A stretch of 64,000 nucleotides of DNA, from positions 992,001-1,056,000 of the forward strand of contig NZ_CP026309.1 of NCBI RefSeq assembly GCF_002906575.1, in the 5' to 3' direction. The stretch is from Salinigranum rubrum. Its GTDB lineage: Archaea; Halobacteriota; Halobacteria; Halobacteriales; Haloferacaceae. The position numbers were made by a program, and so were the translations under genes. The notes under the pieces were generated by a model. It saw only the letters and a list, made by a program, of their open reading frames with translations. It was not told where the DNA came from and did no database searches. This document shows positions 1 to 64,000 of the stretch, piece after piece; positions within the stretch are counted from its first letter, which is position 1, and the number at the start of each line of letters is the position of its first letter.

Positions 1-255
1 GGTCGAGGGGAGCGCCGAGGCGGCCGACGTGAGCGCCGAGACGGTCATGGGCGTCGACGACTCCGAACCGACGACGGTCGCGGGGTCCGTGAACACCGAG
101 AGCAACACGAGTTCGGCGCCGAGGACGAACGTGAACCACGCGATCGCGCGTCGCCACTCGCGGAGGTACGCGTGACCGGCCCCGGCGATACCGATTGTCG
201 CGCCGAGAACTGCGACGAGAGCCGCGACGAACGCGCGGCGGCGTGGGTTCGACAT
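1..255 (-). CDS. Partial haloarchaeal membrane protein
   Basis: This frame starts at an ATG at 255 and runs off the left edge, so only about the first 85 residues are visible. The N-terminus is basic (MSNPRRR), followed by a hydrophobic segment at about 8-26, a short loop with HAYLREWRRA, and a second hydrophobic segment at about 38-54. The pattern (short membrane hairpin with a GHxYLREW-like loop) resembles small haloarchaeal membrane proteins with a C-terminal zinc ribbon, which would lie outside the window. No function can be given. It points away from the methylase gene across about 200 bases. Confidence 0.6.
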   Translation of the reverse strand, partial: MSNPRRRAFVAALVAVLGATIGIAGAGHAYLREWRRAIAWFTFVLGAELVLLSVFTDPATVVGSESSTPMTVSALTSAASALPST

Positions 256-461
256 TTCGTTCTTGCTCCAAGAGGACGCCCCGCCCGCTTAAGTGTCCGG
301 ATACGGTGTCGGCCGGCCGTCCGCCGCGCGTCAGCCCGTCGTCCGCTGTCGGTTTCCGCTCCGGTCGGCCCTCGTTACGCGCTCCAGTTGAGCCTCCTCG
401 ACCGTCGGCTCTCCGCGTTTACATTGCTCGTCATTTTCTCGCGTTTGCGTTCCACGCCCGC

Positions 462-1490
462 TCACCGCGGCTCGTACGACACGACGTATCGCCTTTCGGA
501 CGCTCCGTCCGTGGTCTCGACGCCGGTCACGTCGTAGAAGCGGACGTGTCGTTCCTGCTTCGTCACGACCGGAAAGTCGTAGTGGACGGCGTCGTACTCC
601 AGTGGCTCCTCCCGCTCGCGGACGAACGCGCGGTGGCGGTCGAGGCGTGCGTCGAGCCGCTGATTCGACCGCTCGGGCAGGTCGTCGAGCCGCGCGTCGA
701 ACTCCTCTAACAGGTCGGCTTCGAGTTCCGTCCCACGGGAGTCGCGGCCGGCGAGCATCGCCGCCAGCGTCGTCGTCCCCGTGCCGACGAACGGGTCGTA
801 CACGCGGTCGCCGTACGTCGAGTACATCCGAACGAGTCGAAGGGGGAGAGCGAGCGGGAACGACCCGGCCCGGTCGCGTCCGTCGCCGTCTCGCCCCTGG
901 GACGCCCCGGGGAGTTTCCAGAGGTCGGAGAACCAGCGGTTGCGCTCCTCCCAGAAGAAGGCGCTCTCGTACCGGGCGTCGTCGTGCGGCGGGAACCGTC
1001 TGCGCGGCCCCTTCCGGAAGACGAGCACGTGCTCGTGTTCGAGCGTGACGTACGCGTTCGTCGGGAGCATCCCCGAGCCCATGAACTTCGTCAGCCGGTT
1101 GGTCGGCTTCCGCCACAGCACCGCCGGGAGCGATGTAAAGCCCCGCTCGCGGAACGCCCGCGTGATCCGTGCGTGGTTGGGGAAACACTGGAACTCGTCT
1201 CCGAGCGAACGGGTGGCGTCGCCGACGTTCACACAGGCGATGCCGCTCGGGCGCAGGACGCGTTCGACCTCGTCCCACACCGCATCCAAGAGCGCGTGCA
1301 TCCCGTCGAAGGCGTCGTCCCCCCTCCCCTCGTCGAGCGCTTCCTCTACCCGGGGCGAGAGCGCGGCGAACTGCTCGTCCCACATCTCGATCATCGGATA
1401 CGGCGGCGAGGTGACGACGAGGTCGACGCTCTCGTCGGCCATCTCGGACGCCCGACTGTCCCCGACACGGAGGACGTGCTCGGTCCGCAT
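462..1490 (-). CDS. zim: Orphan DNA methyltransferase, Zim-like (CTAG-type candidate)
   Basis: A 342-residue SAM-dependent DNA methylase. The catalytic TSPPY motif is at residues 27-31 and the SAM-binding DPFVGTGT motif at 232-239. Motif IV before motif I is the beta-class order of N4-cytosine/N6-adenine amino-methylases. I chose the ATG at 1490 because VLRVGDSR, the usual start of the fold, follows at once; the upstream open frame (to 1682) is Arg/Ser-rich and looks non-coding. No restriction endonuclease gene is adjacent, so it is an orphan. Haloarchaea carry a conserved orphan CTAG methylase (Zim) with a similar N-terminus and the neighbouring tfb fits, but target specificity cannot be read from the sequence. 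Confidence 0.8.
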   Translation of the reverse strand: MRTEHVLRVGDSRASEMADESVDLVVTSPPYPMIEMWDEQFAALSPRVEEALDEGRGDDAFDGMHALLDAVWDEVERVLRPSGIACVNVGDATRSLGDEFQCFPNHARITRAFRERGFTSLPAVLWRKPTNRLTKFMGSGMLPTNAYVTLEHEHVLVFRKGPRRRFPPHDDARYESAFFWEERNRWFSDLWKLPGASQGRDGDGRDRAGSFPLALPLRLVRMYSTYGDRVYDPFVGTGTTTLAAMLAGRDSRGTELEADLLEEFDARLDDLPERSNQRLDARLDRHRAFVREREEPLEYDAVHYDFPVVTKQERHVRFYDVTGVETTDGASERRYVVSYEPR

Positions 1491-1729
1491 CGACCGATGG
1501 AGGGTGGCCGGACTAGTAGGTCTTGGGGTCCAGTACCGTGCGGTCGGGTGTGACGCGGTGGGCGTGTCGGTGAAATCGCATGACGTCGACTCGAAAAACC
1601 GAGAACGAGAGCGACCGCTCCGCATCTTCCAAATCCTCTCGCACCCCGACGACAGCCTCCACACGCTCTCGACAGTCGCCACTCACGACCTTGCCGACGA
1701 AGGGTACCCGAACCTCGGTTCCCGGCGAC

Positions 1730-2719
1730 TCAGGCCAGGCCGACCTGCTCTTCGGCTTCGAGCAGTTCGTGGTAGCGGTTCCGAATCGTCACCTCGGAGA
1801 TGTCGGCCACCTCGCTGACGGCGGCCTGCGTCGTCTTCTCGTTGGTGAGGAGGGAGGCGGCGTACACCGCGGCCGCGGCCAGCCCTACGGGGGACTTCCC
1901 CGAGTGGACGCCCTGTTCCTTCGCGTTCTGCAGAAGCTGACGGGCGCGCATCTTCGACTCGTCCGAGAGGTCGAGTTCGCTCGCGAACCGCGGAACGTAC
2001 TGCTCGGGGTCGGCGGGCTTCACTTCGAGGGAGAGTTCCCGGGAGACGTAGCGGTAGGTGCGGGCGACTTCGCTCTTCTCGACGCGGGAGACCTCTGCAA
2101 TCTCGTCCAGCGACCGGGGGACGCCGGCCATTCGCGCGGCGGCGTACGTGCACGCGGTGGAGACGCCTTCGATGGAGCGCCCGGGAAGGAGGTCTTCACC
2201 CAGAGCGCGGCGGTAGATGACCGACGCGGTCTCCCGAACGTTGTCCGGGAGGCCCAGCGCCGAGGCCATGCGGTCGATTTCGCCGAGCGCCTGCTTGAGG
2301 TTTCGCTCCTTCGAGTCGCGGGTGCGGAAGCGCTCGTTCCACTTGCGGAGGCGCTGCATCTTCTGGCGCTGGCGCGCACCGAGCGAGTTGCCGTACGCGT
2401 CCCTGTCGCGCCAGTCGATGTTCGTCGACAGCCCCTTGTCGTGCATCGTGTTCGTCGTCGGCGCACCGACGCGGGACTTCTGGTCCTTCTCGCGGGAGTC
2501 GAACGCGCGCCACTCGGGGCCGCGGTCCACCGAGTCGGCGGTGATGACGAGCCCACACTCCGAGCAGACGGTCTCGCCGTGCTCGTCGTCGGTGACGACG
2601 TTGCCCGAACACTCGGGGCAGGTCAGTTCGTCTCCGGTGGTTTCGGTTTCGTTCGTTCGTTCGTCCCGTTCGCGCGGTGCGTCTCGCAGTCGTGTTCGTC
2701 CGTATGTTTTCTCGCTCAT
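1730..2719 (-). CDS. tfb: Transcription initiation factor TFB
   Basis: A 329-residue TFIIB homologue. After an acidic 30-residue tail comes a zinc ribbon (C34xxC37, C52xxC55), then the B-reader/B-linker region around WRAFDSREKDQKSRVG, then two cyclin-fold repeats (about 130-225 and 226-325). It recruits RNA polymerase to TBP-DNA and binds the BRE. Haloarchaea usually encode several TFB paralogues; which one this is cannot be said. The coding sequence for the N-terminal tail contains a TTCG microrepeat near 2645-2665. The upstream region holds a TATA-like box at 2801-2810. Confidence 0.95.
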   Translation of the reverse strand: MSEKTYGRTRLRDAPRERDERTNETETTGDELTCPECSGNVVTDDEHGETVCSECGLVITADSVDRGPEWRAFDSREKDQKSRVGAPTTNTMHDKGLSTNIDWRDRDAYGNSLGARQRQKMQRLRKWNERFRTRDSKERNLKQALGEIDRMASALGLPDNVRETASVIYRRALGEDLLPGRSIEGVSTACTYAAARMAGVPRSLDEIAEVSRVEKSEVARTYRYVSRELSLEVKPADPEQYVPRFASELDLSDESKMRARQLLQNAKEQGVHSGKSPVGLAAAAVYAASLLTNEKTTQAAVSEVADISEVTIRNRYHELLEAEEQVGLA

Positions 2720-2800
2720 GGATACGACGGCAGGTGCTCCCGGCGTCCGTGGCGTCCGCGAAAAGGCCGGAGCAGTCTGTTGCGTTGACGACGGAGTGGT

Positions 2801-2810
2801 ATTATATAAA
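2801..2810 (-). promoter_or_regulatory. TATA-like box, probable tfb promoter
   Basis: TTTATATAAT read on the minus strand, about 85 bases upstream of the tfb start. It stands out in an otherwise GC-rich intergenic region of about 255 bases. A second AT-rich box on the plus strand (TTTATATATTC, about 2883-2893) could serve the divergent NTPase gene. Confidence 0.4.
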
Positions 2811-2976
2811 CTTGTCGTATTTCGGACGGAAGTGTCCGGGAGTCGCCTCGATTCGGCCGATCACGACACGTGTTACCGTACCTTTATATATTCTATGCGA
2901 GCGACGAGTCGGGTCACCTCGACGACGCCGGAGAGCGAACGGACCGGTTTTACGCCTCGCGGTCCCAGCCTCGGGT

Positions 2977-3570
2977 ATGCGAATCGCGGTCGGCAGCGGG
3001 AATCCGGTGAAACGCGACGCGACTGCGCGGGTGTTCGACGCGGCGACGGTCGAGGTGTGCGTCGTCGACTCCGGCGTGAGCGAACAGCCGTTCGGACACG
3101 AGGAGACGCGCCGTGGCGCGGTTACGCGGGCGCGACGGGCGTTGGCGGTCGAAGACGACGGCCGCTACGACCTCGCCGTGGGCATCGAGGGGGGCGTGGC
3201 AGCGGTCGAGGGGGGCGCGGCGACTGTCGAGGACGGGGGAGAGACGTTCGGTGCCGACACCGACCCGCTCGCCCCCGACGTCGAAGTCGTCGGCGACGGC
3301 CTCGCGCTCGTCATGTGGGCGGCGGTCACCGACGGGGAGCGACTCTCGTGTGGCGGCGGGCCGACCCTTCCGCTCCCCGACCACGTCGCCGCCCGACTCC
3401 GCGCGGGCGAGGAACTGGGTCCCGTGATGGACGACGTGCTCGGGGCCGACGACGTGGCGAAGAAACAGGGTGCCGCCGGAGCGTTCACCAACGGACGACT
3501 GACACGGACCGACGCGCTCGAAGCCGCGGTGGCCGCGGCGGCCGGGCCGTTCCTGAGCGACCAGTACTAG
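2977..3570 (+). CDS. Inosine/xanthosine triphosphatase (DUF84/YjjX-like)
   Basis: A 197-residue protein starting MRIAVGSGNPVKRDA, the typical N-terminus of the DUF84 (NTPase_I-T, YjjX) family. These enzymes hydrolyse non-canonical ITP/XTP to keep deaminated purines out of nucleic acids. Further family features are EQPFGHEETRRGA (about 38-50), DLAVGIEGGV (about 66-75) and KKQGAAGAFTNG near the C-terminus. I chose the ATG at 2977 because the motif begins immediately; the open frame extends upstream without family sequence. It is divergent from tfb and convergent with the amidase, with only 7 bases between stops. Confidence 0.88.
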   Translation: MRIAVGSGNPVKRDATARVFDAATVEVCVVDSGVSEQPFGHEETRRGAVTRARRALAVEDDGRYDLAVGIEGGVAAVEGGAATVEDGGETFGADTDPLAPDVEVVGDGLALVMWAAVTDGERLSCGGGPTLPLPDHVAARLRAGEELGPVMDDVLGADDVAKKQGAAGAFTNGRLTRTDALEAAVAAAAGPFLSDQY

Positions 3571-3577
3571 TTCGTGT

Positions 3578-5073
3578 TCAGTCGTCGAGTGGCGGTGCGG
3601 TCTCCGGCGGAGCGCGCGGCTCGGCGACCTGTTCGAACGCGTGTGCGAGCGACAGGAGGGTCGTCTCCTGATACGGCTTGCCGATGAGTTCGACGCCGAC
3701 CGGGAGACCGTCGTCGGTCAGTCCGGTGGGAACGGATATCGCACACAGCCCCGCCTGTGAGGCGAGCACGGTGTTCGTCGGGAAGGTCAGGGTATCGAGT
3801 TCGCCCGCTTCGATCGCCTCGGCCGTCGGTGGGATGACCTGCGCGTCGGGGCAGAGGAGGACGTCGAGGTTGTGGGCGGCGTAGACGTTCAACACGGTGC
3901 GCTGGAACTGCGTCTGAGCGGCGACGCTCTCCCAGTATCCGGGGTCGTCGGTCGGGTTCTCCGGACCCTCTTCGGCGATACCGATGAGCAGGTCGAGAAT
4001 CGGGTGGTACTGTCCCGACTCGTACAACTCGGTCACGGAGTCGACCGGCGAGTCGTCACGGGCCGCGAAGAACGCGTTCAGGTCGCGTTTCGACTGGAGG
4101 ATGTAGAGCAGCGTCTTCTCGATGTGGCTGTCGAGGTCCGGAATCTCGACGGGGTCTACGAGGACGGCTCCGGCGTCGGCCATCGTCTCGAGCGCGTCGC
4201 CGACCTTGCTCGTGACCGGCCCACTGTCGGGGTCGTCCTCGTCGCCGAAGGCGTCGCGGAGGACGCCAATGCGCGCGCCCGACAGCGCGCCGGGGTCGAG
4301 CGAGTCGACGTAGTGCCCCGCGTCGTCTGTGAGTTCGGTCACCGCCGTGTACTCGTCGCTGGCGTCGTATCCGACGGTCACGTCGAGGACCTGCGCCAAC
4401 TCCCTGGCCGACCGCGCCATCGGGCCCGGCGTGTCCTGTGAGGCGACGAGCGGGGACATCCCGCTTCGGCTCAACAGGCCGGGCGTGACGCGGATGCCAA
4501 AGAGGTTGTTGTACGCGGAGGGCAGCCGAATCGACCCCCAGTGTCCTCGCCAATACCGACGGTCCCGAGGTTCGCGGCAACCGCCGCACCCGTCCCGCTC
4601 GACGACCCGCCGGGGTCGCGAGCGAGGTCGTAGGGGTTCTTGGTCCGCCCGATAACCGACGAGTAACCGAACCACGAGGTCGCCCAGTCCGGGAGGTTCG
4701 TCTTCGCGAGGATAATCGCCCCGGCGTCTTCGAGACGCGTGACGAGCGTGGCGTTCGTCGCCGGCTGGTACTCGGCGAACGCCTCCGACCCGAACGTCGT
4801 CCGGACGTCGGCGGTTTCGACTTGGTCCTTGACCACGATGGGGATGCCGTGGAGCGGGCCGACGAACCCGTCCGCGTCCAATGCCGCGTCGAGTTCGTCC
4901 GCCCGCACCGTCGCCTTGGGGTTCACGGTGACGATAGCGTTGAGTTCGGGGCCGTTCTCGTCGTACGCCTCGATTCGGTCGAGGTACGCCTCGACGAGTT
5001 CTCGACAGGTGAGGTCGCCCGCTTCGTACGCCGCGTGCACCTCGTCGATCGATGTCTCTGTTACGTCGAACAT
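3578..5073 (-). CDS. Amidase-signature amidase, broken by an apparent single-base deletion
   Basis: Together two frames encode a 498-residue amidase-signature hydrolase. The first frame (5073 down to about 4540) carries the catalytic Lys (GIPIVVKDQ), the Gly/Ser stretch with cis-Ser (GGSSSGTGAAVAANL) and the nucleophile region entering GEDTGG. The second (about 4538 down to 3578) resumes with SIRLPSAYNNLFGIRVTPG to the C-terminus. The joint is the C run at 4535-4539; one more C restores one frame and a whole number of codons (1497 nt). Amidases of this family hydrolyse small amides; the substrate is unknown. Either a pseudogene or a sequencing undercall; I favour the latter because several other genes here show the same defect. 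Confidence 0.82.
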
Positions 5074-5116
5074 ATGTGTTACTCACGTCCACCACCCTCC
5101 CTCGGTATATAACGTT

Positions 5117-6931
5117 TCAGTCGTCTTGCACCACGTCGACCTCGACGTCGTTATCGCCCGGTCCCTGGTCGACGGCGGTCGTCAACGAGACGTTGAGCGC
5201 GAGCATCGACGCGACGCCGCCGATGACGGTGACGAGGTTCTTGACCGCGTGGTCCAACACGGCGGCACCGAGCGCGAGCGGGTAGCCGACGCCGGTGAGA
5301 CCGACCACGAGGAGGGTGAACGCGCCCTCGTAGAGGCCGACCCCGCCCGGCGAAAGCGGGAGGACTTTGGCGAGGTTGCCGACGCTGACGGCGAAGAAAC
5401 CGACGGAGACGAGCGTCACGAGCCCCATCCCGGGGTCGAACGCCCTGAGAACCAACACGGCGGTGACGACGTCGAGCGTCCAGATGCAGACGCTGGAGAG
5501 GCCGATTCGGCCGAACCCCGCGCGCGTGCCGGCGACGCGCTGGATGTCGCCCACGAACTGCTCGACCACGTCGGCGACGTACTCGGCGTACGAGTCGGTC
5601 GAGATCCGATGGACGGCTCGGCGGACGAAGTTCGTCCCCGACCGCGCCGAGGCGACGATGGCGGCGACGGCGACGATGGCACCGAGGCCGACGACCGTGG
5701 CGACGCCGACGGCGACGCGTCCAGCCCCTTCCGCGCCCGTCACGGTCCGGGCCAACTCTGCGGTCTGGCCCGTCACCGTGTAGCCGATGAGGACGACCCC
5801 CGCGAGGAGCGTGATGGTCAGGAGGTCGAACACCCGCTCGACTGCGAGGGAGGCGAAGCCCGACGGGTACGGGATGCCCCGACGCATCTTGACGACGTAC
5901 GCCCGGACGGCGTCTCCCGCCCGAGCGGGGAAGACGAGGTTCCCCGTCTGTGAGATGAACACCGCTCCGGTCAGGAAGCCGACGCTGGCCCGATACCCCT
6001 GTTCGGCGAGGATGTCGCGGTACCGGAGCCCTCGAATCGGCCACGAGAGGACGTACACGAGCGCGCCGGCGACGACGAGCGCCGGGTCGGCCTGCTGCAT
6101 CTCGGTCACGACCGCCCCGAAGTCGATGTACTGCGTCATCAAGACGAGCGCGAGGAGCGTCAGGAAGCCGCCGGCGGTGAGCGTCACGCGCCGGGTGACG
6201 CGCGGTTGGACCGACAGTTGCCACCACGTGCGGAGGATCTGCGAACCCATCCCGAACACGTCGCGGACGAGGTCGACCTTCGTGTCGCCCTTCGGCGTCC
6301 ACTCGACGGGGAACTCCGCGACGCGGAACCCCTCGCGCTGGGCGCGGACGAGCATCTCCGTGTCCCAGAACCAGTGACTGTCCTCGACCTGCGTCGAGAG
6401 GTGTTCGAACGCCTCCCTCGAGAAGGCCTTGAAGCCACACTGGTGGTCCCTGAGGCCCGAACGGAGGAAGAGGCGGACGAGCGCGTTGTACCCCTGCGAA
6501 GGGACACCCCGTTTCGCGGGCCTGTCCGCGACGCGTCCGGGGAGCCACCGCGACCCGGTGGCGACGTCGTACTCGCCGGAGCGGACCCGTTCGACGAGTT
6601 CTTCGAGGTGGCTCAGGTCCGTCGCGAGGTCGGTGTCGAAGTAGACGAGCACCTCGCCGTCGGCGGCCGAGAACGCGCGTTCGAGCGCGCCGCCGCGTCC
6701 CAACCGCTCGTCGCTGTGGACGTGTCGGACTCGGGGGTCTTCCCTGGCGAGTCGACTCGCAATTTCGGGCGTTCGGTCGTCACAGCCGTCCTCGGCGACG
6801 ATAACCTCGTACCCGCCGTCGAGAAAGCTATCGAGCGTCTGGAGCGTCTTCTCGACGGTTCCTTCGATGCTGCCCTCCTCGTTGTACGCCGGGAGGACGA
6901 CGCTCACCTCGACCGACGCCGCGGACCCCAT
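5117..6931 (-). CDS. aglD: AglD-like glycosyltransferase: GT2 domain fused to flippase-like membrane domain
   Basis: A 604-residue two-part protein. Residues about 8-235 are a family 2 glycosyltransferase: VSVVLPAYNEEGS at the N-terminus, nucleotide-sugar DTD at 99-101, a glycine-rich stretch around GRGGALERA, and SRWLPGR. From about 250 on there are eight or so hydrophobic segments resembling the lysylphosphatidylglycerol synthase/flippase-like membrane domain. The same architecture is found in Haloferax AglD, a dolichol-phosphate hexose synthase for the last sugar of the S-layer N-glycan, in a similar neighbourhood. The substrate here is inferred from that similarity. It would act at the cytoplasmic membrane. 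Confidence 0.8.
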   Translation of the reverse strand: MGSAASVEVSVVLPAYNEEGSIEGTVEKTLQTLDSFLDGGYEVIVAEDGCDDRTPEIASRLAREDPRVRHVHSDERLGRGGALERAFSAADGEVLVYFDTDLATDLSHLEELVERVRSGEYDVATGSRWLPGRVADRPAKRGVPSQGYNALVRLFLRSGLRDHQCGFKAFSREAFEHLSTQVEDSHWFWDTEMLVRAQREGFRVAEFPVEWTPKGDTKVDLVRDVFGMGSQILRTWWQLSVQPRVTRRVTLTAGGFLTLLALVLMTQYIDFGAVVTEMQQADPALVVAGALVYVLSWPIRGLRYRDILAEQGYRASVGFLTGAVFISQTGNLVFPARAGDAVRAYVVKMRRGIPYPSGFASLAVERVFDLLTITLLAGVVLIGYTVTGQTAELARTVTGAEGAGRVAVGVATVVGLGAIVAVAAIVASARSGTNFVRRAVHRISTDSYAEYVADVVEQFVGDIQRVAGTRAGFGRIGLSSVCIWTLDVVTAVLVLRAFDPGMGLVTLVSVGFFAVSVGNLAKVLPLSPGGVGLYEGAFTLLVVGLTGVGYPLALGAAVLDHAVKNLVTVIGGVASMLALNVSLTTAVDQGPGDNDVEVDVVQDD

Positions 6932-7179
6932 TTGCGCTCAATCACCCCCGCGCAGTCAAGAACTTTCTGACTCGATACGTTGCCTCGACGGGTAGTCTCC
7001 ACCCCCGGTGACTCTCTCGTCAGCGTGACGCTCGACGCGCCGTGAGCGTTAGGCGACTGTACCCACACCCTCCCGGCAGGCGGTATTCTTCCGTCGCTCG
7101 TCGGAGCAAAACGCACGACAGCGGCCTGTTAACCGCGTGTACCAAACCCCCTATGAGGAACGGACCCCATGGAGTGAGT

Positions 7180-7416
7180 ATGAGCACGACCCAGGCCGCG
7201 ACCGACCTTTCGACGAAACAGCAGCGCATCCTCCAGTACCTCCGGACCAACGCCGCCGACCAGACCTACTTCAAGTCCCGACTCATCGCGAAGGACCTCG
7301 GCCTCTCGGCGAAGGAAGTCGGCGCGAACATGCGGGCCATCCTCGACGGCGACTTCGACGTCACCGTCGAGAAGTGGGGGTACTCCTCGGGGACGACGTG
7401 GAAGGTCACGCGGTAA
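7180..7416 (+). CDS. Small haloarchaeal winged-helix protein (DUF7123-like)
   Basis: A 78-residue protein. Residues about 10-45 (LSTKQQRILQYLR, then LIAKDLGLSAKEVGANM) form a helix-turn-helix, and the C-terminus DVTVEKWGYSSGTTWKV is a likely wing. This sequence is very conserved in haloarchaea in a family I recall as DUF7123. The ATG at 7180 is chosen because the upstream open frame is low-complexity. Probably DNA-binding, target unknown. It stands alone between aglD (divergent) and a convergent regulator. Confidence 0.8.
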   Translation: MSTTQAATDLSTKQQRILQYLRTNAADQTYFKSRLIAKDLGLSAKEVGANMRAILDGDFDVTVEKWGYSSGTTWKVTR

Positions 7417-7573
7417 CGCTCGCTCGCCCTCGACCGCGGTGAGCGACCGCGCACGTACACGTGCTCTTTTCCGTTCGACGACGCGCCGACGAGCGGCAGT
7501 CACCCGGTCGCGTCGCAAACGGTCGGTCGTAAACAGTCCGTCGTCGGCCTCGCGGGTCGGATCGGCTGACGTG

Positions 7574-8197
7574 TCAGTCTCGCGGCTCGAACCGGATGAA
7601 GTCGGCGGCCTCGCCGGCGAACGCGACGGCGTCCTCGTCGAACGAGTCCGCGAACCGGACCAAGAGCGTGAGCACCGTCTCGGGGTTCCGGACCGCGTAG
7701 CCGTCGGCGCGCGAGAGCACGCCCGCGGCGTCGAGTTCCTTCGCCGTCGTGCTGACCGTCGCCCGGGAGACGCCGAGCGCCGAGGCGATGTCGCTGCCCG
7801 TCGCGGTCGGGTCGCGGAGGAGCGCGAGCAACACGCCACGGGCGGTCTCCCGCCGGAGGTAGCCCAGCGCGACCTGCTCGAAGTCGGAGAACTGCCCGGC
7901 GGCGAAGTAGCGCCGGTAGTCGCCGTCCTTCCGTGTCTCGACGGCACCGGCGTCGACCAGCAGACGGAGGTGGTGCTGGGTCTCGCCCGTGCCGAGTTTG
8001 AGGTCGTCGCGGACCTTCGAGAAGTGCGCGCCGGGCGTCGTCGCGAGGTAACCGCGGATGGCCGTACGCGTCTCGCTCGTCCCGGCGTCCGCGTCGTTCC
8101 GGCTCCCGAGGCCGACCAACGGCGTCGCCGTTCCGAGCGCGGCGAAGCGGCGGAGCGTCGCCCGCTTCTCCTCGTCGACGCTCGGTTGGTCGGTCAT
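7574..8197 (-). CDS. Transcriptional regulator with two winged-helix domains
   Basis: A 207-residue cytoplasmic regulator. The first wHTH (about 45-105) includes HFSKVRDDLKLGTGETQHHLRLLVDAGAV. The second (about 115-180) includes GSDIASALGVSRATVSTTAKELDAAGVL. Tandem ArsR/MarR-like domains of this kind are common in haloarchaea. No ligand-binding domain or Cys cluster is visible, so the signal is unknown. A 6-bp inverted repeat (8290-8303) and an AT-rich stretch lie about 100 bases upstream and could be its own operator. Confidence 0.75.
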   Translation of the reverse strand: MTDQPSVDEEKRATLRRFAALGTATPLVGLGSRNDADAGTSETRTAIRGYLATTPGAHFSKVRDDLKLGTGETQHHLRLLVDAGAVETRKDGDYRRYFAAGQFSDFEQVALGYLRRETARGVLLALLRDPTATGSDIASALGVSRATVSTTAKELDAAGVLSRADGYAVRNPETVLTLLVRFADSFDEDAVAFAGEAADFIRFEPRD

Positions 8198-8289
8198 GGT
8201 TCGGATAGAGGTAGGCGAGTTCTCGATGAAAAGGCTTCGGGCTCGGCTCTCACGGGTGAGATTTTGGACACCCCACTGACATTAATGTA

Positions 8290-8303
8290 TGTCTTCAAAG
8301 ACA
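8290..8303. promoter_or_regulatory. Inverted repeat with AT-rich box upstream of wHTH gene
   Basis: TGTCTT, 2 bases, AAGACA: perfect 6-bp arms, followed at about 8309-8320 by a TATA-like TTATATCTATA. It lies in the 233-base gap before the two-wHTH regulator. A regulator operator is a reasonable guess only. Confidence 0.25.
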
Positions 8304-8430
8304 GTCTGTTATATCTATACGATGGCGGACGATCGCTCTCGTTGCCGGTGCCCGTCCAGCACACGCTGTTCAGTGTCGAACGTTCGAACGTCGAAGTCAG
8401 GAGGGAGTGACGCGGTGTCGACGACCGGGC

Positions 8431-9666
8431 TCAGCGGTCTTCGACGTCCGTCTCGAACTCCATCTCCGCCTCGCTGTCGTCCGCCGTCGCGTCGCCGCCG
8501 TCGGTGTCGACCTCGGTGATGGCTTCTTCCTCCTCGGTCATCGCCGACTGCTCGTCGGCCTCGGCGACCACCTCGTCGGCGCTCTTGATGTCGGCGTCGA
8601 CGTTGCCGGCCTTGATGGCCTCGGCTTCCTTCTCCATCTGCTCGACGTCCATCTCGGCGGCCTCGTCGATCTGGCCGAGGATCTCGTCGATGTCGTCGAG
8701 GCCGAGCATCTGTCTCGTCTCCTCGTCGAAGTCGAGGCTGTTGAGACCCGCCTGTTCCTGCACGTCGCTGTTCGTCAACTGCTTGCCGTACCGGCCGAGG
8801 AGCGAACTGAGTTCCTGCGGGAGGACGAACGTCGTCGACTCGCCCTGACCGATCTTCTCCAACGTCTCCATCCCCTTGTCGATGATGGCGCGCTCGCCCA
8901 TCGATTCGGCCGATTTGGCGCGGAGGACGGTCGAGATGGCGTCACCCTGTGCTTCGAGGATCTGCGACTGCTTCTTCCCCTGGGCGCGGATGATGTTCGA
9001 CTGCTTCTCACCCTCGGCGGTCTCGACGGCGGAGCGGCGTTCACCCTGCGCTTCGAGGATCATCGCGCGGCGACGGCGCTCGGCGGAGGTCTGCTGCTCC
9101 ATCGCCTGCTGGACGTCGGGGCTCGGGTTCACCTCGCGGACCTCGACCGACTCGACCCGGACGCCCCACTCGTCGGTGGGTTCGTCCAGTTCTTTCCGTA
9201 TCCTCGCGTTGATCTCCTGGCGCTTGTTGAGCGTGTCGTCCAGTTCCATGTCGCCGAGGACGGCGCGAAGGGTGGTCTGGGCGAGGTTCGAGACGGCCTT
9301 CTTGTAGTCGTCGACTTCGAGGAACGCCTTCCGCGCGTCCATCACCTTGATGTAGACGACGGCGTCGGCGGTGACGGGCGAGTTGTCGCGCGTGATGGCT
9401 TCCTGTCTGGGCACGTCGAGCGTCTGCGTCCGCATGTCGAACGCGTACGTCCGCGAGACGAACGGCGGGATGAAGTTGATGCCCGGTTCGAGGAGTTTGC
9501 GGTACTCGCCGAACACCGTCAGCGCCTTTTTCTCGTACGCGTCGACGATTTCGACCATCGACCACACCGTTGCGATGGCGAGGATCAGGACGAGAACGCC
9601 GATGGCGGCGACGCCGAGCCCTAATCCCAGTTGGAGGGGGACCAGTGTGAGTGCTTCGAAGGCCAT
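8431..9666 (-). CDS. SPFH/band 7 (stomatin-prohibitin type) membrane protein
   Basis: A 411-residue protein. A single N-terminal membrane segment (about 12-35) is followed by the SPFH domain (YEKKALTVFGEYRKLLEPGINFIPPFV, with DMRTQTLDVP), a region with RREINARIRKELDEPTDEWGV, and a long Ala/Glu/Gln coiled coil (about 205-290: AEGEKQSNIIRAQGKKQSQILEAQG). The last about 100 residues are acidic and low-complexity. SPFH proteins form membrane-bound rings, often linked to proteases. No NfeD partner is present within the visible neighbours. Confidence 0.9.
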   Translation of the reverse strand: MAFEALTLVPLQLGLGLGVAAIGVLVLILAIATVWSMVEIVDAYEKKALTVFGEYRKLLEPGINFIPPFVSRTYAFDMRTQTLDVPRQEAITRDNSPVTADAVVYIKVMDARKAFLEVDDYKKAVSNLAQTTLRAVLGDMELDDTLNKRQEINARIRKELDEPTDEWGVRVESVEVREVNPSPDVQQAMEQQTSAERRRRAMILEAQGERRSAVETAEGEKQSNIIRAQGKKQSQILEAQGDAISTVLRAKSAESMGERAIIDKGMETLEKIGQGESTTFVLPQELSSLLGRYGKQLTNSDVQEQAGLNSLDFDEETRQMLGLDDIDEILGQIDEAAEMDVEQMEKEAEAIKAGNVDADIKSADEVVAEADEQSAMTEEEEAITEVDTDGGDATADDSEAEMEFETDVEDR

Positions 9667-9990
9667 AGTGAGGCTTGGGGCGGTCCGGGCAAAAGGGTTC
9701 TCCCGGTGGGTCTTGGTTCGTGAGCGGATTTACGGAGTGATTGGATACGCCAACTGCACATTCATGAGTGTATTCGTAACAGAGAGGACCGCACGAGCGC
9801 CAGGCGGTTCACCGCGCCCGTGCCCCGCACGACTATCCCGCTCTCACCGACTGAGTCAGAGGAGACTCTACAGACTACAATCACTGGATACGTTCTCCGT
9901 ACTCGTCGCCCTTCGTCGACCATCCACCACCTGCTCGTCACCACAACTGGGCCGTCACACTTTGTACCACCGAGTCCTACCCCACACCCG
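9667..9990. other. Intergenic stretch of 324 bases
   Basis: Divergent gap between the SPFH gene and endonuclease III. Its base composition is slightly lower in GC than its neighbours. I see no gene, RNA or clear repeat. It presumably holds both promoters. Confidence 0.5.
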
Positions 9991-10812
9991 ATGACCGAGA
10001 AGCGAGACGAACCCGCCGAGAACATCAGCGGCGGCGAGCAGGGCGGCGGCGCGTTCACCGCGTTCGACGCCGACGCCGAAGGGGGACCGACCACGCGCGC
10101 GGAGGCCGTCGTCGACGAACTCGGGGCGATGTACTGGCAGAAGGCCTACGGCGGACAGGACGGCTTCGAGTGCCTCGTCCGGACGATTCTGAGCCAGAAC
10201 ACCTCCGACAAGGCGAGCCAGCCCGCCCACGACAGCCTCATGAATCGGTACGGTCCCGCCGACGAACTGGCGGAGAACCTCGCGGACGCCCCGCAAGACG
10301 AACTCGCCGAGACCATCTCCTCCGCTGGACTGTACAACCAGAAGTCGGAGGTCATCGTTCGGGTGGCGGAGTGGGCGCTCGACGAGTACGGCTCGACCAC
10401 CGAATTCGACCGGTTCGTCCGCGACGGAGAGCCGGGGGTGGTCCGCGACACCCTCCTCTCGCTGAAGGGCGTCGGCCCGAAGACGGCCGACTGCGTCCTC
10501 CTCTTTGCCGGAGGGCGCGGCGGCGTCTTCCCCGTCGACACCCACGTCCACCGCATCGCCCGGCGGATGGGGCTCGCGCCGCCCGACGCCGACCACGAGG
10601 AGGTAAGAGAACACCTAGAGCGCGACGTTCCTGGCGAGAAGTGCGGCTTCGGCCACACCGCGATGATCCAGTTCGGTCGGGAGTACTGCTCGGCCCGGAA
10701 ACCGGCGTGTCTCGACGGGCCCGAGGCGTGCCCGCTGTACGACCTCTGCGAGCGAGTCGGAATCGACGAACTCGACGGCGAGGTGGTCGACCCCGCCCAG
10801 GCCGCCGACTGA
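9991..10812 (+). CDS. nth: Endonuclease III (DNA glycosylase/AP lyase)
   Basis: A 273-residue HhH-GPD base-excision glycosylase for oxidised pyrimidines. The helix-hairpin-helix LKGVGPKTADCVL contains the catalytic Lys, and the aspartate is in PVDTHVHRI. A [4Fe-4S] loop of four cysteines follows (C in REYCSARKPAC, PEAC, LYDLC). ILSQNTSDK is the usual motif of helix 2. Compared with bacterial Nth (about 210 residues) it has a 40-residue acidic N-terminal extension. I chose ATG at 9991; the upstream frame (9820) is low-quality. Confidence 0.92.
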   Translation: MTEKRDEPAENISGGEQGGGAFTAFDADAEGGPTTRAEAVVDELGAMYWQKAYGGQDGFECLVRTILSQNTSDKASQPAHDSLMNRYGPADELAENLADAPQDELAETISSAGLYNQKSEVIVRVAEWALDEYGSTTEFDRFVRDGEPGVVRDTLLSLKGVGPKTADCVLLFAGGRGGVFPVDTHVHRIARRMGLAPPDADHEEVREHLERDVPGEKCGFGHTAMIQFGREYCSARKPACLDGPEACPLYDLCERVGIDELDGEVVDPAQAAD

Positions 10813-10841
10813 CCTTTGTTCCCGCCGCGTCAAGGGTCGGT

Positions 10842-11699
10842 ATGACCACCGACTCCGCGTACTCGATGCCCGCCTCGGCGCACCCCGGCCGCATCGCGCT
10901 CCGCGTCGGCGACGTCGACGGACTCCTCCCGTTTTATGCGGACGTGCTCGGCTTCGACGTCGACCGCACCGGCGACACGACCGTCCTCTCGGCGGGCGGG
11001 ACTCCGCTGGTCCTCCTGAACGAGGACTCCGACGCGCCCTCGCGCCCGAGCGACGCCGCGGGGCTGTTTCACCTCGCTATCCGGGTCCCCTCCCGGGCGG
11101 CGCTGGGCGATGTCCTCTCCCGCGTCGACGGCTCCTCGTACTCTCTATCTGGCGCGTCGGACCACCTCGTGAGCGAGGCGCTCTACCTCCGCGACCCCGA
11201 GGGGAACGGCGTCGAGGTGTACCGCGACCGCCCGCGCGAGGAGTGGACCTTCGAGGGAGAGAGAGTGAAGATGGACACGCTCCCGCTCGACCTCGACGCG
11301 CTCGGGGACGCCGCGACGGGCGCGAGCGCCGACAGGCTCCCCGACGAAACGGACCTCGGCCACGTCCACCTCGAAGTCTCGTCGCTCGGGGAGTCGAGAG
11401 CCTTCTACGTCGACACGCTGGGCTTGAACGTCCGGACGGAGTCGTACCCCGGCGCGCTGTTCGTCGCCGCGGGCGACTACCACCACCACGTCGGGTCGAA
11501 CACGTGGAACGGCCGACGAACTCCGGCGGGCGACCATCGGGGTGTCGAGTGGTTCGAGTTCCTCGTTCCCGACGCGGCGCAGGTGGACGCACTTCACGAC
11601 GCGCTCGGCCGCGACGCGGCCCACGAGGCCGACCGCGACGGGGACACGCTCGCTCTCACCGACCCGGACGGCGTCGGGGTCCGCGTTCGGCCGGTCTGA
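10842..11699 (+). CDS. Two-domain VOC protein (glyoxalase/extradiol dioxygenase-like)
   Basis: A 285-residue protein with two vicinal-oxygen-chelate modules: about 15-130 (HPGRIALRVGDVDGLLPFYADVLGF ... LRDPEGNGVEVYRD) and about 170-285 (LGHVHLEVSSLGESRAFYVDTLGL ... HHHVGSN ... LTDPDGVGVRV). The duplicated layout matches CatE-type catechol 2,3-dioxygenase-like proteins with a divalent-metal site. No aromatic pathway genes are near, so the reaction is unassigned. It begins 29 bases after nth, and may be cotranscribed. Confidence 0.82.
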   Translation: MTTDSAYSMPASAHPGRIALRVGDVDGLLPFYADVLGFDVDRTGDTTVLSAGGTPLVLLNEDSDAPSRPSDAAGLFHLAIRVPSRAALGDVLSRVDGSSYSLSGASDHLVSEALYLRDPEGNGVEVYRDRPREEWTFEGERVKMDTLPLDLDALGDAATGASADRLPDETDLGHVHLEVSSLGESRAFYVDTLGLNVRTESYPGALFVAAGDYHHHVGSNTWNGRRTPAGDHRGVEWFEFLVPDAAQVDALHDALGRDAAHEADRDGDTLALTDPDGVGVRVRPV

Positions 11700-11722
11700 G
11701 CCTCCTCGACCGCGTAGCGAGG

Positions 11723-12250
11723 TCAGCGCGAACAGGCCGCCTCCTCGACCGGACCGTCGACCGGGACGTCGCTCTCTCGATAGTCGGCGTCGGCCACCGT
11801 CCCCTCGAACGCGGGGATGGTGAGCCGGTAGTCGAAGGCGAACGCGAAGGGACCGAAGGGGTCGGAGAGGAACGCCGTGGCGTCCTCGCTCCCCTCGAAC
11901 AGCACGCCGGTCTGCAGCGAGACGACCTCTGCGGTTTCGGTCGTCGCGACGGCCTCGAAGCCGAGCGCGCCGAGTGCGGCCGGTGGGAGGTTCGTGTCCG
12001 TGCCCGTTTTGACCGGTTCGTCACCCTGGAGGACCGCCGACAGGAGCGACAGGTGGACGACGAACCGTATCTGTGGGCCCTCGGTGCCGACGACGAACTC
12101 CGTCCCGTCCGACGGGAAACAGCGGTCAGCGTGCGCGGCGTCCGCTCCGGCAGTCGCGGCCGCTGCGGAACCGGCGGTGCTGTAGGCGACTAAGAGCGCC
12201 ACGACCAGTGCGACTCGGACCGATTCGCTGAACGACCCGCGGAGGACCAT
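11723..12250 (-). CDS. Secreted haloarchaeal protein of unknown function
   Basis: A 175-residue protein. The N-terminus has a Sec-type signal (hydrophobic VALVVALLVAYSTAG at about 13-27, Ala-rich region at 28-40). The mature part begins with RCFPSDGTEFVVGTEGPQIRFVVHLSLL, which I recall in haloarchaeal families such as DUF7332. It has two Cys (about 44 and 173), possibly a disulfide. It is convergent with the VOC gene. Function unknown. Confidence 0.65.
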   Translation of the reverse strand: MVLRGSFSESVRVALVVALLVAYSTAGSAAAATAGADAAHADRCFPSDGTEFVVGTEGPQIRFVVHLSLLSAVLQGDEPVKTGTDTNLPPAALGALGFEAVATTETAEVVSLQTGVLFEGSEDATAFLSDPFGPFAFAFDYRLTIPAFEGTVADADYRESDVPVDGPVEEAACSR

Positions 12251-12319
12251 ATCCGAGTTGGGGCGTCGAGAACCAAAAGTATCGCGTGTAGAGACAGTGT
12301 CCTGAGAGTTACTTTCCGG

Positions 12320-12688
12320 TCAGACGTCGGTCATCACCTCGACGATGGCGTCGGCGCTGGCGCGGTTCGTCGCGAGCGGGACGTCGTGGACGTCACAGAT
12401 GCGGAGCAGGGCGGAGACGTCCGGTTCGTGCGGCTGAGCCGTGAGGGGGTCGCGGAAGAAGACGATACCGTGGCACTTCTCCTCGGCGACTTCGGCGCCG
12501 ATCTGAAGGTCGCCGCCGAGCGGCCCCGACTGCTTCCGCTCGATGTCGAGGTTCGTCTCCTCGCGGAGCCGTTTTCCGGTGGTGCCGGTGGCGACGAGGT
12601 CACAGGCGGCGAGGAGTTCCTCGTGTTCCTGTGCGAAGTCGATGAGTTCGGGCTTCTTCTCGTCGTGAGCGATGAGCGCGAGACGCAT
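12320..12688 (-). CDS. mgsA: Methylglyoxal synthase
   Basis: A 122-residue MGS-like protein converting dihydroxyacetone phosphate to methylglyoxal and phosphate. Typical motifs: N-terminal LALIAHDEKKPEL, the phosphate loop TGTTGKRL, the catalytic-loop SGPLGGDLQIGA and FFRDPLTAQPHEPD. The length is close to that of the E. coli enzyme (152) minus the N-terminal extension. It is a cytoplasmic hexameric enzyme in characterised cases. Neighbours give no pathway hint. Confidence 0.92.
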   Translation of the reverse strand: MRLALIAHDEKKPELIDFAQEHEELLAACDLVATGTTGKRLREETNLDIERKQSGPLGGDLQIGAEVAEEKCHGIVFFRDPLTAQPHEPDVSALLRICDVHDVPLATNRASADAIVEVMTDV

Positions 12689-12869
12689 ACCGAAGAGTGT
12701 GTGAGGCGTGGCTTGAAGCTACGGGCTGGACGACGGCGGGTGCCCGACGGGCAGGCCGGGAAGCGAGGAGCGGACGGTGACCGTCCTCGGTCGCGAAGCC
12801 ACGCCGTCGTGGTCGTTCGTGCCCGCTCGTCACTCTCGGCCGTTCTCATCCGCACGGAAGCGTCGCCCA

Positions 12870-12878
12870 GATATATTA
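12870..12878 (+). promoter_or_regulatory. TATA-like box for tandem UspA gene
   Basis: GATATATTA centred about 30 bases before the ATG at 12905, within an AT-rich run unlike the flanks. The spacing implies a leaderless or nearly leaderless mRNA. Confidence 0.5.
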
Positions 12879-12904
12879 CAAACAAATCATAACTTATATT
12901 CGTT

Positions 12905-13723
12905 ATGTACTCTGTCCTGCTCCCGGTCGACCGCAACACGGACCGAGCGTTCCACCAGGCGACGTACGTCACCCGCCTCGCCGATAGCGGTGCAGCGGTC
13001 GAGGCGACCGTTCTCTACGTCGTTCCCCCGAACACCTTCGACCGACCCGAAGACGTCGAGTTCTCCACGCTCAAGAGCACGGTCACGGCGGCCGATCATC
13101 TCGAAGAGGCGGGCGTTTCGGTCGAACGGGTCGTCGACAACGGCGGCATCCCGCAGAAGATCATCCACACCGCGAACGACATCGACGCCGACGAGATCGT
13201 GATGGGTGGGCGGAAGCGAACGGGGGTGACACAGGTGCTGCTCGGGAGTACGGTTCAGGACGTCGTCCTCTCGGCGGACCGACCCGTCACGGTCACCGGT
13301 GGGACCGTCACACTCGGCACGGGCCGGCGTGAGGTCCTCGTCCCGGTCGACCGCGACGTCGATCGGGCGTTGGCCCAGGCGCGGTACGTCGCGAACTTGC
13401 CGAACGCCGCGGAACACGTCGACGCGACCGTCTGCTACGTCTTTCCCCATCAGGACTACGCGGGTGCGCCGCCACACGAGTTCGCGGAAGTCGACGCCGC
13501 TGTCGAGGCGGCCGCGTACCTCGACGGCGAGGGGGTCACTATCGACCGACTGGTGATCGGTGGTGAAGTGGTGTCGAAACTCCTCGACACCGCCGAAGAA
13601 CTCGACGTCGACTGCATCGTCATGGGCGGCCGCAAGCGCTCCGGCGTGCAGAAGGTGCTCCTGGGCAGTACCTCTCAGGACACCATGCTTTCGGCGACGC
13701 GGCCGGTCACGATTACAGGCTGA
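12905..13723 (+). CDS. Tandem universal stress protein (two UspA domains)
   Basis: A 272-residue protein of two UspA domains, about 1-135 and 140-272. Each begins with a beta strand (YSVLLPVDR; REVLVPVDR) and ends with a nucleotide-binding-like glycine motif (MGGRKRTGVTQVLLGS; MGGRKRSGVQKVLLGS). The similarity between halves shows a duplication. UspA proteins bind ATP/AMP and are linked to stress survival; a specific role is unknown. Confidence 0.88.
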   Translation: MYSVLLPVDRNTDRAFHQATYVTRLADSGAAVEATVLYVVPPNTFDRPEDVEFSTLKSTVTAADHLEEAGVSVERVVDNGGIPQKIIHTANDIDADEIVMGGRKRTGVTQVLLGSTVQDVVLSADRPVTVTGGTVTLGTGRREVLVPVDRDVDRALAQARYVANLPNAAEHVDATVCYVFPHQDYAGAPPHEFAEVDAAVEAAAYLDGEGVTIDRLVIGGEVVSKLLDTAEELDVDCIVMGGRKRSGVQKVLLGSTSQDTMLSATRPVTITG

Positions 13724-13803
13724 GCCGACCCAGCGGCAGCAGCGATACGACGCCGCCCCGCTTCGGTCTTCGAGGCGTCGACCGAGTGGCGCCGACGGCC
13801 CGA

Positions 13804-15728
13804 CTACTTGAACCGGAACGTCTCGAGGTTCTTCGGCGCGAACGTCCGCATGTTGTAGTTGTGGTACAGCGCCGAGGAGAGGTCCTGCACCGAGCGCTCG
13901 TCGCCGTGGACGCACAGCACCTTCTCGGGACGGGGGTTCATCGTCTTCACGAAGTTCTCCAGCCCCTGTCTATCCGCGTGGCCGGAGAAGCCGTCGACGG
14001 TCTCGACGCCCATCTTCAGCGAGAGGGTCGACGAGCGCCCCATGTCGTTGCGGTCGTTGACGGGGATTTCGTCCCAGCCGTTCTGGATTCTCCTCCCTAG
14101 GGTTCCCTGTGCCTGGTAGCCGACGAAGACGAGGTTCGAGTCCGGGTCCGGGCCGAGGTGGCGGAGCCACGACATGATGGGGCCGCCCGTGATCATCCCC
14201 GAGGTGGAGAGGATGATGGCGGGGCCGCCGTCTTTCACCTCCTGACGCTCTTCCTCCCCGCCGTCGATGTGGTTGAACTCCTCGGCGAGGAAGGGGTTGG
14301 CGTCCTCGTGGAAGATTCGGTCTCGGAGGTCGTCGCGGAGGTACTCGGGTAGGTGGTGTGGATGGCGGTCGCCTCCCAGATCATCCCGTCGAGGTGGACC
14401 GGCATGGAGGGAATCTTGTCGTTGCGCATCGCCTCTTCGAGGACGAGCATGATCTCCTGAGAGCGCCCGACGGCGAAGGCGGGGATGACGACCTTCCCGC
14501 CCTGGTCGTGTGTCTCCCGGATGATGTCGAGCAGTTTCCGCTCGGAGTCCTCCTGGTCGGTCTGGTAGTCGTTTCGTCCTCCGTAGGTGGATTCGAGCAC
14601 GAGCGTCTCGACGCGCGGGAAGTCGTTGACCGCGCCGTTGAACAGGCGGGTGTCCTTGTAGTGAATGTCGCCGGAGAACGCGACGTTGTAGAGGCCGTCG
14701 CCGATGTGGAAGTGGGTGACGGCAGAGCCGAGAATGTGGCCCGCGTTGTGGAACGTGAGCTTCACGTCGGGCGCGATGTCGGTCACGTCGCCGTACTCCA
14801 GGGGAATGCAGTGCTTGATGGCCTCCCGGACCATCTCCGACTCGTACGGCGGGGTGCGGCCCTCCTTCGAGGCGACGTCGAGGTAGTCGAGCGTGAGAAG
14901 CCCCATCAGGTCGCGCGTCGGTTCGGTGCAGTAGATGGGCCCGTCGTACCCGTACTTGAACAGCAGGGGGATGAGGGCGGAGTGGTCGAGGTGCGCGTGC
15001 GTCAACACCACCGCGTCGAGCGTGTTCGCGCCCGCACCGAGCGCCTCGGGAACCTGCAGGTAGGGGACTTCCCCCTCGGCACCGGGCTTGTCGCCGCAGT
15101 CGATCAACACCCGCGTCTCGGGCGTCGAGAGAATGAACGAGGCACGACCCACTTCACGGCAGCAGCCGAGCGTCGTGATGCGGACCCACTCGTCGTTCGA
15201 CAGTTCCTGACGGTGGATCTGTCGGCCGACCCGTTCGAGGATCGAGCGGCGCTCCTCGCGCTCCTGTTTGAGGAAGTTGCGGACGTTCGACACCGTCGCG
15301 CTCTGGATCGGCGGGGTTCGAACCACCTCGGGCGTCCACCCGACCTCCTGTGTGATCTTTCGAAGCGTGGAGCCGTGCCGGCCGATGACCATCCCGGGCT
15401 TCTCGGCCTCGATGACGATCTCGCCCGTGTCCTCGTGGAAATCCAGCGAGGTGACGCCCGCCTCCTCGGGGATGACGTCGAGCACCTGCGCCTCGGCCTC
15501 TCTGGGCGAGGCGAGCACGTCGGGGTCCGGGCGGACCGTGATCCGTTTCCGGAGCTTGGAGGCGAGCCGCCGGATGAGGTCGCCGTTCTGTGCGAACTGT
15601 TTCGGGTGCCGGGTGTAGACCACCAGCTCCGGCCCCTCGTACTTCACGTCCGAGACCGAGATGTCCGTCGGCAGCTCGGATTCGATCTCTGCTTGTAACT
15701 CATCGAGTTGCTTGTCTACGGAACTCAT
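13804..15728 (-). CDS. FttA/aCPSF1 transcription termination ribonuclease, split by an apparent single-base deletion
   Basis: Two frames together give a 641-residue KH-MBL-beta-CASP protein, the archaeal CPSF73 homologue that cleaves nascent RNA and terminates transcription. Residues about 1-145 hold the KH domains; the MBL site is LTHAHLDHSALIP; the beta-CASP part includes LESTYGGRNDYQ. The first frame ends wrongly after HTTYP; the other resumes EYLRDDL and carries STSGMITGG, GFSGHADR and VHGDERS. The joint is the G run at 14347-14349 (plus strand); one extra G restores 1926 nt, a whole number of codons. The ATG at 15728 (MSSVDKQL) is preferred to 15749. Since the gene is normally essential, a sequencing undercall is likely. 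Confidence 0.9.
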
Positions 15729-15957
15729 AGCTGAGAGCGATTCGCCCATCCTGTGGACGCATCGGGGTCGGGCTCGGCTGTCTCTTCCGTGGCCGCGGTC
15801 GGGACTCTCGACTCCCGTGGCGAGCGCTCTGTCCAGCGCGTGCCGATGAGGGGAGACCCGAGAGAGTGCATTATCGACTAGGTCAGTAGTGCAGTGTCGT
15901 GACTGCGGTGCGGGAAGAGGCAGTGAAAACCCGCTTAATCGGGTCTATCACCGCCGA

Positions 15958-15967
15958 GTTATAAAAG
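15958..15967 (+). promoter_or_regulatory. TATA-like box
   Basis: GTTATAAAAG, about 45 bases before the start at 16008, the only strong AT-rich box in the divergent gap after FttA. Confidence 0.35.
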
Positions 15968-16007
15968 CCTTCGCAAATCCGAAGTGCCCCGCTCACCTCG
16001 TCTCCCC

Positions 16008-16495
16008 ATGCGACTCACTCCCGACCGGGTCGAACGCGAGTACGAGTGGACACGGGCGCGGGCCTCACGCGTCGTCAGCGTGATCAACGACACGCGCGAG
16101 CGACTCGGAGAGGTCTTCGGCGTGACCGTCGACCCCGTCACCGAAGACCAGTACCGCGCGGAGGTCGACGCCGTCTTCGTCGACGGGGAGCGCGCGGTCA
16201 ACGTCGCCGCCTACATCGGCATCCTCCGTGACATCGACGTCGAGGGCGACTATCCGGGGTTCGTCGTCGACGAGGTGCTGGGGAGGGAACTGGCGGCGAC
16301 CATCGCCGGCGGTCAGCCGCTCGCGCTGCTCGCCCAGGCGACGTTCCACGTCGCGGACGTGTTCACTCACACGGAGGGAACGGCCGGCGTCGACGACCTC
16401 GACGCGGCGCTCGCGGCGGGCTTTCAGACGCGGCTTCCCGGGTGGTCGTGGCGCGACCACGACCCTTCGCGGTGTCGCCGCCCTCGCGCGAGTGA
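16008..16495 (+). CDS. Conserved-looking haloarchaeal protein, 3' end probably frameshifted
   Basis: Unrecognised protein. The clear part is residues 1 to about 144: MRLTPDRVEREYEWT, helices, a beta segment QYRAEVDAVFVDGERAVNVAAYIGIL and an Asp-rich loop DIDVEGDYPGF. The frame itself runs on to 17042, through a gene on the other strand, and its later part is low-complexity Arg/Ala/Pro. Shifting to the next frame near 16436-16442 (CCCGGG) gives a stop at 16493-16495 and a 162-residue protein, just before the opposing gene ends. That one-base deletion matches others here, but this case is less certain because I cannot recognise the family's C-terminus. Confidence 0.5.
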
Positions 16496-16532
16496 CGCCT
16501 CCGACGCGTCGGCCGGTGGGCCCCTCGACGCG

Positions 16533-17045
16533 TCAGCCGATGAGCCGCGAGCGCGACGAGAACTCGTCAGCGGACTCGGGGCCGTCGAGCCGTTCGAGTC
16601 GCTCGGAGACGCACCGCGCTCGGCGCTCGTGGTCACAGGGAGTGACGTTCACCAGCACCCCGTCTTGGTACTCCGCGAGGAGCGCCCACGGGACGCGCTG
16701 GGTGACGTACTCCGCTCCCATACGGCCGCGTCCGGCGCGGCGGCGCTCGCCGAACCCCACCAGTTCGGAGCCGTGTTGCCACGCCCAGCGCTTGAACGCC
16801 TGGAGCGCCACCCGTGCCTCCCGTTCGCGGTGGCTGTGCAGGCGCGACGAGAGGTCGTGATGTGCGTCCCACTCGCGGACCTCGACCGCCTCGACGCAGC
16901 CGTCGGATTCGAGTGCCTTGGCCCGTGCGACGAGCCGTCTGGCCCCGTTCTCACGAGTGCCCGGCCGTATCCAGAGTTCGAGTCGTCTCCCCGTCGTCTG
17001 TCCCGCGCGGGAGTACCGCTCGGGACTGTTGGTCGACGCTGACAT
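16533..17045 (-). CDS. Haloarchaeal HTH-type/DUF protein
   Basis: A 170-residue protein. The order is a short tail, a ferredoxin-like first half (RRLELWIRPGTRENGARRLVARAKALESDG, then VEAVEVREWDAH), and a second half with VALQAFKRWAWQHGSELVGF and WALLAEYQDGVLVNVTPC. This scheme (LELWxR ... VxVW ... F..WA...G..L..F ... AEYxDGxLxxVxPC) is common in haloarchaeal proteins annotated as HTH-domain proteins. I chose the ATG at 17045 over 17147. Function unknown. Confidence 0.65.
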   Translation of the reverse strand: MSASTNSPERYSRAGQTTGRRLELWIRPGTRENGARRLVARAKALESDGCVEAVEVREWDAHHDLSSRLHSHREREARVALQAFKRWAWQHGSELVGFGERRRAGRGRMGAEYVTQRVPWALLAEYQDGVLVNVTPCDHERRARCVSERLERLDGPESADEFSSRSRLIG

Positions 17046-17180
17046 CCCCGTCCGAAATACGGCGATTGTTAACAAGTAACTATCCCTTGGATGGACGTTC
17101 CCCACACGACCGCCGTCGATGTCGACCGCGTTCGCCGACGGGCCCACCGGTTCGCTCGCGTCGGATTGGCCGCTTCGGGG

Positions 17181-17190
17181 TCTTTAAGAC
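17181..17190 (+). promoter_or_regulatory. TATA-like box for proS
   Basis: TCTTTAAGAC, centred about 28 bases before the ATG at 17214, the spacing of a leaderless haloarchaeal mRNA. Confidence 0.5.
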
Positions 17191-17213
17191 GGCGCTGACG
17201 CAACGCACCGGCA

Positions 17214-18688
17214 ATGAGCGACGACCAGGAACTCGGCATCACCGAGTCGAAATCACACCGAACCGGCGAGTGGTACGCCGAAGTGGTCCAGAAGGCCGGG
17301 CTGGCGAACTACGCCCCCGAGGGGATGAGCGGCTTCATCATCACGCGTCCGCGGGGCTACGCGCTCTGGGAGCGCCTCCAGCGCGCGCTGGACGCGAAGT
17401 TCAAGGCGACGGGCGTCCAGAACGCGTACTTCCCGCTTTTCATCCCCGAGTCGTACCTCGAACGCGAGAAGGACATCGTCGAGGGGTTCGACCCCGAGGT
17501 GGCGTGGGTCACCCACGGGGGGCACGAGGAACTGGACGAGCGACTGGCCGTCAGACCGACCTCCGAGTCGATCATCGCCCCCTACATGAGTCGGTGGGTC
17601 CGGAGCCACCGCGACCTCCCCCTGCGCGTGAACCAGTGGGCCTCCGTGGTGCGGTGGGAGGCGACGGAGACGAAGCCGTTCTTCCGGACGAAGGAGTTCC
17701 TCTGGCAGGAGGGCCACACCGCCCACGACACCCACGACGACGCGTGGGAGGAGACCATCCTCCGACTGGACCAGTACCAGGAGACGTACGAGGAGGTCCT
17801 CGCTATCCCCGTCCTCCGGGGGCAGAAACCCGACCACGACAAGTTCCCCGGGGCGCACACCACCACCACCGTCGAGGCGCTGATGCCCGACGGTAAATCG
17901 GTCCAGGGCGCGACGAGCCACCATCTCGGCACCTCGTTCGCCGAGGCGTTCGACATCACCTACACCGACGAGAACGAGGACGAACAGGTCGCTCACACGA
18001 CCTCGTGGGGGCTCTCGTGGCGCGCGCTCGGCGCCCTCATCATGACCCACTCCGACGAACAGGGGCTCGTCCTCCCCCGGCCATCGCCCCCGAGCAGGTC
18101 GTCATCGTCCCCATCTGGCAGTCGGAGACGAAAGAGCGGGTGCTCGACTACGCCGAGGGCGTCGCCGACGAGTTAGAAGAGGCCGGCGTCAGAGTCGAAC
18201 TCGACGACCGCGACGAGCGCAACCCCGGGTTCAAGTTCAACGAGTGGGAGTTGAACGGCGTCCCCCTCCGGATCGAAATCGGGCCGAACGAGGTCGACGA
18301 CGAGGCGCTCACCCTCGCACACCGACCCGACGGCGAGAAACACGAAGTCGCTCGCGAGGGCGTCGTCGACACCGTGGAAGAACACCTCGACGAGGTGTAC
18401 GCCAAACTCTACGCCGCCGCCGAGGAGACGCTGGAGGGGGCGGTCCGCGAGGCCGACTCCCGGGCCGACATCCTCGGGACGCTCGGTCGACACGGCGGCT
18501 ACGTGAAGGCCCCGTGGTGCGGCGACGAGGCGTGCGAGACCGAGATCAAAGACCAGATCGCCGCCGAGATCGTCATGGTGCCGTTCCACGCCGCGGACGA
18601 ACCGGGCGAACTCATTCACGAGGGCGAGGACTGTGCGATCTGTGGCGAGGACGCCGTCGAGACGGCGTACTTCGCGAAGTCGTACTGA
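17214..18688 (+). CDS. proS: Prolyl-tRNA synthetase (archaeal type), split by an apparent single-base deletion
   Basis: Two frames give a 491-residue class II prolyl-tRNA synthetase of the archaeal/eukaryotic type. Frame one has motif 1 (SGFIITRPRGYALWE), motif 2 (VVRWEATETKPFFRTKEFLWQEGH) and motif 3 beginning at TTSWGLSWRALGALIMTHSDEQGLVLP. Frame two resumes with PAIAPEQVVIVPIW and carries the anticodon-binding domain and a C-terminal zinc-type domain (AxWCGDEACE, CAICGEDA, ending in FAKSY, the conserved terminal Tyr). The joint is the C run at 18074-18078; one more C restores 1476 nt. The gene is essential, so this is very probably a sequencing undercall. Confidence 0.93.
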
Positions 18689-18859
18689 CCAGTCCTCGTC
18701 GAACCACTCGACCGCCGCGACCCGAAGACGCCTCGACCGACCTTCTCTTCGCGCTCCCGGAGACTGCCCACGTCGCCGCACGCGGACCGGAGTCCTACAC
18801 GGTCGTTCGTCCCGTTCGGCATCCGTCGTTCCCGTCCTAATCGGATACGGATTGATATT

Positions 18860-18876
18860 ATCACCTTATATGTGAT
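18860..18876. promoter_or_regulatory. Inverted repeat in the gltB promoter region
   Basis: ATCAC, 7 bases, GTGAT, with a TATA-like centre (CTTATAT), in the AT-rich 246-base gap before gltB. It could be an operator overlapping the core promoter. That nitrogen status controls it is only a guess. Confidence 0.3.
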
Positions 18877-18934
18877 TAACACACCCTTATCCCTTGATGA
18901 GTAGCCTGATAAGTGCGAAGTACAATCGAGGGGT

Positions 18935-21900
18935 ATGACCAAGCCACACAGAGACACCCACGCCACGTCGGCGGGGCTCGCGGACCCCACGGACGAGCGC
19001 TCGAACTGCGGCGTAGGGGCCGTTATCGACCTCGACGGCGGGGCGTCCCACGACGTCGTCGCGGATGGACTCGAACTCTTAGAGAACCTCGAACACCGGG
19101 GCACCACCGGTGCCGAGGAGGACACGGGCGACGGCGCCGGCGTCCTCATCCAGCGCCCCGACGACTTCTTTGCGGCAGTCGTCGACATCGACCTCCCCGA
19201 GACGTACGCCGTGGGGTCGCTCTTCATGCCGCAGAACGGCGACGACCGCCGTGCGCTCGAAGAACTCGTGGAGTCGACGCTCGCCGACCACGGCGTCGAG
19301 GTGCTCACCTGGCGCGACGTCCCGACGGACAACGCCGGACTGGGCAAGACCGCCCTCGAATCCGAACCGGACGTTCGACAGGTGTTCGTCGCCCCCCTCG
19401 GCGACCAGTCGACCGACGCGTTCGACCGGGCGCTGTACGTCGGCCGCCGGGCCGTCGAGAAGGCCGTCGAGTCGGCGAACGTCGCCGGCGCGGAGCGCTT
19501 CTACGTCTGCTCGCTCGACCGCAAAACCCTGGTGTACAAGGGACTCCTGAAGGGCGACCAGGTCGCCGACTACTACCCCGACCTCACCGACGAGCGCGTG
19601 AAGACGACGCTCACGCTCGTCCACGCGCGCTTCTCGACGAACACGCTTGGCGCGTGGCACCTCGCACACCCGTACCGGGGGATCATCCACAACGGCGAGA
19701 TCAACACCATCCAGGGCAACATCAACTGGATGCGCGCCCGGGAGACCGACCTCGCAGACCCCGGATTCGGCGAGGACCTGGAGACGCTGAAACCCGTCAT
19801 CAACGACCCGGGCCAGTCCGACACGGCGTCCGTGGACAACGCCATCGAACTGCTCCTCAACACCGGGCGAGAGCTCCCCCACGTCCTCCGGATGCTCATC
19901 CCCGAGGCGTTCGAGGGCGACGAGGAGATGGCCCAAGAACGCAAGGACTGGTACGACTTCCACGCCTCGCTCATCGAGCCGTGGGACGGCCCCGCGCTCG
20001 TCGCAGCGACGGACGGCGACCGCGTCGCCGCCGTCCTCGACCGCAACGGTCTCCGGCCGTGTCGCTACGACGTCACCACGGACAACACGCTCATCATGGC
20101 CTCGGAAGTCGGCGCGCTCGACACCGACCCCGCCGAGATCAAAGAGCGCGGCCGGCTCAAGCCGGGTCAGCTGTTCATGGCCGACCCCGCCGAGGGTCGG
20201 GTCATCCCCGACGAGGAGGTGTTCGACCGACTCACCGACGAGAAGTACGGCGAGTGGGTCCGCGAACACCAGGTCGACCTCACCGACCTCGTCGACGACG
20301 CCGACATGCTCCCCCGCGACCGGGTCGAGCACCTCCGCGCACGGCAGGCGGCGTTCGGCTACACCCACGACCAGCTGAACCACCTCATCGAGCCGATGGC
20401 CCAGTCGGGGAAGGATCCCGTCGGGTCGATGGGCGACGACACGCCGCTCTCGGTGCTGTCGGACATCAACCGACCGCTGTTCACCTACTTCAAACAGCTG
20501 TTCGCGCAGGTGACGAACCCGCCGCTCGACTACATCCGAGAGGAACTGGTCACCTCGCTCGAATCCCGTCTCGGCTACCAGCGGAACCTCCTCGACGAGA
20601 GCCCCGAACACGCCCAGCAACTCGTCCTCGACTCGCCGATCCTCACGGACGCTCAGCTGGAGGGTATCGAGAGGCTCGACGGCGACATCTCGTCGACCGT
20701 CGTCGACATCACCTACGAGAAGGGCACCGACCTCGAATCGGCGGTCGAGCGCATCCGCGCCGACGCCAGGGCCGCCATCGAGGACGGCGCGACCGTCGTC
20801 GTGCTGTCGGACCGAACCCTCAGCGAAGACCGTGTCGCGGCTCCCAGCCTGCTCGTCACCGGGGCCGTCCACCACTCCCTGGTCAGAAACGGCCTCCGCA
20901 ACCACGCCGGTCTCGTCCTCGAATCGGGCGACCCGCGGGAGGTCCACCACGTCGCGACGCTCGTCGGTTACGGCGCCGACGCGGTCAACCCTTACCTCGC
21001 GTACCAGACCATCTGTGACGTCGTCGCCGGCCCCGACGGCGCCGACGAGGCGGAGGCCATCGCGGCGTACAAGAAGGCGCTGGAGGACGGCCTCCTGAAG
21101 ACGATGGCGAAGATGGGTATCTCGACCGTCGAATCGTACCAGGGCGCACAGATCTTCGAGGCGGTCGGCCTCGACTCGGGGTTCGTCGCCGAGTACTTCG
21201 AGGGGACCGAAATCCGTACGGAAGGAATCGGCCTCCCCCAGATCGAAGAGGACCTCCTGACTCGTCACGCGGTCGGCTTCGGCGCGGACCCCGACCTCGA
21301 ACGCTCGGGCGAGTACGAGAACCGTTCGAGCGGCCTACACCACCGCTGGAACCCCAAAACCGTGGGGACGCTCCAGCAGGCCGTCCGCTCCGGGAGCTAC
21401 GAGAGGTACGCTGACTTCGCCGAACTGGTGAACGACCAGTCGAAGGAGCTACAGACGCTCCGCGGACTCTTGGAGTTCGACTCCGACCGCGACCCCGTCC
21501 CCATCGAGGAGGTCGAATCGATCGAGGAGATCGTCACGCGCTTCTCGACGGCGGCGATGTCGCTCGGGTCGCTCTCGCCCGAGGCACACGAGAACAACTC
21601 CATCGCGATGAACCGCCTCGGCGGCAAGTCAAACTCCGGCGAGGGCGGCGAACCGCCGGAGCGGTTCGGCACCGAGAAGGAGTGCAACGTCAAGCAGGTC
21701 GCCTCGGGTCGGTTCGGCGTCACCTCCGAGTACCTCACGAACGCCGAGGAGCTGCAGATCAAGATGGCGCAGGGCTCGAAGCCCGGCGAGGGCGGGCACC
21801 TCCCCGGCAAGAAGGTCAACGAGATGATCGCGCACGTCCGCTTTTCCACCCCCGGCGTGGGACTCATCTCGCCGCCGCCGCTGCACGACATCTACTCCAT

Positions 21901-23470
21901 CGAGGACCTCAAACAGCTCATCCACGACCTCAAGGTCGCCAACTCCGACGCCGACATCAACGTCAAACTCGTCTCCGAGGCGGGCATCGGCACCATCGCG
22001 GCCGGCGTCGCCAAGGCGAACGCCGACGTCGTCCACATCTCGGGCGACTCCGGCGGGACGGGCGCCTCGCCCAAGACCTCTATCAAGAACGCCGGCCTCC
22101 CGTGGGAACTCGGCCTCGCGGAGGCGAACCAGATGCTCCGGGCGACGAACCTTCGGTCCCGCATCAAGGTGTCGACCGACGGCGGCCTGATGACCGGTCG
22201 CGACGTCGCCGTCGCCGCGCTTCTCGGCGCCGAGGAGTACATCTTCGGGACGGCCTCGCTGGTGACGGGCGGCTGCGTGATGGCCCGGCAGTGCCACGAG
22301 AACACCTGTCCCGTGGGAGTGGCGACCCAGAACGAGAAGCTGAGGGAGCGGTTCCCCGGCAAGCCCCAGCACGTCATCAACTACATGACGTTCATGGCCC
22401 AGGAACTGCGAGAGATCATGGCCGACCTCGGCTTCCGAACGGTCGACGAGATGGTCGGTCGTCCCTCGCTGCTCCGCCAGCGCGAGACCGACCACCCGAA
22501 GGCGAAGCACCTCGACCTCTCGGCGGTCATCGCCGAGCCCGCGCCGGGCCCGCGGTACAAGACCGAAGAACAGAGACACGCCGACGTCGCGAAGCAACTC
22601 GACCACGACCTCATCGAGCAGGCCCAGCCGGCCCTCAACGAGGGTCGCGGCGTCCGCATCTCCTCCGATATCTCGAACGTCGACCGCGCGGTCGGCGCGA
22701 TGCTCTCGAACCGAATCTCGAAGGCGTACGGCGGCGCGGGCCTGCCCGACGACACCATCAGCATCGGCTTCGACGGCATCGCGGGCCAGTCGTTCGGGGC
22801 GTTCCTCGCCAGCGGCGTGACGATGCGGCTGGAAGGCGCCTGCAACGACTACGTCGGGAAAGGTCTCTCCGGCGGGAAGCTCATCGTCCGCACGCCCGAC
22901 GCTGCGACGTACGAGGCGGACGAGAACGTCCTCATCGGCAACGTCGCGCTGTACGGGGCGACGCAGGGCGAAGCCTACATCAACGGCGTCGCCGGCGAGC
23001 GGTTCGCGGTTCGGAACTCCGGCGTCAAGGCAGTCGTCGAGGGCGTCGGCGACCACGGCTGCGAGTACATGACGGGCGGCGTCGTCGCCGTCCTCGGTGA
23101 GACGGGCAAGAACTTCGCGGCCGGGATGTCCGGCGGCGTCGCGTACGTCTACGACCCCGACGGCGAGTTCGCCCGGAAGGCCAACACCGGGATGGTCTCC
23201 CTCGAAGAGACGCTCGACGACTCCGACGAGGCGATGCTCCGTCGCCTGGTCGAAAACCACGCGGAGTACACCGACTCCGACCGTGCCGAGTGGATGCTCG
23301 ACGACTGGGCGGAGGTCAGAGCGCAGTTCGTGAAGGTGATGCCCGACGCCTACGCCGAGGTCATCGCCGAACGGGCGCGTGACGACGTGCGCACCGAACT
23401 TCCCGAGGAGGCGAGCGCGTCGGCCGTCGACACCGACACCGGCGGCGTCGCGACGACGAGCGACGACTGA
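18935..23470 (+). CDS. gltB: Glutamate synthase, large subunit (GOGAT)
   Basis: A 1511-residue full-length GltB. It makes two glutamates from glutamine and 2-oxoglutarate. Domains: class II glutamine amidotransferase (about 25-430; nucleophile Cys25 in SNCGVGAV, so a 24-residue propeptide is predicted), central domain (about 450-740), FMN synthase domain (about 800-1190), and GXGXG beta-helix (about 1240-1470). The iron-sulfur cysteines are in CVMARQCHENTCPVG. No gltD-type NADPH subunit is adjacent, so a ferredoxin-linked enzyme is inferred. Confidence 0.95.
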   Translation: MTKPHRDTHATSAGLADPTDERSNCGVGAVIDLDGGASHDVVADGLELLENLEHRGTTGAEEDTGDGAGVLIQRPDDFFAAVVDIDLPETYAVGSLFMPQNGDDRRALEELVESTLADHGVEVLTWRDVPTDNAGLGKTALESEPDVRQVFVAPLGDQSTDAFDRALYVGRRAVEKAVESANVAGAERFYVCSLDRKTLVYKGLLKGDQVADYYPDLTDERVKTTLTLVHARFSTNTLGAWHLAHPYRGIIHNGEINTIQGNINWMRARETDLADPGFGEDLETLKPVINDPGQSDTASVDNAIELLLNTGRELPHVLRMLIPEAFEGDEEMAQERKDWYDFHASLIEPWDGPALVAATDGDRVAAVLDRNGLRPCRYDVTTDNTLIMASEVGALDTDPAEIKERGRLKPGQLFMADPAEGRVIPDEEVFDRLTDEKYGEWVREHQVDLTDLVDDADMLPRDRVEHLRARQAAFGYTHDQLNHLIEPMAQSGKDPVGSMGDDTPLSVLSDINRPLFTYFKQLFAQVTNPPLDYIREELVTSLESRLGYQRNLLDESPEHAQQLVLDSPILTDAQLEGIERLDGDISSTVVDITYEKGTDLESAVERIRADARAAIEDGATVVVLSDRTLSEDRVAAPSLLVTGAVHHSLVRNGLRNHAGLVLESGDPREVHHVATLVGYGADAVNPYLAYQTICDVVAGPDGADEAEAIAAYKKALEDGLLKTMAKMGISTVESYQGAQIFEAVGLDSGFVAEYFEGTEIRTEGIGLPQIEEDLLTRHAVGFGADPDLERSGEYENRSSGLHHRWNPKTVGTLQQAVRSGSYERYADFAELVNDQSKELQTLRGLLEFDSDRDPVPIEEVESIEEIVTRFSTAAMSLGSLSPEAHENNSIAMNRLGGKSNSGEGGEPPERFGTEKECNVKQVASGRFGVTSEYLTNAEELQIKMAQGSKPGEGGHLPGKKVNEMIAHVRFSTPGVGLISPPPLHDIYSIEDLKQLIHDLKVANSDADINVKLVSEAGIGTIAAGVAKANADVVHISGDSGGTGASPKTSIKNAGLPWELGLAEANQMLRATNLRSRIKVSTDGGLMTGRDVAVAALLGAEEYIFGTASLVTGGCVMARQCHENTCPVGVATQNEKLRERFPGKPQHVINYMTFMAQELREIMADLGFRTVDEMVGRPSLLRQRETDHPKAKHLDLSAVIAEPAPGPRYKTEEQRHADVAKQLDHDLIEQAQPALNEGRGVRISSDISNVDRAVGAMLSNRISKAYGGAGLPDDTISIGFDGIAGQSFGAFLASGVTMRLEGACNDYVGKGLSGGKLIVRTPDAATYEADENVLIGNVALYGATQGEAYINGVAGERFAVRNSGVKAVVEGVGDHGCEYMTGGVVAVLGETGKNFAAGMSGGVAYVYDPDGEFARKANTGMVSLEETLDDSDEAMLRRLVENHAEYTDSDRAEWMLDDWAEVRAQFVKVMPDAYAEVIAERARDDVRTELPEEASASAVDTDTGGVATTSDD

Positions 23471-23700
23471 CCGCGCCGGTTCCTGCTCCCCCGCCTCTCC
23501 TTTCGCCGTCCGGCCTCTCGGCGCGGCCGAACGTTCTCGTCCGATGCCGCGGCCACCGAACGGTGTGCTCCCGAACGGGGCCACGGAGCGCCTGCGGGTG
23601 CGTGGCGCGTCCGCTCCGTGTGCGAGTCCGTAGACGCGCCACCTGTCCGCGCCCCCGCCGAGGGTGACACGCTTTACTGTCGGCACCCACTGCACGGCGT

Positions 23701-24690
23701 ATGGACGCCGCACTCGTCATCGGCGGGACTCGATTCATCGGTCGCCACCTCGTCGACCACCTCCTCGACCACGACTACCACGTCACGCTGTTCAACCGCG
23801 GCACGCACGAGAACCCCTTCGCCTCCCACGACCGGGTCGACCACGTCCAGGGCGACCGGGGCGTGAAGACCGACCTCCAGGCGGCGGCGATGACCGTCGA
23901 CTACGACGCGGTGTTCGACGTCGTCGCGTATCGTCCGGGTGAGGTCGAAACGGCGGTCGACGTCTTCGCCGACGCCGAGGCCTACGTCTACGTCTCCAGC
24001 GGGGCGGCCTACGGCGATGAAGTACTCCCGAAACGCGAGGGCGAGACGGGGCTGAAGCCGTGTACGCCCGAACAGGCGACGGACGACTCCCCCGACACGT
24101 ACGGGGCCCGGAAGGCCGCGGGCGACCGGGCGGTGTTCGAGGCTTCGAAGGACGGAGTCCGCGCCATGTCGGTCCGGCCGTGTGTCGTCTACGGCCCCCA
24201 CGACTACACGGAGCGGACGGATTACTGGCTCGCCCGCGTCCACGAGTACGACCGCGTGCTCGTCCCCGGCGACGGGACGAACGTCTGGCATCGGGCGTAC
24301 GCACCCGACGTCGCCGAGGCGCTGCGACTCGTCGCCGAACGCGGGAGCGCGGGCGAGGCGTACAACGTCGGCGACCGCCGACTCACCACCCTGCGGGAGT
24401 ACGTCGGCCTCGCGGCGGACGCGATGGGGACCGATATCGAAGTCGTGACCGCCGGCGAGCGGGAACTCGCCGCCGGCGGACTCTCCCCGACGGACTTCCC
24501 GCTGTATCGGTCGTATCCTCACGTGATGTCGACGGCGAAACTCGCCGACCTGGGCTGGACGTCGACGTCGCTCTCGTCGGCGATGCTCGCGACGGCGGCC
24601 GACCACCGCGAGTCCGAGCGCGACGGGAGCGACGTCGGTCCCGACCGCTCGGACGAGGAGCGCGTTCTCGGCGTGCTCGACACGCTCTGA
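23701..24690 (+). CDS. NAD(P)-dependent epimerase/dehydratase family protein
   Basis: A 329-residue extended SDR protein. The Rossmann nucleotide loop is GGTRFIGRHLV (about 8-18), close to GxxGxxG but with Thr-Arg. The active-site Tyr and Lys are in DTYGARKAAGD; the catalytic Ser region is VYVSSGAAYG. The C-terminal part has GEAYNVGDRR and later YRSYPHVMSTAKLADLGW, resembling plastid CSP41-like members. The substrate is unknown (sugar nucleotide likely). The last 30 residues are acidic. Confidence 0.85.
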   Translation: MDAALVIGGTRFIGRHLVDHLLDHDYHVTLFNRGTHENPFASHDRVDHVQGDRGVKTDLQAAAMTVDYDAVFDVVAYRPGEVETAVDVFADAEAYVYVSSGAAYGDEVLPKREGETGLKPCTPEQATDDSPDTYGARKAAGDRAVFEASKDGVRAMSVRPCVVYGPHDYTERTDYWLARVHEYDRVLVPGDGTNVWHRAYAPDVAEALRLVAERGSAGEAYNVGDRRLTTLREYVGLAADAMGTDIEVVTAGERELAAGGLSPTDFPLYRSYPHVMSTAKLADLGWTSTSLSSAMLATAADHRESERDGSDVGPDRSDEERVLGVLDTL

Positions 24691-24708
24691 CGTTCACTCG
24701 CTGTCGCG

Positions 24709-25398
24709 CTACTCGCCGAACCCGTCATGGTCCATGTTCGGGACCTCCTCTTCGAGCCACTCCTGGAACCACTTCACGCGCGTGAGCCGCTGGTGGACGA
24801 GGCTCCCGGCGGTGTCCGATTCGACCCGCCGTGACGCGTCCTTCCCGCGTTCGAGGACGCGCTGGACCATCTCCGCGGCGTCCATGTGGGTCCGCGCCTC
24901 GTAGCCCATCCGCAGGAGCATCAGCGCCGTCCCGTTGGCGCCGACCTTGTCGATGATGTCCGCCTCGATGAGACAGCGCGTCTCGAGAGAGACGTCCGAG
25001 AGTGGTCCCTGATACGAGTGTTCGGAGATGACCTGACACACCTGCTCGATGAGCGACTGAGCGAAGTCGCCGTGTGACGTGAGGTACTCGCGGGCGACGC
25101 GTGCACCCTCCTCCGCGTGGACCTCCTGGTCGGCTTCGAGTTTGGCGATGTCGTGAAAGAGCGCGGCGATGGTGACGACGTCGACGTCCGCTCCCTCGCG
25201 TTCGGCGATGTGCGCGGCGAGGTCGACCACGTTGAGGATGTGGTTGTAGCGGTACTCCGCACTGTGCCAGGGGTACCACCGCATCCGTCCGCCGTCGTCC
25301 TCGTTCTCGACACTCGCGTCGAGGTAGTCGAACACGAACGTCTTCATCTCCTCGAACGCGCTCTCGGAGACGGGCGACTCCTGGATTTCAACGCCCAC
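24709..25398 (-). CDS. HD-domain metal-dependent phosphohydrolase
   Basis: A 229-residue protein with HD signatures: YRYNHILNVVDLAAHI, LFHDIAKLE (the HD pair), EEGARVAREYL and CQVISEHS. Such proteins are often metal-dependent phosphohydrolases acting on nucleotides or other phosphate esters. I prefer the GTG at 25398 over the ATG at 25425 because GGAGGTG (25404-25410, minus strand) ends 5 bases before it, a Shine-Dalgarno sequence fitting only that start. The gene stop is 18 bases after the convergent epimerase gene. Confidence 0.82.
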   Translation of the reverse strand: MGVEIQESPVSESAFEEMKTFVFDYLDASVENEDDGGRMRWYPWHSAEYRYNHILNVVDLAAHIAEREGADVDVVTIAALFHDIAKLEADQEVHAEEGARVAREYLTSHGDFAQSLIEQVCQVISEHSYQGPLSDVSLETRCLIEADIIDKVGANGTALMLLRMGYEARTHMDAAEMVQRVLERGKDASRRVESDTAGSLVHQRLTRVKWFQEWLEEEVPNMDHDGFGE

Positions 25399-25403
25399 GG
25401 CAA

Positions 25404-25410
25404 CACCTCC
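25404..25410 (-). promoter_or_regulatory. Shine-Dalgarno sequence deciding a GTG start
   Basis: GGAGGTG on the minus strand, 5 bases before GTG at 25398. It lies inside the longer open frame whose ATG is at 25425, so it argues that translation begins at the internal GTG. Confidence 0.6.
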
Positions 25411-25618
25411 CTTTCGGAAATACACTCTGATAGTTCATTACATCGCAAAACGGTTGTTCGGCTCTTAGGCGTTACGACGGGCGGGACGGTCCGTCGCGTG
25501 ATTTCACCCGTCCTCGCGGCTCACAGCCTCTCGAACGCGCTAAATCGCGCGTTTCCCCGAAGCGACAGGAGCGAGCGGTCCAGGAACCCGTAAGTGGTCG
25601 AAGCGCGTTCTGCCGGTC

Positions 25619-26347
25619 GTGACCACCGAACGCTACCTCACCGAGACCGACCGCCGGACGTTCGAGGCGACCGTCGAGCGCGTCCTCGACGACCGCGTCG
25701 TCCTCGACTCGACCTGTTTCTATCCCACCGGTGGCGGCCAGCCACACGACACCGGCGTGCTTCGAGCCGACGGCGAAACGTGGCGCGTCACTCGCGTCGA
25801 GAAACGCGACACCGTCTACCACACGCTCGACACCGTCGACGCCGACCCGCCGGCCGTCGGCACGACCGTCGTGGGTGAACTCGACTGGGACCGTCGGTAC
25901 GCCCACATGCGGTATCACACGGCCCAACACCTCCTCTCTGCAGTACTGCTCGAACGGTTCGACGCGGAGACGACCGGGAATCAACTGTACGACGACCACG
26001 CTCACCTCGACTGTTCGTATCCGCGGTTCTCGGCGACCGACCTCGCGGATATCGAGGACCGACTGAACGACATCGTCACCGCCGAGTACCCCGTCGAGTG
26101 GTACGTCCTCGACCGCGAGGAGGCCGACACGCGGCTCGACCCCGAGCGGACGCGGCTCCACCTGCTCCCCGACTCCATCACCGAAATCCGGATCGTCGAG
26201 GTCTCCGAACCCGACGGCACGGTGTACGACCGAACCGCGTGTGCGGGGACCCACGTGGCGTCGACGGGCGAACTCGGTACGGTCGAAATCGTCGGGCGCG
26301 AGACGAAGGGAGCGAACGAGGAGCGCGTCGAGTTCGTCCTCTCGTGA
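25619..26347 (+). CDS. alaX: Alanyl-tRNA editing protein (AlaX type)
   Basis: A 242-residue trans-editing hydrolase that removes Ser (or Gly) from mischarged tRNA-Ala. Signature: HxxxH at H100/H104 (YHTAQHLLSAVL) and CAGTHV near residue 208, the zinc ligands, plus FYPTGGGQPHDTG near the N-terminus (the AlaX-M/AlaRS-type beta barrel). It starts at GTG. The gene lies alone, about 120 bases before MC1. Confidence 0.92.
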   Translation: MTTERYLTETDRRTFEATVERVLDDRVVLDSTCFYPTGGGQPHDTGVLRADGETWRVTRVEKRDTVYHTLDTVDADPPAVGTTVVGELDWDRRYAHMRYHTAQHLLSAVLLERFDAETTGNQLYDDHAHLDCSYPRFSATDLADIEDRLNDIVTAEYPVEWYVLDREEADTRLDPERTRLHLLPDSITEIRIVEVSEPDGTVYDRTACAGTHVASTGELGTVEIVGRETKGANEERVEFVLS

Positions 26348-26469
26348 CGCCGTCGGCCGATTCGTCCCGAGTCCGTCGATTTCGCGTCTCGCGCACAAAC
26401 CGCACGACTGCGCCGATGAGGTCGGTTCCGTCTGGTGGTTTTATTAACCTTGCCGGTGTGATGGGGTGT

Positions 26470-26781
26470 ATGGTCCGTGAAGACGGCAAGCGGAACTTCG
26501 TGCTCCGCGAAGACGACGGCACCGAAGACAGCGTGTTCAGCGGCCGAACGCCCCGACAGGCGGCACTGAAAGCGGCTCGCCGACTCCCGCCCGCGGCGAG
26601 CGAGGGCGACGTCGACGACAAAGCGGTCCTTCGACTCCGTGAGCGGGGAACCGACAAGGTCCACATCTACCACGGCTGGGCCTGGAAGGAGGAGGCACCC
26701 GACGACGCACCCGACTGGATGCCCGAGGTCATCACCAAGGCGAACGTCTCCAAACAGGGCATCGAACACCTCGACGAGTGA
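26470..26781 (+). CDS. MC1-family non-histone chromosomal protein
   Basis: A 103-residue protein with the MC1 pattern: RNFVLREDDGTEDSVFSG, then TPRQAALKAARRL, then LRLRERGTDKVHIYHGWAW, ending DWMPEVITKANVSK. MC1 is an architectural DNA-binding protein of Methanosarcina and haloarchaea that bends DNA. Here it lacks the strong basic charge of the methanogen protein, as expected for a halophile. ATG 26470 is taken; an in-frame ATG at 26461 would add three residues. Confidence 0.92.
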   Translation: MVREDGKRNFVLREDDGTEDSVFSGRTPRQAALKAARRLPPAASEGDVDDKAVLRLRERGTDKVHIYHGWAWKEEAPDDAPDWMPEVITKANVSKQGIEHLDE

Positions 26782-26940
26782 AACGCGCTCGATAACGCCG
26801 CCACCTGGCGGTCCTGCACTACCGAGTGTCCCGCCTGCGAAGGCGAGCGCACGCTCACTCGCTCGCTTGCCGCTCTTCTCTTCCGTCTCGATCCGTCGGC
26901 CGCCCACAGAGCCTTGACCGTCTCCCCCGTATCGTCGCGT

Positions 26941-27966
26941 ATGCCCAGTGGACCTGCTCTCGCCGAGTTCCTCGCGGGTCACGACTCCATGGCGGTCGTC
27001 TGCCACAACAACCCGGACCCCGACAGCCTCGCCAGCGCTATGGCGCTGGAACTCATCGCCCGCGACGTCGAGATCGACGACGTCGACGTGCTGTACAGCG
27101 GCACCATCTCACACCAGCAGAACCGCGCGTTCGTGAACCTGCTCGACCTCGACCTGACGCGCTTTTCGGTCGAGAACGTCGACGGGGCGGACCTCGTCGC
27201 GTTCGTCGACCACTCCCTGCCGGGGGCGAACAACGAGGTGCCCGAGGGGACGGCCGTCGACATCGTCATCGACCACCACTCGACCGAGGGTGTCGACGCC
27301 GCCTACGTCGACCACCGCGCCGACATCGGTGCGACGGCGACCATCATGACCGAGTACCTCTCCGACCTCGACCTCCTGAGTTCGGAGTCGCTCGCGACGG
27401 CGCTCATGTTCGCCATCCGACGCGAGACGCTGACCTTTCTCCGCGGGGCGACCAACGCCGAGTTCGCGGCCGCCGAACGGCTCCACGCGCACCTCGACAC
27501 CGACCTGCTCCGCAACCTCGCACACCCCGCCATCAGCGAGTCGACCGTCGACGCCATCAGCGACGCCATCGACAACCGGACGGTCCGCGGGTCGACGCTC
27601 CTCAGCCACACGGGGTGGACGACCGAGCGCGACGCCATCCCGCAGGCCGCGGACTACCTCTCGGAGGTCGAGGGCGTCGAGACGTGCATCGTCTTCGGGC
27701 TCATCGACGACGCGGTCGAACTCAGCGCCCGCTCGACCGACTCGCGGGTTCACATCGGCCAGGTCCTCGACGCGGCCTTCTCCGACGTGGGCAGCGCCGG
27801 CGGTCACCGCCAGATGGCCGGCGGACAGATCCCGCTCGGACTCTTCGCCGACCTCGCCGGCGACGAGGACGACGACGACCTCGTGGAGATGGTCGAGACC
27901 ATCGTCTCGAAGCGGTTGACGCGACAGTTGAACCTCTCGACGCGGGAGAACGAGGGGAAGGAGTGA
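26941..27966 (+). CDS. DHH-family phosphoesterase
   Basis: A 341-residue protein. DHH motifs: HNNPDPDSLASA (motif I), VAFVDHS (II), IDHHS (III); then a DHHA1-like end with GSAGGHRQMAGGQIP. It is related to NrnA-type oligonucleotide/pAp phosphatases; the exact substrate (short oligoRNA, pAp or cyclic dinucleotide) is unassigned. No trkA/RCK domain is present, unlike some archaeal DHH fusions. I chose the ATG at 26941 over 26914. Confidence 0.88.
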   Translation: MPSGPALAEFLAGHDSMAVVCHNNPDPDSLASAMALELIARDVEIDDVDVLYSGTISHQQNRAFVNLLDLDLTRFSVENVDGADLVAFVDHSLPGANNEVPEGTAVDIVIDHHSTEGVDAAYVDHRADIGATATIMTEYLSDLDLLSSESLATALMFAIRRETLTFLRGATNAEFAAAERLHAHLDTDLLRNLAHPAISESTVDAISDAIDNRTVRGSTLLSHTGWTTERDAIPQAADYLSEVEGVETCIVFGLIDDAVELSARSTDSRVHIGQVLDAAFSDVGSAGGHRQMAGGQIPLGLFADLAGDEDDDDLVEMVETIVSKRLTRQLNLSTRENEGKE

Positions 27967-28157
27967 TACCGGGCGGGCTCCTTCGGTTCGTTCGACCCTG
28001 GTGAGTGCCTCTGCGGTCGTGTCGTCCGAGCGCGGGTGTCGGTCACGGACGCCCGCCGAGAATCGTCTCCCACGGGGTACCGGGAGGGCGGGTCGCGGAT
28101 CCCAGTCGTCGAGAACCATCTCGAACGGTTACCAGCTCGTCCGTCGTATCCATTCAC

Positions 28158-29045
28158 GTGAACGAACCGAGTCCACACGTGCGAATCGATGAACGAATCG
28201 ACACGACCGCGGGCAGCGTCGGTAGTTGGTGGGTGTACCTCTCCGTCGCGGTGGGCGCGACCTGGGTCTTCTGGCTGGCGGCGATCGCACTCGGTGTGCG
28301 GTTCGACAGCGCGCTGGGGCTCGTGTTGCTCCTCGTCGGCCTCGCCGCCCCCGGCGTGTCCGGTGTCGTATTCGTCTATCTCGTCTACGACGAACGGGGG
28401 CAGGCGGATTTCTGGAACCGCGTCACGGAGCCTCGGCGCGTCGGTCTCCGCTGGCTCGTCGTGATTCTGCTAGTACCCCTGGGCATCGGCGTTCTCGCCG
28501 GTATCGCTGATCTCCTCCTCGGTGGATCCGGGCCGTCGTGGGGGGAGGGCGTCACCCAGTTCGCACTGAACCCCCTCGCTCTCCTGCCGGCGTTGTTCTT
28601 CGCGACCCTCCCCCCGATCCTCGAAGAGCTAGGGTGGCGGGGATACGCGCTGGACCGACTGCAACTGAAGTGGTCGGCGTTGAGCGCGAGCCTGATCCTG
28701 GGTGTCGTCTGGGCGCTCTGGCACCTCCCGCTGTTCTTCATCGGGGGGACGTACCAGCACGACGCGGTCGGATTCGCGACGACAGGGTTCTGGCTGTTCA
28801 TGATCGGCATCGTCGCGCTCTCGGTCGCGATCACGTGGGTCTACAACAACACGCAGCGCAGCGTTCTCGGCATCGTCGTCCTGCACGGCTGGGTGAACTT
28901 CACCGCCGAACTCATCGTGGTGCCGGACCCTCTCTACTACGCCCTCTGGTGGGTACTCGTCGTGGTGATCGTCGCGCTCTGGGGTGCGAAGACGATGACG
29001 GCGGCTTCCGAGGTGCCTCACCCTCCGCTCCCGTCCGAACCGTAG
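28158..29045 (+). CDS. CPBP (CAAX-type) intramembrane metalloprotease family protein
   Basis: A membrane protein of about 295 residues with seven or eight hydrophobic segments. The Abi/CPBP motifs are EELGWRGYALDRL (EExxWRG) and VVWALWHLPLFF (WxxWH), the metal ligands of the fold; a third segment is LHGWVNFTAE. Some members are prenyl-protein proteases, others bacteriocin-immunity-like proteins. The start is uncertain: GTG at 28158 gives a short soluble N-terminus; the frame is open from 28005. Confidence 0.82.
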   Translation: MNEPSPHVRIDERIDTTAGSVGSWWVYLSVAVGATWVFWLAAIALGVRFDSALGLVLLLVGLAAPGVSGVVFVYLVYDERGQADFWNRVTEPRRVGLRWLVVILLVPLGIGVLAGIADLLLGGSGPSWGEGVTQFALNPLALLPALFFATLPPILEELGWRGYALDRLQLKWSALSASLILGVVWALWHLPLFFIGGTYQHDAVGFATTGFWLFMIGIVALSVAITWVYNNTQRSVLGIVVLHGWVNFTAELIVVPDPLYYALWWVLVVVIVALWGAKTMTAASEVPHPPLPSEP

Positions 29046-29213
29046 GTTCGTTATCTGCCTGTACTCCACGCTCTGAGCCGACCGTTTCGTCGTCTCCGTG
29101 GACGCTACGTACGATCTGCGCTGTTCGTGGTTTCGTCCCGCCAGAACTCTTCCGGACGGATTCGAACCACGAGGACTCGCTTCGCTCGTCCTCTGGGCTC
29201 GGGTCCCCGTTAT

Positions 29214-29249
29214 GACTATTCGTGCTCACTTCGTTCGCACAGAATAGTC
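29214..29249 (-). terminator. Hairpin at the 3' end of tRNA-Gln
   Basis: Plus-strand GACTATTC (29214-29221) is the perfect inverse of GAATAGTC (29242-29249), with GTGC/GCAC extending the stem inside. Five bases of the second arm belong to the tRNA 3' end, so the trailer could refold with it. Possibly a terminator or processing signal. Confidence 0.4.
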
Positions 29250-29317
29250 CCGGGCGGATTCGAACCGCCGTCAATGGCTCCAAAGGCCATTATGATTGGC
29301 CACTACACCACGGGACT
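29245..29317 (-). tRNA. tRNA-Gln, anticodon UUG
   Basis: A 73-nt cloverleaf on the minus strand. The acceptor pairs AGTCCCG with CGGGACT plus discriminator A. The anticodon arm has 5-bp ATGGC/GCCAT around CTTTGGA, so the anticodon is TTG (reads CAA). The T arm is GGCGG TTCGAAT CCGCC. CCA is not encoded. Both ends are flanked by sequences that can pair with the acceptor strands (see findings). Confidence 0.93.
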
Positions 29318-29336
29318 TCGCTTTGCTCGTCCCGTG
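29309..29336 (-). other. Leader hairpin pairing with the tRNA-Gln 5' strand
   Basis: CACGGGAC (29309-29316, inside the tRNA) is the exact inverse of GTCCCGTG (29329-29336, leader). A second small hairpin, GCAATCC/GGATTGC, lies at 29343-29360. After it, a copy of the tRNA 5' end (ACCACGGGACT) recurs near 29366-29376. Confidence 0.4.
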
Positions 29337-29441
29337 TACCTCGCAATCCTAGCGGATTGCTCACCACCACGGGACTTCACTTCGAACGCGAACGTACGTA
29401 CCAATCTGAAACTTAAGTTTGTAGCGGTCCCGACCGCCCAC

Positions 29442-29876
29442 TCAGTCCGCGAGGTTCTCCGAGGGGAGTTCGAGGAACTCGCAGGCGTCGGTCTCGGGGT
29501 CGAAACAGTCCGGACATTCGGCGTTCCGCTCGATGATGGTGTCGAGGCGCTCGGCCACCGTCTCGTCGATGACGGGTTCGAGTTCGCGCGCCTCGGCGCG
29601 GAACTCCTCGACGTCGAGGACGTTGGCGAGAAAGCGCTCGATGATGCAGTACGTCTTCAGCGCCTCACGGGCGTTGATGATGCCCTCGTCGGTGAGGCGG
29701 ACGCCCTTGTACTTCTCGTGTTCGGCGAGGCCGCGTCCTTCGAGTTTGCCGATCATCTCGTTGGCGCTCGCGGGGCTCACGTTGAGCATGTCGGCGAGCG
29801 CGCCGGTCGATGCGGGGCCGTCCTCCATCTCCTGGAGCAGGTAAATCGCCTTGACGTACTGGTCTGCAGTGTTCAT
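29442..29876 (-). CDS. DtxR/SirR-type metal-dependent regulator
   Basis: A 144-residue regulator. The wHTH is at about 1-65 (TADQYVKAIYLLQEMEDGPASTGALADMLNVSPASANEMIGKLEGRGL), followed by the dimerisation/metal domain with the usual RFLANVLDVEEFRAEARELEP; ECPDCFDPETDACEF at the C-terminus adds a CPxC. No SH3-like third domain, so it is the short form. In haloarchaea such proteins (Idr, SirR) respond to iron or manganese. It lies 97 bases downstream of the ferritin-like gene on the same strand. Confidence 0.88.
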   Translation of the reverse strand: MNTADQYVKAIYLLQEMEDGPASTGALADMLNVSPASANEMIGKLEGRGLAEHEKYKGVRLTDEGIINAREALKTYCIIERFLANVLDVEEFRAEARELEPVIDETVAERLDTIIERNAECPDCFDPETDACEFLELPSENLAD

Positions 29877-29973
29877 CTGGTCTCCTCCTGCGGTCTCGGG
29901 ACGTGGTCACGAGCGTCGTCGTGGTCCTCTGCGAGCGATACGCCCAGAGAGCGGATTCGCGTCCGGCTTCCGC

Positions 29974-30459
29974 TCATTCGCGCCGCTCCATGATCTTCGT
30001 CACCGCTTCGACGCCCTCCGCTTCCTCCTCGCGGATGGCGACGAGCGTGTCGAGCAGTCGGTCGCGGTCGATGCTGAACGGGACGTCGCTGGCGCGGATG
30101 GCGCCGATGAGGTCGTCGTAAAACTTGTACGCCGTCTCCTCGTTACAGAGCTGGTCGTACAGCACGCCGTCGAAGTCCTCGGGTTTCGTCTGGCCGTACT
30201 GGGCCTCGACGAGCGCGTTGATCTCCTCGAACGGGATGGTCTCGACGTCCAGTTCGTTGACGATGGATTCGAGTCGCTCGCGGTGGACCGCCGACTCCTC
30301 GGCGGCCTCGGCCAAGAGCGACTCCACCTCCTCGTCGGGCGATTCGAGCGTCTCCGTGTGGTGTTGTGCCCGGGACTCGACGACTTCCTCCAGCACGATG
30401 CCGATCTGGAGCAGTCGCGCCAGTTGGTGGTCCGAGGTCACGCGGTTCCCGACACTCAC
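29974..30459 (-). CDS. Ferritin-like diiron-type protein
   Basis: A 161-residue all-helical protein. E-rich helix 1 VLEEVVESRAQHHTETL and helix 2 AEAAEESAVHRERLESIV have ExxH-like motifs, and helices 3 and 4 include LCNEETAYKFYDDL and LVAIREEEAEGVEAVTKIM, so Glu/His ligands are present in four helices. I chose the GTG at 30459 (GTGAGTGTC); the open frame reaches 33054 only because the antisense of other genes stays open. The neighbour DtxR gene suggests metal homeostasis. Confidence 0.7.
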   Translation of the reverse strand: MSVGNRVTSDHQLARLLQIGIVLEEVVESRAQHHTETLESPDEEVESLLAEAAEESAVHRERLESIVNELDVETIPFEEINALVEAQYGQTKPEDFDGVLYDQLCNEETAYKFYDDLIGAIRASDVPFSIDRDRLLDTLVAIREEEAEGVEAVTKIMERRE

Positions 30460-30627
30460 GGGAGACGACCCTCCGTGACGCGTTCCCTGACGGTCATACT
30501 CGGGGGTGGTGTGTGACCGACTTAAGCGGTTCCCTCGCTGCCCGTGTCGACCCGGCCTGCTCCGTCTCAGAGCGGCCCACTGCTGGGGCACCACAGCCTC
30601 AAGTTCTCTCGGCTCGTCTCTGGGAGA

Positions 30628-32040
30628 ATGCGACGCCGTTCTCCCCGCGTCTCGGTTCTCGTCGTCGTCGGCCTCCTCGTCGTAGCGGGCTGTACCGCCG
30701 GGCCGGGTTCGCCGACGGATCCGCTCGACTCGACGGCGACCGGGGTCGGCGCGAGTGAGACGACCGGGACCGACCGCGCAGCGACCGCCGCGAGCGTCGA
30801 CGGAACGCTGGAGGTACACTTCATCAACGTCGGCCAGGGTGACAGCACACTCATCGTCGGACCGACGGGCGAGACGGTCCTGGTCGACACGGGCGACTTC
30901 CGCGACGACGGCGCGTACGTCGTCGACTACCTCCAGTCGCGGGGCATCGACCGCATCGACGCGCTCGTCTCGACGCACGCCGACGCCGACCACATCGGCG
31001 GGCACGCCGCGGTCATCGAGCACTTCGAGACCGAAGGCGAGGGCGTCGGCGCGGTGTACGACCCCGGCGTGGCGGCGTCGACCGCGACGTACGACCGCTA
31101 CCTCGACGCCGTCGAACGGCACGACGTTCCCCTGTACCGAACGCTCGCGGGTGACCGCATCCCGCTCGACGGCGCACGGGTGACGGTGCTCGGTCCGCCA
31201 CAGACGCCTCTCGCCGACGGCGAGCGCAACGAGAACAGCATCGTCCTCCGCGTCGAGTTCGGCCGGACGAGCGTCCTCCTCCCGGGAGACGCCGGACCCG
31301 TCGAGGAGCCGTATCTGGTCGACAACCACGAGGAGGCGCTCGACGTCACACTCTTGAAGGCGGGCCACCACGGGAGCAGTTCGAGCACGAGTGCAGCACT
31401 CTTGAACGCCGCGACGCCGAAAGCCGTCGTGGTCTCCTCGGCGTACGACTCGCGGTACGGCCACCCCCACGAGGAGGTGTTGGGGCGACTCGCCTCCCGC
31501 TCGATTCCGACGTACTGGACCGCCACGCACGGAACGGTGGTCGCCACCAGCGACGGGACGGCCGTCGAGGTGGCGACGCAGGCGGCCGCGACCACCCGGC
31601 CACGCGACCTGCGCGCGGACGCGCCCGTCGCTCCCGACACGGACGGTCCGGTCGTCGTTCGCGCCGCCTACCGCGGCGAGGGAGTCGAAGGGACGACCGT
31701 CCCGACCGGTGCGCGGATCGATGTCTCCGAAATCCACGCCGACGCCGCCGGCGACGACGCCGAGAACCTCGCCGACGAGTACGTCGTGGTGACGAACCGC
31801 GGTTCGGAGCCTGTCGACCTCTCGGGATGGGTACTCACCGACGAGAGCGGCGCGCGCTACACCTTCCCCTCGAACACCGTCCTCGCCCCCGGCGACTCCC
31901 TCACGGTCCGAACCGGCGACGGAACCGACACGGCGACCGACCGCTACTGGGACGCTGGTCGCCCCGTGTGGAACAACGACGGCGACACCGTTACCCTCCT
32001 CCGCCCCGACGGTGGGGTCGTGACAGAGGTGAGCTACTGA
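30628..32040 (+). CDS. Secreted lipoprotein: ComEC-like metallo-beta-lactamase fold plus lamin-tail domain
   Basis: A 470-residue exported protein. The signal ends in lipobox VVAGC (Cys22). Residues about 60-320 are an MBL domain: HFINVGQGDSTLI, VSTHADADHIGGH (HxDxDH), LLPGDAG, LKAGHHGSS and SSAYDSRYGHPHEEVL, as in the extracellular part of ComEC. About 370-470 is a lamin-tail/LTD beta domain (YVVVTNRGSEPVDLSGWVLTD, NTVLAPGDSLTV, WNNDGDTVTLL). MBL-LTD proteins may act on extracellular DNA. Its stop overlaps the next start (TGATG). Confidence 0.88.
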   Translation: MRRRSPRVSVLVVVGLLVVAGCTAGPGSPTDPLDSTATGVGASETTGTDRAATAASVDGTLEVHFINVGQGDSTLIVGPTGETVLVDTGDFRDDGAYVVDYLQSRGIDRIDALVSTHADADHIGGHAAVIEHFETEGEGVGAVYDPGVAASTATYDRYLDAVERHDVPLYRTLAGDRIPLDGARVTVLGPPQTPLADGERNENSIVLRVEFGRTSVLLPGDAGPVEEPYLVDNHEEALDVTLLKAGHHGSSSSTSAALLNAATPKAVVVSSAYDSRYGHPHEEVLGRLASRSIPTYWTATHGTVVATSDGTAVEVATQAAATTRPRDLRADAPVAPDTDGPVVVRAAYRGEGVEGTTVPTGARIDVSEIHADAAGDDAENLADEYVVVTNRGSEPVDLSGWVLTDESGARYTFPSNTVLAPGDSLTVRTGDGTDTATDRYWDAGRPVWNNDGDTVTLLRPDGGVVTEVSY

Positions 32041-32369
32041 TGGTCGACCCAGGCACCTACACTGCGACGCTGGACCGCATCGAAGAGGCACCCGGCGGGG
32101 AGTGGGCGGTGTTCGTCGTCGAACGCGACGGCGAGGCGGTCTCGCAACTGGACCTCCCGGTCGACGTCGTCCCCGCCGACGGCCGACGGGTCGACGCCGT
32201 CTTCGACCTCGTGGTCGACGACGACCGGTTCGAACTGGTGTTCCGCGACGCGGAGACCGCTCGACGTGCCGAGGACGCACAGGTTCGATTCGACCGTCTC
32301 GCCCAGCGTCCTCCCGACACCGAGGCCGGCGACTCCACGTCGCGGTCGCGGCAACAGGACAGTTACTGA
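32040..32369 (+). CDS. DUF3006-like small protein
   Basis: A 109-residue protein with YTATLDRIEEAPGGEWAVFVVE, the usual beginning of DUF3006, and a short barrel-like region. DUF3006 genes commonly follow ComEC-like MBL genes. The start overlaps the stop of the MBL gene by one base (TGATG), so translational coupling is likely. The C-terminus is Ser/Arg/Gln-rich. Function unknown. Confidence 0.8.
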   Translation: MVDPGTYTATLDRIEEAPGGEWAVFVVERDGEAVSQLDLPVDVVPADGRRVDAVFDLVVDDDRFELVFRDAETARRAEDAQVRFDRLAQRPPDTEAGDSTSRSRQQDSY

Positions 32370-32402
32370 TTTGACACCTCCGAGCGTACGAACCGTGGTA
32401 CC

Positions 32403-32908
32403 ATGAGCCACGGGGGCGTCGAACTCGACAACAGGGAACTGCTCGAACGCGGAAACGACAGGGGAATCCCGTTCGAGGAGGGCTGGAAGAAGTGTTACAC
32501 GCGAGACTGCAAACTGCAGTCGGGCAAGCGGCCGAACGGTGTCCGGGTGTACCGGTGTACGACCGACGAGGAGGGGTGTCCAACCGCCGACGACGTCTGG
32601 TGCTGCTGTGAACTGTTTCACTGTGACACCTCGGTCGACCCGGAGGACAGACGGTGGGAACGCGTCCCCCCGACGAGTTCGACGAACGGGGCTGGCACGA
32701 GGGGGAGGAGGGGTATCTGCACGAGTGTTTCTGCGTCAGGCGGGACCCGTGGAACCCCGAGGAGATGCCGTGTCCGCATCCGGACGACGAGGACGGAGAC
32801 GAAGCCGACGGTCGGACTGCTCTCCGCTTCGACCTGGACGTCGACCTCGCGTTCGAACTCCGCGGACGGACCGTCTCGATCTCCGAGTCGTTCCGCTTCC
32901 GGACCTGA
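32403..32908 (+). CDS. Cys-rich protein of unknown function, apparent single-base deletion
   Basis: Two frames together give a 168-residue acidic protein. Frame one: KKCYTRDCKLQ, YRCTTDEEGCPTADDVWCCCELFHCDTS, ending PEDRRWERVPP. Frame two resumes DEFDERGWHEGEEGYLHECFCVRRDPWNPEEMPCPHPDDED and ends ESFRFRT. The break is the C run at about 32667-32672; one more C gives 507 nt, a whole number of codons. About 13 cysteines suggest a metal-binding or disulfide protein. No known family recognised. Confidence 0.7.
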
Positions 32909-33004
32909 TCCGGTCTCAGCCGGTACAGCCGACACCGGGGGCCACGAGACGAACTCCGTCTCGAACCCCTCCGGTTTATGGACACACCGCCGGTGGAACC
33001 GAAC

Positions 33005-34678
33005 ATGGCACGCACGCGACACGGCGACCCCGAGTGGTACCGGGACGCCGTCATCTACTCGCTCGACGTGAAGACGTTCAACGACGGGGACGGCGACGGA
33101 TGGGGCGACTTCCAGGGCCTCGCCGACCGACTGGGCTACCTCGAAACGCTGGGCGTCGACTGCGTCTGGCTCCGTCCGTTCTTTCCCAGTCCGCTGCAGG
33201 ACAACGGCTACGACGTCGCCGACTACTACGGCGTCGATTCGCGGGTGGGGACGCTCGGTGACTTCGTCGACTTCGTCGAGGCCGCCCACGACCGCGGTAT
33301 CCGCGTCCTCTGCGACATGGTGTTCAACCACACCTCCGACCAGCACCGCTGGTTCCAGCGTGCCCGTGAGGACCCCGGCTCGAAGTACCACGACTACTAC
33401 CTCTGGACGAACCACCTCGACTCGGCGCACAAGCGCGGCAACATCTTCCCCGAGTACGAAGACGGCGTCTGGTCGTACGACGAGCGGGCGGGGAAACACT
33501 ACTTCCACCAGTTCTACGGCTTTCAACCGGACCTGAACGTCGCCAACCCCCGGGTCCAACAGGAGATCAGAAACGTCCTCGAGTTCTGGCTCGACCTCGG
33601 CGTCGACGGCTTCCGCATCGACGCCGCCCATCCGATGATGATGCCGAAGGGTCACAACGCGACGACGCTCGACGAGGGCATCGACTTCTTCCGGCGGATG
33701 CGCTCGTGGGTCGAGGAGGCCAAATCCGACGCCATCCTCATCGCCGAAGCCGACGAGGAACCCGAACACTTGGACAGATACTTCGCCGACGGCGAGGGGT
33801 TCGACCTCATGTTCAACTTCGTCCTCAACGCCCACCTGACGTACGCCGTCGGCGTCAAGGACACCTGGCCGCTCTACCGCACCTTCGAGGTGCTCCCCGA
33901 CGTCTCCGAGGTGGGCCAGTGGGCCAACTTCCTCCGGAACCACGACGAGTGGAACCTCCTCAAACTCCCGTGGGACGCCTTCGCGCACGCGCGCGAGTTC
34001 TTCGGTGACGACGAGGGCGACTCGTGGATATTCGGCCGCGGCCACCGCCTCCGCCTCGCCGACCTCTACGTTGGAGACCACGACCGCATCGCCTGCGCGC
34101 ACAGCCTCATGTTCGCGCTGCCCGGCACGCCCGTCGTCCTCTCCGGGGACGAAATCGGCATGGGTGCGGACCTCGACCTCCCGGAACGCGAATCGGTGCG
34201 GACGCCGATGCAGTGGTCCGACAACGAGAACGGCGGCTTCTCGACCGCGAGCGAGGAGGACCTCTACCACCCCGTCATCGACGAGGGACAGTACAGCTAC
34301 GAAGAGATCAACGTCGCCGACCAGCGGACCGACCCCGACTCGCTCCTCAACCGGATCAGTCGCCTCATCGACGCCCGGACGCTCTGCACCGAGATATCCA
34401 CGGGCGAGTTCTCCATCGTCGGCGTCGACCCGAAGGAGGTGTGGGTCCACCGCATCGACCAGGGTCGAACCGTGTTGCTGACCGCACACAACCTCGCGGC
34501 CGAACCGCGAACGGTGACGGTCGACTTCGACGCGCCCGCCGACGCGACGACGACGGTCGTCGGGCCCGGCGACGCCGAGGTCGCCGACGGTCGCGTGACG
34601 TTCGAACTCGACGCGACCGACTACGTGTGGCTCCGCGGCGACAAACGCGGTGAGCGCGTCCCGCTCGGTTCGCTCTGA
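33005..34678 (+). CDS. GH13 alpha-amylase family enzyme, trehalose synthase-like
   Basis: A 557-residue (beta/alpha)8 GH13 enzyme. Conserved regions in order: GDFQGLADRLGYLETLGVD, CDMVFNHTS, GFRIDAAHP (nucleophile Asp), LIAEADEE (acid Glu), FLRNHDEWNL (third Asp), GTPVVLSGDEIGMG. The end is an all-beta domain. The start YRDAVIYSLDVKTFNDGDGDGWGDFQGL is close to maltose-to-trehalose glucosyltransferases (TreS), inferred; an alpha-glucosidase is possible. No signal peptide, so cytoplasmic. I took the second Met (33005). Confidence 0.85.
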   Translation: MARTRHGDPEWYRDAVIYSLDVKTFNDGDGDGWGDFQGLADRLGYLETLGVDCVWLRPFFPSPLQDNGYDVADYYGVDSRVGTLGDFVDFVEAAHDRGIRVLCDMVFNHTSDQHRWFQRAREDPGSKYHDYYLWTNHLDSAHKRGNIFPEYEDGVWSYDERAGKHYFHQFYGFQPDLNVANPRVQQEIRNVLEFWLDLGVDGFRIDAAHPMMMPKGHNATTLDEGIDFFRRMRSWVEEAKSDAILIAEADEEPEHLDRYFADGEGFDLMFNFVLNAHLTYAVGVKDTWPLYRTFEVLPDVSEVGQWANFLRNHDEWNLLKLPWDAFAHAREFFGDDEGDSWIFGRGHRLRLADLYVGDHDRIACAHSLMFALPGTPVVLSGDEIGMGADLDLPERESVRTPMQWSDNENGGFSTASEEDLYHPVIDEGQYSYEEINVADQRTDPDSLLNRISRLIDARTLCTEISTGEFSIVGVDPKEVWVHRIDQGRTVLLTAHNLAAEPRTVTVDFDAPADATTTVVGPGDAEVADGRVTFELDATDYVWLRGDKRGERVPLGSL

Positions 34679-34709
34679 GACCGAGCGCGCGTCCCACGTC
34701 GCTCGCCGC

Positions 34710-35186
34710 TCACTCGTCGAGCAACGTCTCGAGCTGCCCGTAGTCGAAGGACTTGTGATGTTCGGTCCGGATGAGGTGCTCGTCGATGATTTCGAGGCGG
34801 AGTTCGTCCAGTTGCTGGGCGACCCGCGTGATGTCCTCGTCGCTCACTCCGATAGCCTTGATGTGGAGGTTCCCCTGGCCGGTCATGAGTTCGGTGACGT
34901 CGACGACCTGCGGGATTTCGAGCGCCTGGGTGGCGACCTCTCCCCGGTCGACGATCCTCGTGGTCGCGATGATCAGGTAGTGGAGCGTGAGCCCGATCTG
35001 GTCGTAGTCGCACACCGTGCGGTAGCCGGTGATGACGCCCTCGTCCTCCAGTTGCCGCATCCGGTTGTGGACCGTGTTGTCCGAGACGCCGATCCGTCTG
35101 GCGAGGTCCGTCGCCGCGTATCGCGCGTTGTCGTGCAACAACGCGAGCAACTGTTTATCGATGTCGTCGAGACGGCGCGTACCCAT
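34710..35186 (-). CDS. Lrp/AsnC family transcriptional regulator
   Basis: A 158-residue full-length regulator: HTH LDDIDKQLLALLHDNARYAATDLARRIGVSDNTVHNRMRQLEDEGVITGY (about 6-55), then the ligand-binding RAM fold (about 70-145, with VTELMTGQGNLHIKAIG). These regulate amino-acid and central metabolism genes. It is convergent with the GH13 gene and divergent from the DUF7344-like gene. Confidence 0.9.
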   Translation of the reverse strand: MGTRRLDDIDKQLLALLHDNARYAATDLARRIGVSDNTVHNRMRQLEDEGVITGYRTVCDYDQIGLTLHYLIIATTRIVDRGEVATQALEIPQVVDVTELMTGQGNLHIKAIGVSDEDITRVAQQLDELRLEIIDEHLIRTEHHKSFDYGQLETLLDE

Positions 35187-35351
35187 AGCTGTTCTTCACC
35201 GTACTGCGTAAAAAAGATCGACATTCTCACGAGAGCATAGGTAGATGTTCGATATTCGTATCAAATACCGACTCTTCCTCGAAATTCGATTGACCATTCC
35301 GGATCTCCTCCGACAATTTCGAAATACTATGTAAAATGCGTCTTTAGACTC

Positions 35352-35387
35352 GATATTCTATCTATTTACTCGAATAGAATAGATATC
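35352..35387. promoter_or_regulatory. Imperfect inverted repeat, likely operator
   Basis: GATATTCTATCTATT and AATAGAATAGATATC are nearly inverse (a bulge in each arm), separated by about 6 bases, in the AT-rich gap between the Lrp gene and the HTH gene. A TATA-like GTATATCC follows at about 35393-35400, some 35 bases before the HTH start. It suits autoregulation by one of the two regulators. Confidence 0.4.
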
Positions 35388-35432
35388 CGAAAGTATATCC
35401 GGTGCCGTGATTACCATGTACGTGCCGCCCAC

Positions 35433-35807
35433 ATGACCAACCACACTCCCACTGACGCCGGCACCTCCCTCGGACCCGAGTCGCTGTCGCGGGCGTTCTC
35501 CGCCCTCGCGAACACGCGTCGTCGTCAGGCGATCCGTTACCTCGGACACCACCGGTCGTTGAGCCTGGCGACGCTCGCCGACGGGGTCGCCGAGCGAGAG
35601 TCCGACGTTCCGCTCCGAGAGGTCGACGAAGGGACCGTCAGAGAGGTGTATCTCTCCTTGTACCACACGCACGTCCCGAAGCTCGAAGACGCAGGGATCG
35701 TCGCGTACGATCAGGAGTCCGATTGGATCACCCGTCGAGACACCCGGCGATGCGAACTCGCGCTGTCGCTCGTGGACTCGCCCCCGAACCCCGTCGGGGT
35801 CGAGTAG
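35433..35807 (+). CDS. Haloarchaeal HTH protein (DUF7344-like)
   Basis: A 124-residue protein: LSRAFSALANTRRRQAIRYL, a short acidic loop, VREVYLSLYHTHVPKLEDAGIVAYDQESDWITR. The wHTH pattern (ALANxRRR, LxHxHLPKL-like, GxVxY) is that of a large haloarchaeal family I recall as DUF7344. Probably DNA-binding. Target unknown. Confidence 0.78.
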   Translation: MTNHTPTDAGTSLGPESLSRAFSALANTRRRQAIRYLGHHRSLSLATLADGVAERESDVPLREVDEGTVREVYLSLYHTHVPKLEDAGIVAYDQESDWITRRDTRRCELALSLVDSPPNPVGVE

Positions 35808-36064
35808 TTCTTTCTTCGGTCACCGTACCGCCCGCGGCGACGAAACGGCGTGCCTGAACGGTCCGTGAGGCGTGCCTCCCGTCGGCACACCGTGCTCGCG
35901 TCCGAAGCCTCGAAGGCGGGAGTTCCGGTGGCGGGAGATAACCGACGAGTCCGGACGAGCGCGTTCCGCTCGGCCCGCTGTGTCTCGTCGTCTCGGGCCC
36001 GGCGGTGCGGCACAGTTTTGTCGGTCTACGCTAACGTTTCGTCAGTAGCTCAGGGTGACTCGCC

Positions 36065-36897
36065 GTGCATTCATCGTTCTCTCTCCGCGGTCCGACCGGC
36101 GACTCGACACGCGTTCGTGTGCTTCACGTCGACGACGACCCGGACCTCTGCGAACTGGTGGTCGAGTTCCTCGAACGGCAAGACGACTCCCTCTCGGTCG
36201 AGACGGCGACACGGCCGAACGAGGTGCTCGACCGACTCGCCGACGGCGACTTCGACTGTGTCGTCTCGGACTACGAGATGCCCGAACGGAACGGTATCGA
36301 ACTCCTCACCGCCGTTCGAGCGCACTACCCGAACCTTCCGTTCATCCTGTTCACCGGAAAGGGCTCCGAGGAAATCGCGAGCGAGGCCATCTCCGCGGGC
36401 GTCACGGACTACCTCCAGAAACGAGGGGGAGAGAACAGTACGCCATCCTGGCGAACCGTATCGTGAACGCGGTCGAGGGCGACCGGTCGCGACGAGCGCT
36501 CGAACGACGAACCCAGACGCTGGAGACGCTCATCAGTAACCTCCCGGGCGTCGTCTACCGCTGTCGGCTCACCCCGGAGTGGCCGATGGAGTTCGTCGGC
36601 GGCGAGTGTGAGGAACTCACCGGGTATCCGGCGTCGATGCTCGAGGCCGGCGACGTCGTCTGGGGCGACGACGTCCTCCACCCCGACGACCGCGACGCGA
36701 TGTGGGGGGCCGTCACGCAGGGGCTCTCGGCGGATAACTCCTTCGAGGTGACCTACCGAATCGTCACGAGGGGCGGGACGACGAAGCGGGTGTGGGAGCG
36801 CGGTCGCGAGGTGTCGGCCCCCGATGACGAATACGGATACCTGGAGGGGTTCATCACGGCCCTCGGCCAGGACGACCCGCCGACCGACGAATCGTGA
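36065..36897 (+). CDS. Response regulator receiver-PAS protein, apparent single-base deletion
   Basis: A 277-residue protein in two frames. The GTG-started first frame carries the receiver domain (VRVLHVDDDPDLCELVVEFL; phospho-acceptor Asp69 in VVSDYEMPERNG; FTGKGS) and passes DYLQKRGGEN. The second resumes QYAILANRIVNAVE and has a coiled linker and PAS domain (GVVYRCRLTPEWPMEFVGGECEELTGYPA ... YRIVTRGGTTKRVWERGREV). No kinase or HTH domain follows. The break is near 36429-36437; one added base gives 834 nt. Confidence 0.8.
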
Positions 36898-36987
36898 CGG
36901 GCGCTGTCCGCTGTGTCGTCCGACCCCGCCGGCGTCGGGTCGAAAAGAGAGAACCGAAACCGACACGCGAAGCCGGGATTCGTGCGG

Positions 36988-38202
36988 TTACCGCAGTCGT
37001 GCGGTGATCGCTTCCTGGAGGTCCTCGCGGAGTTCGTCGACCGCGATTTCCTCCAAGACGGGCACGAAGAAACCCTCGACGAGCATGTTCCGCGCCGTCA
37101 GCGTCGGAATCCCGCGCGAGGTCATGTAGAACAGGTCCTCCTTGTCGACCTGCCCGACCGTCGCGGAGTGGCTCGCCTCGGTGTCGTGGTTGTGGATGAT
37201 CAGCTTCGGCGAGGCGTCCGCCTCGGAGTCGTCCGAGAGCATCAGCGTGTTCTCGCGCTGGTAGGAGTTGGTGTCCCACGCATCGCGGCCGACGTCCTGG
37301 ACGCCCTCGTACACGGAGCGGGCCTCGTCGTCGAGGACCCCCCGCGTCACGAGGTCGGCGGTCGTGTGCTCGGCCTGGTGCCAGACGCGCGCGTTGACGT
37401 CGAAGTGCTGGTCGTTGTGGCCGAAGAACGCCCCGACGATCTTGGTTTCGGAGGAGTCACCGTTGAGTTCCGTCTCGATGTCCGAACGCGTCAGCCGCGA
37501 CCCGAGGTTCCCCTCGATGAAGTTGACGGTGGAGTACGCGTCGGTGATGCCGCGCTTCAGCGTGTAGTTGTACGTCTCCTCGGAGAGGTCCTGAAGGGAG
37601 CCGTACTGGACGTAGGAGTTCTCGCCGGCGTCGATTTCGACGAGGCCGCTGTAGTAGCGCATCCCCTCGCCGCCGTACGGCTCCGAGGACTGCCGTTCGA
37701 GGATCGTCACCGACGAGGACTCCTCGGTGACGACGAGCGTGTGGTTGAACAGCGAGCGTCCCTCCATCCTCGTTCTGATCTTCACGTCCTCGGCGTCGAC
37801 GCCCTCCGGGACGTACACGAGCGTCCCCGATGAAAAGAGCGCCACCGAGAGCGCGGTCAGGTAGTCGCGCTTGGGGTCGATACTCGAGCCGAAGGAGTCG
37901 CGGACGACGTCCTCGTACTCGTCGAGCGCGTCGACGAACGGGAGGACCTCTACGTCCGAATCGGGGACGACGAGGTCGCGTTCCTCACGCTGGGCGAGCG
38001 GCTCTGCGAGTTCCTCGAAATCGAGCTGTTCGAGGTTCGTCCACCGGCGCCCGGGCGTCTGGATGACGTCCGGGAGGTCGATCTCCGGAAGGGCCGCGAG
38101 CGCCTCCAATCGCGTTTCGAGGAGCCACTCGGGCTCGTCGCGCTCGTCGGAGAGCGTCCGTACCGTCTCTTCGGAGATGCTTGCTGGCAGTTGTGTGCTC
38201 AT
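36988..38202 (-). CDS. sufD: SufD, Fe-S cluster assembly
   Basis: A 404-residue SUF scaffold subunit that pairs with SufB. Beta-helix core with YVPEGVDAEDVKIRT, SSSVTILERQSS, DNHDQ-like GHNDQHFDVNARV, RARSVYEGVQD and LFYMTSRGIPTLTARNMLVEGFFVPVLEEI. The stop is in its own intergenic gap; the start is one base after the sufB stop, so it is the last gene of sufCBD. It builds [Fe-S] clusters in the cytoplasm. Confidence 0.92.
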   Translation of the reverse strand: MSTQLPASISEETVRTLSDERDEPEWLLETRLEALAALPEIDLPDVIQTPGRRWTNLEQLDFEELAEPLAQREERDLVVPDSDVEVLPFVDALDEYEDVVRDSFGSSIDPKRDYLTALSVALFSSGTLVYVPEGVDAEDVKIRTRMEGRSLFNHTLVVTEESSSVTILERQSSEPYGGEGMRYYSGLVEIDAGENSYVQYGSLQDLSEETYNYTLKRGITDAYSTVNFIEGNLGSRLTRSDIETELNGDSSETKIVGAFFGHNDQHFDVNARVWHQAEHTTADLVTRGVLDDEARSVYEGVQDVGRDAWDTNSYQRENTLMLSDDSEADASPKLIIHNHDTEASHSATVGQVDKEDLFYMTSRGIPTLTARNMLVEGFFVPVLEEIAVDELREDLQEAITARLR

Positions 38203-38203
38203 G

Positions 38204-39634
38204 TTACCCGAGGCTCCCCTCCATCTCGAGTTCCACCAGACGGTTGAGTTCGACCGCGTACTCGATGGGCAGTTCCTCCGTGATGGGCTCGATGAAGCCC
38301 GAGACGATCATCTGCTTGGCGTCGTCGTCGTCCAGTCCCCGCGACTGGAGGTAGAAGACGTCCTCGTCGCCGATTTTTCCGACTGTGGCCTCGTGGGCGA
38401 CGTCGACCGTCGACTCGTTGATCTCCATGTACGGCATCGTGTCCGACGTCGACTCGTTGTCGAACATCAGCGCGTCACACTCCACGGCGGTCGAGGAGTC
38501 GTGCGCGCCGTCGGCGATGTGGACCAGCCCCCTGTAGTTGGTGCGGCCGCCGTCCTTCGAGATGGACTTCGACTCGATGGTCGATTTCGTCTCGGGGGCG
38601 TTGTGGTACACCTTCGCGCCGGTGTCGATGTTCTGGCCCTTGCCGGCGAACGCGATGGTGATGTGGTTGTCCGACGCGCCGCGGCCTTTCAGGATGGAGG
38701 CCGGGTAGAGCATGGTGGCCTTCGAGCCCATCGAGCCCGAAATCCACTCCATTCTCCCGTTTTTCTCGACGATGGCGCGCTTGGTGTTCAGGTTGTACGT
38801 GTTCTTCGACCAGTTCTGCACCGTCGAGTACTGGACGTGAGCGTCCTCGCCGACGAACACCTCGACGCCGCCGGAGTGGAGGTTAAACGCCGAGTACTTC
38901 GGCGCCGAGCAGCCCTCGATGTAGTGGACCTCCGAGCCCTTCTCGGCGACGATGAGCGTGTGTTCGAACTGGCCCATCCCCTCCGAGTTCATGCGGAAGT
39001 ACGCCTGGACGGGCATCTCGACCGTCACGTCCTCGGGGACGTAGACGAACGAGCCGCCGGACCACACCGCGCCGTGCAGCGCGGCGAACTTGTTGTCGCT
39101 CGGGGGCACGCACTTCGTCATGAAGTACTCGCGGACGATGTCCTCGTGCTCTTGGACGGCCTTGTCCATGTTGCAGAAGACGACGCCCTTCTCCTCCCAG
39201 CGTTCCTGCATGTTCTGGTAGACGACCTCGGACTCGTACTGGGCGCCGACTCCCGAGAGCGCGTTCTTCTCGGCCTCGGGGATGCCCAGCTTGTCGAACG
39301 TGTCCTTGATGTCGTCGGGGAGGTCGGTCCAGTCGTCGACGCCGCCGCGGACCTCGACGTCCGGCCGGATGTAGGGGACGATCTTGTCGACGTCCACTTC
39401 GGAGAGGTCCGGCTGGCCGGGCCAGTCGGTCGGCATCGGCATCTTCTGGAACTGCTCCAGCGCGCGGAGGCGGCGCTGCAGCATCCACTCGGGTTCGTCC
39501 TTGTCCTCCGAGATGACGCGGATCGTCTCCTCGGTGAGGCCCTTGTCGGCCTGGAAGGAGGACTTCTGCTCCTTCTTGAACTCGAAGCGGGCTTCGGTGT
39601 CTGTCTCTTTCAGGTGGTCTTGTTCGGAGCTCAT
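38204..39634 (-). CDS. sufB: SufB, Fe-S cluster assembly scaffold
   Basis: A 476-residue SUF scaffold with SufB signatures: KGLTEETIRVIS, DEPEWMLQRRLRAL, RPDVEVRGGVDDW, PPSDNKFAALHGAVWSGGSFVYVP, EGCSAP, MLYPASILKGRGA, DMEFK-like STSDTMPYMEINE and VFYLQSRGLDDDDAKQMIVSGFIEPITEELP. It is distinct from SufD by the EGCSAP segment and longer length. Located 14 bases after sufC. Confidence 0.94.
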   Translation of the reverse strand: MSSEQDHLKETDTEARFEFKKEQKSSFQADKGLTEETIRVISEDKDEPEWMLQRRLRALEQFQKMPMPTDWPGQPDLSEVDVDKIVPYIRPDVEVRGGVDDWTDLPDDIKDTFDKLGIPEAEKNALSGVGAQYESEVVYQNMQERWEEKGVVFCNMDKAVQEHEDIVREYFMTKCVPPSDNKFAALHGAVWSGGSFVYVPEDVTVEMPVQAYFRMNSEGMGQFEHTLIVAEKGSEVHYIEGCSAPKYSAFNLHSGGVEVFVGEDAHVQYSTVQNWSKNTYNLNTKRAIVEKNGRMEWISGSMGSKATMLYPASILKGRGASDNHITIAFAGKGQNIDTGAKVYHNAPETKSTIESKSISKDGGRTNYRGLVHIADGAHDSSTAVECDALMFDNESTSDTMPYMEINESTVDVAHEATVGKIGDEDVFYLQSRGLDDDDAKQMIVSGFIEPITEELPIEYAVELNRLVELEMEGSLG

Positions 39635-39648
39635 GATTACGTGGTCTG

Positions 39649-40557
39649 TTACGCTGTCTCGTACACTTCCTCACGGACCCAGTCGTACCCTTTGTCCTCG
39701 AGCTCTTCGGCCAGCGAGGCGTCGCCGCTCTTGACGACCTTGCCGTCGAGCATGATGTGGACGTGGTCGGGTTCGACGTAGTCGAGGATGCGCTGGTAGT
39801 GGGTGATCTGAAGGATGCCGGTACCCTGCTCGTCACGGAGGGCGTTGATGCCGTTCGAGACGTCCTGCAGGCGGTCGATGTCCAGCCCGGAGTCGATCTC
39901 GTCGAGGACGGCGATCGAGGGTTCGAGAATGGCCGCCTGCAGCACCTCGTTCTGCTTCTTCTCGCCGCCGGAGAAGCCGGCGTTGAGGTACCGCTGGGCG
40001 AACTTCTCGTCCATGTCGAGAAGCTGCATCTTCTCCTTGAGGAGCTGTTGGAACTCCGCGACGCCGATCTCGCCGTCGTCGGCCGGCCCCTCCATCGGCG
40101 AGGTGTCGTAGCCGGCTTCTTCCTCTTCGTCCTCGCCCTCGTCGCCCTCGAACAGTTCCTCGCGCTCTTCGAGTTTGGCGTTGAGCGCCTGTCGGAGGAA
40201 GTTGGTCATGGTGACGCCTTCGATCTCCGCGGGGTACTGGAAGCCGAGGAAGATGCCGAGCGCCGCGCGCTCGTTCGGCTCCAGTTCCAGGAGGTTCCAC
40301 GTCCGCATCTCCTCGGAGATCTCGATCTCGTCGCCGAACTCGCCCTCTTCGAGGTGCAGGAGGATCTCCCCGTCGGTGACCTCGTAGGCGGGGTGCCCGG
40401 CGATGATCTTCGCGGTCGTCGATTTGCCCGAGCCGTTCGGACCCATCAGCGCGTGAATCTCCCCGGAGCGTACTTCCAGGTCGACGCCGCGGAGGATCGT
40501 CTCGCCGTCTTCTTCCGCAACCTCGGCGTGGAGGTTCTTGATTTCGAGTGTGGCCAT
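39649..40557 (-). CDS. sufC: SufC, ABC-type ATPase of the SUF system
   Basis: A 302-residue ATPase. Walker A MGPNGSGKST, signature FSGGEKKQNEVLQ, Walker B IAVLDEIDSGLDID, and THYQR. Start at ATG 40557 (MATLEIKNLHAEV). Compared with bacterial SufC (about 250) it carries an acidic insertion at about 140-175 (DEGEDEEEEAGYD...), probably a halophilic surface loop. First gene of the operon sufC-sufB-sufD. Confidence 0.95.
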   Translation of the reverse strand: MATLEIKNLHAEVAEEDGETILRGVDLEVRSGEIHALMGPNGSGKSTTAKIIAGHPAYEVTDGEILLHLEEGEFGDEIEISEEMRTWNLLELEPNERAALGIFLGFQYPAEIEGVTMTNFLRQALNAKLEEREELFEGDEGEDEEEEAGYDTSPMEGPADDGEIGVAEFQQLLKEKMQLLDMDEKFAQRYLNAGFSGGEKKQNEVLQAAILEPSIAVLDEIDSGLDIDRLQDVSNGINALRDEQGTGILQITHYQRILDYVEPDHVHIMLDGKVVKSGDASLAEELEDKGYDWVREEVYETA

Positions 40558-40640
40558 TGTTGGGTGTGTTCCTCTACCGGAACTGGGGGAGTCGGCTCCA
40601 TAATGGTTACGCATTTACCATCCTCGGCTTTCCAGCCGTG

Positions 40641-40650
40641 AAATATATTT
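40641..40650 (-). promoter_or_regulatory. AT-rich box upstream of suf operon
   Basis: AAATATATTT, about 85 bases upstream of sufC in a GC-rich surround, between two divergent-side genes; likely the suf promoter TATA region. Confidence 0.4.
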
Positions 40651-40775
40651 TTGGAAACGTGAAAAGGCGGCGACGAAATCGACAACCGTCCGGATTTTGG
40701 CCGCCCGAAGTCACGCCCGGCCGGTGTGCCCACGGTTCGGACCCGAACCCACGAATCGGCCGGCCGTCGACTGCC

Positions 40776-43487
40776 TCACGTGAACGAGCCGAGGCCGGTC
40801 TGCTCCTGGCCGCTCTTTACCTCGTCCCACGACATCCCGAGCGCCTCGATGACGCGCGCGATGGGGCCCTTCAACGTCTTGTCGAGCATCTTGTCCCAGT
40901 CGACCGCGAACTCCTCGGGCACCTGGTCGGCGTACTCGAAGCAGATGACGTCGGGGTCGCGTTTGAACTCCATGTACAGTGGGTCCTCCGTGACCTCGGG
41001 CCGCTCGGACTCGACCCGCTGCCAGAAGTTCGGGTGGACCTTCTCGAGGTAGACGTGTTTCGGCTTCGACCCGCGCCCGAAGTTCGTCCCCAAAAGGAGG
41101 TTGGCGTACTTCGCCCCCCGGACGTGTGCCGAGGCGGTCTCGTACGTCGACAGGCGCTTGCCGATGCCGCCGGGGACGCCGATGTCGTCGAGCGAGAGGT
41201 GGCCGTCGGCGAACTCCTCGATGATGTCGTGGAGGTACGTCTTGACCTCGTCCGTCGATTCGCCGGTGACGATCATCTCGATGACCTTCCGCTGGACCTC
41301 CTTCGTCACCGACGCGATGTCCGAACGCTTGTACTCGAAGCCCGTGATGTCGATGTCGTCGACGTCTTTCCCCTCTTTCCAGACGATGTGGCCGGCGTAC
41401 CGCTTCTTCCGGCCGGCCTGGAAGAACCGCCGATACAGTTTCTCGAACTCGATCTGGAAGCGGTGCTCGTCCGCACCCAACTCCTCCAGCGCGAAGTCGT
41501 CGTACGCGGCGTTGATCTTCTCCTCCAGGTCGAACGACTGCTCGATGGCCTCCTCTTTTGAAACACTAGGCCCGAGTTCGAGCATGACGGAGTCAGTATC
41601 TCCGTACGCGACCTGGTAGTTCAGCCCACTCGCCACTCGCTCGGTGAACTGGATGACTTCTCTTCCCGTCGCGGTGATGGCCGCGCCCATCTCCTTGTCG
41701 TAGAGGCGGAAGCGGTCCCAGCCCAGCACCCCGTAGAGGGAGTTCATGATGACCTTCACCGCCTGCTGCTGGCGGTCGAACTGTTCGTACACCTCCGACC
41801 CCGGCGAGTGGTCGTTTCTCAGCGACTTCTTCTGCTCGCGCTCGTCGAGCAGTTCGTCGACCATCTCTCGGATGATGCCGTCCGGTTCCCGTCTGAAGTG
41901 GGTCCCGTTGGGCGCACGGTAGGTCTCTCCCTCGTACGTCTCGGGGTCGACTTTCGTCTCCGGGGAGGCGTTGATGGTGACCATACACATCGGGTACAGC
42001 GACTTCAGGTCGAGCACGGTGACGTTCTCCTTGACGCCGACGATGGGCTCGAACACTGCGCCGCCCTCGTACTCCTCGCTCTCGACCGTCCCCTTCGAGG
42101 GGAGGGCGAACTCGCCGTGGACCTTGTGCAGGACGTAGATGTCGACGGTGTCTCCCGGCGTGGGCGCGTCCTCCAGCTTACAGCCGACGAACGACCGCAC
42201 CTCGTCCCAGAAGGCGATGACCTCCTGCTTCCGGTCGATTTCGACGCACAGTTCCACGTCGCGGAGGTTGTACTCAAGCAACCGCTCCGGTTCCTGTTCC
42301 CACAGGTCGCCGATGTCCCCCGAGTAACGCTCCTTCCCGATGTCGAGTTCGAGTTCGCCGACGGCGTCGAGCCGGTAGGATTCGAGTTCGGTGAACTGCG
42401 TCCGCTTGTACGCGTACAGCAGGTCGAACACGACTCTGCCCTTGACGTCGGGGCCGCCCCACCCGCCGCGCCACACCTCGTTCACGCGCGAGAGCCGTCC
42501 GATGGCGAGGTCCTCCTCGCAAGTAGGGTTCAGTACTTCGAGGCGGTCTAAGAGATAGGGCGCGTCGAAGTCCTCGAAGTTCCAGCCGGTCAGAACGTCG
42601 GGGTCGGTCCGTTCGAGATACGAGAGGAAGGCGTCGAGCATCGCGGCCTCCGTCTCGAAGGACCGGACCCGGACGTCTGTCCCCTCCTGCAGCGGTTCGT
42701 ACCCCGAGAGCGCGTCGACCGACGCCCCGTTCCCCTCGGGGGCGACGGCGTGCCAGACGACGTACTCGTCGTCGTACGAGTCGTGGCTGGTGAGACAGAC
42801 GATGGGTTCCTCGCCGTCTTCGGGGAACCCGTTGCGGTCGTCGACCTCGATGTCGAAGGTGTTGACGCGGAGGTCGGCATCGACGTCTTTCGGCTGGACC
42901 TCCTCGTGCGGCACCTGGATCGCTCCCGATTCGAGCCGCCGCTCGGGCACGCGGATGCCGTTGCCGACGTCCTTGTCGATGAGCAACCGGTTCGGGAAGA
43001 GGATGTCCGCCTCGTAGTGGTCGAACTCGTCGCGGATCTGCCCGACGTCGCGCGGCGTCCGAGCACAGATTTTGGTCAGCGCCTCCCCACGGATGCTCTC
43101 GTAACCCTCCTCGGTGCGCGTGATGACGTCGCGGTCGAGGTCCGCGTCGGAGAGGCTCTCCGTCGGCGCGTAGAAGTACGGCTCGAAGCCCAGGACGCGG
43201 ACGTGCTCGGGCGTGTTGTCGGCGGTGCGCCCGAACACGTGGATGACGGGGTACTCGTCGCGTCCCTGTCCCTCGATGGTGTAGTCGACCTGCGTGATCA
43301 TCAGATCGACGACGCCGTCGGCGTCGGGATACCCCGCGTGGTCGTCCGCGACCACCTCCGTCACCTGCGGCCCGCCGTTCCCGGCGACTGCCTCGGCGAT
43401 GGCTGCCTCGTCGACCGGGTCGCCGCCACCACCCTCCTCGGCTCCGCTGGACGGCGAAGAGAAGTCCGCGAGTCCCGTCTGCGTCAT
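40776..43487 (-). CDS. polB: DNA polymerase, B family (PolB), intein-free
   Basis: A 903-residue replicative polymerase. Exonuclease: ExoI FDIEVDD, ExoII NFEDFDAPY, ExoIII YNLRDVELC. Polymerase: motif A LDLKSLYPMCM, motif B KVIMNSLYGVLG, motif C YGDTDSV, then KRYAGHIVWKEGK. No intein interrupts motifs A-C. Start: ATG 43487 (MTQTGLADF), a shift from the longest open frame (43562). The C-terminal end has ...EQTGLGSF, a PCNA-binding (PIP)-like tail. The integrative element begins 228 bases upstream of this start. Confidence 0.96.
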   Translation of the reverse strand: MTQTGLADFSSPSSGAEEGGGGDPVDEAAIAEAVAGNGGPQVTEVVADDHAGYPDADGVVDLMITQVDYTIEGQGRDEYPVIHVFGRTADNTPEHVRVLGFEPYFYAPTESLSDADLDRDVITRTEEGYESIRGEALTKICARTPRDVGQIRDEFDHYEADILFPNRLLIDKDVGNGIRVPERRLESGAIQVPHEEVQPKDVDADLRVNTFDIEVDDRNGFPEDGEEPIVCLTSHDSYDDEYVVWHAVAPEGNGASVDALSGYEPLQEGTDVRVRSFETEAAMLDAFLSYLERTDPDVLTGWNFEDFDAPYLLDRLEVLNPTCEEDLAIGRLSRVNEVWRGGWGGPDVKGRVVFDLLYAYKRTQFTELESYRLDAVGELELDIGKERYSGDIGDLWEQEPERLLEYNLRDVELCVEIDRKQEVIAFWDEVRSFVGCKLEDAPTPGDTVDIYVLHKVHGEFALPSKGTVESEEYEGGAVFEPIVGVKENVTVLDLKSLYPMCMVTINASPETKVDPETYEGETYRAPNGTHFRREPDGIIREMVDELLDEREQKKSLRNDHSPGSEVYEQFDRQQQAVKVIMNSLYGVLGWDRFRLYDKEMGAAITATGREVIQFTERVASGLNYQVAYGDTDSVMLELGPSVSKEEAIEQSFDLEEKINAAYDDFALEELGADEHRFQIEFEKLYRRFFQAGRKKRYAGHIVWKEGKDVDDIDITGFEYKRSDIASVTKEVQRKVIEMIVTGESTDEVKTYLHDIIEEFADGHLSLDDIGVPGGIGKRLSTYETASAHVRGAKYANLLLGTNFGRGSKPKHVYLEKVHPNFWQRVESERPEVTEDPLYMEFKRDPDVICFEYADQVPEEFAVDWDKMLDKTLKGPIARVIEALGMSWDEVKSGQEQTGLGSFT

Positions 43488-43594
43488 GAGCGTTCCTTCA
43501 GCGCTGCGGGGTAAAAACCCCGTCTTTCCGGTGCCCCGACGCGGACGGGACGGACACTGCATGAGACAAATTCCGTCACGAAAGAAAGACCTAT

Positions 43595-43612
43595 GGTATG
43601 CTACGTCATACC
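43595..43612. promoter_or_regulatory. Inverted repeat between polB and the element's target gene
   Basis: GGTATG, 6 bases CTACGT, CATACC, just before the ATG at 43623. Perfect 6-bp arms in a 135-base divergent gap. Possible operator for the small gene or polB. Confidence 0.35.
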
Positions 43613-43622
43613 GTGTCTACAT

Positions 43623-43790
43623 ATGGTGGACTCCACCCGATCCGATGGACGGGATCGCGCCGCAGACCACGACCCCGCTGTCGAGGTCGAGACATACGAG
43701 GTCGACGGCGGCACCGTCTTCTTCGACGCCGAGAACCCCTTAGCGTGGGTCGAGGCGACGCGTACGGTGCGACTCACCGACGTCGCTTAA
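43623..43790 (+). CDS. 55-residue haloarchaeal protein (DUF7331-like): integration target, 3' end rebuilt
   Basis: A small acidic protein: MVDSTRSDGRDRAADHD, then VETYEVDGGTVFFDAENPLAWVEATRTVRL, ending TDVA. I recall the pattern (ETYExDGGxVFxDAENPLAW) as a conserved haloarchaeal family, possibly DUF7331. The last 69 bases before the final two codons are the left copy of the element's direct repeat. The last codons (GTC GCT TAA) come from the element side; the right copy ends GTG GCC TGA. The encoded residues are the same, so the gene stays functional. Confidence 0.85.
   Translation: MVDSTRSDGRDRAADHDPAVEVETYEVDGGTVFFDAENPLAWVEATRTVRLTDVA
43715..43783. repeat. attL: left 69-bp direct repeat
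   Basis: Identical over 69 bases to 56811-56879. Before it the sequences differ (C at 43714, T at 56810), after it too (C at 43784, G at 56880). It lies inside the 3' end of the DUF7331-like gene. Confidence 0.95.
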
Positions 43791-43792
43791 GC

Positions 43793-43817
43793 CCGATATC
43801 GCGCTTATCGGTTTTTT
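43793..43817 (+). terminator. Hairpin plus T6 right after the target gene
   Basis: CCGATA (43793-43798) and TATCGG (43806-43811) form a 6-bp stem, followed by TTTTTT at 43812-43817. It is element DNA just after the rebuilt stop codon and fits an intrinsic-like terminator of the small gene. Confidence 0.55.
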
Positions 43818-44260
43818 GACCGTTGTAGACAACCCATGCAGTAGGCTCGCTTCTCTGCTGTGTGGCGGTTCACTTGTATAGTGGACGTGAGCGTTCGAAA
43901 GTGTTTCTATCGAGTGTTTACTCAGTGAAGAGTCAATTCACTGGTGTGTCGTGTCCTTCTACAGTGTGAAGACCGAGCTGATAGTAAAGAATCTCTGACA
44001 CATTTATGTGATTACTCTCGTGCATGGTTATGACAGGTTGTGGGTTTGATCTTGACGAAGCATGAAGTGGTGTACGACCAGAGACTCACCTGGGGGCGCA
44101 ATGGCAGAGAGTAGTTCTCTCTCAACGGTGGCCGCTCAGATGCGTCATTGAAGCGTGGTCACGATACAACGGTACGACCAGTCACCCTCTGACGCCAGAA
44201 GACGAATACTGAAGAATATAAATTCACTTTCATGTTCTGATTGATTAGCTGTATGGCTTA

Positions 44261-44350
44261 GTTGGAGCGTGTTGCGGTCGTGGCTGCGTTCGGTTGAGTG
44301 AGCGCGGGGACGCTCACTCCACCTCAACGACCACTGACCGCTGAACACGT
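44261..44350. repeat. Left copy of the 90-bp inverted repeat with hairpin
   Basis: About 90% identical to the inverse of 55473-55562, with weaker similarity continuing about 15 bases on either side. It contains the perfect hairpin GAGTGAGCG, 6 bases, CGCTCACTC. See findings for the compensatory change. Confidence 0.85.
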
Positions 44351-44697
44351 GGTCATGTGATTGAGTTTAGAGGGTGGTCGGCCAAACACATAGTGTGCTT
44401 GCGCAACCGAACAATGACACCAACATTCGCACCACTGTGTAAATTCCGTCCTCAAACGAGGGATACTACTCGTCGGTCTGTGAAGTTCGTCAGAGTAACG
44501 TCACAGCTCACTGTTTACTTCAGTCTCTCTTCTGATGAGTAGCCGTAGCCCCACCCAACAGAACAGACTAAAAATTGGATCGTAAAAAATCATGGACGAT
44601 GGTTCGTTACGTGGATTTGCGTCAAACTTGTTAAGAGTGTCATACTATAGAAGATGCACCGATTATGTAGTCTTGGCGTTAGTGATGATCGATTAGG

Positions 44698-46032
44698 TCA
44701 CCTCTGCAAGCTCAACCTATCAGGTAGTCTCTGAAGTGGATCTCCAGGGAAGTCAAACCATTTTGGAACTTCATGCCGTGGTGTCAAGTTCTCTACGTAG
44801 CCAATATTCATCCCAAACAACAGTGATGCATCTTTTTCCACTTTATACTCGCTCGTACTAATCACCACTCCCGAAATGGACTTACTCAGGTTCAATTTTC
44901 CATTAATTCCGTTGCAGAGACTATCAAACTCGTCGTAAGTGAAATTTGAAAGGAATGGTACCCCTATGTGCAAGATGTTGGGTGAGTCCGCCGAATATTT
45001 CCCTCGTGCTCGGTTGAACTGTCGGAGTACCTGTTTCACTCGGTCGACCTCAAATTCCTCAAGGATTCCGATGAACTGAGCGTGATTAATCAGAAACTTG
45101 TCTGTTTGCTCTTGACTTCCAGGCACTTTCGTATGCAGGTGCTTTCCACTAAACTTACTCAGTTCGAACTCCTGACCGAGATGTTCTTTCACCTCGGGTC
45201 TGACATACTTATTATAGAACTTCAGGGGGACTTGACCAACCGTATTAGGAGTCCTTTCAACAAACATTTGATTTTCGTGATTATTCAGGGGAATAAATGA
45301 CACATCACAAAAAATGATTCTTTCCGTGTGAAAGCCGTCTATTTTTGACTCGTCAGGAAGATGCTCACTGAAGCTATGAACCTCGCTACTGCTTGGCTCA
45401 CGAAATATGTCCACTGTTATGATTAGATCGCCGTCATACTTCGACTCGATTGCCTTCTGAATCACCTCTTGCTTTCCCCCGTGCTTTTGATGTCTTCCAG
45501 AAACGGTGTTACACCGCTTACACTCGACAAAAATTTTTGACTTGTCAGAAATTAGAAGGTCAGGTGCCTTCGTGTTTCCTTCCTGAATGAAGTCAACTTG
45601 GTAGCCCTCTCGGGCATAGGCTGCAGCTGTCTCAACTTCGAAGAGGGTCTCTTGCCACTCATCGACGTTTTGAATTCTCGGTCTTAGACATGGATGTACC
45701 TCCTCTGAAACAATTTTTCCACTGGGGTTCCTTACCTGTGATCCAGAAATATGTCGTAGATGTTCCCCTATGACTACCAATTGGTGTGTGTTTGTAGAAT
45801 AATGTTCATCCGTGAATAATTCGGGTGCGTCGATCTTTTCATCGAACAACTCAACCCTCCCGCGATGGTACTTAACCACGAGTGGATGGGGGCTGGCTTG
45901 GTGCTTGTGGTCCCGAAAGTCATCAGTGTATTCTTTGGATCGTTCTTGTTCCAGCCATTCTTCCCCGATAAAATCCACCGCTCTTTCGAAGTTTTTTCTC
46001 AACTCGCGGGAACCTGCATCATAATCCACCAT
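44698..46032 (-). CDS. PD-(D/E)XK nuclease-like protein
   Basis: A 444-residue protein. The nuclease core is visible at about 125-175: Glu132/134 in FEVETAAAYAREGYQV, Pro157-Asp158 in APDLLI, and Glu170-x-Lys172 in KIFVECKR. The rest is predicted soluble, mixed alpha/beta. No helicase or specificity domain is seen. It follows the 265-residue gene on the same strand by 79 bases, so a two-gene operon is likely. Restriction-like or defence role is inferred. AT-rich codon use. Confidence 0.72.
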   Translation of the reverse strand: MVDYDAGSRELRKNFERAVDFIGEEWLEQERSKEYTDDFRDHKHQASPHPLVVKYHRGRVELFDEKIDAPELFTDEHYSTNTHQLVVIGEHLRHISGSQVRNPSGKIVSEEVHPCLRPRIQNVDEWQETLFEVETAAAYAREGYQVDFIQEGNTKAPDLLISDKSKIFVECKRCNTVSGRHQKHGGKQEVIQKAIESKYDGDLIITVDIFREPSSSEVHSFSEHLPDESKIDGFHTERIIFCDVSFIPLNNHENQMFVERTPNTVGQVPLKFYNKYVRPEVKEHLGQEFELSKFSGKHLHTKVPGSQEQTDKFLINHAQFIGILEEFEVDRVKQVLRQFNRARGKYSADSPNILHIGVPFLSNFTYDEFDSLCNGINGKLNLSKSISGVVISTSEYKVEKDASLLFGMNIGYVENLTPRHEVPKWFDFPGDPLQRLPDRLSLQR

Positions 46033-46111
46033 CCTCTTCGTTCAGTTTGTCTCTATTAGTTGAAATAGATTCGGTGGCCAACAGTCGAACGGTGATACCC
46101 TTGTTTCAAAT

Positions 46112-46909
46112 TCAATTCAATACAAAGAACTGGTCTCCACCAGCCTCAGCTTTCATCACGTATTCGATATATTCGCGCGCCCTGTAGGACATCGAAATTC
46201 TATCCAAGAGGTCCACATCGTCATCAGACCACCCGTATGTTTCTCCGCAGAAGGGTTGGGGTATCAACTCTTCCGTATCAATGCTTGACCCAACTTCATA
46301 TTCTGTCTTCGTTCCGTTGAACGACTCCAACACTTCGAACTCGTCACTGTATTGCTTATACTGTGACCGAAGGAAGTAGTGATACTTCGAGTGGACCTGA
46401 GCCATAACAGTCTCGACTCTCTCAAAGGCTAACTGCAAAGTTGGTGGGTCAGCACTGTTGACGCATAGCTCAATTCGGAAGTCCTCGGGACCGACTTCAT
46501 TGAAGTACAATTCGCTCACGAGAAGATTTCCGACCTCTCTCGGGTCATTGAAGAATATCATCGTGTAGTGGTACCTGAAGTCTGTTTCAAGATTGAAGAA
46601 GTCCTCTGGTCGTTGAGGATCATGGATTGATACAGACAGAACGGTTTCGTTCTCTCCCTCATCGTAACCGCAGTTGCGCAGATGTAGCTCAATACGCTCC
46701 CCACGTTCAGGTGTAAACGAAATCTTCTGACCCGCAATAGCATTGTAGAGTGCTTGGCGCTTTTCGGAGGCTGACTGTCGAGGGGACATTACCGACTGTG
46801 CCAACCTAAGCGTTGAGATTACTGTGCTGGGGATGTCCATCGGTTCACACTCCCATACTATGCTGAAAGCACGACTGACTATTATACCCCTTACTCGACT
46901 ATCTTTCAT
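46112..46909 (-). CDS. Element protein of unknown function, upstream partner of the nuclease gene
   Basis: A 265-residue protein, unrecognised. Acidic, predicted alpha/beta with a Tyr/Phe-rich middle (DFFNLETDFRYHYTMIFFNDPREVGNLLVSELYFNEVG) and a long helical C-terminus. The first about 23 residues are hydrophobic/basic and the start could be the internal Met at 46840 (MDIPSTVIS). No membrane segment or catalytic motif is clear. Being first in the same-strand pair, it may be a partner or regulator of the PD-(D/E)XK protein. Confidence 0.6.
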   Translation of the reverse strand: MKDSRVRGIIVSRAFSIVWECEPMDIPSTVISTLRLAQSVMSPRQSASEKRQALYNAIAGQKISFTPERGERIELHLRNCGYDEGENETVLSVSIHDPQRPEDFFNLETDFRYHYTMIFFNDPREVGNLLVSELYFNEVGPEDFRIELCVNSADPPTLQLAFERVETVMAQVHSKYHYFLRSQYKQYSDEFEVLESFNGTKTEYEVGSSIDTEELIPQPFCGETYGWSDDDVDLLDRISMSYRAREYIEYVMKAEAGGDQFFVLN

Positions 46910-47523
46910 TGTATAAAAAATTGAAATAATGAAAAGAAAGGGGGCTAGTTGTGTGTCTCAGGTATGTGACAATCACCCCACTTCTTGACTACGTGGATGG
47001 ACGTCCACATACATGCCGGGTCGCGCGCGTCGCGCCCGCCCCTTGCCAACGGAGTTGGCATCTCACTTGTTTGGGTCGCTAGTAGGCTATTGCGCAGATA
47101 CCAGTCTAAGGTTCCTACCAGAATCGCTCCTCGTATCTAATACTGCAGTGTATGATGGCATGGTTTGTATTTGAAGGGTGGCAGTGGGGTCATCCATCAC
47201 GTTGCATGTAGGAATCTGAAAGGTGATGTGCTATGCATCGTCACTCAATAATCAGATAGAACTTATATACCTCAAATTCGGACAGACATTATTGCATGGC
47301 CAATTTCGGGTGAGCAAATCATCAAGAGGGTAACGATCACATTTCGGTTGGTTACTACCTGTCTCTATTACAATCCACGTTCTGCACGTGTCTTTGGCGA
47401 GGTTAGGATGACTTCCCTAGGGTACATGAGTGGAGCGCGTGGGTTGTAATCTTGATGGGGGTGGGGTCTCCGCAAATTTCTATCGGAGACACAACGTGAT
47501 AAGACATTCTTGTCCTAATCTAT
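46910..47523. other. 614-base divergent gap with palindromes
   Basis: Between a minus-strand and a plus-strand gene. Contains a local GC-rich patch (about 47016-47044), a hairpin ACGTGGA-TGGACGTCCAC near 46991-47008, and TGCCAAC/GTTGGCA (47044-47050, 47054-47060; loop GGA). No gene seen. Probably promoters of both flanking genes and a regulatory site. Confidence 0.5.
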
Positions 47524-48591
47524 TTGTCCAAGACACTGGAGTATGAGCCCATGGTTGGGCCACAGACGAAAAAATATGTGTTTTATGCAGTGGAATTAAT
47601 CCTCCTTTTATTCGTTTCTGTGCTTACTTTCACTGTTGTGTTAGGTCTCGTGGACATATACTCCACAGACTTTGACTCGGATGAATTATTTTTACTGGCA
47701 GTCGAGGTGACAGGGGTCCTCGTCACACTTCTGTTTTATCTCGGTCTTCTTCATTTGGATAGCCAAATAAAGAATATTCAGGAACTTGAGAGGCGTTCTA
47801 TCGTTGAACTCTCTCGATACTCCTTCGATGGTGATAGTGCTGAAATCTGGCTGTCAAATTATGGCAAAGGTAGCGCGACTGATCTTGAATTAGTCTTTGA
47901 AATCGCATCTCCTACCGCATTACCAATACATGTAGAATCCTGCCCTGTTCCCTTACGACGGCGGGAGGAAAACCAGATACGACGAGAGACTTCGATACCA
48001 CCTGAGTCAGATTACGTCAAGTTCAGAGCTACACCTGCGCTCAAAATTGAAGACGCTGTAGGCAAGGTGCGGACTTACAGGAATTGGGGAGCTGCTGTTC
48101 GTCCGTTATCAGAGGCTGGCATTGACGAAATCAAATTCACTCTCAAAGTAACCTATCGAAATCAACTGGACGAACTCGATGCCGTCTTTGTTACAGGGAA
48201 ACCACGTGGGGTGAGTGTGGGGGCAATGGGTCGACTTGAGGGCTCGGTCCACGGGATACCTGCAGGAGTAAGTGATCCTGGCGACATTCACGTAGATATG
48301 AAAGCCATTGAGCCCGTAGAGGCAATTATAGATAATAAAAGACTGGAGGATAGTGCAATAAAGATACTCCGAAAAATAAACAAAAGCGATTTCGGGTTGG
48401 AAATTTCTAAAATCGGCATTTTTCAGGACCAGAATGTTGAAAGGCGAGTTTGTGAGTCGTTGAGGTATCGAGAACTACTTGAAATCAGGAAGGGAGGGAC
48501 AACAATTACGCATCGTGGGGAGCAATCCAGACCCGAATCCTACAAAATCACAGATAAAGGTAAGGAGCTTCTGAAGAAAGTGGATTCCTAA
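47524..48591 (+). CDS. Two-TM protein with a C-terminal winged-helix domain
   Basis: A 355-residue protein. Two N-terminal membrane segments (about 19-42 and 53-75), then LDSQIKNIQELERRS, a beta-rich middle (about 95-220) and a C-terminal wHTH-like region (about 283-355: ILRKINKSDFGLEISKIG, RVCESLRYRELLEIRKGG, YKITDKGKELLKKV). A TTG at 47524 would be the first codon; ATG at 47551 (MVGPQTKK) is the better-known type. Such a layout suits a membrane sensor or effector. No known family. Confidence 0.6.
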   Translation: MSKTLEYEPMVGPQTKKYVFYAVELILLLFVSVLTFTVVLGLVDIYSTDFDSDELFLLAVEVTGVLVTLLFYLGLLHLDSQIKNIQELERRSIVELSRYSFDGDSAEIWLSNYGKGSATDLELVFEIASPTALPIHVESCPVPLRRREENQIRRETSIPPESDYVKFRATPALKIEDAVGKVRTYRNWGAAVRPLSEAGIDEIKFTLKVTYRNQLDELDAVFVTGKPRGVSVGAMGRLEGSVHGIPAGVSDPGDIHVDMKAIEPVEAIIDNKRLEDSAIKILRKINKSDFGLEISKIGIFQDQNVERRVCESLRYRELLEIRKGGTTITHRGEQSRPESYKITDKGKELLKKVDS

Positions 48592-48686
48592 ACATAATTT
48601 CAATTTATCTGGACGGAAGCCTCCATACATCTTCTATCGCCAATTGTCAGGTTAAGTATGGAATTCGCCTACGATAGGTGCTGTCT

Positions 48687-48735
48687 ACGTGGCTTGGTTC
48701 AATACACACGCTGAGGTGCGTGGTTTCACCCACGT
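48687..48735. repeat. ACGTGG/CCACGT stem-loop (convergent gap)
   Basis: Outer stem ACGTGG (48687-48692)/CCACGT (48730-48735), inner stem CACGC/GCGTG (48707-48711, 48718-48722). It lies between the 3' ends of two convergent genes. Same architecture as the units near 52.1-53.7 kb. Confidence 0.5.
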
Positions 48736-48756
48736 GAAGACACAAAGGAAGTATCG

Positions 48757-49077
48757 TTAGACAAAATACTCTAAGAGAGCAGCGACGACGGAGAATGCGA
48801 TTAACAGAAGCATCATGTCTCGTCGTACTCGACGTTCGCACTTCGTGAATCGGGTGTTCATCTCAGTGCGAAGGCTGGCGATATTGTCGTCAAGTTGGTC
48901 GAATCGATTGTCAATCTCGTCGAATCGACTACCAATCTTCCCTTCGAGCTGATCGAATCGACAATCCACCTTGTCGAATCGTAGACCCATCTTGGACTCC
49001 ATTCGGGTGATGCGCTTGTCCATGCTATCAACAGTTCCTTCTATGCGGGAGAGAGTGGAGTCTCGATCTGTGGTCAT
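48757..49077 (-). CDS. Coiled-coil protein with C-terminal membrane anchor
   Basis: A 106-residue protein. Residues about 10-80 are heptad-rich with repeats FDKVDCRFDQLEGKIG, SRFDEIDNRFDQLDD, suggesting a parallel coiled coil; the end MMLLLIAFSVVAALLEYFV (about 88-106) is one membrane segment. This resembles tail-anchored phage-type coiled-coil proteins such as XhlA/Bdr, by architecture only. Confidence 0.6.
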   Translation of the reverse strand: MTTDRDSTLSRIEGTVDSMDKRITRMESKMGLRFDKVDCRFDQLEGKIGSRFDEIDNRFDQLDDNIASLRTEMNTRFTKCERRVRRDMMLLLIAFSVVAALLEYFV

Positions 49078-49244
49078 GGTCTCTCGTCTCGTTAAGCTTC
49101 GTTACGTTTAGAGAGGTGTTTCGGAGTGAAGAAGTTGGAGGGAAGCGTTAGAAGTGATTCATTATCATTGCGTTACCGTTTTGCGTACTGTACGTAAGAG
49201 TGATTTATTACATTTGAATCTCATTCTATTTACTAAGATAACCA

Positions 49245-50114
49245 ATGACCCATCACTCTGTCACGAGAACGCTAAGTGACCTTTCTTTTGCGGTGTACGA
49301 AATTGAGTCAGGTGATGTTGACACGTACGACCCGATAGACGACTCGTGGGTGTGGCATGGTAATCCAATACAAGGTGATGCTGAACGGGCAGTAGAGCGA
49401 TTATTCGAGACTACTCTTGGGTATGGTGTCCGAAATATCGATCACAAACAAAAGTATCCACTTCAGAACGCGTTAGGACTCAAACTAAACCATTCCCGAC
49501 GAAGTTTCATTTCGTATCCGCCTGAGTGGGTTCCAGAATATCTAACGAACGAGATTGTATCGAAATCGTCATCTGTAGGTGATGCCGATCCACTTGATCT
49601 CGTAGAAAGAGATGGAATCCCAGACTTGCTTGTATACACGAAGGAGTCCCCACATGAATGCACGCTTGTTGAGGTGAAAATGCCGCCAGAGACATTCGAG
49701 CCCACCCAAATCGAGTGGTTCAAGCAATTTCCATTCTTGGATATCCGTGTGGCATGCGTATTTGAAAGCCAGAACCAACGCGATCAATTCATCAGCTCAT
49801 ACACAGTGGAGAAGTTGCTACAAAATGTAGCACAAGAAGCACCTGACCGTCCCGAACTACCGCCCAGTGAACTCCGAGATGTAATTGAACAGGTAGAAGT
49901 TGGGGACCGCATTCTCTTCAATGAGCGCCAATCTCCTTACACGGTCGTTAGTACAGATGCGACGCGTTCAACCAATCAGAGAGAGGTGAGTGGAATAGAG
50001 GTACAATCACGGAACGGTAATACGTACGTACTTTCTGAGGCTGGTGATTGGTATTGTGGTAACGGGCCTTACTGTCGGTCCTTGTGGTGGGCGGAGTTAA
50101 TCACCGACTCATAG
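49245..50114 (+). CDS. VRR-NUC-like nuclease
   Basis: A 289-residue protein. The nuclease-like core runs at about 45-165: Glu in ERAVERLF, GIPDLLVYTK (Pro126-Asp127), CTLVEVKMP (Glu143-x-Lys145) and Q155 in PTQIEWFKQF. PD...ExK...Q is the VRR-NUC arrangement. The C-terminus has a short beta region with ERQSPYTVVSTDATR and WYCGNGPYCRS. Typical VRR-NUC proteins act on DNA junctions or replication forks; here it stands alone, so a defence role is inferred. Confidence 0.68.
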   Translation: MTHHSVTRTLSDLSFAVYEIESGDVDTYDPIDDSWVWHGNPIQGDAERAVERLFETTLGYGVRNIDHKQKYPLQNALGLKLNHSRRSFISYPPEWVPEYLTNEIVSKSSSVGDADPLDLVERDGIPDLLVYTKESPHECTLVEVKMPPETFEPTQIEWFKQFPFLDIRVACVFESQNQRDQFISSYTVEKLLQNVAQEAPDRPELPPSELRDVIEQVEVGDRILFNERQSPYTVVSTDATRSTNQREVSGIEVQSRNGNTYVLSEAGDWYCGNGPYCRSLWWAELITDS

Positions 50115-50355
50115 TCCATTGGCAAGAGTTACCCTGATTGGTCGGAATCGGAATCGGCTTACCATTTTAGTTAGAGCCCGCTACGTAAATGACCTCTATG
50201 TGGCTGGTTCTACTGCTTCGCATTGACGTCAGCTACGTAGTGGAATTATTTTCCAGAAGCAGGTCCATAGCTGAGTTACAGGGGTGATGGCCACATCAGG
50301 AAATGTGGATGACACTACCTACACCGCCCGAGTTCATATGGACAACATCGGAATC
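50115..50355. other. Convergent gap with a wobble-paired stem-loop
   Basis: Contains CTATGTGGCTG (50196-50206) and CAGCTACGTAG (50230-50240), an 11-bp RNA stem with two G-U pairs. The matching stem at 53144-53187 is Watson-Crick paired. No gene seen. Confidence 0.6.
50185..50250. repeat. Long repeat, copy A, first part
   Basis: Matches 53135-53200 of copy B (for example GTGGCTGG, TTCTACTGC, TGACGTCAGC). The second part of copy A lies at 52105-52455, beyond the 529-residue gene. Confidence 0.6.
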
Positions 50356-51945
50356 TCATGCATATGCTTTTTCAAATTCTAAAAAAGTCTGGAGAATGTC
50401 AAACAGAAGGGTGATTGACATCCCCCAGCTTGCCTGTGGGTACGGCAAGTAGCCGTGGGCGATTTGATTTCGGAGATTCTGCCCAGACAACTCCCCGTAC
50501 CTGTATCGGAGATACGTAACCCAAGACTCGCTTAGCTCTTCCTCTACTTGATATAAAACGCCAGCCATTGACCTTCGTTTCAGTTCGCCTGTTTCTTCAT
50601 TTTGGCTCAAAACACTCTTTCCGCTATCGGCTGCCAGCGTTCGAATAACAGCTTCAAGTTGCGTCATACCGATGTGAACAGCCGCTGAGTGATTGTGTTC
50701 AAACAGGTGAATTACAAAATCTGTAATATAAGCGTGAGTGTCTGCTGAAAGTACATCCAAAGTATTGAATAGAACAAACAGGTCACCTTCTGTTAGAAGA
50801 CCTCGATTTTGCAGGCGATAGTATACAGACTGTCTAATGCTCTGAATAAATTGGACCATTGCTCCGTAGCTGTGTGGTAAATCTTCTATCGTACTTTCGT
50901 CCTGTGAGTAGGATTCACCAGCTTGTGAAACCGTTATTCGCTGGACAAAGCCCATGATACTACCCTCGGATATGTCTCTGGCCACCTCGATATCGGGAGC
51001 GAATATATTATGATTGAGAAGCCATTTAATCGCGAAGATAGCGTTTCGTTCGTTTTTCCAGTCTCGGAATTTCTTGACAAGGCCCTCCACTGCATCATCA
51101 AGCTCACTTATATCTTCCTCCGATGGCTCATGTGTAATCTCCGCCATCTGTTCAATGCTTAATTTATTACCTTCAATGAATTCCTGTTCCCACTCAACAC
51201 GCTGAGATTCATCAATCCATTCATTACATTCGGTTATAGCTTCTTTAGCTATTGTCGCCCGAATGGAATGTTTTTCATTTGTCTTCAGCGATTCAAGCTC
51301 GTCATTGTAGGATTTGATGATTGCGGCGATCGCAGGTCCCGTATCCAATCCTTCGGAATCACGAACCTCCAAGTTCTGCCGCCATAGCTTCCTATGGTTT
51401 CTGTAGTCCTCGGCAGTGATGGCTCTCTCTGCATGAGCCTCAAGATAATCAATCAGTATTCCAATTGTGGGTGTACCTGAAACTGAATTCAGATTGGCTG
51501 CTATCGTCTCAAGAATTCTAAAGACTGAGTCAATGGCTATCGACTCCTTATTTTCAACGAGAAAGAAGAGCGCCAGTTTGACCTCGGCTTTTAATTCACT
51601 TTCATGATTGAGGTCGCTCAGTAGATCAATTCGTTGTATAACCAGAATAGGGAAGAGACTGCTCCAGTCCTCTTCAATCACAGTATCGATAGCCTCTCTG
51701 AGATCATCAAGTGCAGGTTCAGCTCCGTGGTGATACTCTCTATCCTCAATCCATCTGGATAGTCCAACAAGGAAACTCACCAATGGGTGCTCCGTCTCAG
51801 ACTCGCATATTTCGACTCGAATTTGCTCTGGTGACCGTCCCCAGTCTTGTCGTAGCTCACGAAGTACGGACGAAAGTTCAATATCGAATCTCGAACTCTG
51901 AGGGCCGTTTTCAATCAGCGACTCAAGTTCTTCCGTGAGGCGCAT
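50356..51945 (-). CDS. DUF4209-like protein with a C-terminal HEPN-type Rx4H motif
   Basis: A 529-residue, almost entirely helical, acidic protein. Near the end is GQNLRNQIAHGYL: Arg492-x4-His497, with Asn493, as in HEPN ribonucleases and in DUF4209. A helix with VLYQVEEELSESWVTYLRYRYGEL precedes it. No membrane segment or other catalytic motif. DUF4209 proteins occur in antiviral contexts. RNase activity is inferred from the motif only. The gene seems inserted into a noncoding repeat copy. Confidence 0.62.
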   Translation of the reverse strand: MRLTEELESLIENGPQSSRFDIELSSVLRELRQDWGRSPEQIRVEICESETEHPLVSFLVGLSRWIEDREYHHGAEPALDDLREAIDTVIEEDWSSLFPILVIQRIDLLSDLNHESELKAEVKLALFFLVENKESIAIDSVFRILETIAANLNSVSGTPTIGILIDYLEAHAERAITAEDYRNHRKLWRQNLEVRDSEGLDTGPAIAAIIKSYNDELESLKTNEKHSIRATIAKEAITECNEWIDESQRVEWEQEFIEGNKLSIEQMAEITHEPSEEDISELDDAVEGLVKKFRDWKNERNAIFAIKWLLNHNIFAPDIEVARDISEGSIMGFVQRITVSQAGESYSQDESTIEDLPHSYGAMVQFIQSIRQSVYYRLQNRGLLTEGDLFVLFNTLDVLSADTHAYITDFVIHLFEHNHSAAVHIGMTQLEAVIRTLAADSGKSVLSQNEETGELKRRSMAGVLYQVEEELSESWVTYLRYRYGELSGQNLRNQIAHGYLPYPQASWGMSITLLFDILQTFLEFEKAYA

Positions 51946-52651
51946 CAGTTATTCACTACAGAAATTGCTACGTATTCATGATTACGCCAACCCCGAGAAG
52001 CATACATTATGACCATCTGAAACCCATGATGAACATCACTCGCTTAACAATCGGGGACACAAAACTATGCTTCAGCAGCTTAGTGTCCTAAGCTACACTG
52101 CACCCTCGTTTATTGAACTACTATGCTACCCTATCTAAGCGGTACACTGACCGCCAAGTGGATGAAGATAACACACGGTGAACGTGTGTGACGTTAGCCA
52201 CGTAACGACTACTCGTCTGACCCAACCACGTTTCTTGGGTGTTGATAGATAACCTCCCCTGTGTCTCTGATTGTTCCTTTTCGCTTCTAATCTTGACGGG
52301 GGGGACCGATAGTCCTTCACCAGAAGGGAATCTGAGACCAACAGTAAACCCTGTGACTGCATCTTACGAACTCCGATGACTGAGTAGTGGTATCCATCGT
52401 CTGAACAAGGATTTCACACAGTGGTGTGTATGGTGGCATCCTTGGAATCTGTGAGACGGTTCTGACCGAGCATGAGTTGGGCCGTTCCACCACCAGCTAT
52501 TAACACACTTCAGGAGTTGTACTGAATACAGAGCGCGTAGGCAGCAACAGTCTTGAAACTGCAAGCAGGGGGTTCAAGACATTATGGCCGCAAATGGACA
52601 TGTCACCATCTGTTCGTCCGTTATGCACAGGTGAGACGCCCACTTTGTCAC
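51946..52651. other. 706-base gap carrying copy A, second part
   Basis: AT-rich noncoding DNA upstream of the DUF4209-like gene. It carries the stem ACACACG/CGTGTGT (52171-52190) within repeat copy A; several short frames are not convincing. Confidence 0.5.
52105..52455. repeat. Long repeat, copy A, second part
   Basis: About three-quarters identical to 53240-53580, including TTGAAC...CTA, ACACACGGTGAACGTGTGTG, TCTAATCTTGACGGG and CTTACGAACTCC-like blocks. No coding potential seen. Confidence 0.65.
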
Positions 52652-52957
52652 ATGGCCTCAAATGACCCTCCTCGCGAGAGTGAAGACGAATCCGATGTCC
52701 AACAAGCCCTCGACGGTGAGTGGCACGAACAGCAAAACACTCCAGTGACGGTTCTGACCGACACGAAAGAGGACTCTCAGTCGTCGGCGCGTGTGAGTGT
52801 GCTTGAACCCGAGAGTGATGAGAAAGAAGCCGTCGCCCTGGCGGTTGAATCACAGAACGAGGATCACTTAGTCAAAATCGACGTCGATTCAGCGTTGGTG
52901 TTATCTGATAAACTCGGACAGGTAGCCGAGAGGGTGTCATCCAAAGTAGGTCGGTAG
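52652..52957 (+). CDS. Small acidic protein of unknown function
   Basis: A 101-residue protein: MASNDPPRESEDESDVQQALDGEW, an acidic middle, and a C-terminal half with VALAVESQNEDHLVKIDVDSALVLSDKLGQVAERV. The acidic halophilic composition and a hydrophobic second half suggest a real gene, but no family is recognised. The frame is open further upstream (52553); ATG 52652 is preferred by composition. Confidence 0.45.
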   Translation: MASNDPPRESEDESDVQQALDGEWHEQQNTPVTVLTDTKEDSQSSARVSVLEPESDEKEAVALAVESQNEDHLVKIDVDSALVLSDKLGQVAERVSSKVGR

Positions 52958-53134
52958 CCATAGTTGCGGTCGTGCTGAATACACTCTCTGTTTGTAGCAC
53001 GCGGTTCGTATCAAGCTCTGAGTGTTTCGACAGATCCCAGTATCACCTTGACTGTCTCAGAACGCTCACTTCGTACGTAGCCCATGGCGGTTCAACCATC
53101 TTGACTGGTATTCAACTCACATATCATTCCCACG

Positions 53135-53580
53135 GGTGATCTCCACGTGGCTGGATTCTACTGCCCCGCACTGACGTCAGCCACGTGACGAACTGTGTTA
53201 GAATGACGAGACAGACAAGACAACATATGGGCTATCTCTTGAACCTGTTCTACACCCCTATCCAAGCAGCACACCGACGGTCATGTGGGTGAGGACGACA
53301 CACGGTGAACGTGTGTGGCGCTACCCACGTAGCAGCCCGACTTGACACGTTTCTTCGGTGTCGACGGATGGCCTCCCCCGTGTCTCTGACTGCTCCTCTT
53401 CGTTTCTAATCTTGACGGGTGGAATCGATAGTCATTCACCAGAGTCGATTCTGAGGCCAGCAGTAGGTCATGTGACTACATCCTACGAACTCCACAGACT
53501 GATGAGTGGTATCTCCCGTCTGAGGAGAGAGTTCACACAATAGCACGTATTGTAGCGTCACTGAATCTGTAAGACGAACA
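53135..53580. repeat. Long repeat, copy B (intact unit)
   Basis: Stem 1: CACGTGGCTG (53144-53153)/CAGCCACGTG (53178-53187) with a TGACGTCA palindrome inside the loop side. Stem 2: ACACACG, GTGAA, CGTGTGT at 53298-53317 within a wider ATGTGGGT/ACCCACGT stem. Then TCTAATCTTGACGGG. The only contiguous copy. Confidence 0.65.
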
Positions 53581-53609
53581 GAGGACTATAGGATGTGTAG
53601 AGGTGTTCC

Positions 53610-53705
53610 AGGTGGCAGCCCAAGCAGCACGCTGATTGTCACGTGGATGAGGACGACACATGGTGAAGGTGTGTGAGGCTACCCACGTGACGACCAATCT
53701 GTGAT
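53610..53705. repeat. Long repeat, copy C (partial)
   Basis: Carries CAAGCAGCACGC, then CACGTGG, ACACATGGTGAAGGTGTGTG and CCCACGTG: an outer CACGTGG/CCACGTG stem of 7 bp around a weaker inner stem. It corresponds to the middle part of copy B. Confidence 0.55.
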
Positions 53706-53763
53706 GACTGAGGGTTCACATGGAGCAATAGCTTCGTATTGACTGCCACTAAACAGTCGGTTC

Positions 53764-53982
53764 ATGCCGACACATCTGTGGAAATACGCCCGTCAACGAT
53801 GCTGTGTCTGTGGAAAAAGTACGGAGAGAGATGGCATCGACCGTGTGAACCGCCACTACATAAATCGGGAACGAGATGAGTGGATACCAGTCTGCCAGGG
53901 TTGTCAAACTCGAATATATCACGAGTCTGGTTACTATGATGAACTTCAGTTGACCGAGGCATCTTCAGAGGACTGTGCATGA
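53764..53982 (+). CDS. Small CxxC zinc-finger protein
   Basis: A 72-residue protein. Cysteines at RCCVCGK (C13, C14, C16) and VCQGCQ (C44, C47), with HYINRERDEWIP between, resemble a treble-clef or degraded HNH nuclease-like finger; the metal-binding and catalytic His of true HNH are not evident. Likely a small nucleic-acid-binding protein. No operon partner adjacent. Confidence 0.5.
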   Translation: MPTHLWKYARQRCCVCGKSTERDGIDRVNRHYINRERDEWIPVCQGCQTRIYHESGYYDELQLTEASSEDCA

Positions 53983-54458
53983 TAGTCGTGATTCTCATCC
54001 ACAGGCTGTGTTGAGGTACCAGTCTCTTCCGAGGGGTGCCGATCCAGTACGTGATTCAAGCACGTGAAGGCCACATACGTATATTCACTTGTATGAAAGA
54101 TACTCACCTCTCAATCTACCTAAGTGACCGTCACTTAGTCTATTCGCGCCGCTTCACGTGGATATACGTGAAGACGGTACTTCCACCTCCGTGCTCGGCA
54201 CGCGGTTAATTCCACGTGCATGGGATCCATCCCCTTGCTCACAATCGCGGGAGTGCCATCAGGCACGTCACACAACCAACCGCCTTGAAGCGGTACCATG
54301 CCACTGTACATGTTTTCGAGAGCATGGCGTTGCGAGATCACGTCTCGGGTGGCTAATCCTTCGTAGTTGTGAGAATGTCACGAGTGTATATAAACTCTCT
54401 CTTGAAGAGTCAGTCAGTTGTCCGTAAGGTCCTAACTCGTGGAATCAGTGGGGTCGGT
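53983..54458. other. 476-base gap with palindromes
   Basis: Contains TAAGTGAC/C/GTCACTTA (54121-54137) and CTTCACGT/GGATAT/ACGTGAAG (54152-54173), both perfect. They precede the HEPN-like gene and could be operator sites. No credible gene seen. Confidence 0.55.
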
Positions 54459-55448
54459 ATGGACTGCTCACCTGAAAAGTGCCTCAGACTGTTCGAGCAG
54501 TTCGATCTAACGGATTTCTACGAGAGTCGCCTCGCAACGTATGCTTTGGAGGATTACTACACGAGTGTACTTTCTAACGTCGGTGGGGAATACCTGGACT
54601 TCGACACGGATCTTCAGGATCAAAACATCGGCCCACAGTGGAATGTAGCAAAGAGACGACTGACGTCAGTCGAGGTGGTCAACGACATACCCTCAAACTA
54701 CAGTCGGGCCATCCATCAGTTGTCTCGAACTCGTCAGTCAGTGGCTCACGGCTATGACCATCGACCAGACAACAGACATCTGATGGAAGCGTATGAGATT
54801 GCCGTGGACTGGCGGGAATGGCTTACTGAGAAGGCTAAACAGTATCACAGGCTCGAATCAGATACAGTCAGCAGGGAAGTTCTGATTACAGATACGATCA
54901 ATGCTCTGAATGCATCGTTAGTAGACCCAGAGAAGTACGACTACGATTTCATCCGTGTAAAACAAAGAGAAATTAATGATGAGATACGAGACAAACTGGA
55001 GTACGAATTTACTCCCTTCACCGTTGACGACATGGCCATTCAACTCAGGAGCAGCGTGGATGAAGTGGATGAGTTCTATCCTCACGAAGATTCACGTGAG
55101 GTGCAGCGTGAGCTGTGGCATCTGTTTGAATGGGCCATGGAGATGAAACGTTCTGTTGACAATCTGTACTATACTGATGTGAATCGAATCGAGCGTAAGG
55201 TTGCCGTCAAGACTGCGACACACGGGGGAATGTGTTCTGTCGTCCACGAGTACGACGAGTCTACGGGAGAAATCCAGTTGATGGTACATGAGGCCGAGAA
55301 CAAGAAGGAACACACGTGGTGTGAAGTAGATCTTCTTCCCGAGGACGATCGAACGATACTCCTACAGAAAAGCGTGGGTGAAACAGTAGAGGCGATTCTC
55401 GGTGTTGGTGAGTCTGGTGAATGGTACGTCCGCCATGTGGTTAGCTAA
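54459..55448 (+). CDS. HEPN-type protein with Rx4H motif
   Basis: A 329-residue acidic protein. Near the N-terminus, LSRTRQSVAHGYDH contains Arg92-x4-His97, the HEPN RNase motif, within helical sequence. The C-terminal third (about 255-329) is beta-rich. The GG-rich stretch before ATG 54459 could be a ribosome site; the frame is open from 54369. No kinase or nucleotidyltransferase partner is adjacent, unlike typical HEPN/MNT pairs. RNase activity is inferred. Confidence 0.6.
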   Translation: MDCSPEKCLRLFEQFDLTDFYESRLATYALEDYYTSVLSNVGGEYLDFDTDLQDQNIGPQWNVAKRRLTSVEVVNDIPSNYSRAIHQLSRTRQSVAHGYDHRPDNRHLMEAYEIAVDWREWLTEKAKQYHRLESDTVSREVLITDTINALNASLVDPEKYDYDFIRVKQREINDEIRDKLEYEFTPFTVDDMAIQLRSSVDEVDEFYPHEDSREVQRELWHLFEWAMEMKRSVDNLYYTDVNRIERKVAVKTATHGGMCSVVHEYDESTGEIQLMVHEAENKKEHTWCEVDLLPEDDRTILLQKSVGETVEAILGVGESGEWYVRHVVS

Positions 55449-55472
55449 TACCTCAAACACTCACTCATATGA

Positions 55473-55562
55473 ACGTGTTCAGCGGTCAGTGGTCGTTGAG
55501 GTGGAATGAGCGTTTCGCGCTCATCTCCACCGAAACGCAGCCACGACCGCAACACGCCCAAC
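55473..55562. repeat. Right copy of the 90-bp inverted repeat with hairpin
   Basis: Inverse of 44261-44350 with few differences. Its hairpin is GGTGGA-ATGAGCG, loop TTTCG, CGCTCAT-(C)-TCCACC. It lies between the convergent HEPN-like gene and the integrase gene. Confidence 0.85.
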
Positions 55563-55602
55563 TACTACATACAACTATGTAAAATAATTCTCATCAGATG
55601 AG

Positions 55603-56640
55603 TTAGATGTTCGAAAGATACTGTCGTCGTTGTTCTGTCTTTTCGTCCTCTGAACGTCGGTCGTAGTGCTCTGAAAGTACGTCTTGAGATACGTTCATAC
55701 GATCACTGACGACCTTTTCTGGAACATCTTTTCGGAGGTGGTGTGTGATTGCTCCACGACGCACTGGATGACCTGAGACGCTACTCGGACAATCACTTGC
55801 ATCTACTGACCGCTGAGCCGCATCACATTCTGCAGGAATACGATTGTGCGGACACTCAATTCCATAGGCACATGGGCGTGTAGCGGTCTGGAACCAGCGT
55901 CGGAGTGTCTTTACAGGTGCTCGCCCATTCTTGGTTGTAAACAGAGGCTTTCGTCCGTATTCATCGTTTACCTTAGTGCGGTTCTGTTTGATGTAGTCGT
56001 GAAGAATTTCGACCACCTCGCCAGAAAGTGCTATGTATCGCTCTGCATATTCGCCATTTTTCAGTGGTGTTCCTTCGTCTGGACGATGTCTAATTCTGAG
56101 ACGATTCTTCGTCATCTCAACGTCATCAACATCCAAACCACGAAGCGTACCTGAACGAATTCCAGCGTGCCATGTAAGCGATAGCAACGCATGTTCACGG
56201 CTTGCGTATGCGAATCTCCGAAGATAATTGAGAACCTCGTTAGCTGCCTCCGTCTCCAGTATCTCTTCCCGTGCTTGTGGATCTCGTTTTGGGAGTTCCA
56301 CTCTCTCTGGAACAGACGGATTAATTGCATCGATGGACGCACAGAACTGGAGAAAGCGACGTACTGTGCTCACACGCTGTGCAAGTGTACTTTGTGCGAT
56401 GTCGGCTTTAATTTGGAGACGGAAACTGTGGACCGTTCTCGCAGTCACGTCTCGCATGTCTGTTATGTTCTCTTCTTCAAGCCAGGTAGTGAACTGATCC
56501 ACGTGGAAGCGTTGCAGCTTGAGGGTAGCTGCCGCCAATTCGTCCATTCGGCTCTCCACCCAGAGTCGTGCTGCATCCTCTGGTGTGAGTGCTTCTAAGC
56601 CTGATCTCGATGTAGCCTTGGTGTGTTGTTCCCCGTTCAT
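55603..56640 (-). CDS. Tyrosine recombinase (integrase) of the element
   Basis: A 345-residue XerD-type integrase. N-terminal SAM-like domain (EALTPEDAARLWVESRMDELAAATLKLQRFHVDQFTTWL) and catalytic domain with AGIRSGTLRGLDVDDV (first Arg), HPVRRGAITHHL (HxxR) and LSEHYDRRS (Tyr). A zinc-like insert is HNRIPAECDAAQ. I chose Met at 56640; the frame is open to 56754 and reaches into the right repeat region. It is adjacent to attR, as usual for such elements. Confidence 0.92.
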   Translation of the reverse strand: MNGEQHTKATSRSGLEALTPEDAARLWVESRMDELAAATLKLQRFHVDQFTTWLEEENITDMRDVTARTVHSFRLQIKADIAQSTLAQRVSTVRRFLQFCASIDAINPSVPERVELPKRDPQAREEILETEAANEVLNYLRRFAYASREHALLSLTWHAGIRSGTLRGLDVDDVEMTKNRLRIRHRPDEGTPLKNGEYAERYIALSGEVVEILHDYIKQNRTKVNDEYGRKPLFTTKNGRAPVKTLRRWFQTATRPCAYGIECPHNRIPAECDAAQRSVDASDCPSSVSGHPVRRGAITHHLRKDVPEKVVSDRMNVSQDVLSEHYDRRSEDEKTEQRRQYLSNI

Positions 56641-56750
56641 TGGTTTCTCTGAACCACCACGATTGGGCAGAACGCGGTGGCAGGCGTACGCGTGACGACA
56701 ACCGCAGCCTGCCCACCGATATCGAGACATACGGGGTCTACGGCGGTATC

Positions 56751-56777
56751 TCAAGGAGTCGCGGTTTGACTCCTTGA
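56751..56777. other. Hairpin inside the diverged target-gene copy at the right end
   Basis: TCAAGGAGTC (56751-56760), loop GCGGTTT, GACTCCTTGA (56768-56777): a 10-bp perfect stem. It sits in a stretch of about 61 extra bases that separate a diverged piece of the target gene (ETYGVYGG, 56724-56747) from the attR repeat. Confidence 0.6.
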
Positions 56778-56810
56778 TGGCGGAGTCGGGGGCGTAAGCC
56801 TCCGACGCGT

Positions 56811-56879
56811 CGTCTTCTTCGACGCCGAGAACCCCTTAGCGTGGGTCGAGGCGACGCGTACGGTGCGACTCACCGACGT
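56811..56879. repeat. attR: right 69-bp direct repeat
   Basis: Identical to 43715-43783. It ends the element; the following bases GTG GCC TGA complete the reading frame of the target gene as DVA-stop, as in the left copy. Confidence 0.95.
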
Positions 56880-56964
56880 GGCCTGACCCTCCGGTCACGA
56901 CACCGGTCACGACGCGCCGCCTCGATGCCGAACTGTTTTGCTCTCGGGCCCGCTTTTCACACCT

Positions 56965-57441
56965 GTGTTCGAGCCGTGGCCCGACGAACCCGACGAACCC
57001 AACGCGGAGTCGCGCTGGGGCAATCCCGAGCGTGACCTGCCACGGATCCCCGAGGTGTCGACCGACGAGAGCGACGTCGACCCCCACACGTTCAAGACGT
57101 TCTGGGTCAGCGTCGTCTTCACCAACGTCGCCGTCTTCGGGGTGAGCCTCGGCGCCATGCTGTGGTACTTCCGCGGCCAGGCGCTCCTCGGCGGCGTCCT
57201 CTGTCTCGCCGGCGTCCTCGCCGGCATCCGGACGTACGCCTCGTATCGCGCGTTCAAGAGCACAGACTCGGAGGAGACAGCAGACGACGGGGCGGACGGG
57301 GATACCCGCGACGGAGCGGACGGAGATGACTCCGGCACTGACGCCCCCGCGGACACCGCGGCCGAGGAAACGACCGAGACGGGGGACGGCCTCGCCGACG
57401 GAGACGAACCCGCTCCCGACACGGACGAGCGGAACGGCTAA
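56965..57441 (+). CDS. Haloarchaeal membrane protein (DUF7322-like)
   Basis: A 158-residue protein with a GTG start: FEPWPDEPDEPNAESRW, a cytoplasmic acidic region, two membrane segments (about 50-70 and 75-95: VFTNVAVFGVSLGAMLWYF, ALLGGVLCLAGVLAGIRTYAS), and an acidic, low-complexity C-terminal tail. Matches my memory of DUF7322. It is the first host gene after the element. Function unknown. Confidence 0.72.
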   Translation: MFEPWPDEPDEPNAESRWGNPERDLPRIPEVSTDESDVDPHTFKTFWVSVVFTNVAVFGVSLGAMLWYFRGQALLGGVLCLAGVLAGIRTYASYRAFKSTDSEETADDGADGDTRDGADGDDSGTDAPADTAAEETTETGDGLADGDEPAPDTDERNG

Positions 57442-57466
57442 ACACGCCGCCGGACTCCCCCTATTC

Positions 57467-57889
57467 ATGCGCACGGTCCGCGACACAGACGGGACGCGAT
57501 ACCTCCTCGTGAAGCGGTCGAGCGACGCCACGCTCGTCCGCGACCCCGAGACCGGGGAGGAGACGTACCTCCCGAACGACGAACTCACCGAAGTCGAGGG
57601 GCTGTCGGCGCTCGCGGTGGCGGCGAGCGGCGTTCCCGACCCGGTTCGGAGAGTCGTGACGGCGGCCCACACCGAGGACGCGCTCGGCCTCCTCGTCGAA
57701 CTGACCGACCGCGGCCCGCTTCCCATCCGTGACCTCCTCTCGGCGTACGACCTCTGTGAGTCCGACCTGCACGGCTTGCTCGCGGAGTTCCGCGCGGCCG
57801 GACTCGTCCGCGAGTGCGACGTGGCCGGCGAACGGGGGTACGACGCCACCGAGACGACCCGCGAGGCCGTCGCTGCCCTGCGTTCTTAA
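57467..57889 (+). CDS. Haloarchaeal protein with C-terminal wHTH (DUF7346-like)
   Basis: A 140-residue protein: YLLVKRSSDATLVRDPETGEETYLPNDEL, then LLVELTDRGPLPIRDLLSAYDLCESDLHGLLAEFRAAGLV, a wHTH-like segment. The family is conserved near rad50-mre11 in haloarchaea (memory, DUF7346). Convergent with rad50, 7 bases between stops. Confidence 0.75.
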   Translation: MRTVRDTDGTRYLLVKRSSDATLVRDPETGEETYLPNDELTEVEGLSALAVAASGVPDPVRRVVTAAHTEDALGLLVELTDRGPLPIRDLLSAYDLCESDLHGLLAEFRAAGLVRECDVAGERGYDATETTREAVAALRS

Positions 57890-57896
57890 CCCGGAC

Positions 57897-60572
57897 CTAC
57901 TCGCCGGAGACCGCCGCGAGCGTCGGGTCGTCGACGCGCTCGACCGTCGACCGGTTCGACGTGGGCTCTTTTTCCACCCTGACGAGGTCGTCCGCCGCGC
58001 CGACGAGTTCGTCGTCGTGGCTCACGATGACGATCTGTCGGACGCCGAGCGAGCGCATCTCGTCGACGAGGTCCACGAGGCGGGAGACGTGTCCCGAGTC
58101 GAGGAACACCGTCGGCTCGTCGAGGATGAGCGGCGGCATCGGTGCGGCCCCGTCGATGCCCTCCGCGAGCAGCCGGTAGATGGCACACCGTAGCGAGAGG
58201 TTGAACAGGGCGCGCTCACCCCCGGATAGCTGGTCGGGCGCGAGCGCCGTCCCGTCCTTCTGGAACACGGTGAGTTCGTACTCGCCGTCGAGGCGGATGT
58301 GCGAGTACGCGTCGTTGCCGTAGACGAGGTCGAACGTCTCGTTCAGCATCCGCCCGAGCGTCTCGACGTTCTGCTTTCGAAGTTCCGCCCGGAGGTCGCC
58401 GTACATCGTCTCCAGCGACTCGGTCTCGTCGTGAAGCGACTCCAGCGCGTCGACCCGTGCGACGAGCGCGTCGCGCTTTTCGCGGAGCCGTTCGAGTTGA
58501 TCGAGGTCGCCCTCGACGCTCCCGATGCGGCTCTGGAGGTCGTCGCGCTCCGTCGTCAGGTCGTCGAGCGCGTCGCCGACTTTTTCGAGGTAGTCCGCGG
58601 CGCGCTCCTCGTCCTCGCGCGCCTTCTCGACTCGGTCCTCGTCGACCGCGTCGGCCAGTTCGCGCCGTCGCTCCCGCTTCTCCGTCAGGCGGTCGTTCCG
58701 CTCCGCGTTCAGTTCGGCGAGCTGCTCGCGTCGGTCCTGGAGCCGTTCGACGGTCGCCTCGGCGTCCGCACGCGCGTCGAGCCTGTCGTCGAGTGCCGCC
58801 AGCCGGTCGAGACGCGCTTCGAGCGCCTCCACTTCATCCGCTCGCTCGGACGCCTCCTCGCGGACCGTTTCCGCGCGGTCGGCCTGCGTCGCGGCCGCGT
58901 CGCGGGTCGACTCGGCCTGGTCGTCGAGTTCAGCGGCTTCCGCTCTGAGCCGCTCGGCCCGTTCGCGCGTCTCCCGGGCGCTCTCGGCGCGGTCGTCGAC
59001 CAGTTGCGTGAGCGTCGCGAGCCGGTCCTCGACGGACTCGACGCGCTGTTCGCGCTCGACGAGCGCCTCCGCCTCCTCCAGTTTCGCCCCGTACGCCTCG
59101 CGTTCCGCTTCGAGGTCGGCGAGTTCCGATTCGAGCTCCTCGACCCGTTCTCGGTCGTCCGCGAGCCGTTCGACGTGCGGGGAGCCCTCGACGGGCTGAC
59201 CGCACTCGGGGCACTTCCCCTCCGCTCTGAGCCGCTCGGCCTCCTCGACGCGGCTCCGTGCGGCGTCGAGCGCGCCGGCCACCTCACCGTGGCGGTCGCG
59301 GACCTCGTCGAGACGCTCTCGCAGGGTCTCGACGCGTTCGGCAGCGTCACCGAACGCGACCGGCGCGTCCTCGAACGTCTCCCGGAGCGTCTCGGCCTCC
59401 GATTCGAGCTCCGAGACGCGCTCGCGTCGCTCTTCGAGCTCCTCCGTCGCCGCCTCGACCTTCTCGTCGAGTTCCGACGCCTCCTCTCGTTTCTCGCCGG
59501 CGCGTGAGGAGAGGTCCTCGGCCTTCGTCCGGAGGTTCTCTGCCTGGGTTTCCAGCGCCTTCGCCTTCGTCCGTTTGTCCGCGGCCGTCTCTCGCGTCTC
59601 CTCGACCCGCGTCGAGAGCGTCTGCTTCCGCTCTTCGATGGCTTCCGGGGTCGCCTCGTCGAGGTCGGTCTCCGTCCGTCGGGCCTCGACCTCCTCGTCG
59701 AGTTCCTCGATTCGGTCCCGTTCGCCGCCGAGTTCTCGTCTGAGGTCGTCCCGTTCGGCCTCCGTCTCGCGGACCTTCGATTCGAGGTCGGCGATTTCGG
59801 CGTCGAGCCGCTCCAGTTCCTCGCGGGTCTCCTCGTACTCTTCGAGGACGGTCCTCGCCTCTTCGAGCGTCTCCCGCGCCCGCTCGCGCTGGTCTTCGTA
59901 CCGCTCGATTTTCGCGTCGAGCTCCTCCCGTTCGGTCGTGAGCGCGTTCAACGTCGCGTGGAGGTCGCGCGACTCGTACTCCTCGATGGTGGACTCGAGT
60001 TGGTCGAGCGCGCCGCGCTTCTCGCTCCTGACGTCCTCCACGCCGAGGCGGGCCTGTCCCGCACGCTCGCGGTACTCCTCGAGCTTCCCCAGTTGGAGGA
60101 GGTCGTCGAGCATCGTCTGCCGCTCCGTCGGGGTGGCGTTGATAAGCTTGTTCACCTCCCCCTGGCGGACGTACGCGCAGTTGACGAACGCCTCGGCGTC
60201 CATCCGGAGCATCCGCGTGATCCTGTCGCGTACGTCGCGCGCGCCGTCGTACGTCGCGTCGGGTCCCTCCAGCGTGCAGTCGGCGGTCTGGATGCGCTCG
60301 CCCGACCGGCGGAGGCGACGGTGGACGTGATAGGCGGTGTCGTCGTGGGTGAACCACAGGTCGATCTCGGCCTCGTCCTCTCCCGTCGTGACGAGGTCGT
60401 CGAGCGTCTCGTCGAGCGCCCGCGCGCCGTAGAGCGCGAAGAAACACGCGTCGAGCAGCGACGACTTCCCGCTCCCGTTCAGCCCGTGGATGACCGTCAC
60501 GCCGTCGTCGAGGTCGAGGTCGGCGTCGGCGTACGGCTTGAAGTTCGTGAGCCGGATGCGGTCGAACCTCAC
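57897..60572 (-). CDS. rad50: Rad50 DNA double-strand break repair ATPase
   Basis: An 891-residue SMC-like ATPase. Walker [13 protein letters not shown] at about 29-40; long coiled coils; the zinc hook CPECGQP in the middle (about 451-457); then the second coiled coil; signature [13 protein letters not shown] and Walker [13 protein letters not shown] near the C-terminus. Overlaps mre11 by 4 bases (ATGA), so cotranslated. Complex with Mre11 processes DNA ends. Confidence 0.96.
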
Positions 60573-61993
60573 AGGTAGTCCTCCATCGACACCTGGCCGT
60601 CGCCGTTTCGCCGTTCGACCTCCGTTTCGTCCGGAGTCGGCTCCGTGGTCGGTTCGTCCTCCATCTCGTCCGATTCGTCGTTCGCCCCGTCGTCCGGTTC
60701 GCCCGTCTCGCCCGGTTCGCCCGTCTCGCCCGGTTCGTCGTCCGGTTCGGTGGCGACGTCGACTCCGCTTTCGGCGGCGTCCGTCGCGCCCACCGCTTCG
60801 GCCGTCTCGGCCTCCGGCGTCGACGTGGACGCCTCGTTTTCATCACTCCCTCCAGTGGTGGCCGCTGCGCCACCGTCTGCCGGTTCGAACCCGGAGACGT
60901 CCTCGTCGAGACGCTCGCGGACCCGGCGTTTCACCGTCTCGCGGACGTTCGCGTCGGCGACGTCCCCCCTGACCGCGTCGTCGACATCGAGCGCCGCCGG
61001 CGAGAGGCCGAGTTCGCTCACCCGCTCGCGGACCGCGGCGTCGGGATCGGCGAAGTCGACGCTGGCCTCCGAACCCTCCGTGGCCTCGAACTCCCGACGG
61101 TCGGTGACGCGCGCGACGAGCGCACCGTTCTCGGTGGCGAGCGTCTCGATGGCCGCCGGGGTGACGGGGTCGCCGTCGCCGGTGATTTCGACGATGACGA
61201 CCGCTTCCGCCACGTCGTACTGCCGCACCTGCTCGCGGACGCGCTCCTCGCCTTCGTCCTCGGCGAGGGTGACCTCGACGAAGACGAACGGGCGCGTCTC
61301 GACCGCGCGCCGACGGATGTCGACCGTCCCCGCCCCGAAGGAGACGAGGTTGTAGCCGCGGCCGTCGCGTTCGGCGGCGGAGACGCGCTCCGTCGACCCG
61401 CAGTACGTCACGGGCGTGTCGGCGACGCGCTCGGTCCCCGGGGCGTGGTTGTCGCCGAGGAGGACCACGTCGAAGTCGACCGTCGCCTCCTCCAGCACGG
61501 TCTCTGTCTCCCAGTCGGCGTGGGCGAAGGGCGTGAAGAGGCCGTGCGCGACGAGCGCCGCGAAGTCGGCGTCGTGTGGCTCGAACGCGTAGTCGAGGTC
61601 CGCGCGTTTCGACGTCGGCACGTGGTCCAGGCCGTAGAAGGCGACGTCGTCGACGACGACGGGGTCGGCGCCCAAGCGGGTGGCCAGTCCCAACTGTTCG
61701 AAGAGGTCGAGCCACTGGCCGCCCCGGGTCGACTCGTGGTTGCCGACGACGGCGAGGAACGGAATCTCGGCGCTCGCCAGCCGACGGAGCACCGAGAGCG
61801 TCCCGAGGAGGTCCGGAAGCGCCGGGCGACGGTCGTGAAAGAGGTCACCGGCGTGGACGACGGCGCTCACCTCGTCGTCGATGGCGTCGTCGACGACGCG
61901 CTCGAACGCGTCGAGGAAGTCCTGCCGACGCGTCGGCGAGTGATACTGCTGGTACCCGAGGTGCGTGTCGCCTGTGTGGATGACTCGGGTCAT
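60569..61993 (-). CDS. mre11: Mre11 DNA repair nuclease
   Basis: A 474-residue calcineurin-like phosphoesterase: [43 protein letters not shown] capping region follows and the C-terminal 110 residues are acidic with a short GETGEP duplication (60685-60735). Upstream start at 61993; stop overlaps rad50 start. Operon mre11-rad50. Confidence 0.96.
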
Positions 61994-62102
61994 CGGTCAC
62001 CTCGTCTCATCTGCACCCACGTTTGCCACCGCCGCCTAAAACCGTTCCGCGAGCGGGGTGAAAGTGGAAGACGCGAACGGGACGCTCTGGACCGCGGGCG
62101 GT

Positions 62103-62423
62103 TCACGACTGTCCGCGCGGGCAGTCACGCGCGCCTTCGGAACCGTCGTCGACGGATTCGCCCGCGAGTGCCGCGTCTAGCGCCCGGAGCCTCCCCAGGA
62201 CGTGTCGTCCGCGACGGACGCTCTCGGACTCGCCGTCGCGGACGGCCCGGACGACCGCCTCGGTCAGTCGAACCTCGCCGCCCTCGGCGAGAAACCGCGT
62301 AGCCGACTCGACGGAGTCGAGCGTGGCGGCCGCCTCCTCGACGACCCGTTCGGGGTCTTTCCGCCGGGTTCCGTCCGCGAACGCGCGGAGGGTGCGTTTC
62401 GTCCGCGCCGGTGGCGTGTTCAT
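62103..62423 (-). CDS. Small haloarchaeal protein of unknown function
   Basis: A 106-residue protein, Arg/Glu-rich and helical: RTLRAFADGTRRKDPERVVEEAAATLDSVESATRFL, then RLTEAVVRAVRDGESESV. Located 109 bases upstream of mre11 on the same strand, so it may be in the same operon. Conserved small proteins are found at this place in relatives (memory). No function. Confidence 0.55.
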   Translation of the reverse strand: MNTPPARTKRTLRAFADGTRRKDPERVVEEAAATLDSVESATRFLAEGGEVRLTEAVVRAVRDGESESVRRGRHVLGRLRALDAALAGESVDDGSEGARDCPRGQS

Positions 62424-62557
62424 GAGTCCACGTGGCCGCGGTCCCGTATTTGAAGCTAGGTGCCGGAGACGGTTCTCTCAGCAATCACCGAGGGGCACAC
62501 GACTCCACTGCCCGACACGCCCGAATCGCCCGAATCGCCCGAATCGCAGACCGACGC

Positions 62558-62821
62558 TCAGATAGTCAGCCGGTAGATCCGCTTTCGCGCGTCCGCGAAG
62601 GAGAAGCGCGAGGTGACGGCGCCTTCCTCTTCGAGTCGCGTCAGCGCGTACCGAACGGTCCGCGCGGGCAGGAGCGTCTCCTCTGCGATTCCCTTCTGGG
62701 TGAGCGAGTCCTCGTAGTCGAGCACCTTCGCGACCAGTTTCGCGCTGGGCGGGAGGTCCCGGACCGGCGCCCAGCGGTCCGCCTCTGTGCTCTGCTTCGT
62801 GACGGCCTTCGACGTACTCAT
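62558..62821 (-). CDS. Small winged-helix transcriptional regulator
   Basis: An 87-residue wHTH: LPPSAKLVAKVLDYEDSLTQKGIAEETLLPARTVRYALTRLEEEGAVTSRFSFADARKRIYRL. MarR/TrmB-like. Divergent from panA, a place such a gene occupies in other haloarchaea. The gap to panA is about 196 bases, AT-rich just after its start. Confidence 0.8.
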   Translation of the reverse strand: MSTSKAVTKQSTEADRWAPVRDLPPSAKLVAKVLDYEDSLTQKGIAEETLLPARTVRYALTRLEEEGAVTSRFSFADARKRIYRLTI

Positions 62822-62987
62822 TCGTATCTATCGTAGGGAGATACAGAGTGATAATATTTGTTAATCTATTCTATAACCCACAAGCATCTCGCGTGCCGGA
62901 GGAACGCCGTGTCTCACCCGGGGAAAACGCCCGCGAAACCGGTCCTATCGGCCGTCTGCCGGGTTCGAGATGTACCCAACCCGAAGC

Positions 62988-62994
62988 CTCTTAA
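62988..62994 (+). promoter_or_regulatory. TATA-like box for panA
   Basis: CTCTTAA about 27 bases before ATG 63018; spacing of a leaderless mRNA. Confidence 0.45.
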
Positions 62995-63017
62995 CGCCTT
63001 GCGCCTTATGCCGTGTG

Positions 63018-64000
63018 ATGACCGATACGGTCGACGACGTCGACCTCCCGTACGACGAGGAGGCTGCGTCGCAACAGGAGATGATCGAGGCGCTCGAAGA
63101 ACGCCTCGAAGTACTCGAACGGCAGAACGAGGAGATGCGGGACAAGCTCCTCGACGCGAACGCGGAGAACAACAAGTACCAGCAGAAGCTCGAACGGCTC
63201 ACGCACGAGAACAAGAAGCTGAAGCAGTCGCCGCTGTTCGTCGCCACCGTTCAGGAGATCAACGACGACGGCGTCGTGATCAAACAGCACGGGAACAACC
63301 AGGAGGCGCTCACCGAAGTGACGGAGGAGATGCGGGAGGAGCTCGAACCCGACGCCCGCGTCGCCGTCAACAACTCTCTCTCTATCGTCAAGCGGCTGGA
63401 CAACGAGACGGACGTCCGCGCCCGCGTGATGCAGGTCGAACACAGCCCGGACGTCACCTACGAGGACATCGGCGGCCTCGACGCCCAGCTTCAGGAGGTC
63501 CGCGAGACCGTCGAGATGCCGCTCGAACGCCCCGACATGTTCCGGGAAGTCGGTATCGACCCGCCGTCGGGCGTGTTGCTCTACGGGCCACCGGGGACCG
63601 GCAAGACGATGCTCGCGAAGGCCGTCGCCAACCAGACCGACGCGACGTTCATCAAGATGGCCGGCTCCGAACTCGTCCACAAGTTCATCGGCGAGGGGGC
63701 GAAGCTGGTGCGTGACCTCTTCGAGGTCGCCCGCGAGAACGAACCCGCCGTGCTCTTCATCGACGAGATCGACGCCATCGCCTCGAAGCGCACCGACTCG
63801 AAGACCTCCGGAGACGCGGAGGTCCAGCGGACGATGATGCAGCTTCTGTCCGAAATGGACGGCTTCGACGAGCGCGGCGAGATCAGAATCATCGCCGCGA
63901 CCAACCGCTTCGACATGCTCGACTCCGCCATCCTCCGCCCCGGGCGGTTCGACCGCCTCATCGAGGTGCCGAAGCCCGACGTCGAGGGACGGGAACTCAT
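63018..64000 (+). CDS. panA: Proteasome-activating nucleotidase PAN (partial)
   Basis: The visible first 327 residues of an AAA+ ATPase that unfolds substrates for the 20S proteasome. An N-terminal coiled coil (about 15-70), OB domain (about 72-140), then AAA: Walker A GPPGTGKT at 190-197, pore-loop KFIGEGAKL, Walker [12 protein letters not shown]-like [18 protein letters not shown]. The reading frame is open to the right edge; the C-terminal HbYX motif is outside the window. Start [11 protein letters not shown]. Confidence 0.95.

Follow-up and report, generated by a model that had tools for sequence, protein, structure and literature searches.

The window analysed here, a stretch of 64,000 nucleotides, belongs to the chromosome of the haloarchaeon Salinigranum rubrum, and sequences similar to it are found in Haladaptatus, Halobaculum, Natrinema and others. 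Between 43.7 and 56.9 kb the window contains an island of about 13 kb, with a GC content of 0.44-0.53 as against some 0.62-0.70 in its surroundings. The island is framed by two direct att repeats of 79 nt, which are 95% identical to each other in a self-comparison (Table 1). In a congener (G003) the corresponding site is empty: about 140 bp separate the two flanks, and therefore the island is absent from that genome. The tyrosine integrase encoded by the island is phage/Xer-like, its best NCBIfam models being XerC, XerD and XerA at scores far below their cut-offs, and no integron-integrase model reaches its cut-off for this protein. The cargo includes an Mrr/ZorD-like nuclease domain, a VRR-NUC protein and p6, a 529-aa protein of DUF4209/PDC-S39-like type, with genes in both orientations; no IS200/IS605 gene is present in the island. 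The low GC content, the att repeats, the integrase, the empty site of the congener and the cargo together establish, therefore, that the region is an integrated element carrying defence-type cargo.

The att-bearing DUF7331 gene adjoins a DNA polymerase B gene. At another locus (L090; G270 C1 808000-824000), several related integrase genes follow one another next to a homologue of the protein encoded at 54369-55448 of the window, an arrangement that suggests serial integrations at one site.

Table 1. Features of the island and their positions in the window
Feature	Position	Strand	Remarks
Left att repeat	43715-43793	+	in the 3' end of a DUF7331 gene (DUF7331 E 6e-20)
Left 84-nt hairpin	44267-44350	+	about -50 kcal/mol; inverted partner of 55473-55557
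Copy D (new)	44411-44573	-	3' part of M3, inverted; adjoins the left 84-nt hairpin
Mrr/ZorD-like nuclease domain	44698-46032		island cargo
Copy E (new)	47385-47463	+	5' part of M3, about 66% identical; R2 E 2.9e-4 (window), blastn E 0.004
Hairpin F (new)	48686-48742	+	arms ACGTGG/CCACGT; pattern match; R1 12.9 bits, E 0.098
VRR-NUC protein	49245-50114		island cargo
M1 of copy A	50190-50240	+	aligns with B1 (see text)
p6 (DUF4209/PDC-S39-like)	50356-51945	-	Pfam PF13910 E 2.6e-6; PADLOC PDC-S39 E 1.6e-11
M2 of copy A	52113-52214	+	inner stem 52171-52177/52183-52189; outer about 52156-52161/52198-52203
M3 of copy A	52226-52458	+	aligns with M3 of copy B (see text); without conserved fold
M1 of copy B	53137-53188	+	stem 53144-53153/53178-53187 (Watson-Crick part)
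M2 of copy B	53239-53341	+	inner stem 53298-53304/53310-53316; outer 53283-53288/53325-53330
M3 of copy B	53345-53576	+	
Copy C (M2 only)	53612-53699	+	outer stem 53638-53646/53683-53691, 9 pairs
Hairpin G (new)	54155-54218	+	CACGTGGA...TTCCACGTG; arms only
Right 84-nt hairpin	55473-55557	-	inverted copy of 44267-44350
Tyrosine integrase	55603-56754	-	Pfam PF00589 E 1.3e-9; PHROG integrase E 2.2e-30
Right att repeat	56811-56889	+	direct repeat of the left att repeat

A modular family of repeats between the cargo genes

The original prediction was that the copies A, B and C belong to one family of noncoding repeats, diverged in sequence and bearing nested stem-loops, and the family is borne out, as the similarity of the three copies lies far beyond chance and no coding signal accompanies it. 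Specifically, in a self-comparison A2 (52113-52458) matches B (53239-53576) at 75% identity over 349 nt (E 3e-63), A1 (50190-50238) matches B1 (53137-53186) at 84% over 50 nt (E 5e-7), and C (53620-53688) is 86% identical to B2 over 69 nt (E 3e-14) and 77% identical to A2 over 78 nt. The unit is composed of three modules, M1 with the first stem, M2 with the nested hairpin and the noncoding M3 of about 220 nt. In copy B the modules are contiguous; in copy A, M1 is followed by the p6 gene and then by M2 and M3, so that the M1-M2 interval holds a whole gene in A as against about 50 nt in B. The M3 sequences of A and B are 78% identical and align without a gap over 214 nt despite 48 substitutions. 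The homologies between C and B2 and between A1 and B1, in turn, stop where the palindromes end on the 3' side.

The family is also larger than first described, D, E, F and G being added to it. Copies were sought with R1, a covariance model of M2, and R2, a sequence model of M3. D is recovered by blastn (70% over 129 nt, E 2.6e-14) as well as by R2 (120.5 bits, E 1.7e-36). Hairpins F (48687-48735 from arm to arm) and G have only the CACGTGG/CCACGTG arms in common with the family, and the homology of F to M2 is not significant on its own (Table 1); the pattern ACGTGGN15-45CCACGT, however, occurs 3 times against 0.32 occurrences expected. All copies sit in gene gaps inside the island, none within a gene, and the detectable ones are confined to 44.4-53.7 kb of the window. 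None of the modules has an open reading frame or a codon-position bias, and stops are found in every frame in A or B.

Other palindromes share the island with this family. A second, stronger family consists of the two 84-nt hairpins, which are 86% identical over 131 nt in inverted orientation and flank 11 kb of cargo. Their arms are nearly identical, and their tips have diverged and yet remain paired, with one compensatory change included; these hairpins may be ends or inversion sites. Elsewhere in the genome the arms give chance matches only, inside coding genes where these were examined. In addition, about 100 nt upstream of B, positions 52974-53037 form an imperfect hairpin repeat of 64 nt (CTGT..ACCCTC / GAGGGT..ACAG), which looks like a short mobile repeat; it occurs solo and without annotation in no fewer than 35 haloarchaeal plasmid records, and also in one genome (G010). 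The spacer upstream of B thus collects hairpin repeats, since this widespread one sits there too.

Base pairing and conservation of the fold

The first stem had been described as held in A by two G-U pairs and one compensatory pair, and this is what is found: in copy A (50196-50206/50230-50240) 11 of 11 pairs form, two of them G-T wobbles, and between A and B there are one compensatory change, from T-A to C-G, and two one-sided changes. In copy B (53143-53153/53178-53188) the stem, which had been described as Watson-Crick, is so in 10 of its 11 pairs, the end pair being C-A. Starting from B, the chance that all 11 pairs are kept through five random changes is low (p=0.008); in the reverse test, where at least 10 pairs are to be kept starting from A, p is 0.13. 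As proposed, the second stem, ACACACG-GTGAA-CGTGTGT, does not differ between A and B, and C has a weaker version of it with one U-G and one G-G mismatch; the GUGAA loop is the same in all three copies. The ACGTGG/CCACGT stem predicted around it is exact in C alone, A2 having AAGTGG with one mismatch and B2 ATGTGG with one wobble. In M2, copy A has A-U at pair 40-68 where B and C have G-C; this single both-sided change was reached by 273 of 500 shuffles. The G-U pairing was moreover said to favour RNA over DNA. Counted in M1 and M2 of every copy, there are 5 G-U against 2 A-C cells, which is not a significant strand bias and does not separate the two.

RNAalifold consensus folds, compared with column shuffles, are better than expected on the plus strand for M1 (z -4.4) and M2 (z -2.6) and weaker on the minus strand (z -2.1 and -1.4, respectively). 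The consensus fold of M3 on the plus strand gives z about 0, and whole copies fold like dinucleotide shuffles (z -0.45, -0.32 and +0.92). In other words, conserved pairing is limited to the palindromes M1 and M2, and M3, the bulk of the unit, is without it. The structured-RNA reading is accordingly weak. What remains of it is the conserved pairing of M1 and M2, with one compensatory change and a few G-U pairs among two or three copies, whereas neither M3, nor the copies as wholes, nor the covariation of M2 rises above shuffled sequence; and the M1/M2 result is equally expected from a DNA palindrome. Scans for bacterial promoters and terminators, unsuited to archaea, gave results at the level of shuffles.

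Relatives of the repeats and of their neighbours

Rfam, whose search had been proposed as a check, contains no family that matches the repeats: nothing is found in them at the gathering threshold, and a cmscan of the island at E<=1 yields nothing but a CRISPR repeat below threshold at 56764. Searches of the rest of the genome brought up no further copy, and BLASTN against 170 genomes of the family and against plasmids and phages gave none either. Across 392 genomes of the order, R1 has hits in 33 genomes at E<=0.1, with about 39 expected by chance, and R2 stays at chance level there as well as in the 125 genomes of a second large family. Viral contigs and GTDB genomes, scanned by pattern, gave no match or, in bacterial MAGs, two chance matches. 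These results apply to collections from some of which the window's own genome may be missing. The best matches of the models were rejected as homologues of the repeats, one (G307) overlying an HtpX-like gene and the other (G010) reflecting a true similarity to the 64-nt repeat described above.

Homologues of p6, 46-62% identical, are present in other haloarchaea without the modules. At twelve such loci neither M2 nor M3 is present, and blastn of the noncoding parts returned nothing relevant. The repeats therefore do not serve p6 as a partner RNA; a type III toxin-antitoxin system, in which a repeat RNA is paired with a toxin gene, was rejected on the same 12 loci. Related elements with homologues of p6, p9 or the integrase have no intergenic repeats of their own, except for a few short ones in one element (L129) and a tandem array in another (L127). 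The latter (L127:15600-18045) consists of diverged noncoding repeats with a period of about 65, lies about 5 kb from a p6 homologue and is possibly a CRISPR array.

Interpretation of the repeats

A first reading takes the M1 and M2 hairpins, perhaps together with M3, to be a transcribed, structured noncoding RNA, for example a regulator or partner of the island's defence proteins. Stem 1, kept through five substitutions with one compensatory and two G-U pairs, the exchange at pair 40-68, the constant loop, the better folding of the plus strand and the lack of indels in M3 all point in this direction. Against them stand whole-copy folding energies no lower than those of shuffles, an M3 without conserved fold, the ordinary covariation of M2, the absence of a significant strand bias, of Rfam matches and of homologues in the searched collections, and p6 homologues with no such RNA alongside; on balance, an RNA is possible, if on the unlikely side. 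Haloarchaea do make structured RNA from palindromic transposon ends, namely the TnpB omega RNAs or sotRNAs (Rfam RF02656 and RF02657; PMC12558985), from which the island repeats differ in having no Rfam match at E<=1, no tnpB in the island and no resemblance to the tnpB loci of the host. Decay of a protein-coding sequence is extremely improbable, as the similarity of a short minus-strand stretch of M3 to a reading frame of an HtpX-like protease (tblastn E 0.1) is at chance level given the size of the search; with stops in every frame and no coding signal, an HtpX-like protease pseudogene was dropped. It is also very unlikely that the palindromes are operators, that is, protein-binding DNA with CACGTG and TGACGTCA half-sites that controls island genes. 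M1 does carry CACGTGGCTG/CAGCCACGTG and a conserved TGACGTCA, and the repeats occupy gene gaps, some of them upstream of plus-strand genes (E before 47524, A before 52553); D, however, precedes no island gene in its orientation, several gaps hold two or three hairpins, and no regulator was identified.

The palindromes might alternatively be recombination sites, the CACGTGG...CCACGTG hairpins marking places where genes are inserted or excised by a recombinase, much as at attC sites but without belonging to these. Integrons with attC sites occur in Archaea (PMC9668308), and the likeness lies in hairpins between cargo genes, conserved arms with a variable interior and an encoded tyrosine recombinase. 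In particular, seven intergenic hairpins (F, A1, A2, B1, B2, C and G) have common outer arms, a gene separates M1 from M2 in A alone, homology often stops at the 3' arm, and the flanking 84-nt hairpins keep their arms and vary their tips while staying paired. The island, however, has no IntI, its integrase being of the phage/Xer kind and below integron-integrase cut-offs; its cargo genes run in both orientations, and related elements with similar integrases have no intergenic repeats. The attC core boxes RYYYAAC and GTTRRRY are absent by inspection, the arms reading ACGTGG/CCACGT and the flanking hairpins GTTGCGG and CTGAACA. Recombination sites of this kind are thus unlikely, and it is highly improbable that M1 and M2 form an archaeal hairpin-site system, serving the island recombinase as paired single-strand sites, with A the filled and B the empty site.

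Debris of mobile elements, in the form of palindromic DNA, accounts for the evidence no less well than a functional structured RNA does. Tentatively, and at not quite even chances, we favour decayed palindromic DNA repeats restricted to the island, most likely the noncoding ends of small mobile or cargo-carrying elements. This preference arises because the copies are partial and lie in both orientations (A is split, C is M2 only, D and E are pieces of M3), because homology breaks at the ends of palindromes, as expected of breakpoints or ends, because all copies lie in the gene gaps of one mobile, low-GC island, and because the largest module has no conserved fold and no homologues were found. 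M1, the nested M2 and about 220 nt of M3 would represent the end sequence of one or more such elements, which may have multiplied or been duplicated inside the integrase-borne island; the copies would then have broken into partial pieces, which lie between cargo genes in either orientation. The hairpins may act, or have acted, as DNA structures, either as ends or as sites of recombination to which a recombinase, a transposase or the like binds. Both the mobility of the unit and the working of its palindromes as DNA are what we infer from the sequence. Against a mobile element, the unit has no definable terminal inverted repeats or target duplications and no exact ends common to its copies, the island lacks an IS200/IS605 gene, the tnpB loci of the host are unlike the repeat, and it is odd that no copy was found elsewhere in the genome or in relatives. 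Moreover, the 214 ungapped nt of M3 with their 48 substitutions hint at a constraint on length that is unexpected of debris, and this lack of indels is the best sign of any remaining constraint.

Among known systems, the palindrome-associated transposable elements (PATEs) of Haloquadratum walsbyi (Dyall-Smith 2011; PMC3119063) come closest to the decayed DNA repeats that we favour. They too are haloarchaeal and noncoding, without transposase and with diverged and partial copies, and terminal inverted repeats and target duplications are seen in neither. The island repeats are likewise too short for a transposase gene. PATEs have palindromes close to both termini; in the island unit, whose ends are undefined, the M1 palindrome is found close to where the A/B homology begins on the left, with M2 internal and M3 after it. 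The differences lie in the confinement of the repeats to one island, in their undefined ends and in the lack of a link to IS200/IS605: in the only IS605-type comparison, no similarity was found to the six tnpB loci of the same genome, and genome-wide dispersal is replaced by a single stretch of the window. Because of these last two points the repeats are not filed as PATEs; the best fit is with the general kind of element described under that name, without membership in it.

If they are mobile-element debris only, the repeats represent one more orphan palindromic repeat family of haloarchaeal islands. Active hairpins, on the other hand, would either explain the gain and loss of genes in low-GC, defence-type islands or represent a novel RNA of archaea that is linked to defence genes.

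Follow-up and report, generated by a model that had tools for sequence, protein, structure and literature searches.

We found that a mobile element in the chromosome of the haloarchaeon Salinigranum rubrum carries two probable HEPN proteins, a 529-aa DUF4209 protein that ends in a HEPN domain and a 329-aa protein that begins with one. Both assignments are well supported, the first by its published family and motif conservation and the second by sequence comparison together with a predicted structure. The element lies in the window analyzed here, which is the whole 64,000-nucleotide stretch of DNA. On balance we think it probable that the two are unrelated single-gene proteins traveling as independent cargo, each a self-restrained RNase that infection or stress would release and that would then halt growth.

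A tyrosine-integrase element and its cargo

The two genes belong to a 13.1-kb tyrosine-integrase mobile element with defined ends. The features expected of an integrative element, namely a tyrosine recombinase, flanking att repeats and an empty site, are all present, and the empty site is seen in a sister species that has the att repeat as a single copy. The element includes the following features.

43715..43793, plus strand: attL, left attachment-site repeat; 79-nt direct repeat with 95% identity to the copy at 56811-56889, spacing 13,096
44246..44373, no strand: subterminal inverted repeat, left copy; matches 55451-55577 in inverted orientation at 86% over 131 alignment columns
44698..46032, minus strand: 444-aa cargo ORF that may encode an Mrr-like nuclease; weak hit to the ZorD model of PADLOC, residues 119-199, E 0.0008
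49245..50114, plus strand: 289-aa cargo ORF with VRR-NUC nuclease domain; Pfam VRR_NUC E 6.2e-6, 26.7 bits versus a cut-off of 23.8
55451..55577, no strand: subterminal inverted repeat, right copy; inverted partner of 44246-44373
55603..56754, minus strand: integrase (tyrosine recombinase) of the element; Pfam Phage_integrase E 1.3e-9, PHROG integrase E 2.2e-30
56811..56889, plus strand: attR, right attachment-site repeat; partner of the direct repeat 43715-43793

The cargo beside the two HEPN genes includes nuclease-like genes by Pfam and PADLOC, with the 444-aa ORF having no Pfam match at E values up to 1. Related integrases also lie in 10 of 33 neighborhoods versus about 4% expected, a baseline drawn from rounded sizes of 40 relatives' genomes and not from the genomes of the 33 neighborhoods, which are not independent (one genome contributes two near-identical copies). 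Viral contigs hold two distant relatives of the DUF4209 protein and plasmid records five matches, while phage records hold none; relatives of the 329-aa protein were found in none of the three.

HEPN domains of the two proteins

The genes and motif codons are as follows.

50356..51945, minus strand: 529-aa DUF4209 protein with R492-x4-H497; Pfam DUF4209 E 2.6e-6, PADLOC candidate family PDC-S39 E 1.6e-11
50458..50475, minus strand: codons R492-H497 (RNQIAH), counted from the ORF start at 51945
54459..55448, plus strand: 329-aa protein with N-terminal HEPN-like domain and R92-x4-H97; ORF, motif, conservation and predicted fold
54732..54749, plus strand: codons R92-H97 (RQSVAH), counted from the ATG at 54459

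The mechanical ORF list opens the 329-aa frame at a GTG (54369); the ATG lies at 54459.

The preliminary description had assigned both proteins to the HEPN type on an R-x4-H motif, and the motif is present in each (RNQIAH at 492-497 and RQSVAH at 92-97). By itself it is no proof, since R-x4-H occurs in 26 of the 41 window ORFs (non-overlapping, 150 aa or longer) used as the background set (R-[NDQH]-x3-H in 8 of them); conservation carries the case. The motif residues proved to be conserved among the homologues of both proteins. In the DUF4209 family, R492, N493, H497 and G498 are invariant in all 26 alignment rows that reach the motif, although several rows are near-identical to one another and a 27th is a truncated copy. 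In the 329-aa family, all 13 rows have H97, one of three invariant columns in the N-terminal domain, and 11 have R92, with Ser instead in two related rows. Thus, both proteins are most probably HEPN-type as proposed. For the DUF4209 protein this rests on the literature and its conserved motif, and for the 329-aa protein on conserved residues, weak sequence matches and a fold predicted to be HEPN-like.

The DUF4209 protein has an N-terminal part of about 380 residues followed by the C-terminal HEPN domain, and its Pfam match scores 27.8 bits versus a cut-off of 22.3. The HEPN survey already lists DUF4209 as a HEPN family, predicted to be catalytically active and found in R-M related operons (PMC3710099). 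Profiles of the full protein and of its C-terminal domain matched no solved HEPN structure in the PDB. Some homologues carry a further C-terminal extension. At one related locus (L085) a C-terminal domain is encoded by a separate gene, which we read as a broken copy rather than a detached regulator, because it lies in another frame just after an A run, where relatives are fused.

The 329-aa protein comprises the HEPN-like domain (about residues 1-145), a helical middle to about 244 and a C-terminal beta domain (about 249-328). It matches no family above cut-off in Pfam, NCBIfam, PADLOC or PHROGs, so its relatives form a probable haloarchaeal HEPN family that is new to these collections. Two homologues weakly match DUF4145 (E 0.0038) and DUF3644 (E 0.0032) over residues 58-108, below threshold and at E values similar to those of unrelated families (MJ1010-like, 0.0022; UPF0122, 0.0036). 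DUF3644 is listed as HEPN in the survey (PMC3710099); DUF4145 was sought in 40 relatives and found in none. In the PDB, the domain profile finds its best sequence matches in a CRISPR-associated protein, Csx1-Crn2, with its RNSVAHG on the motif, at E values of 0.041-0.094 that are not significant. The full-length profile matched a haemagglutinin coiled coil over residues 133-214, which we judged to reflect composition.

A structural model of residues 1-146, built from two sequences (pLDDT 88.5, pTM 0.82), has helices at 20-45, 57-70, 79-97 and 105-144, which would place R92 and H97 where the third long helix ends, the position that the survey gives for the HEPN motif (PMC3710099). The helical bundle that the preliminary description had suggested looking for is thus predicted for this protein, with the motif ending helix 3. 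In Foldseek, the first two ranks are a HEPN domain protein, with a best E of 0.084 and no match at E <= 0.001; in an unselected PDB comparison with VIA-align, HEPN proteins fill 15 of the 21 first rows at Z 10.1 to 7.7, a range to be read with the caveat that helical bundles may reach Z 10 without kinship. The top superposition (Z 10.1) has an rmsd of 4.3 over 126 residues. A viral structure library returned nothing at E below 0.5. The single-sequence model of the full-length protein has a pLDDT of 44.2, with the C-terminal beta domain at low confidence, and Pfam finds no CARF domain.

Could these be noncatalytic HEPN folds that bind RNA or regulate, a role ascribed to MtlR, rather than toxins? 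MtlR is among the structural matches of the 329-aa domain, two of its 13 homologues have Ser at R92, and the survey notes noncatalytic HEPN domains (PMC3710099). However, the invariance of H97, the retention of R92 in most rows and the invariant RN-x3-HG of the DUF4209 family argue for catalysis, and we regard the noncatalytic reading as unlikely. It is very unlikely that the 329-aa protein is not HEPN at all and that its R-x4-H arose by chance in a bundle of helices: the motif is common by chance, no family match is significant and the Foldseek E values are modest, but conservation, the position of the motif in the model and the HEPN entries crowding the top of the unselected comparison all point the other way.

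Partner genes and noncoding repeats

No antitoxin had been visible in the preliminary description, and a Pfam scan at E values up to 1 likewise finds no MNT-type family among the ten element ORFs; PF05168 was not found in the S. rubrum genome, and no MNT family is among the neighbor families listed (25 of 52 and 25 of 40). This lack was thought to be unusual. The survey does not support that view: an MNT partner is a feature of only part of the HEPN families, and many are listed without one, DUF4209 included (PMC3710099).

No shared or conserved partner gene is present in the neighborhoods examined. A hidden protein partner was rejected: of 270 stop-to-stop element frames of at least 30 codons, none has a relative in 36 neighborhood records at E <= 1e-3, apart from the two HEPN genes and the integrase and with antisense frames over these genes set aside. 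Integrases aside, each neighbor cluster is shared by at most 5 of the 35 neighborhoods compared with the window, and none keeps a fixed spacing to the HEPN gene. Among the families listed, 25 in each case, neighbors include defense genes but ordinary metabolic genes too.

Noncoding repeats lie between the two HEPN genes.

52129..52440, no strand: noncoding repeat unit, copy 1
53256..53559, no strand: noncoding repeat unit, copy 2; 78-82% identity with the first copy
53614-53689: third repeat piece, 76 nt, 71% identical

The preliminary description offered these units as possible RNA partners. Precedent exists in RCd22, an RNA that neutralizes AbiF of C. difficile, a HEPN-family Abi protein (PMC12373285), and repeats or upstream transcripts might similarly neutralize the proteins here, the repeats being placed between both genes and containing hairpins. 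However, copies in this genome are found only at 52100-52560, 53256-53576 and 44412-44538 (inverted, partial), and among 148 genomes of the family the units are confined to this element, 11 others matching only 23-37 bp at one edge. The upstream 600 nt in the window show no significant similarity to those of six DUF4209 or five 329-aa-family relatives; the only matches, of 14 and 17 nt, are between two relatives (E 0.90 and 0.021). Folding of ten stretches gives z from -1.71 to +1.13, and Rfam has no family at its gathering score. RNA partners are therefore rejected for now, and a toxin-RNA antitoxin arrangement seems highly improbable.

Adjacent HEPN genes need not form a system, and co-occurrence across genomes is the test. 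Among 391 sampled haloarchaeal genomes, the DUF4209 gene occurs in 27 and the 329-aa gene in 13, with only S. rubrum having both (P = 0.61); leaving it out, the counts are 26 and 12 of 390, with none having both versus 0.8 expected, all from single-protein searches that could miss remote relatives. Comparing the profiles of the two domains gives no significant match (probability 2.2%). That the two proteins work together, as subunits of one system, is thus scarcely credible and was rejected: the genes share one 13-kb element and lie 2.5 kb apart, but on opposite strands with separate neighborhoods, never together in another sampled genome and with profiles that do not match. Instead, they look like solo cargo of the integrase element, independent of each other.

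Proposed function and known systems

As self-contained, infection-triggered RNases, the two proteins would each be a predicted metal-independent endoRNase silenced by its own extra domains and not by a separate antitoxin. The silencing part would be the long N-terminal part in the DUF4209 protein, and the helical middle plus C-terminal beta domain in the 329-aa protein. Infection or other stress may free the RNase, which would cut cellular or viral RNA and stop growth, resulting in abortive infection. More speculatively, and with more doubt than confidence, the 329-aa family might constitute a new class of self-contained haloarchaeal HEPN RNases directed against viruses, in which the C-terminal part, exchangeable between homologues, is a sensor replacing the antitoxin; in the branch lacking R92, a silent HEPN may regulate a second, active one. 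One Ser-bearing homologue, that of Natronococcus jeotgali, lies 30 bp ahead of a 395-aa gene that carries RNRVVH close to its end; this neighbor has no HEPN match.

HEPN RNases without MNT partners make up a large, little-tested share of prokaryotic immunity, with few archaeal examples. If the reading of independent RNases is correct, the element provides two compact candidates from salt-loving archaea, each a single gene, and the family of one is unnamed in Pfam, NCBIfam, PADLOC and PHROGs.

Among known systems, the 529-aa protein falls in the DUF4209 (PF13910)/C6orf70 HEPN family of Anantharaman et al. 2013 (PMC3710099), being above the Pfam cut-off and keeping R-N-x3-H. The survey gives the range of that family as 'Bacteria > Eukaryotes', whereas here the branch is haloarchaeal and its N-terminal part is long. 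The match to PDC-S39, a PADLOC candidate defense family, covers chiefly residues 417-503, the C-terminal part only. The 329-aa protein resembles Csx1/Csm6 in that the best PDB sequence match of its profile is Marinitoga Csx1-Crn2, on the motif at a nonsignificant E, and Csm6 chains align with its model at Z 8.2 and 7.8; it differs in its N-terminal HEPN, with no Pfam CARF match and no CRISPR link seen. AbiF/AbiD with an RNA antitoxin is likewise a HEPN abortive-infection protein on a mobile element (PMC12373285), but the S. rubrum element has no Rfam match and no conserved upstream RNA. The HEPN-MNT toxin-antitoxin pair HepT/MntA (type VII) has the same fold class, which is among the structural matches of the 329-aa protein, but no MNT family was found among the ten element ORFs, nor PF05168 in the genome. 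HepS of the Salmonella Gifsy-1 prophage is a single HEPN protein that PDB titles describe as bound to the phage lambda J tail tip; it matches at Z 6.8, within the range of unrelated bundles and with no sequence relation shown, and a literature search found no paper on HepS or for PDB entries 8y6z/8y7f. HepS offers a working example of a HEPN effector that has no antitoxin.

An integrative element with two R-x4-H genes

The two genes lie within an integrative element of 13.1 kb that is bounded by att direct repeats, with an integrase immediately to the inner side of the right repeat.

Features of the element (window coordinates)
43715-43793 and 56811-56889: att direct repeats, 79 nt, 95% identical, 13,096 bp apart
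44246-44373 and 55451-55577: pair of inverted repeats (each about 130 bp) between the att repeats, near the element ends
44412-44538: partial inverted copy of the noncoding repeat
50356-51945, minus strand: 529-aa ORF, RNQIAH at residues 492-497
52129-52440: noncoding repeat unit, copy 1
53256-53559: noncoding repeat unit, copy 2
53614-53689: further piece of the noncoding repeat
54459-55448, plus strand: 329-aa ORF, RQSVAH at residues 92-97

G+C drops from about 0.64 to 0.46-0.51 across 44-56 kb of the window. The empty site is seen in a sister species (G349), which carries the att sequence once, with left and right flanks as in the window and nothing between them. By eye, the att repeat corresponds to the 3' end of a small ORF, which is intact at the left copy. 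The integrase falls outside the inverted repeats, and none of the other loci retrieved contained these repeats. The site of the element (43715-56889) has a probable DNA polymerase B gene on one side and a probable Rad50 gene on the other; these names come from reading the sequence.

Probable HEPN domains in the two proteins

Both ORFs carry R-x4-H at the residues named in the preliminary description. By itself, the motif has no value as an indicator of HEPN, since 26 of the 41 non-overlapping window ORFs of at least 150 aa contain one; because it is so common, we examined the conservation of its residues among relatives.

Of 391 genomes sampled from the class, 27 contain relatives of the 529-aa protein, Salinigranum rubrum counted, and R492, N493, H497, and G498 are invariant in 26/26 alignment rows reaching the motif (one further row is a truncated copy). 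Pfam DUF4209 covers residues 430-501 with a score over the cut-off, and in PADLOC the protein matches PDC-S39, a candidate defence family (E 1.6e-11). DUF4209 is named as a HEPN family in the survey of Anantharaman et al. (2013, PMC3710099), where C6orf70/DUF4209 proteins are predicted to be catalytically active and R-M related operons are one of their settings. The assignment of this protein to HEPN, as predicted from its sequence, is thus already known; in the paper collection searched, the word DUF4209 occurs in that survey alone. Several longer DUF4209 homologues (L026, L029-L032, and L034; 698-780 aa) have an extra 170-250 residues past the HEPN motif that the window protein lacks.

For the 329-aa protein, no family was found in Pfam and NCBIfam (E up to 1) or PHROGs (E up to 0.01), and PADLOC gave nothing but a weak Cas13d match (E 0.17). 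Relatives occur in 13 of 391 sampled genomes, again counting Salinigranum rubrum, and a profile search of an equal-sized sample recovered the identical 13 genomes. Three columns of the N-terminal domain are invariant, R24, W61, and H97 (13/13 rows); R92 is present in 11 of 13, with Ser instead in homologues L005 and L006, and is followed in those 11 by N (7), D (2), Q (1), or G (1). A broken homologue (L085, 9743-10707), whose C-terminal domain lies in a different frame right after a run of A, reflects either decay of the gene or an error in sequencing.

Two homologues gave weak matches, below cut-off, to DUF4145, a HEPN family, and to DUF3644, over residues 58-108 including the motif. The survey counts DUF3644 among the HEPN families (Anantharaman et al. 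2013, PMC3710099). Other homologues match unrelated families at similar scores, so that these matches would be insufficient alone. The top PDB matches of the domain profile were four entries of a CRISPR-associated protein (E 0.041-0.094; one titled Marinitoga Csx1-Crn2), whose RNSVAHG aligns on the motif.

Modelled alone at full length, the 329-aa protein gave a poor prediction (pLDDT 44.2); residues 1-146 modelled with one relative reached pLDDT 88.5 and pTM 0.82, with helices at 5-14, 20-45, 57-70, 79-97, and 105-144. R92 and H97 fall at the end of predicted helix 79-97, ahead of the next long helix, in agreement with the surveyed HEPN motif position at the end of helix 3 (Anantharaman et al. 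2013, PMC3710099). Foldseek against PDB placed the HEPN domain protein 4nqf at ranks 1 and 2 (E 0.084 and 0.18), with no match at E <= 0.001. VIA-align also ranked 4nqf first (rmsd 4.3 over 126 residues) at a Z of 10.1, although helical bundles may attain such Z through arrangement alone. HEPN proteins, counted by entry title or by HEPN literature, made up 15 of the 21 top rows; HepT toxins, sacsin, and two Csm6 are among them. The structural case carries weight because HEPN entries occupy the top and non-HEPN bundles begin beneath them, at Z 7.6. The N-terminal domain therefore very probably adopts the HEPN fold, as judged from the model. Thus, the preliminary reading of both proteins as HEPN is supported, by the DUF4209 literature and motif conservation for one and by conservation and predicted fold for the other.

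Partners, neighbourhoods, and noncoding repeats

We asked whether the two proteins form a joint system. With the Salinigranum rubrum genome set aside, 26 of the 390 remaining sampled genomes have the 529-aa family and 12 have the 329-aa family, and none has both (0.8 expected); with it included, co-occurrence gives P = 0.61, and the two family profiles show no significant match. Among 33 neighbourhoods of 14-20 kb (20 around DUF4209 genes and 13 around 329-family genes, the latter including two that are near-identical), only one neighbour recurs widely, a tyrosine integrase. It is present in 10 of the 33, against an expectation of ~4% based on the 270 integrase matches that 40 related genomes (about 129 Mb) gave. 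Among the matches listed for the nearest neighbours are DISARM, BREX-like, Hma, and restriction genes, and ordinary metabolic genes too. Element frames outside both HEPN genes and the integrase have no relative in the fetched neighbourhood records. Lacking co-occurrence, profile match, and any widely recurring neighbour besides the integrase, both look like solo genes, and the joint system is not borne out. Nor is the absent antitoxin an anomaly: where the survey gives MNT partners, it does so for some HEPN families only (Anantharaman et al. 2013, PMC3710099), so a solo setting is usual.

Individual loci show further arrangements. In L091 (8312-11520), a 329-family gene is flanked on either side by an integrase-like gene, at distances of 11 bp and 107 bp. 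In Natronococcus jeotgali (L063), a homologue with Ser for R92 (9986-10732) is followed by a 395-aa gene (10763-11950) whose product has RNRVVH close to its C terminus and gave no HEPN match; from sequence, the pair could possibly combine a silent and an active HEPN. In the window, a 72-aa ORF (53764-53982) upstream of the 329-aa gene has two CxxC pairs, a weak DUF7479 match (E 0.045), and no relative in the fetched neighbourhoods.

The noncoding units had been suggested as RNA partners, a reasonable idea since RNA antitoxins for HEPN proteins exist, e.g., for AbiF (PMC12373285). The evidence gives it no support here: folding of ten stretches was unremarkable (z -1.71 to +1.13), regions upstream of the HEPN genes showed no conservation among relatives, and Rfam gave nothing but one sub-threshold CRISPR-repeat match. 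The repeats are nearly confined to the element, with no further matches in the Salinigranum rubrum genome; across 147 other family genomes, the sole matches span 23-37 bp, lie near 52505-52555, and come from 11 genomes. That stretch, matched while the remainder of the unit is not, is possibly an insertion-sequence end.

Proposed working and known systems

The new part is the 329-aa family, nameless in Pfam, NCBIfam, PADLOC, and PHROGs, although an unnamed family may have appeared in print before. We propose that each protein would be an RNase that its other domains hold in check, and that infection or stress would free it. About 380 residues precede the HEPN domain of the 529-aa protein; in the 329-aa protein, the HEPN-like domain is followed by a helical middle and then by a beta domain at the C terminus. 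This beta domain is present in the window protein and homologues L002 and L007 and missing in several others, a patchy distribution that fits the expectation for an exchangeable sensor. HepS, which appears among the PDB titles of the structural comparison, is a HEPN effector set off by a viral protein and provides a precedent for such triggering.
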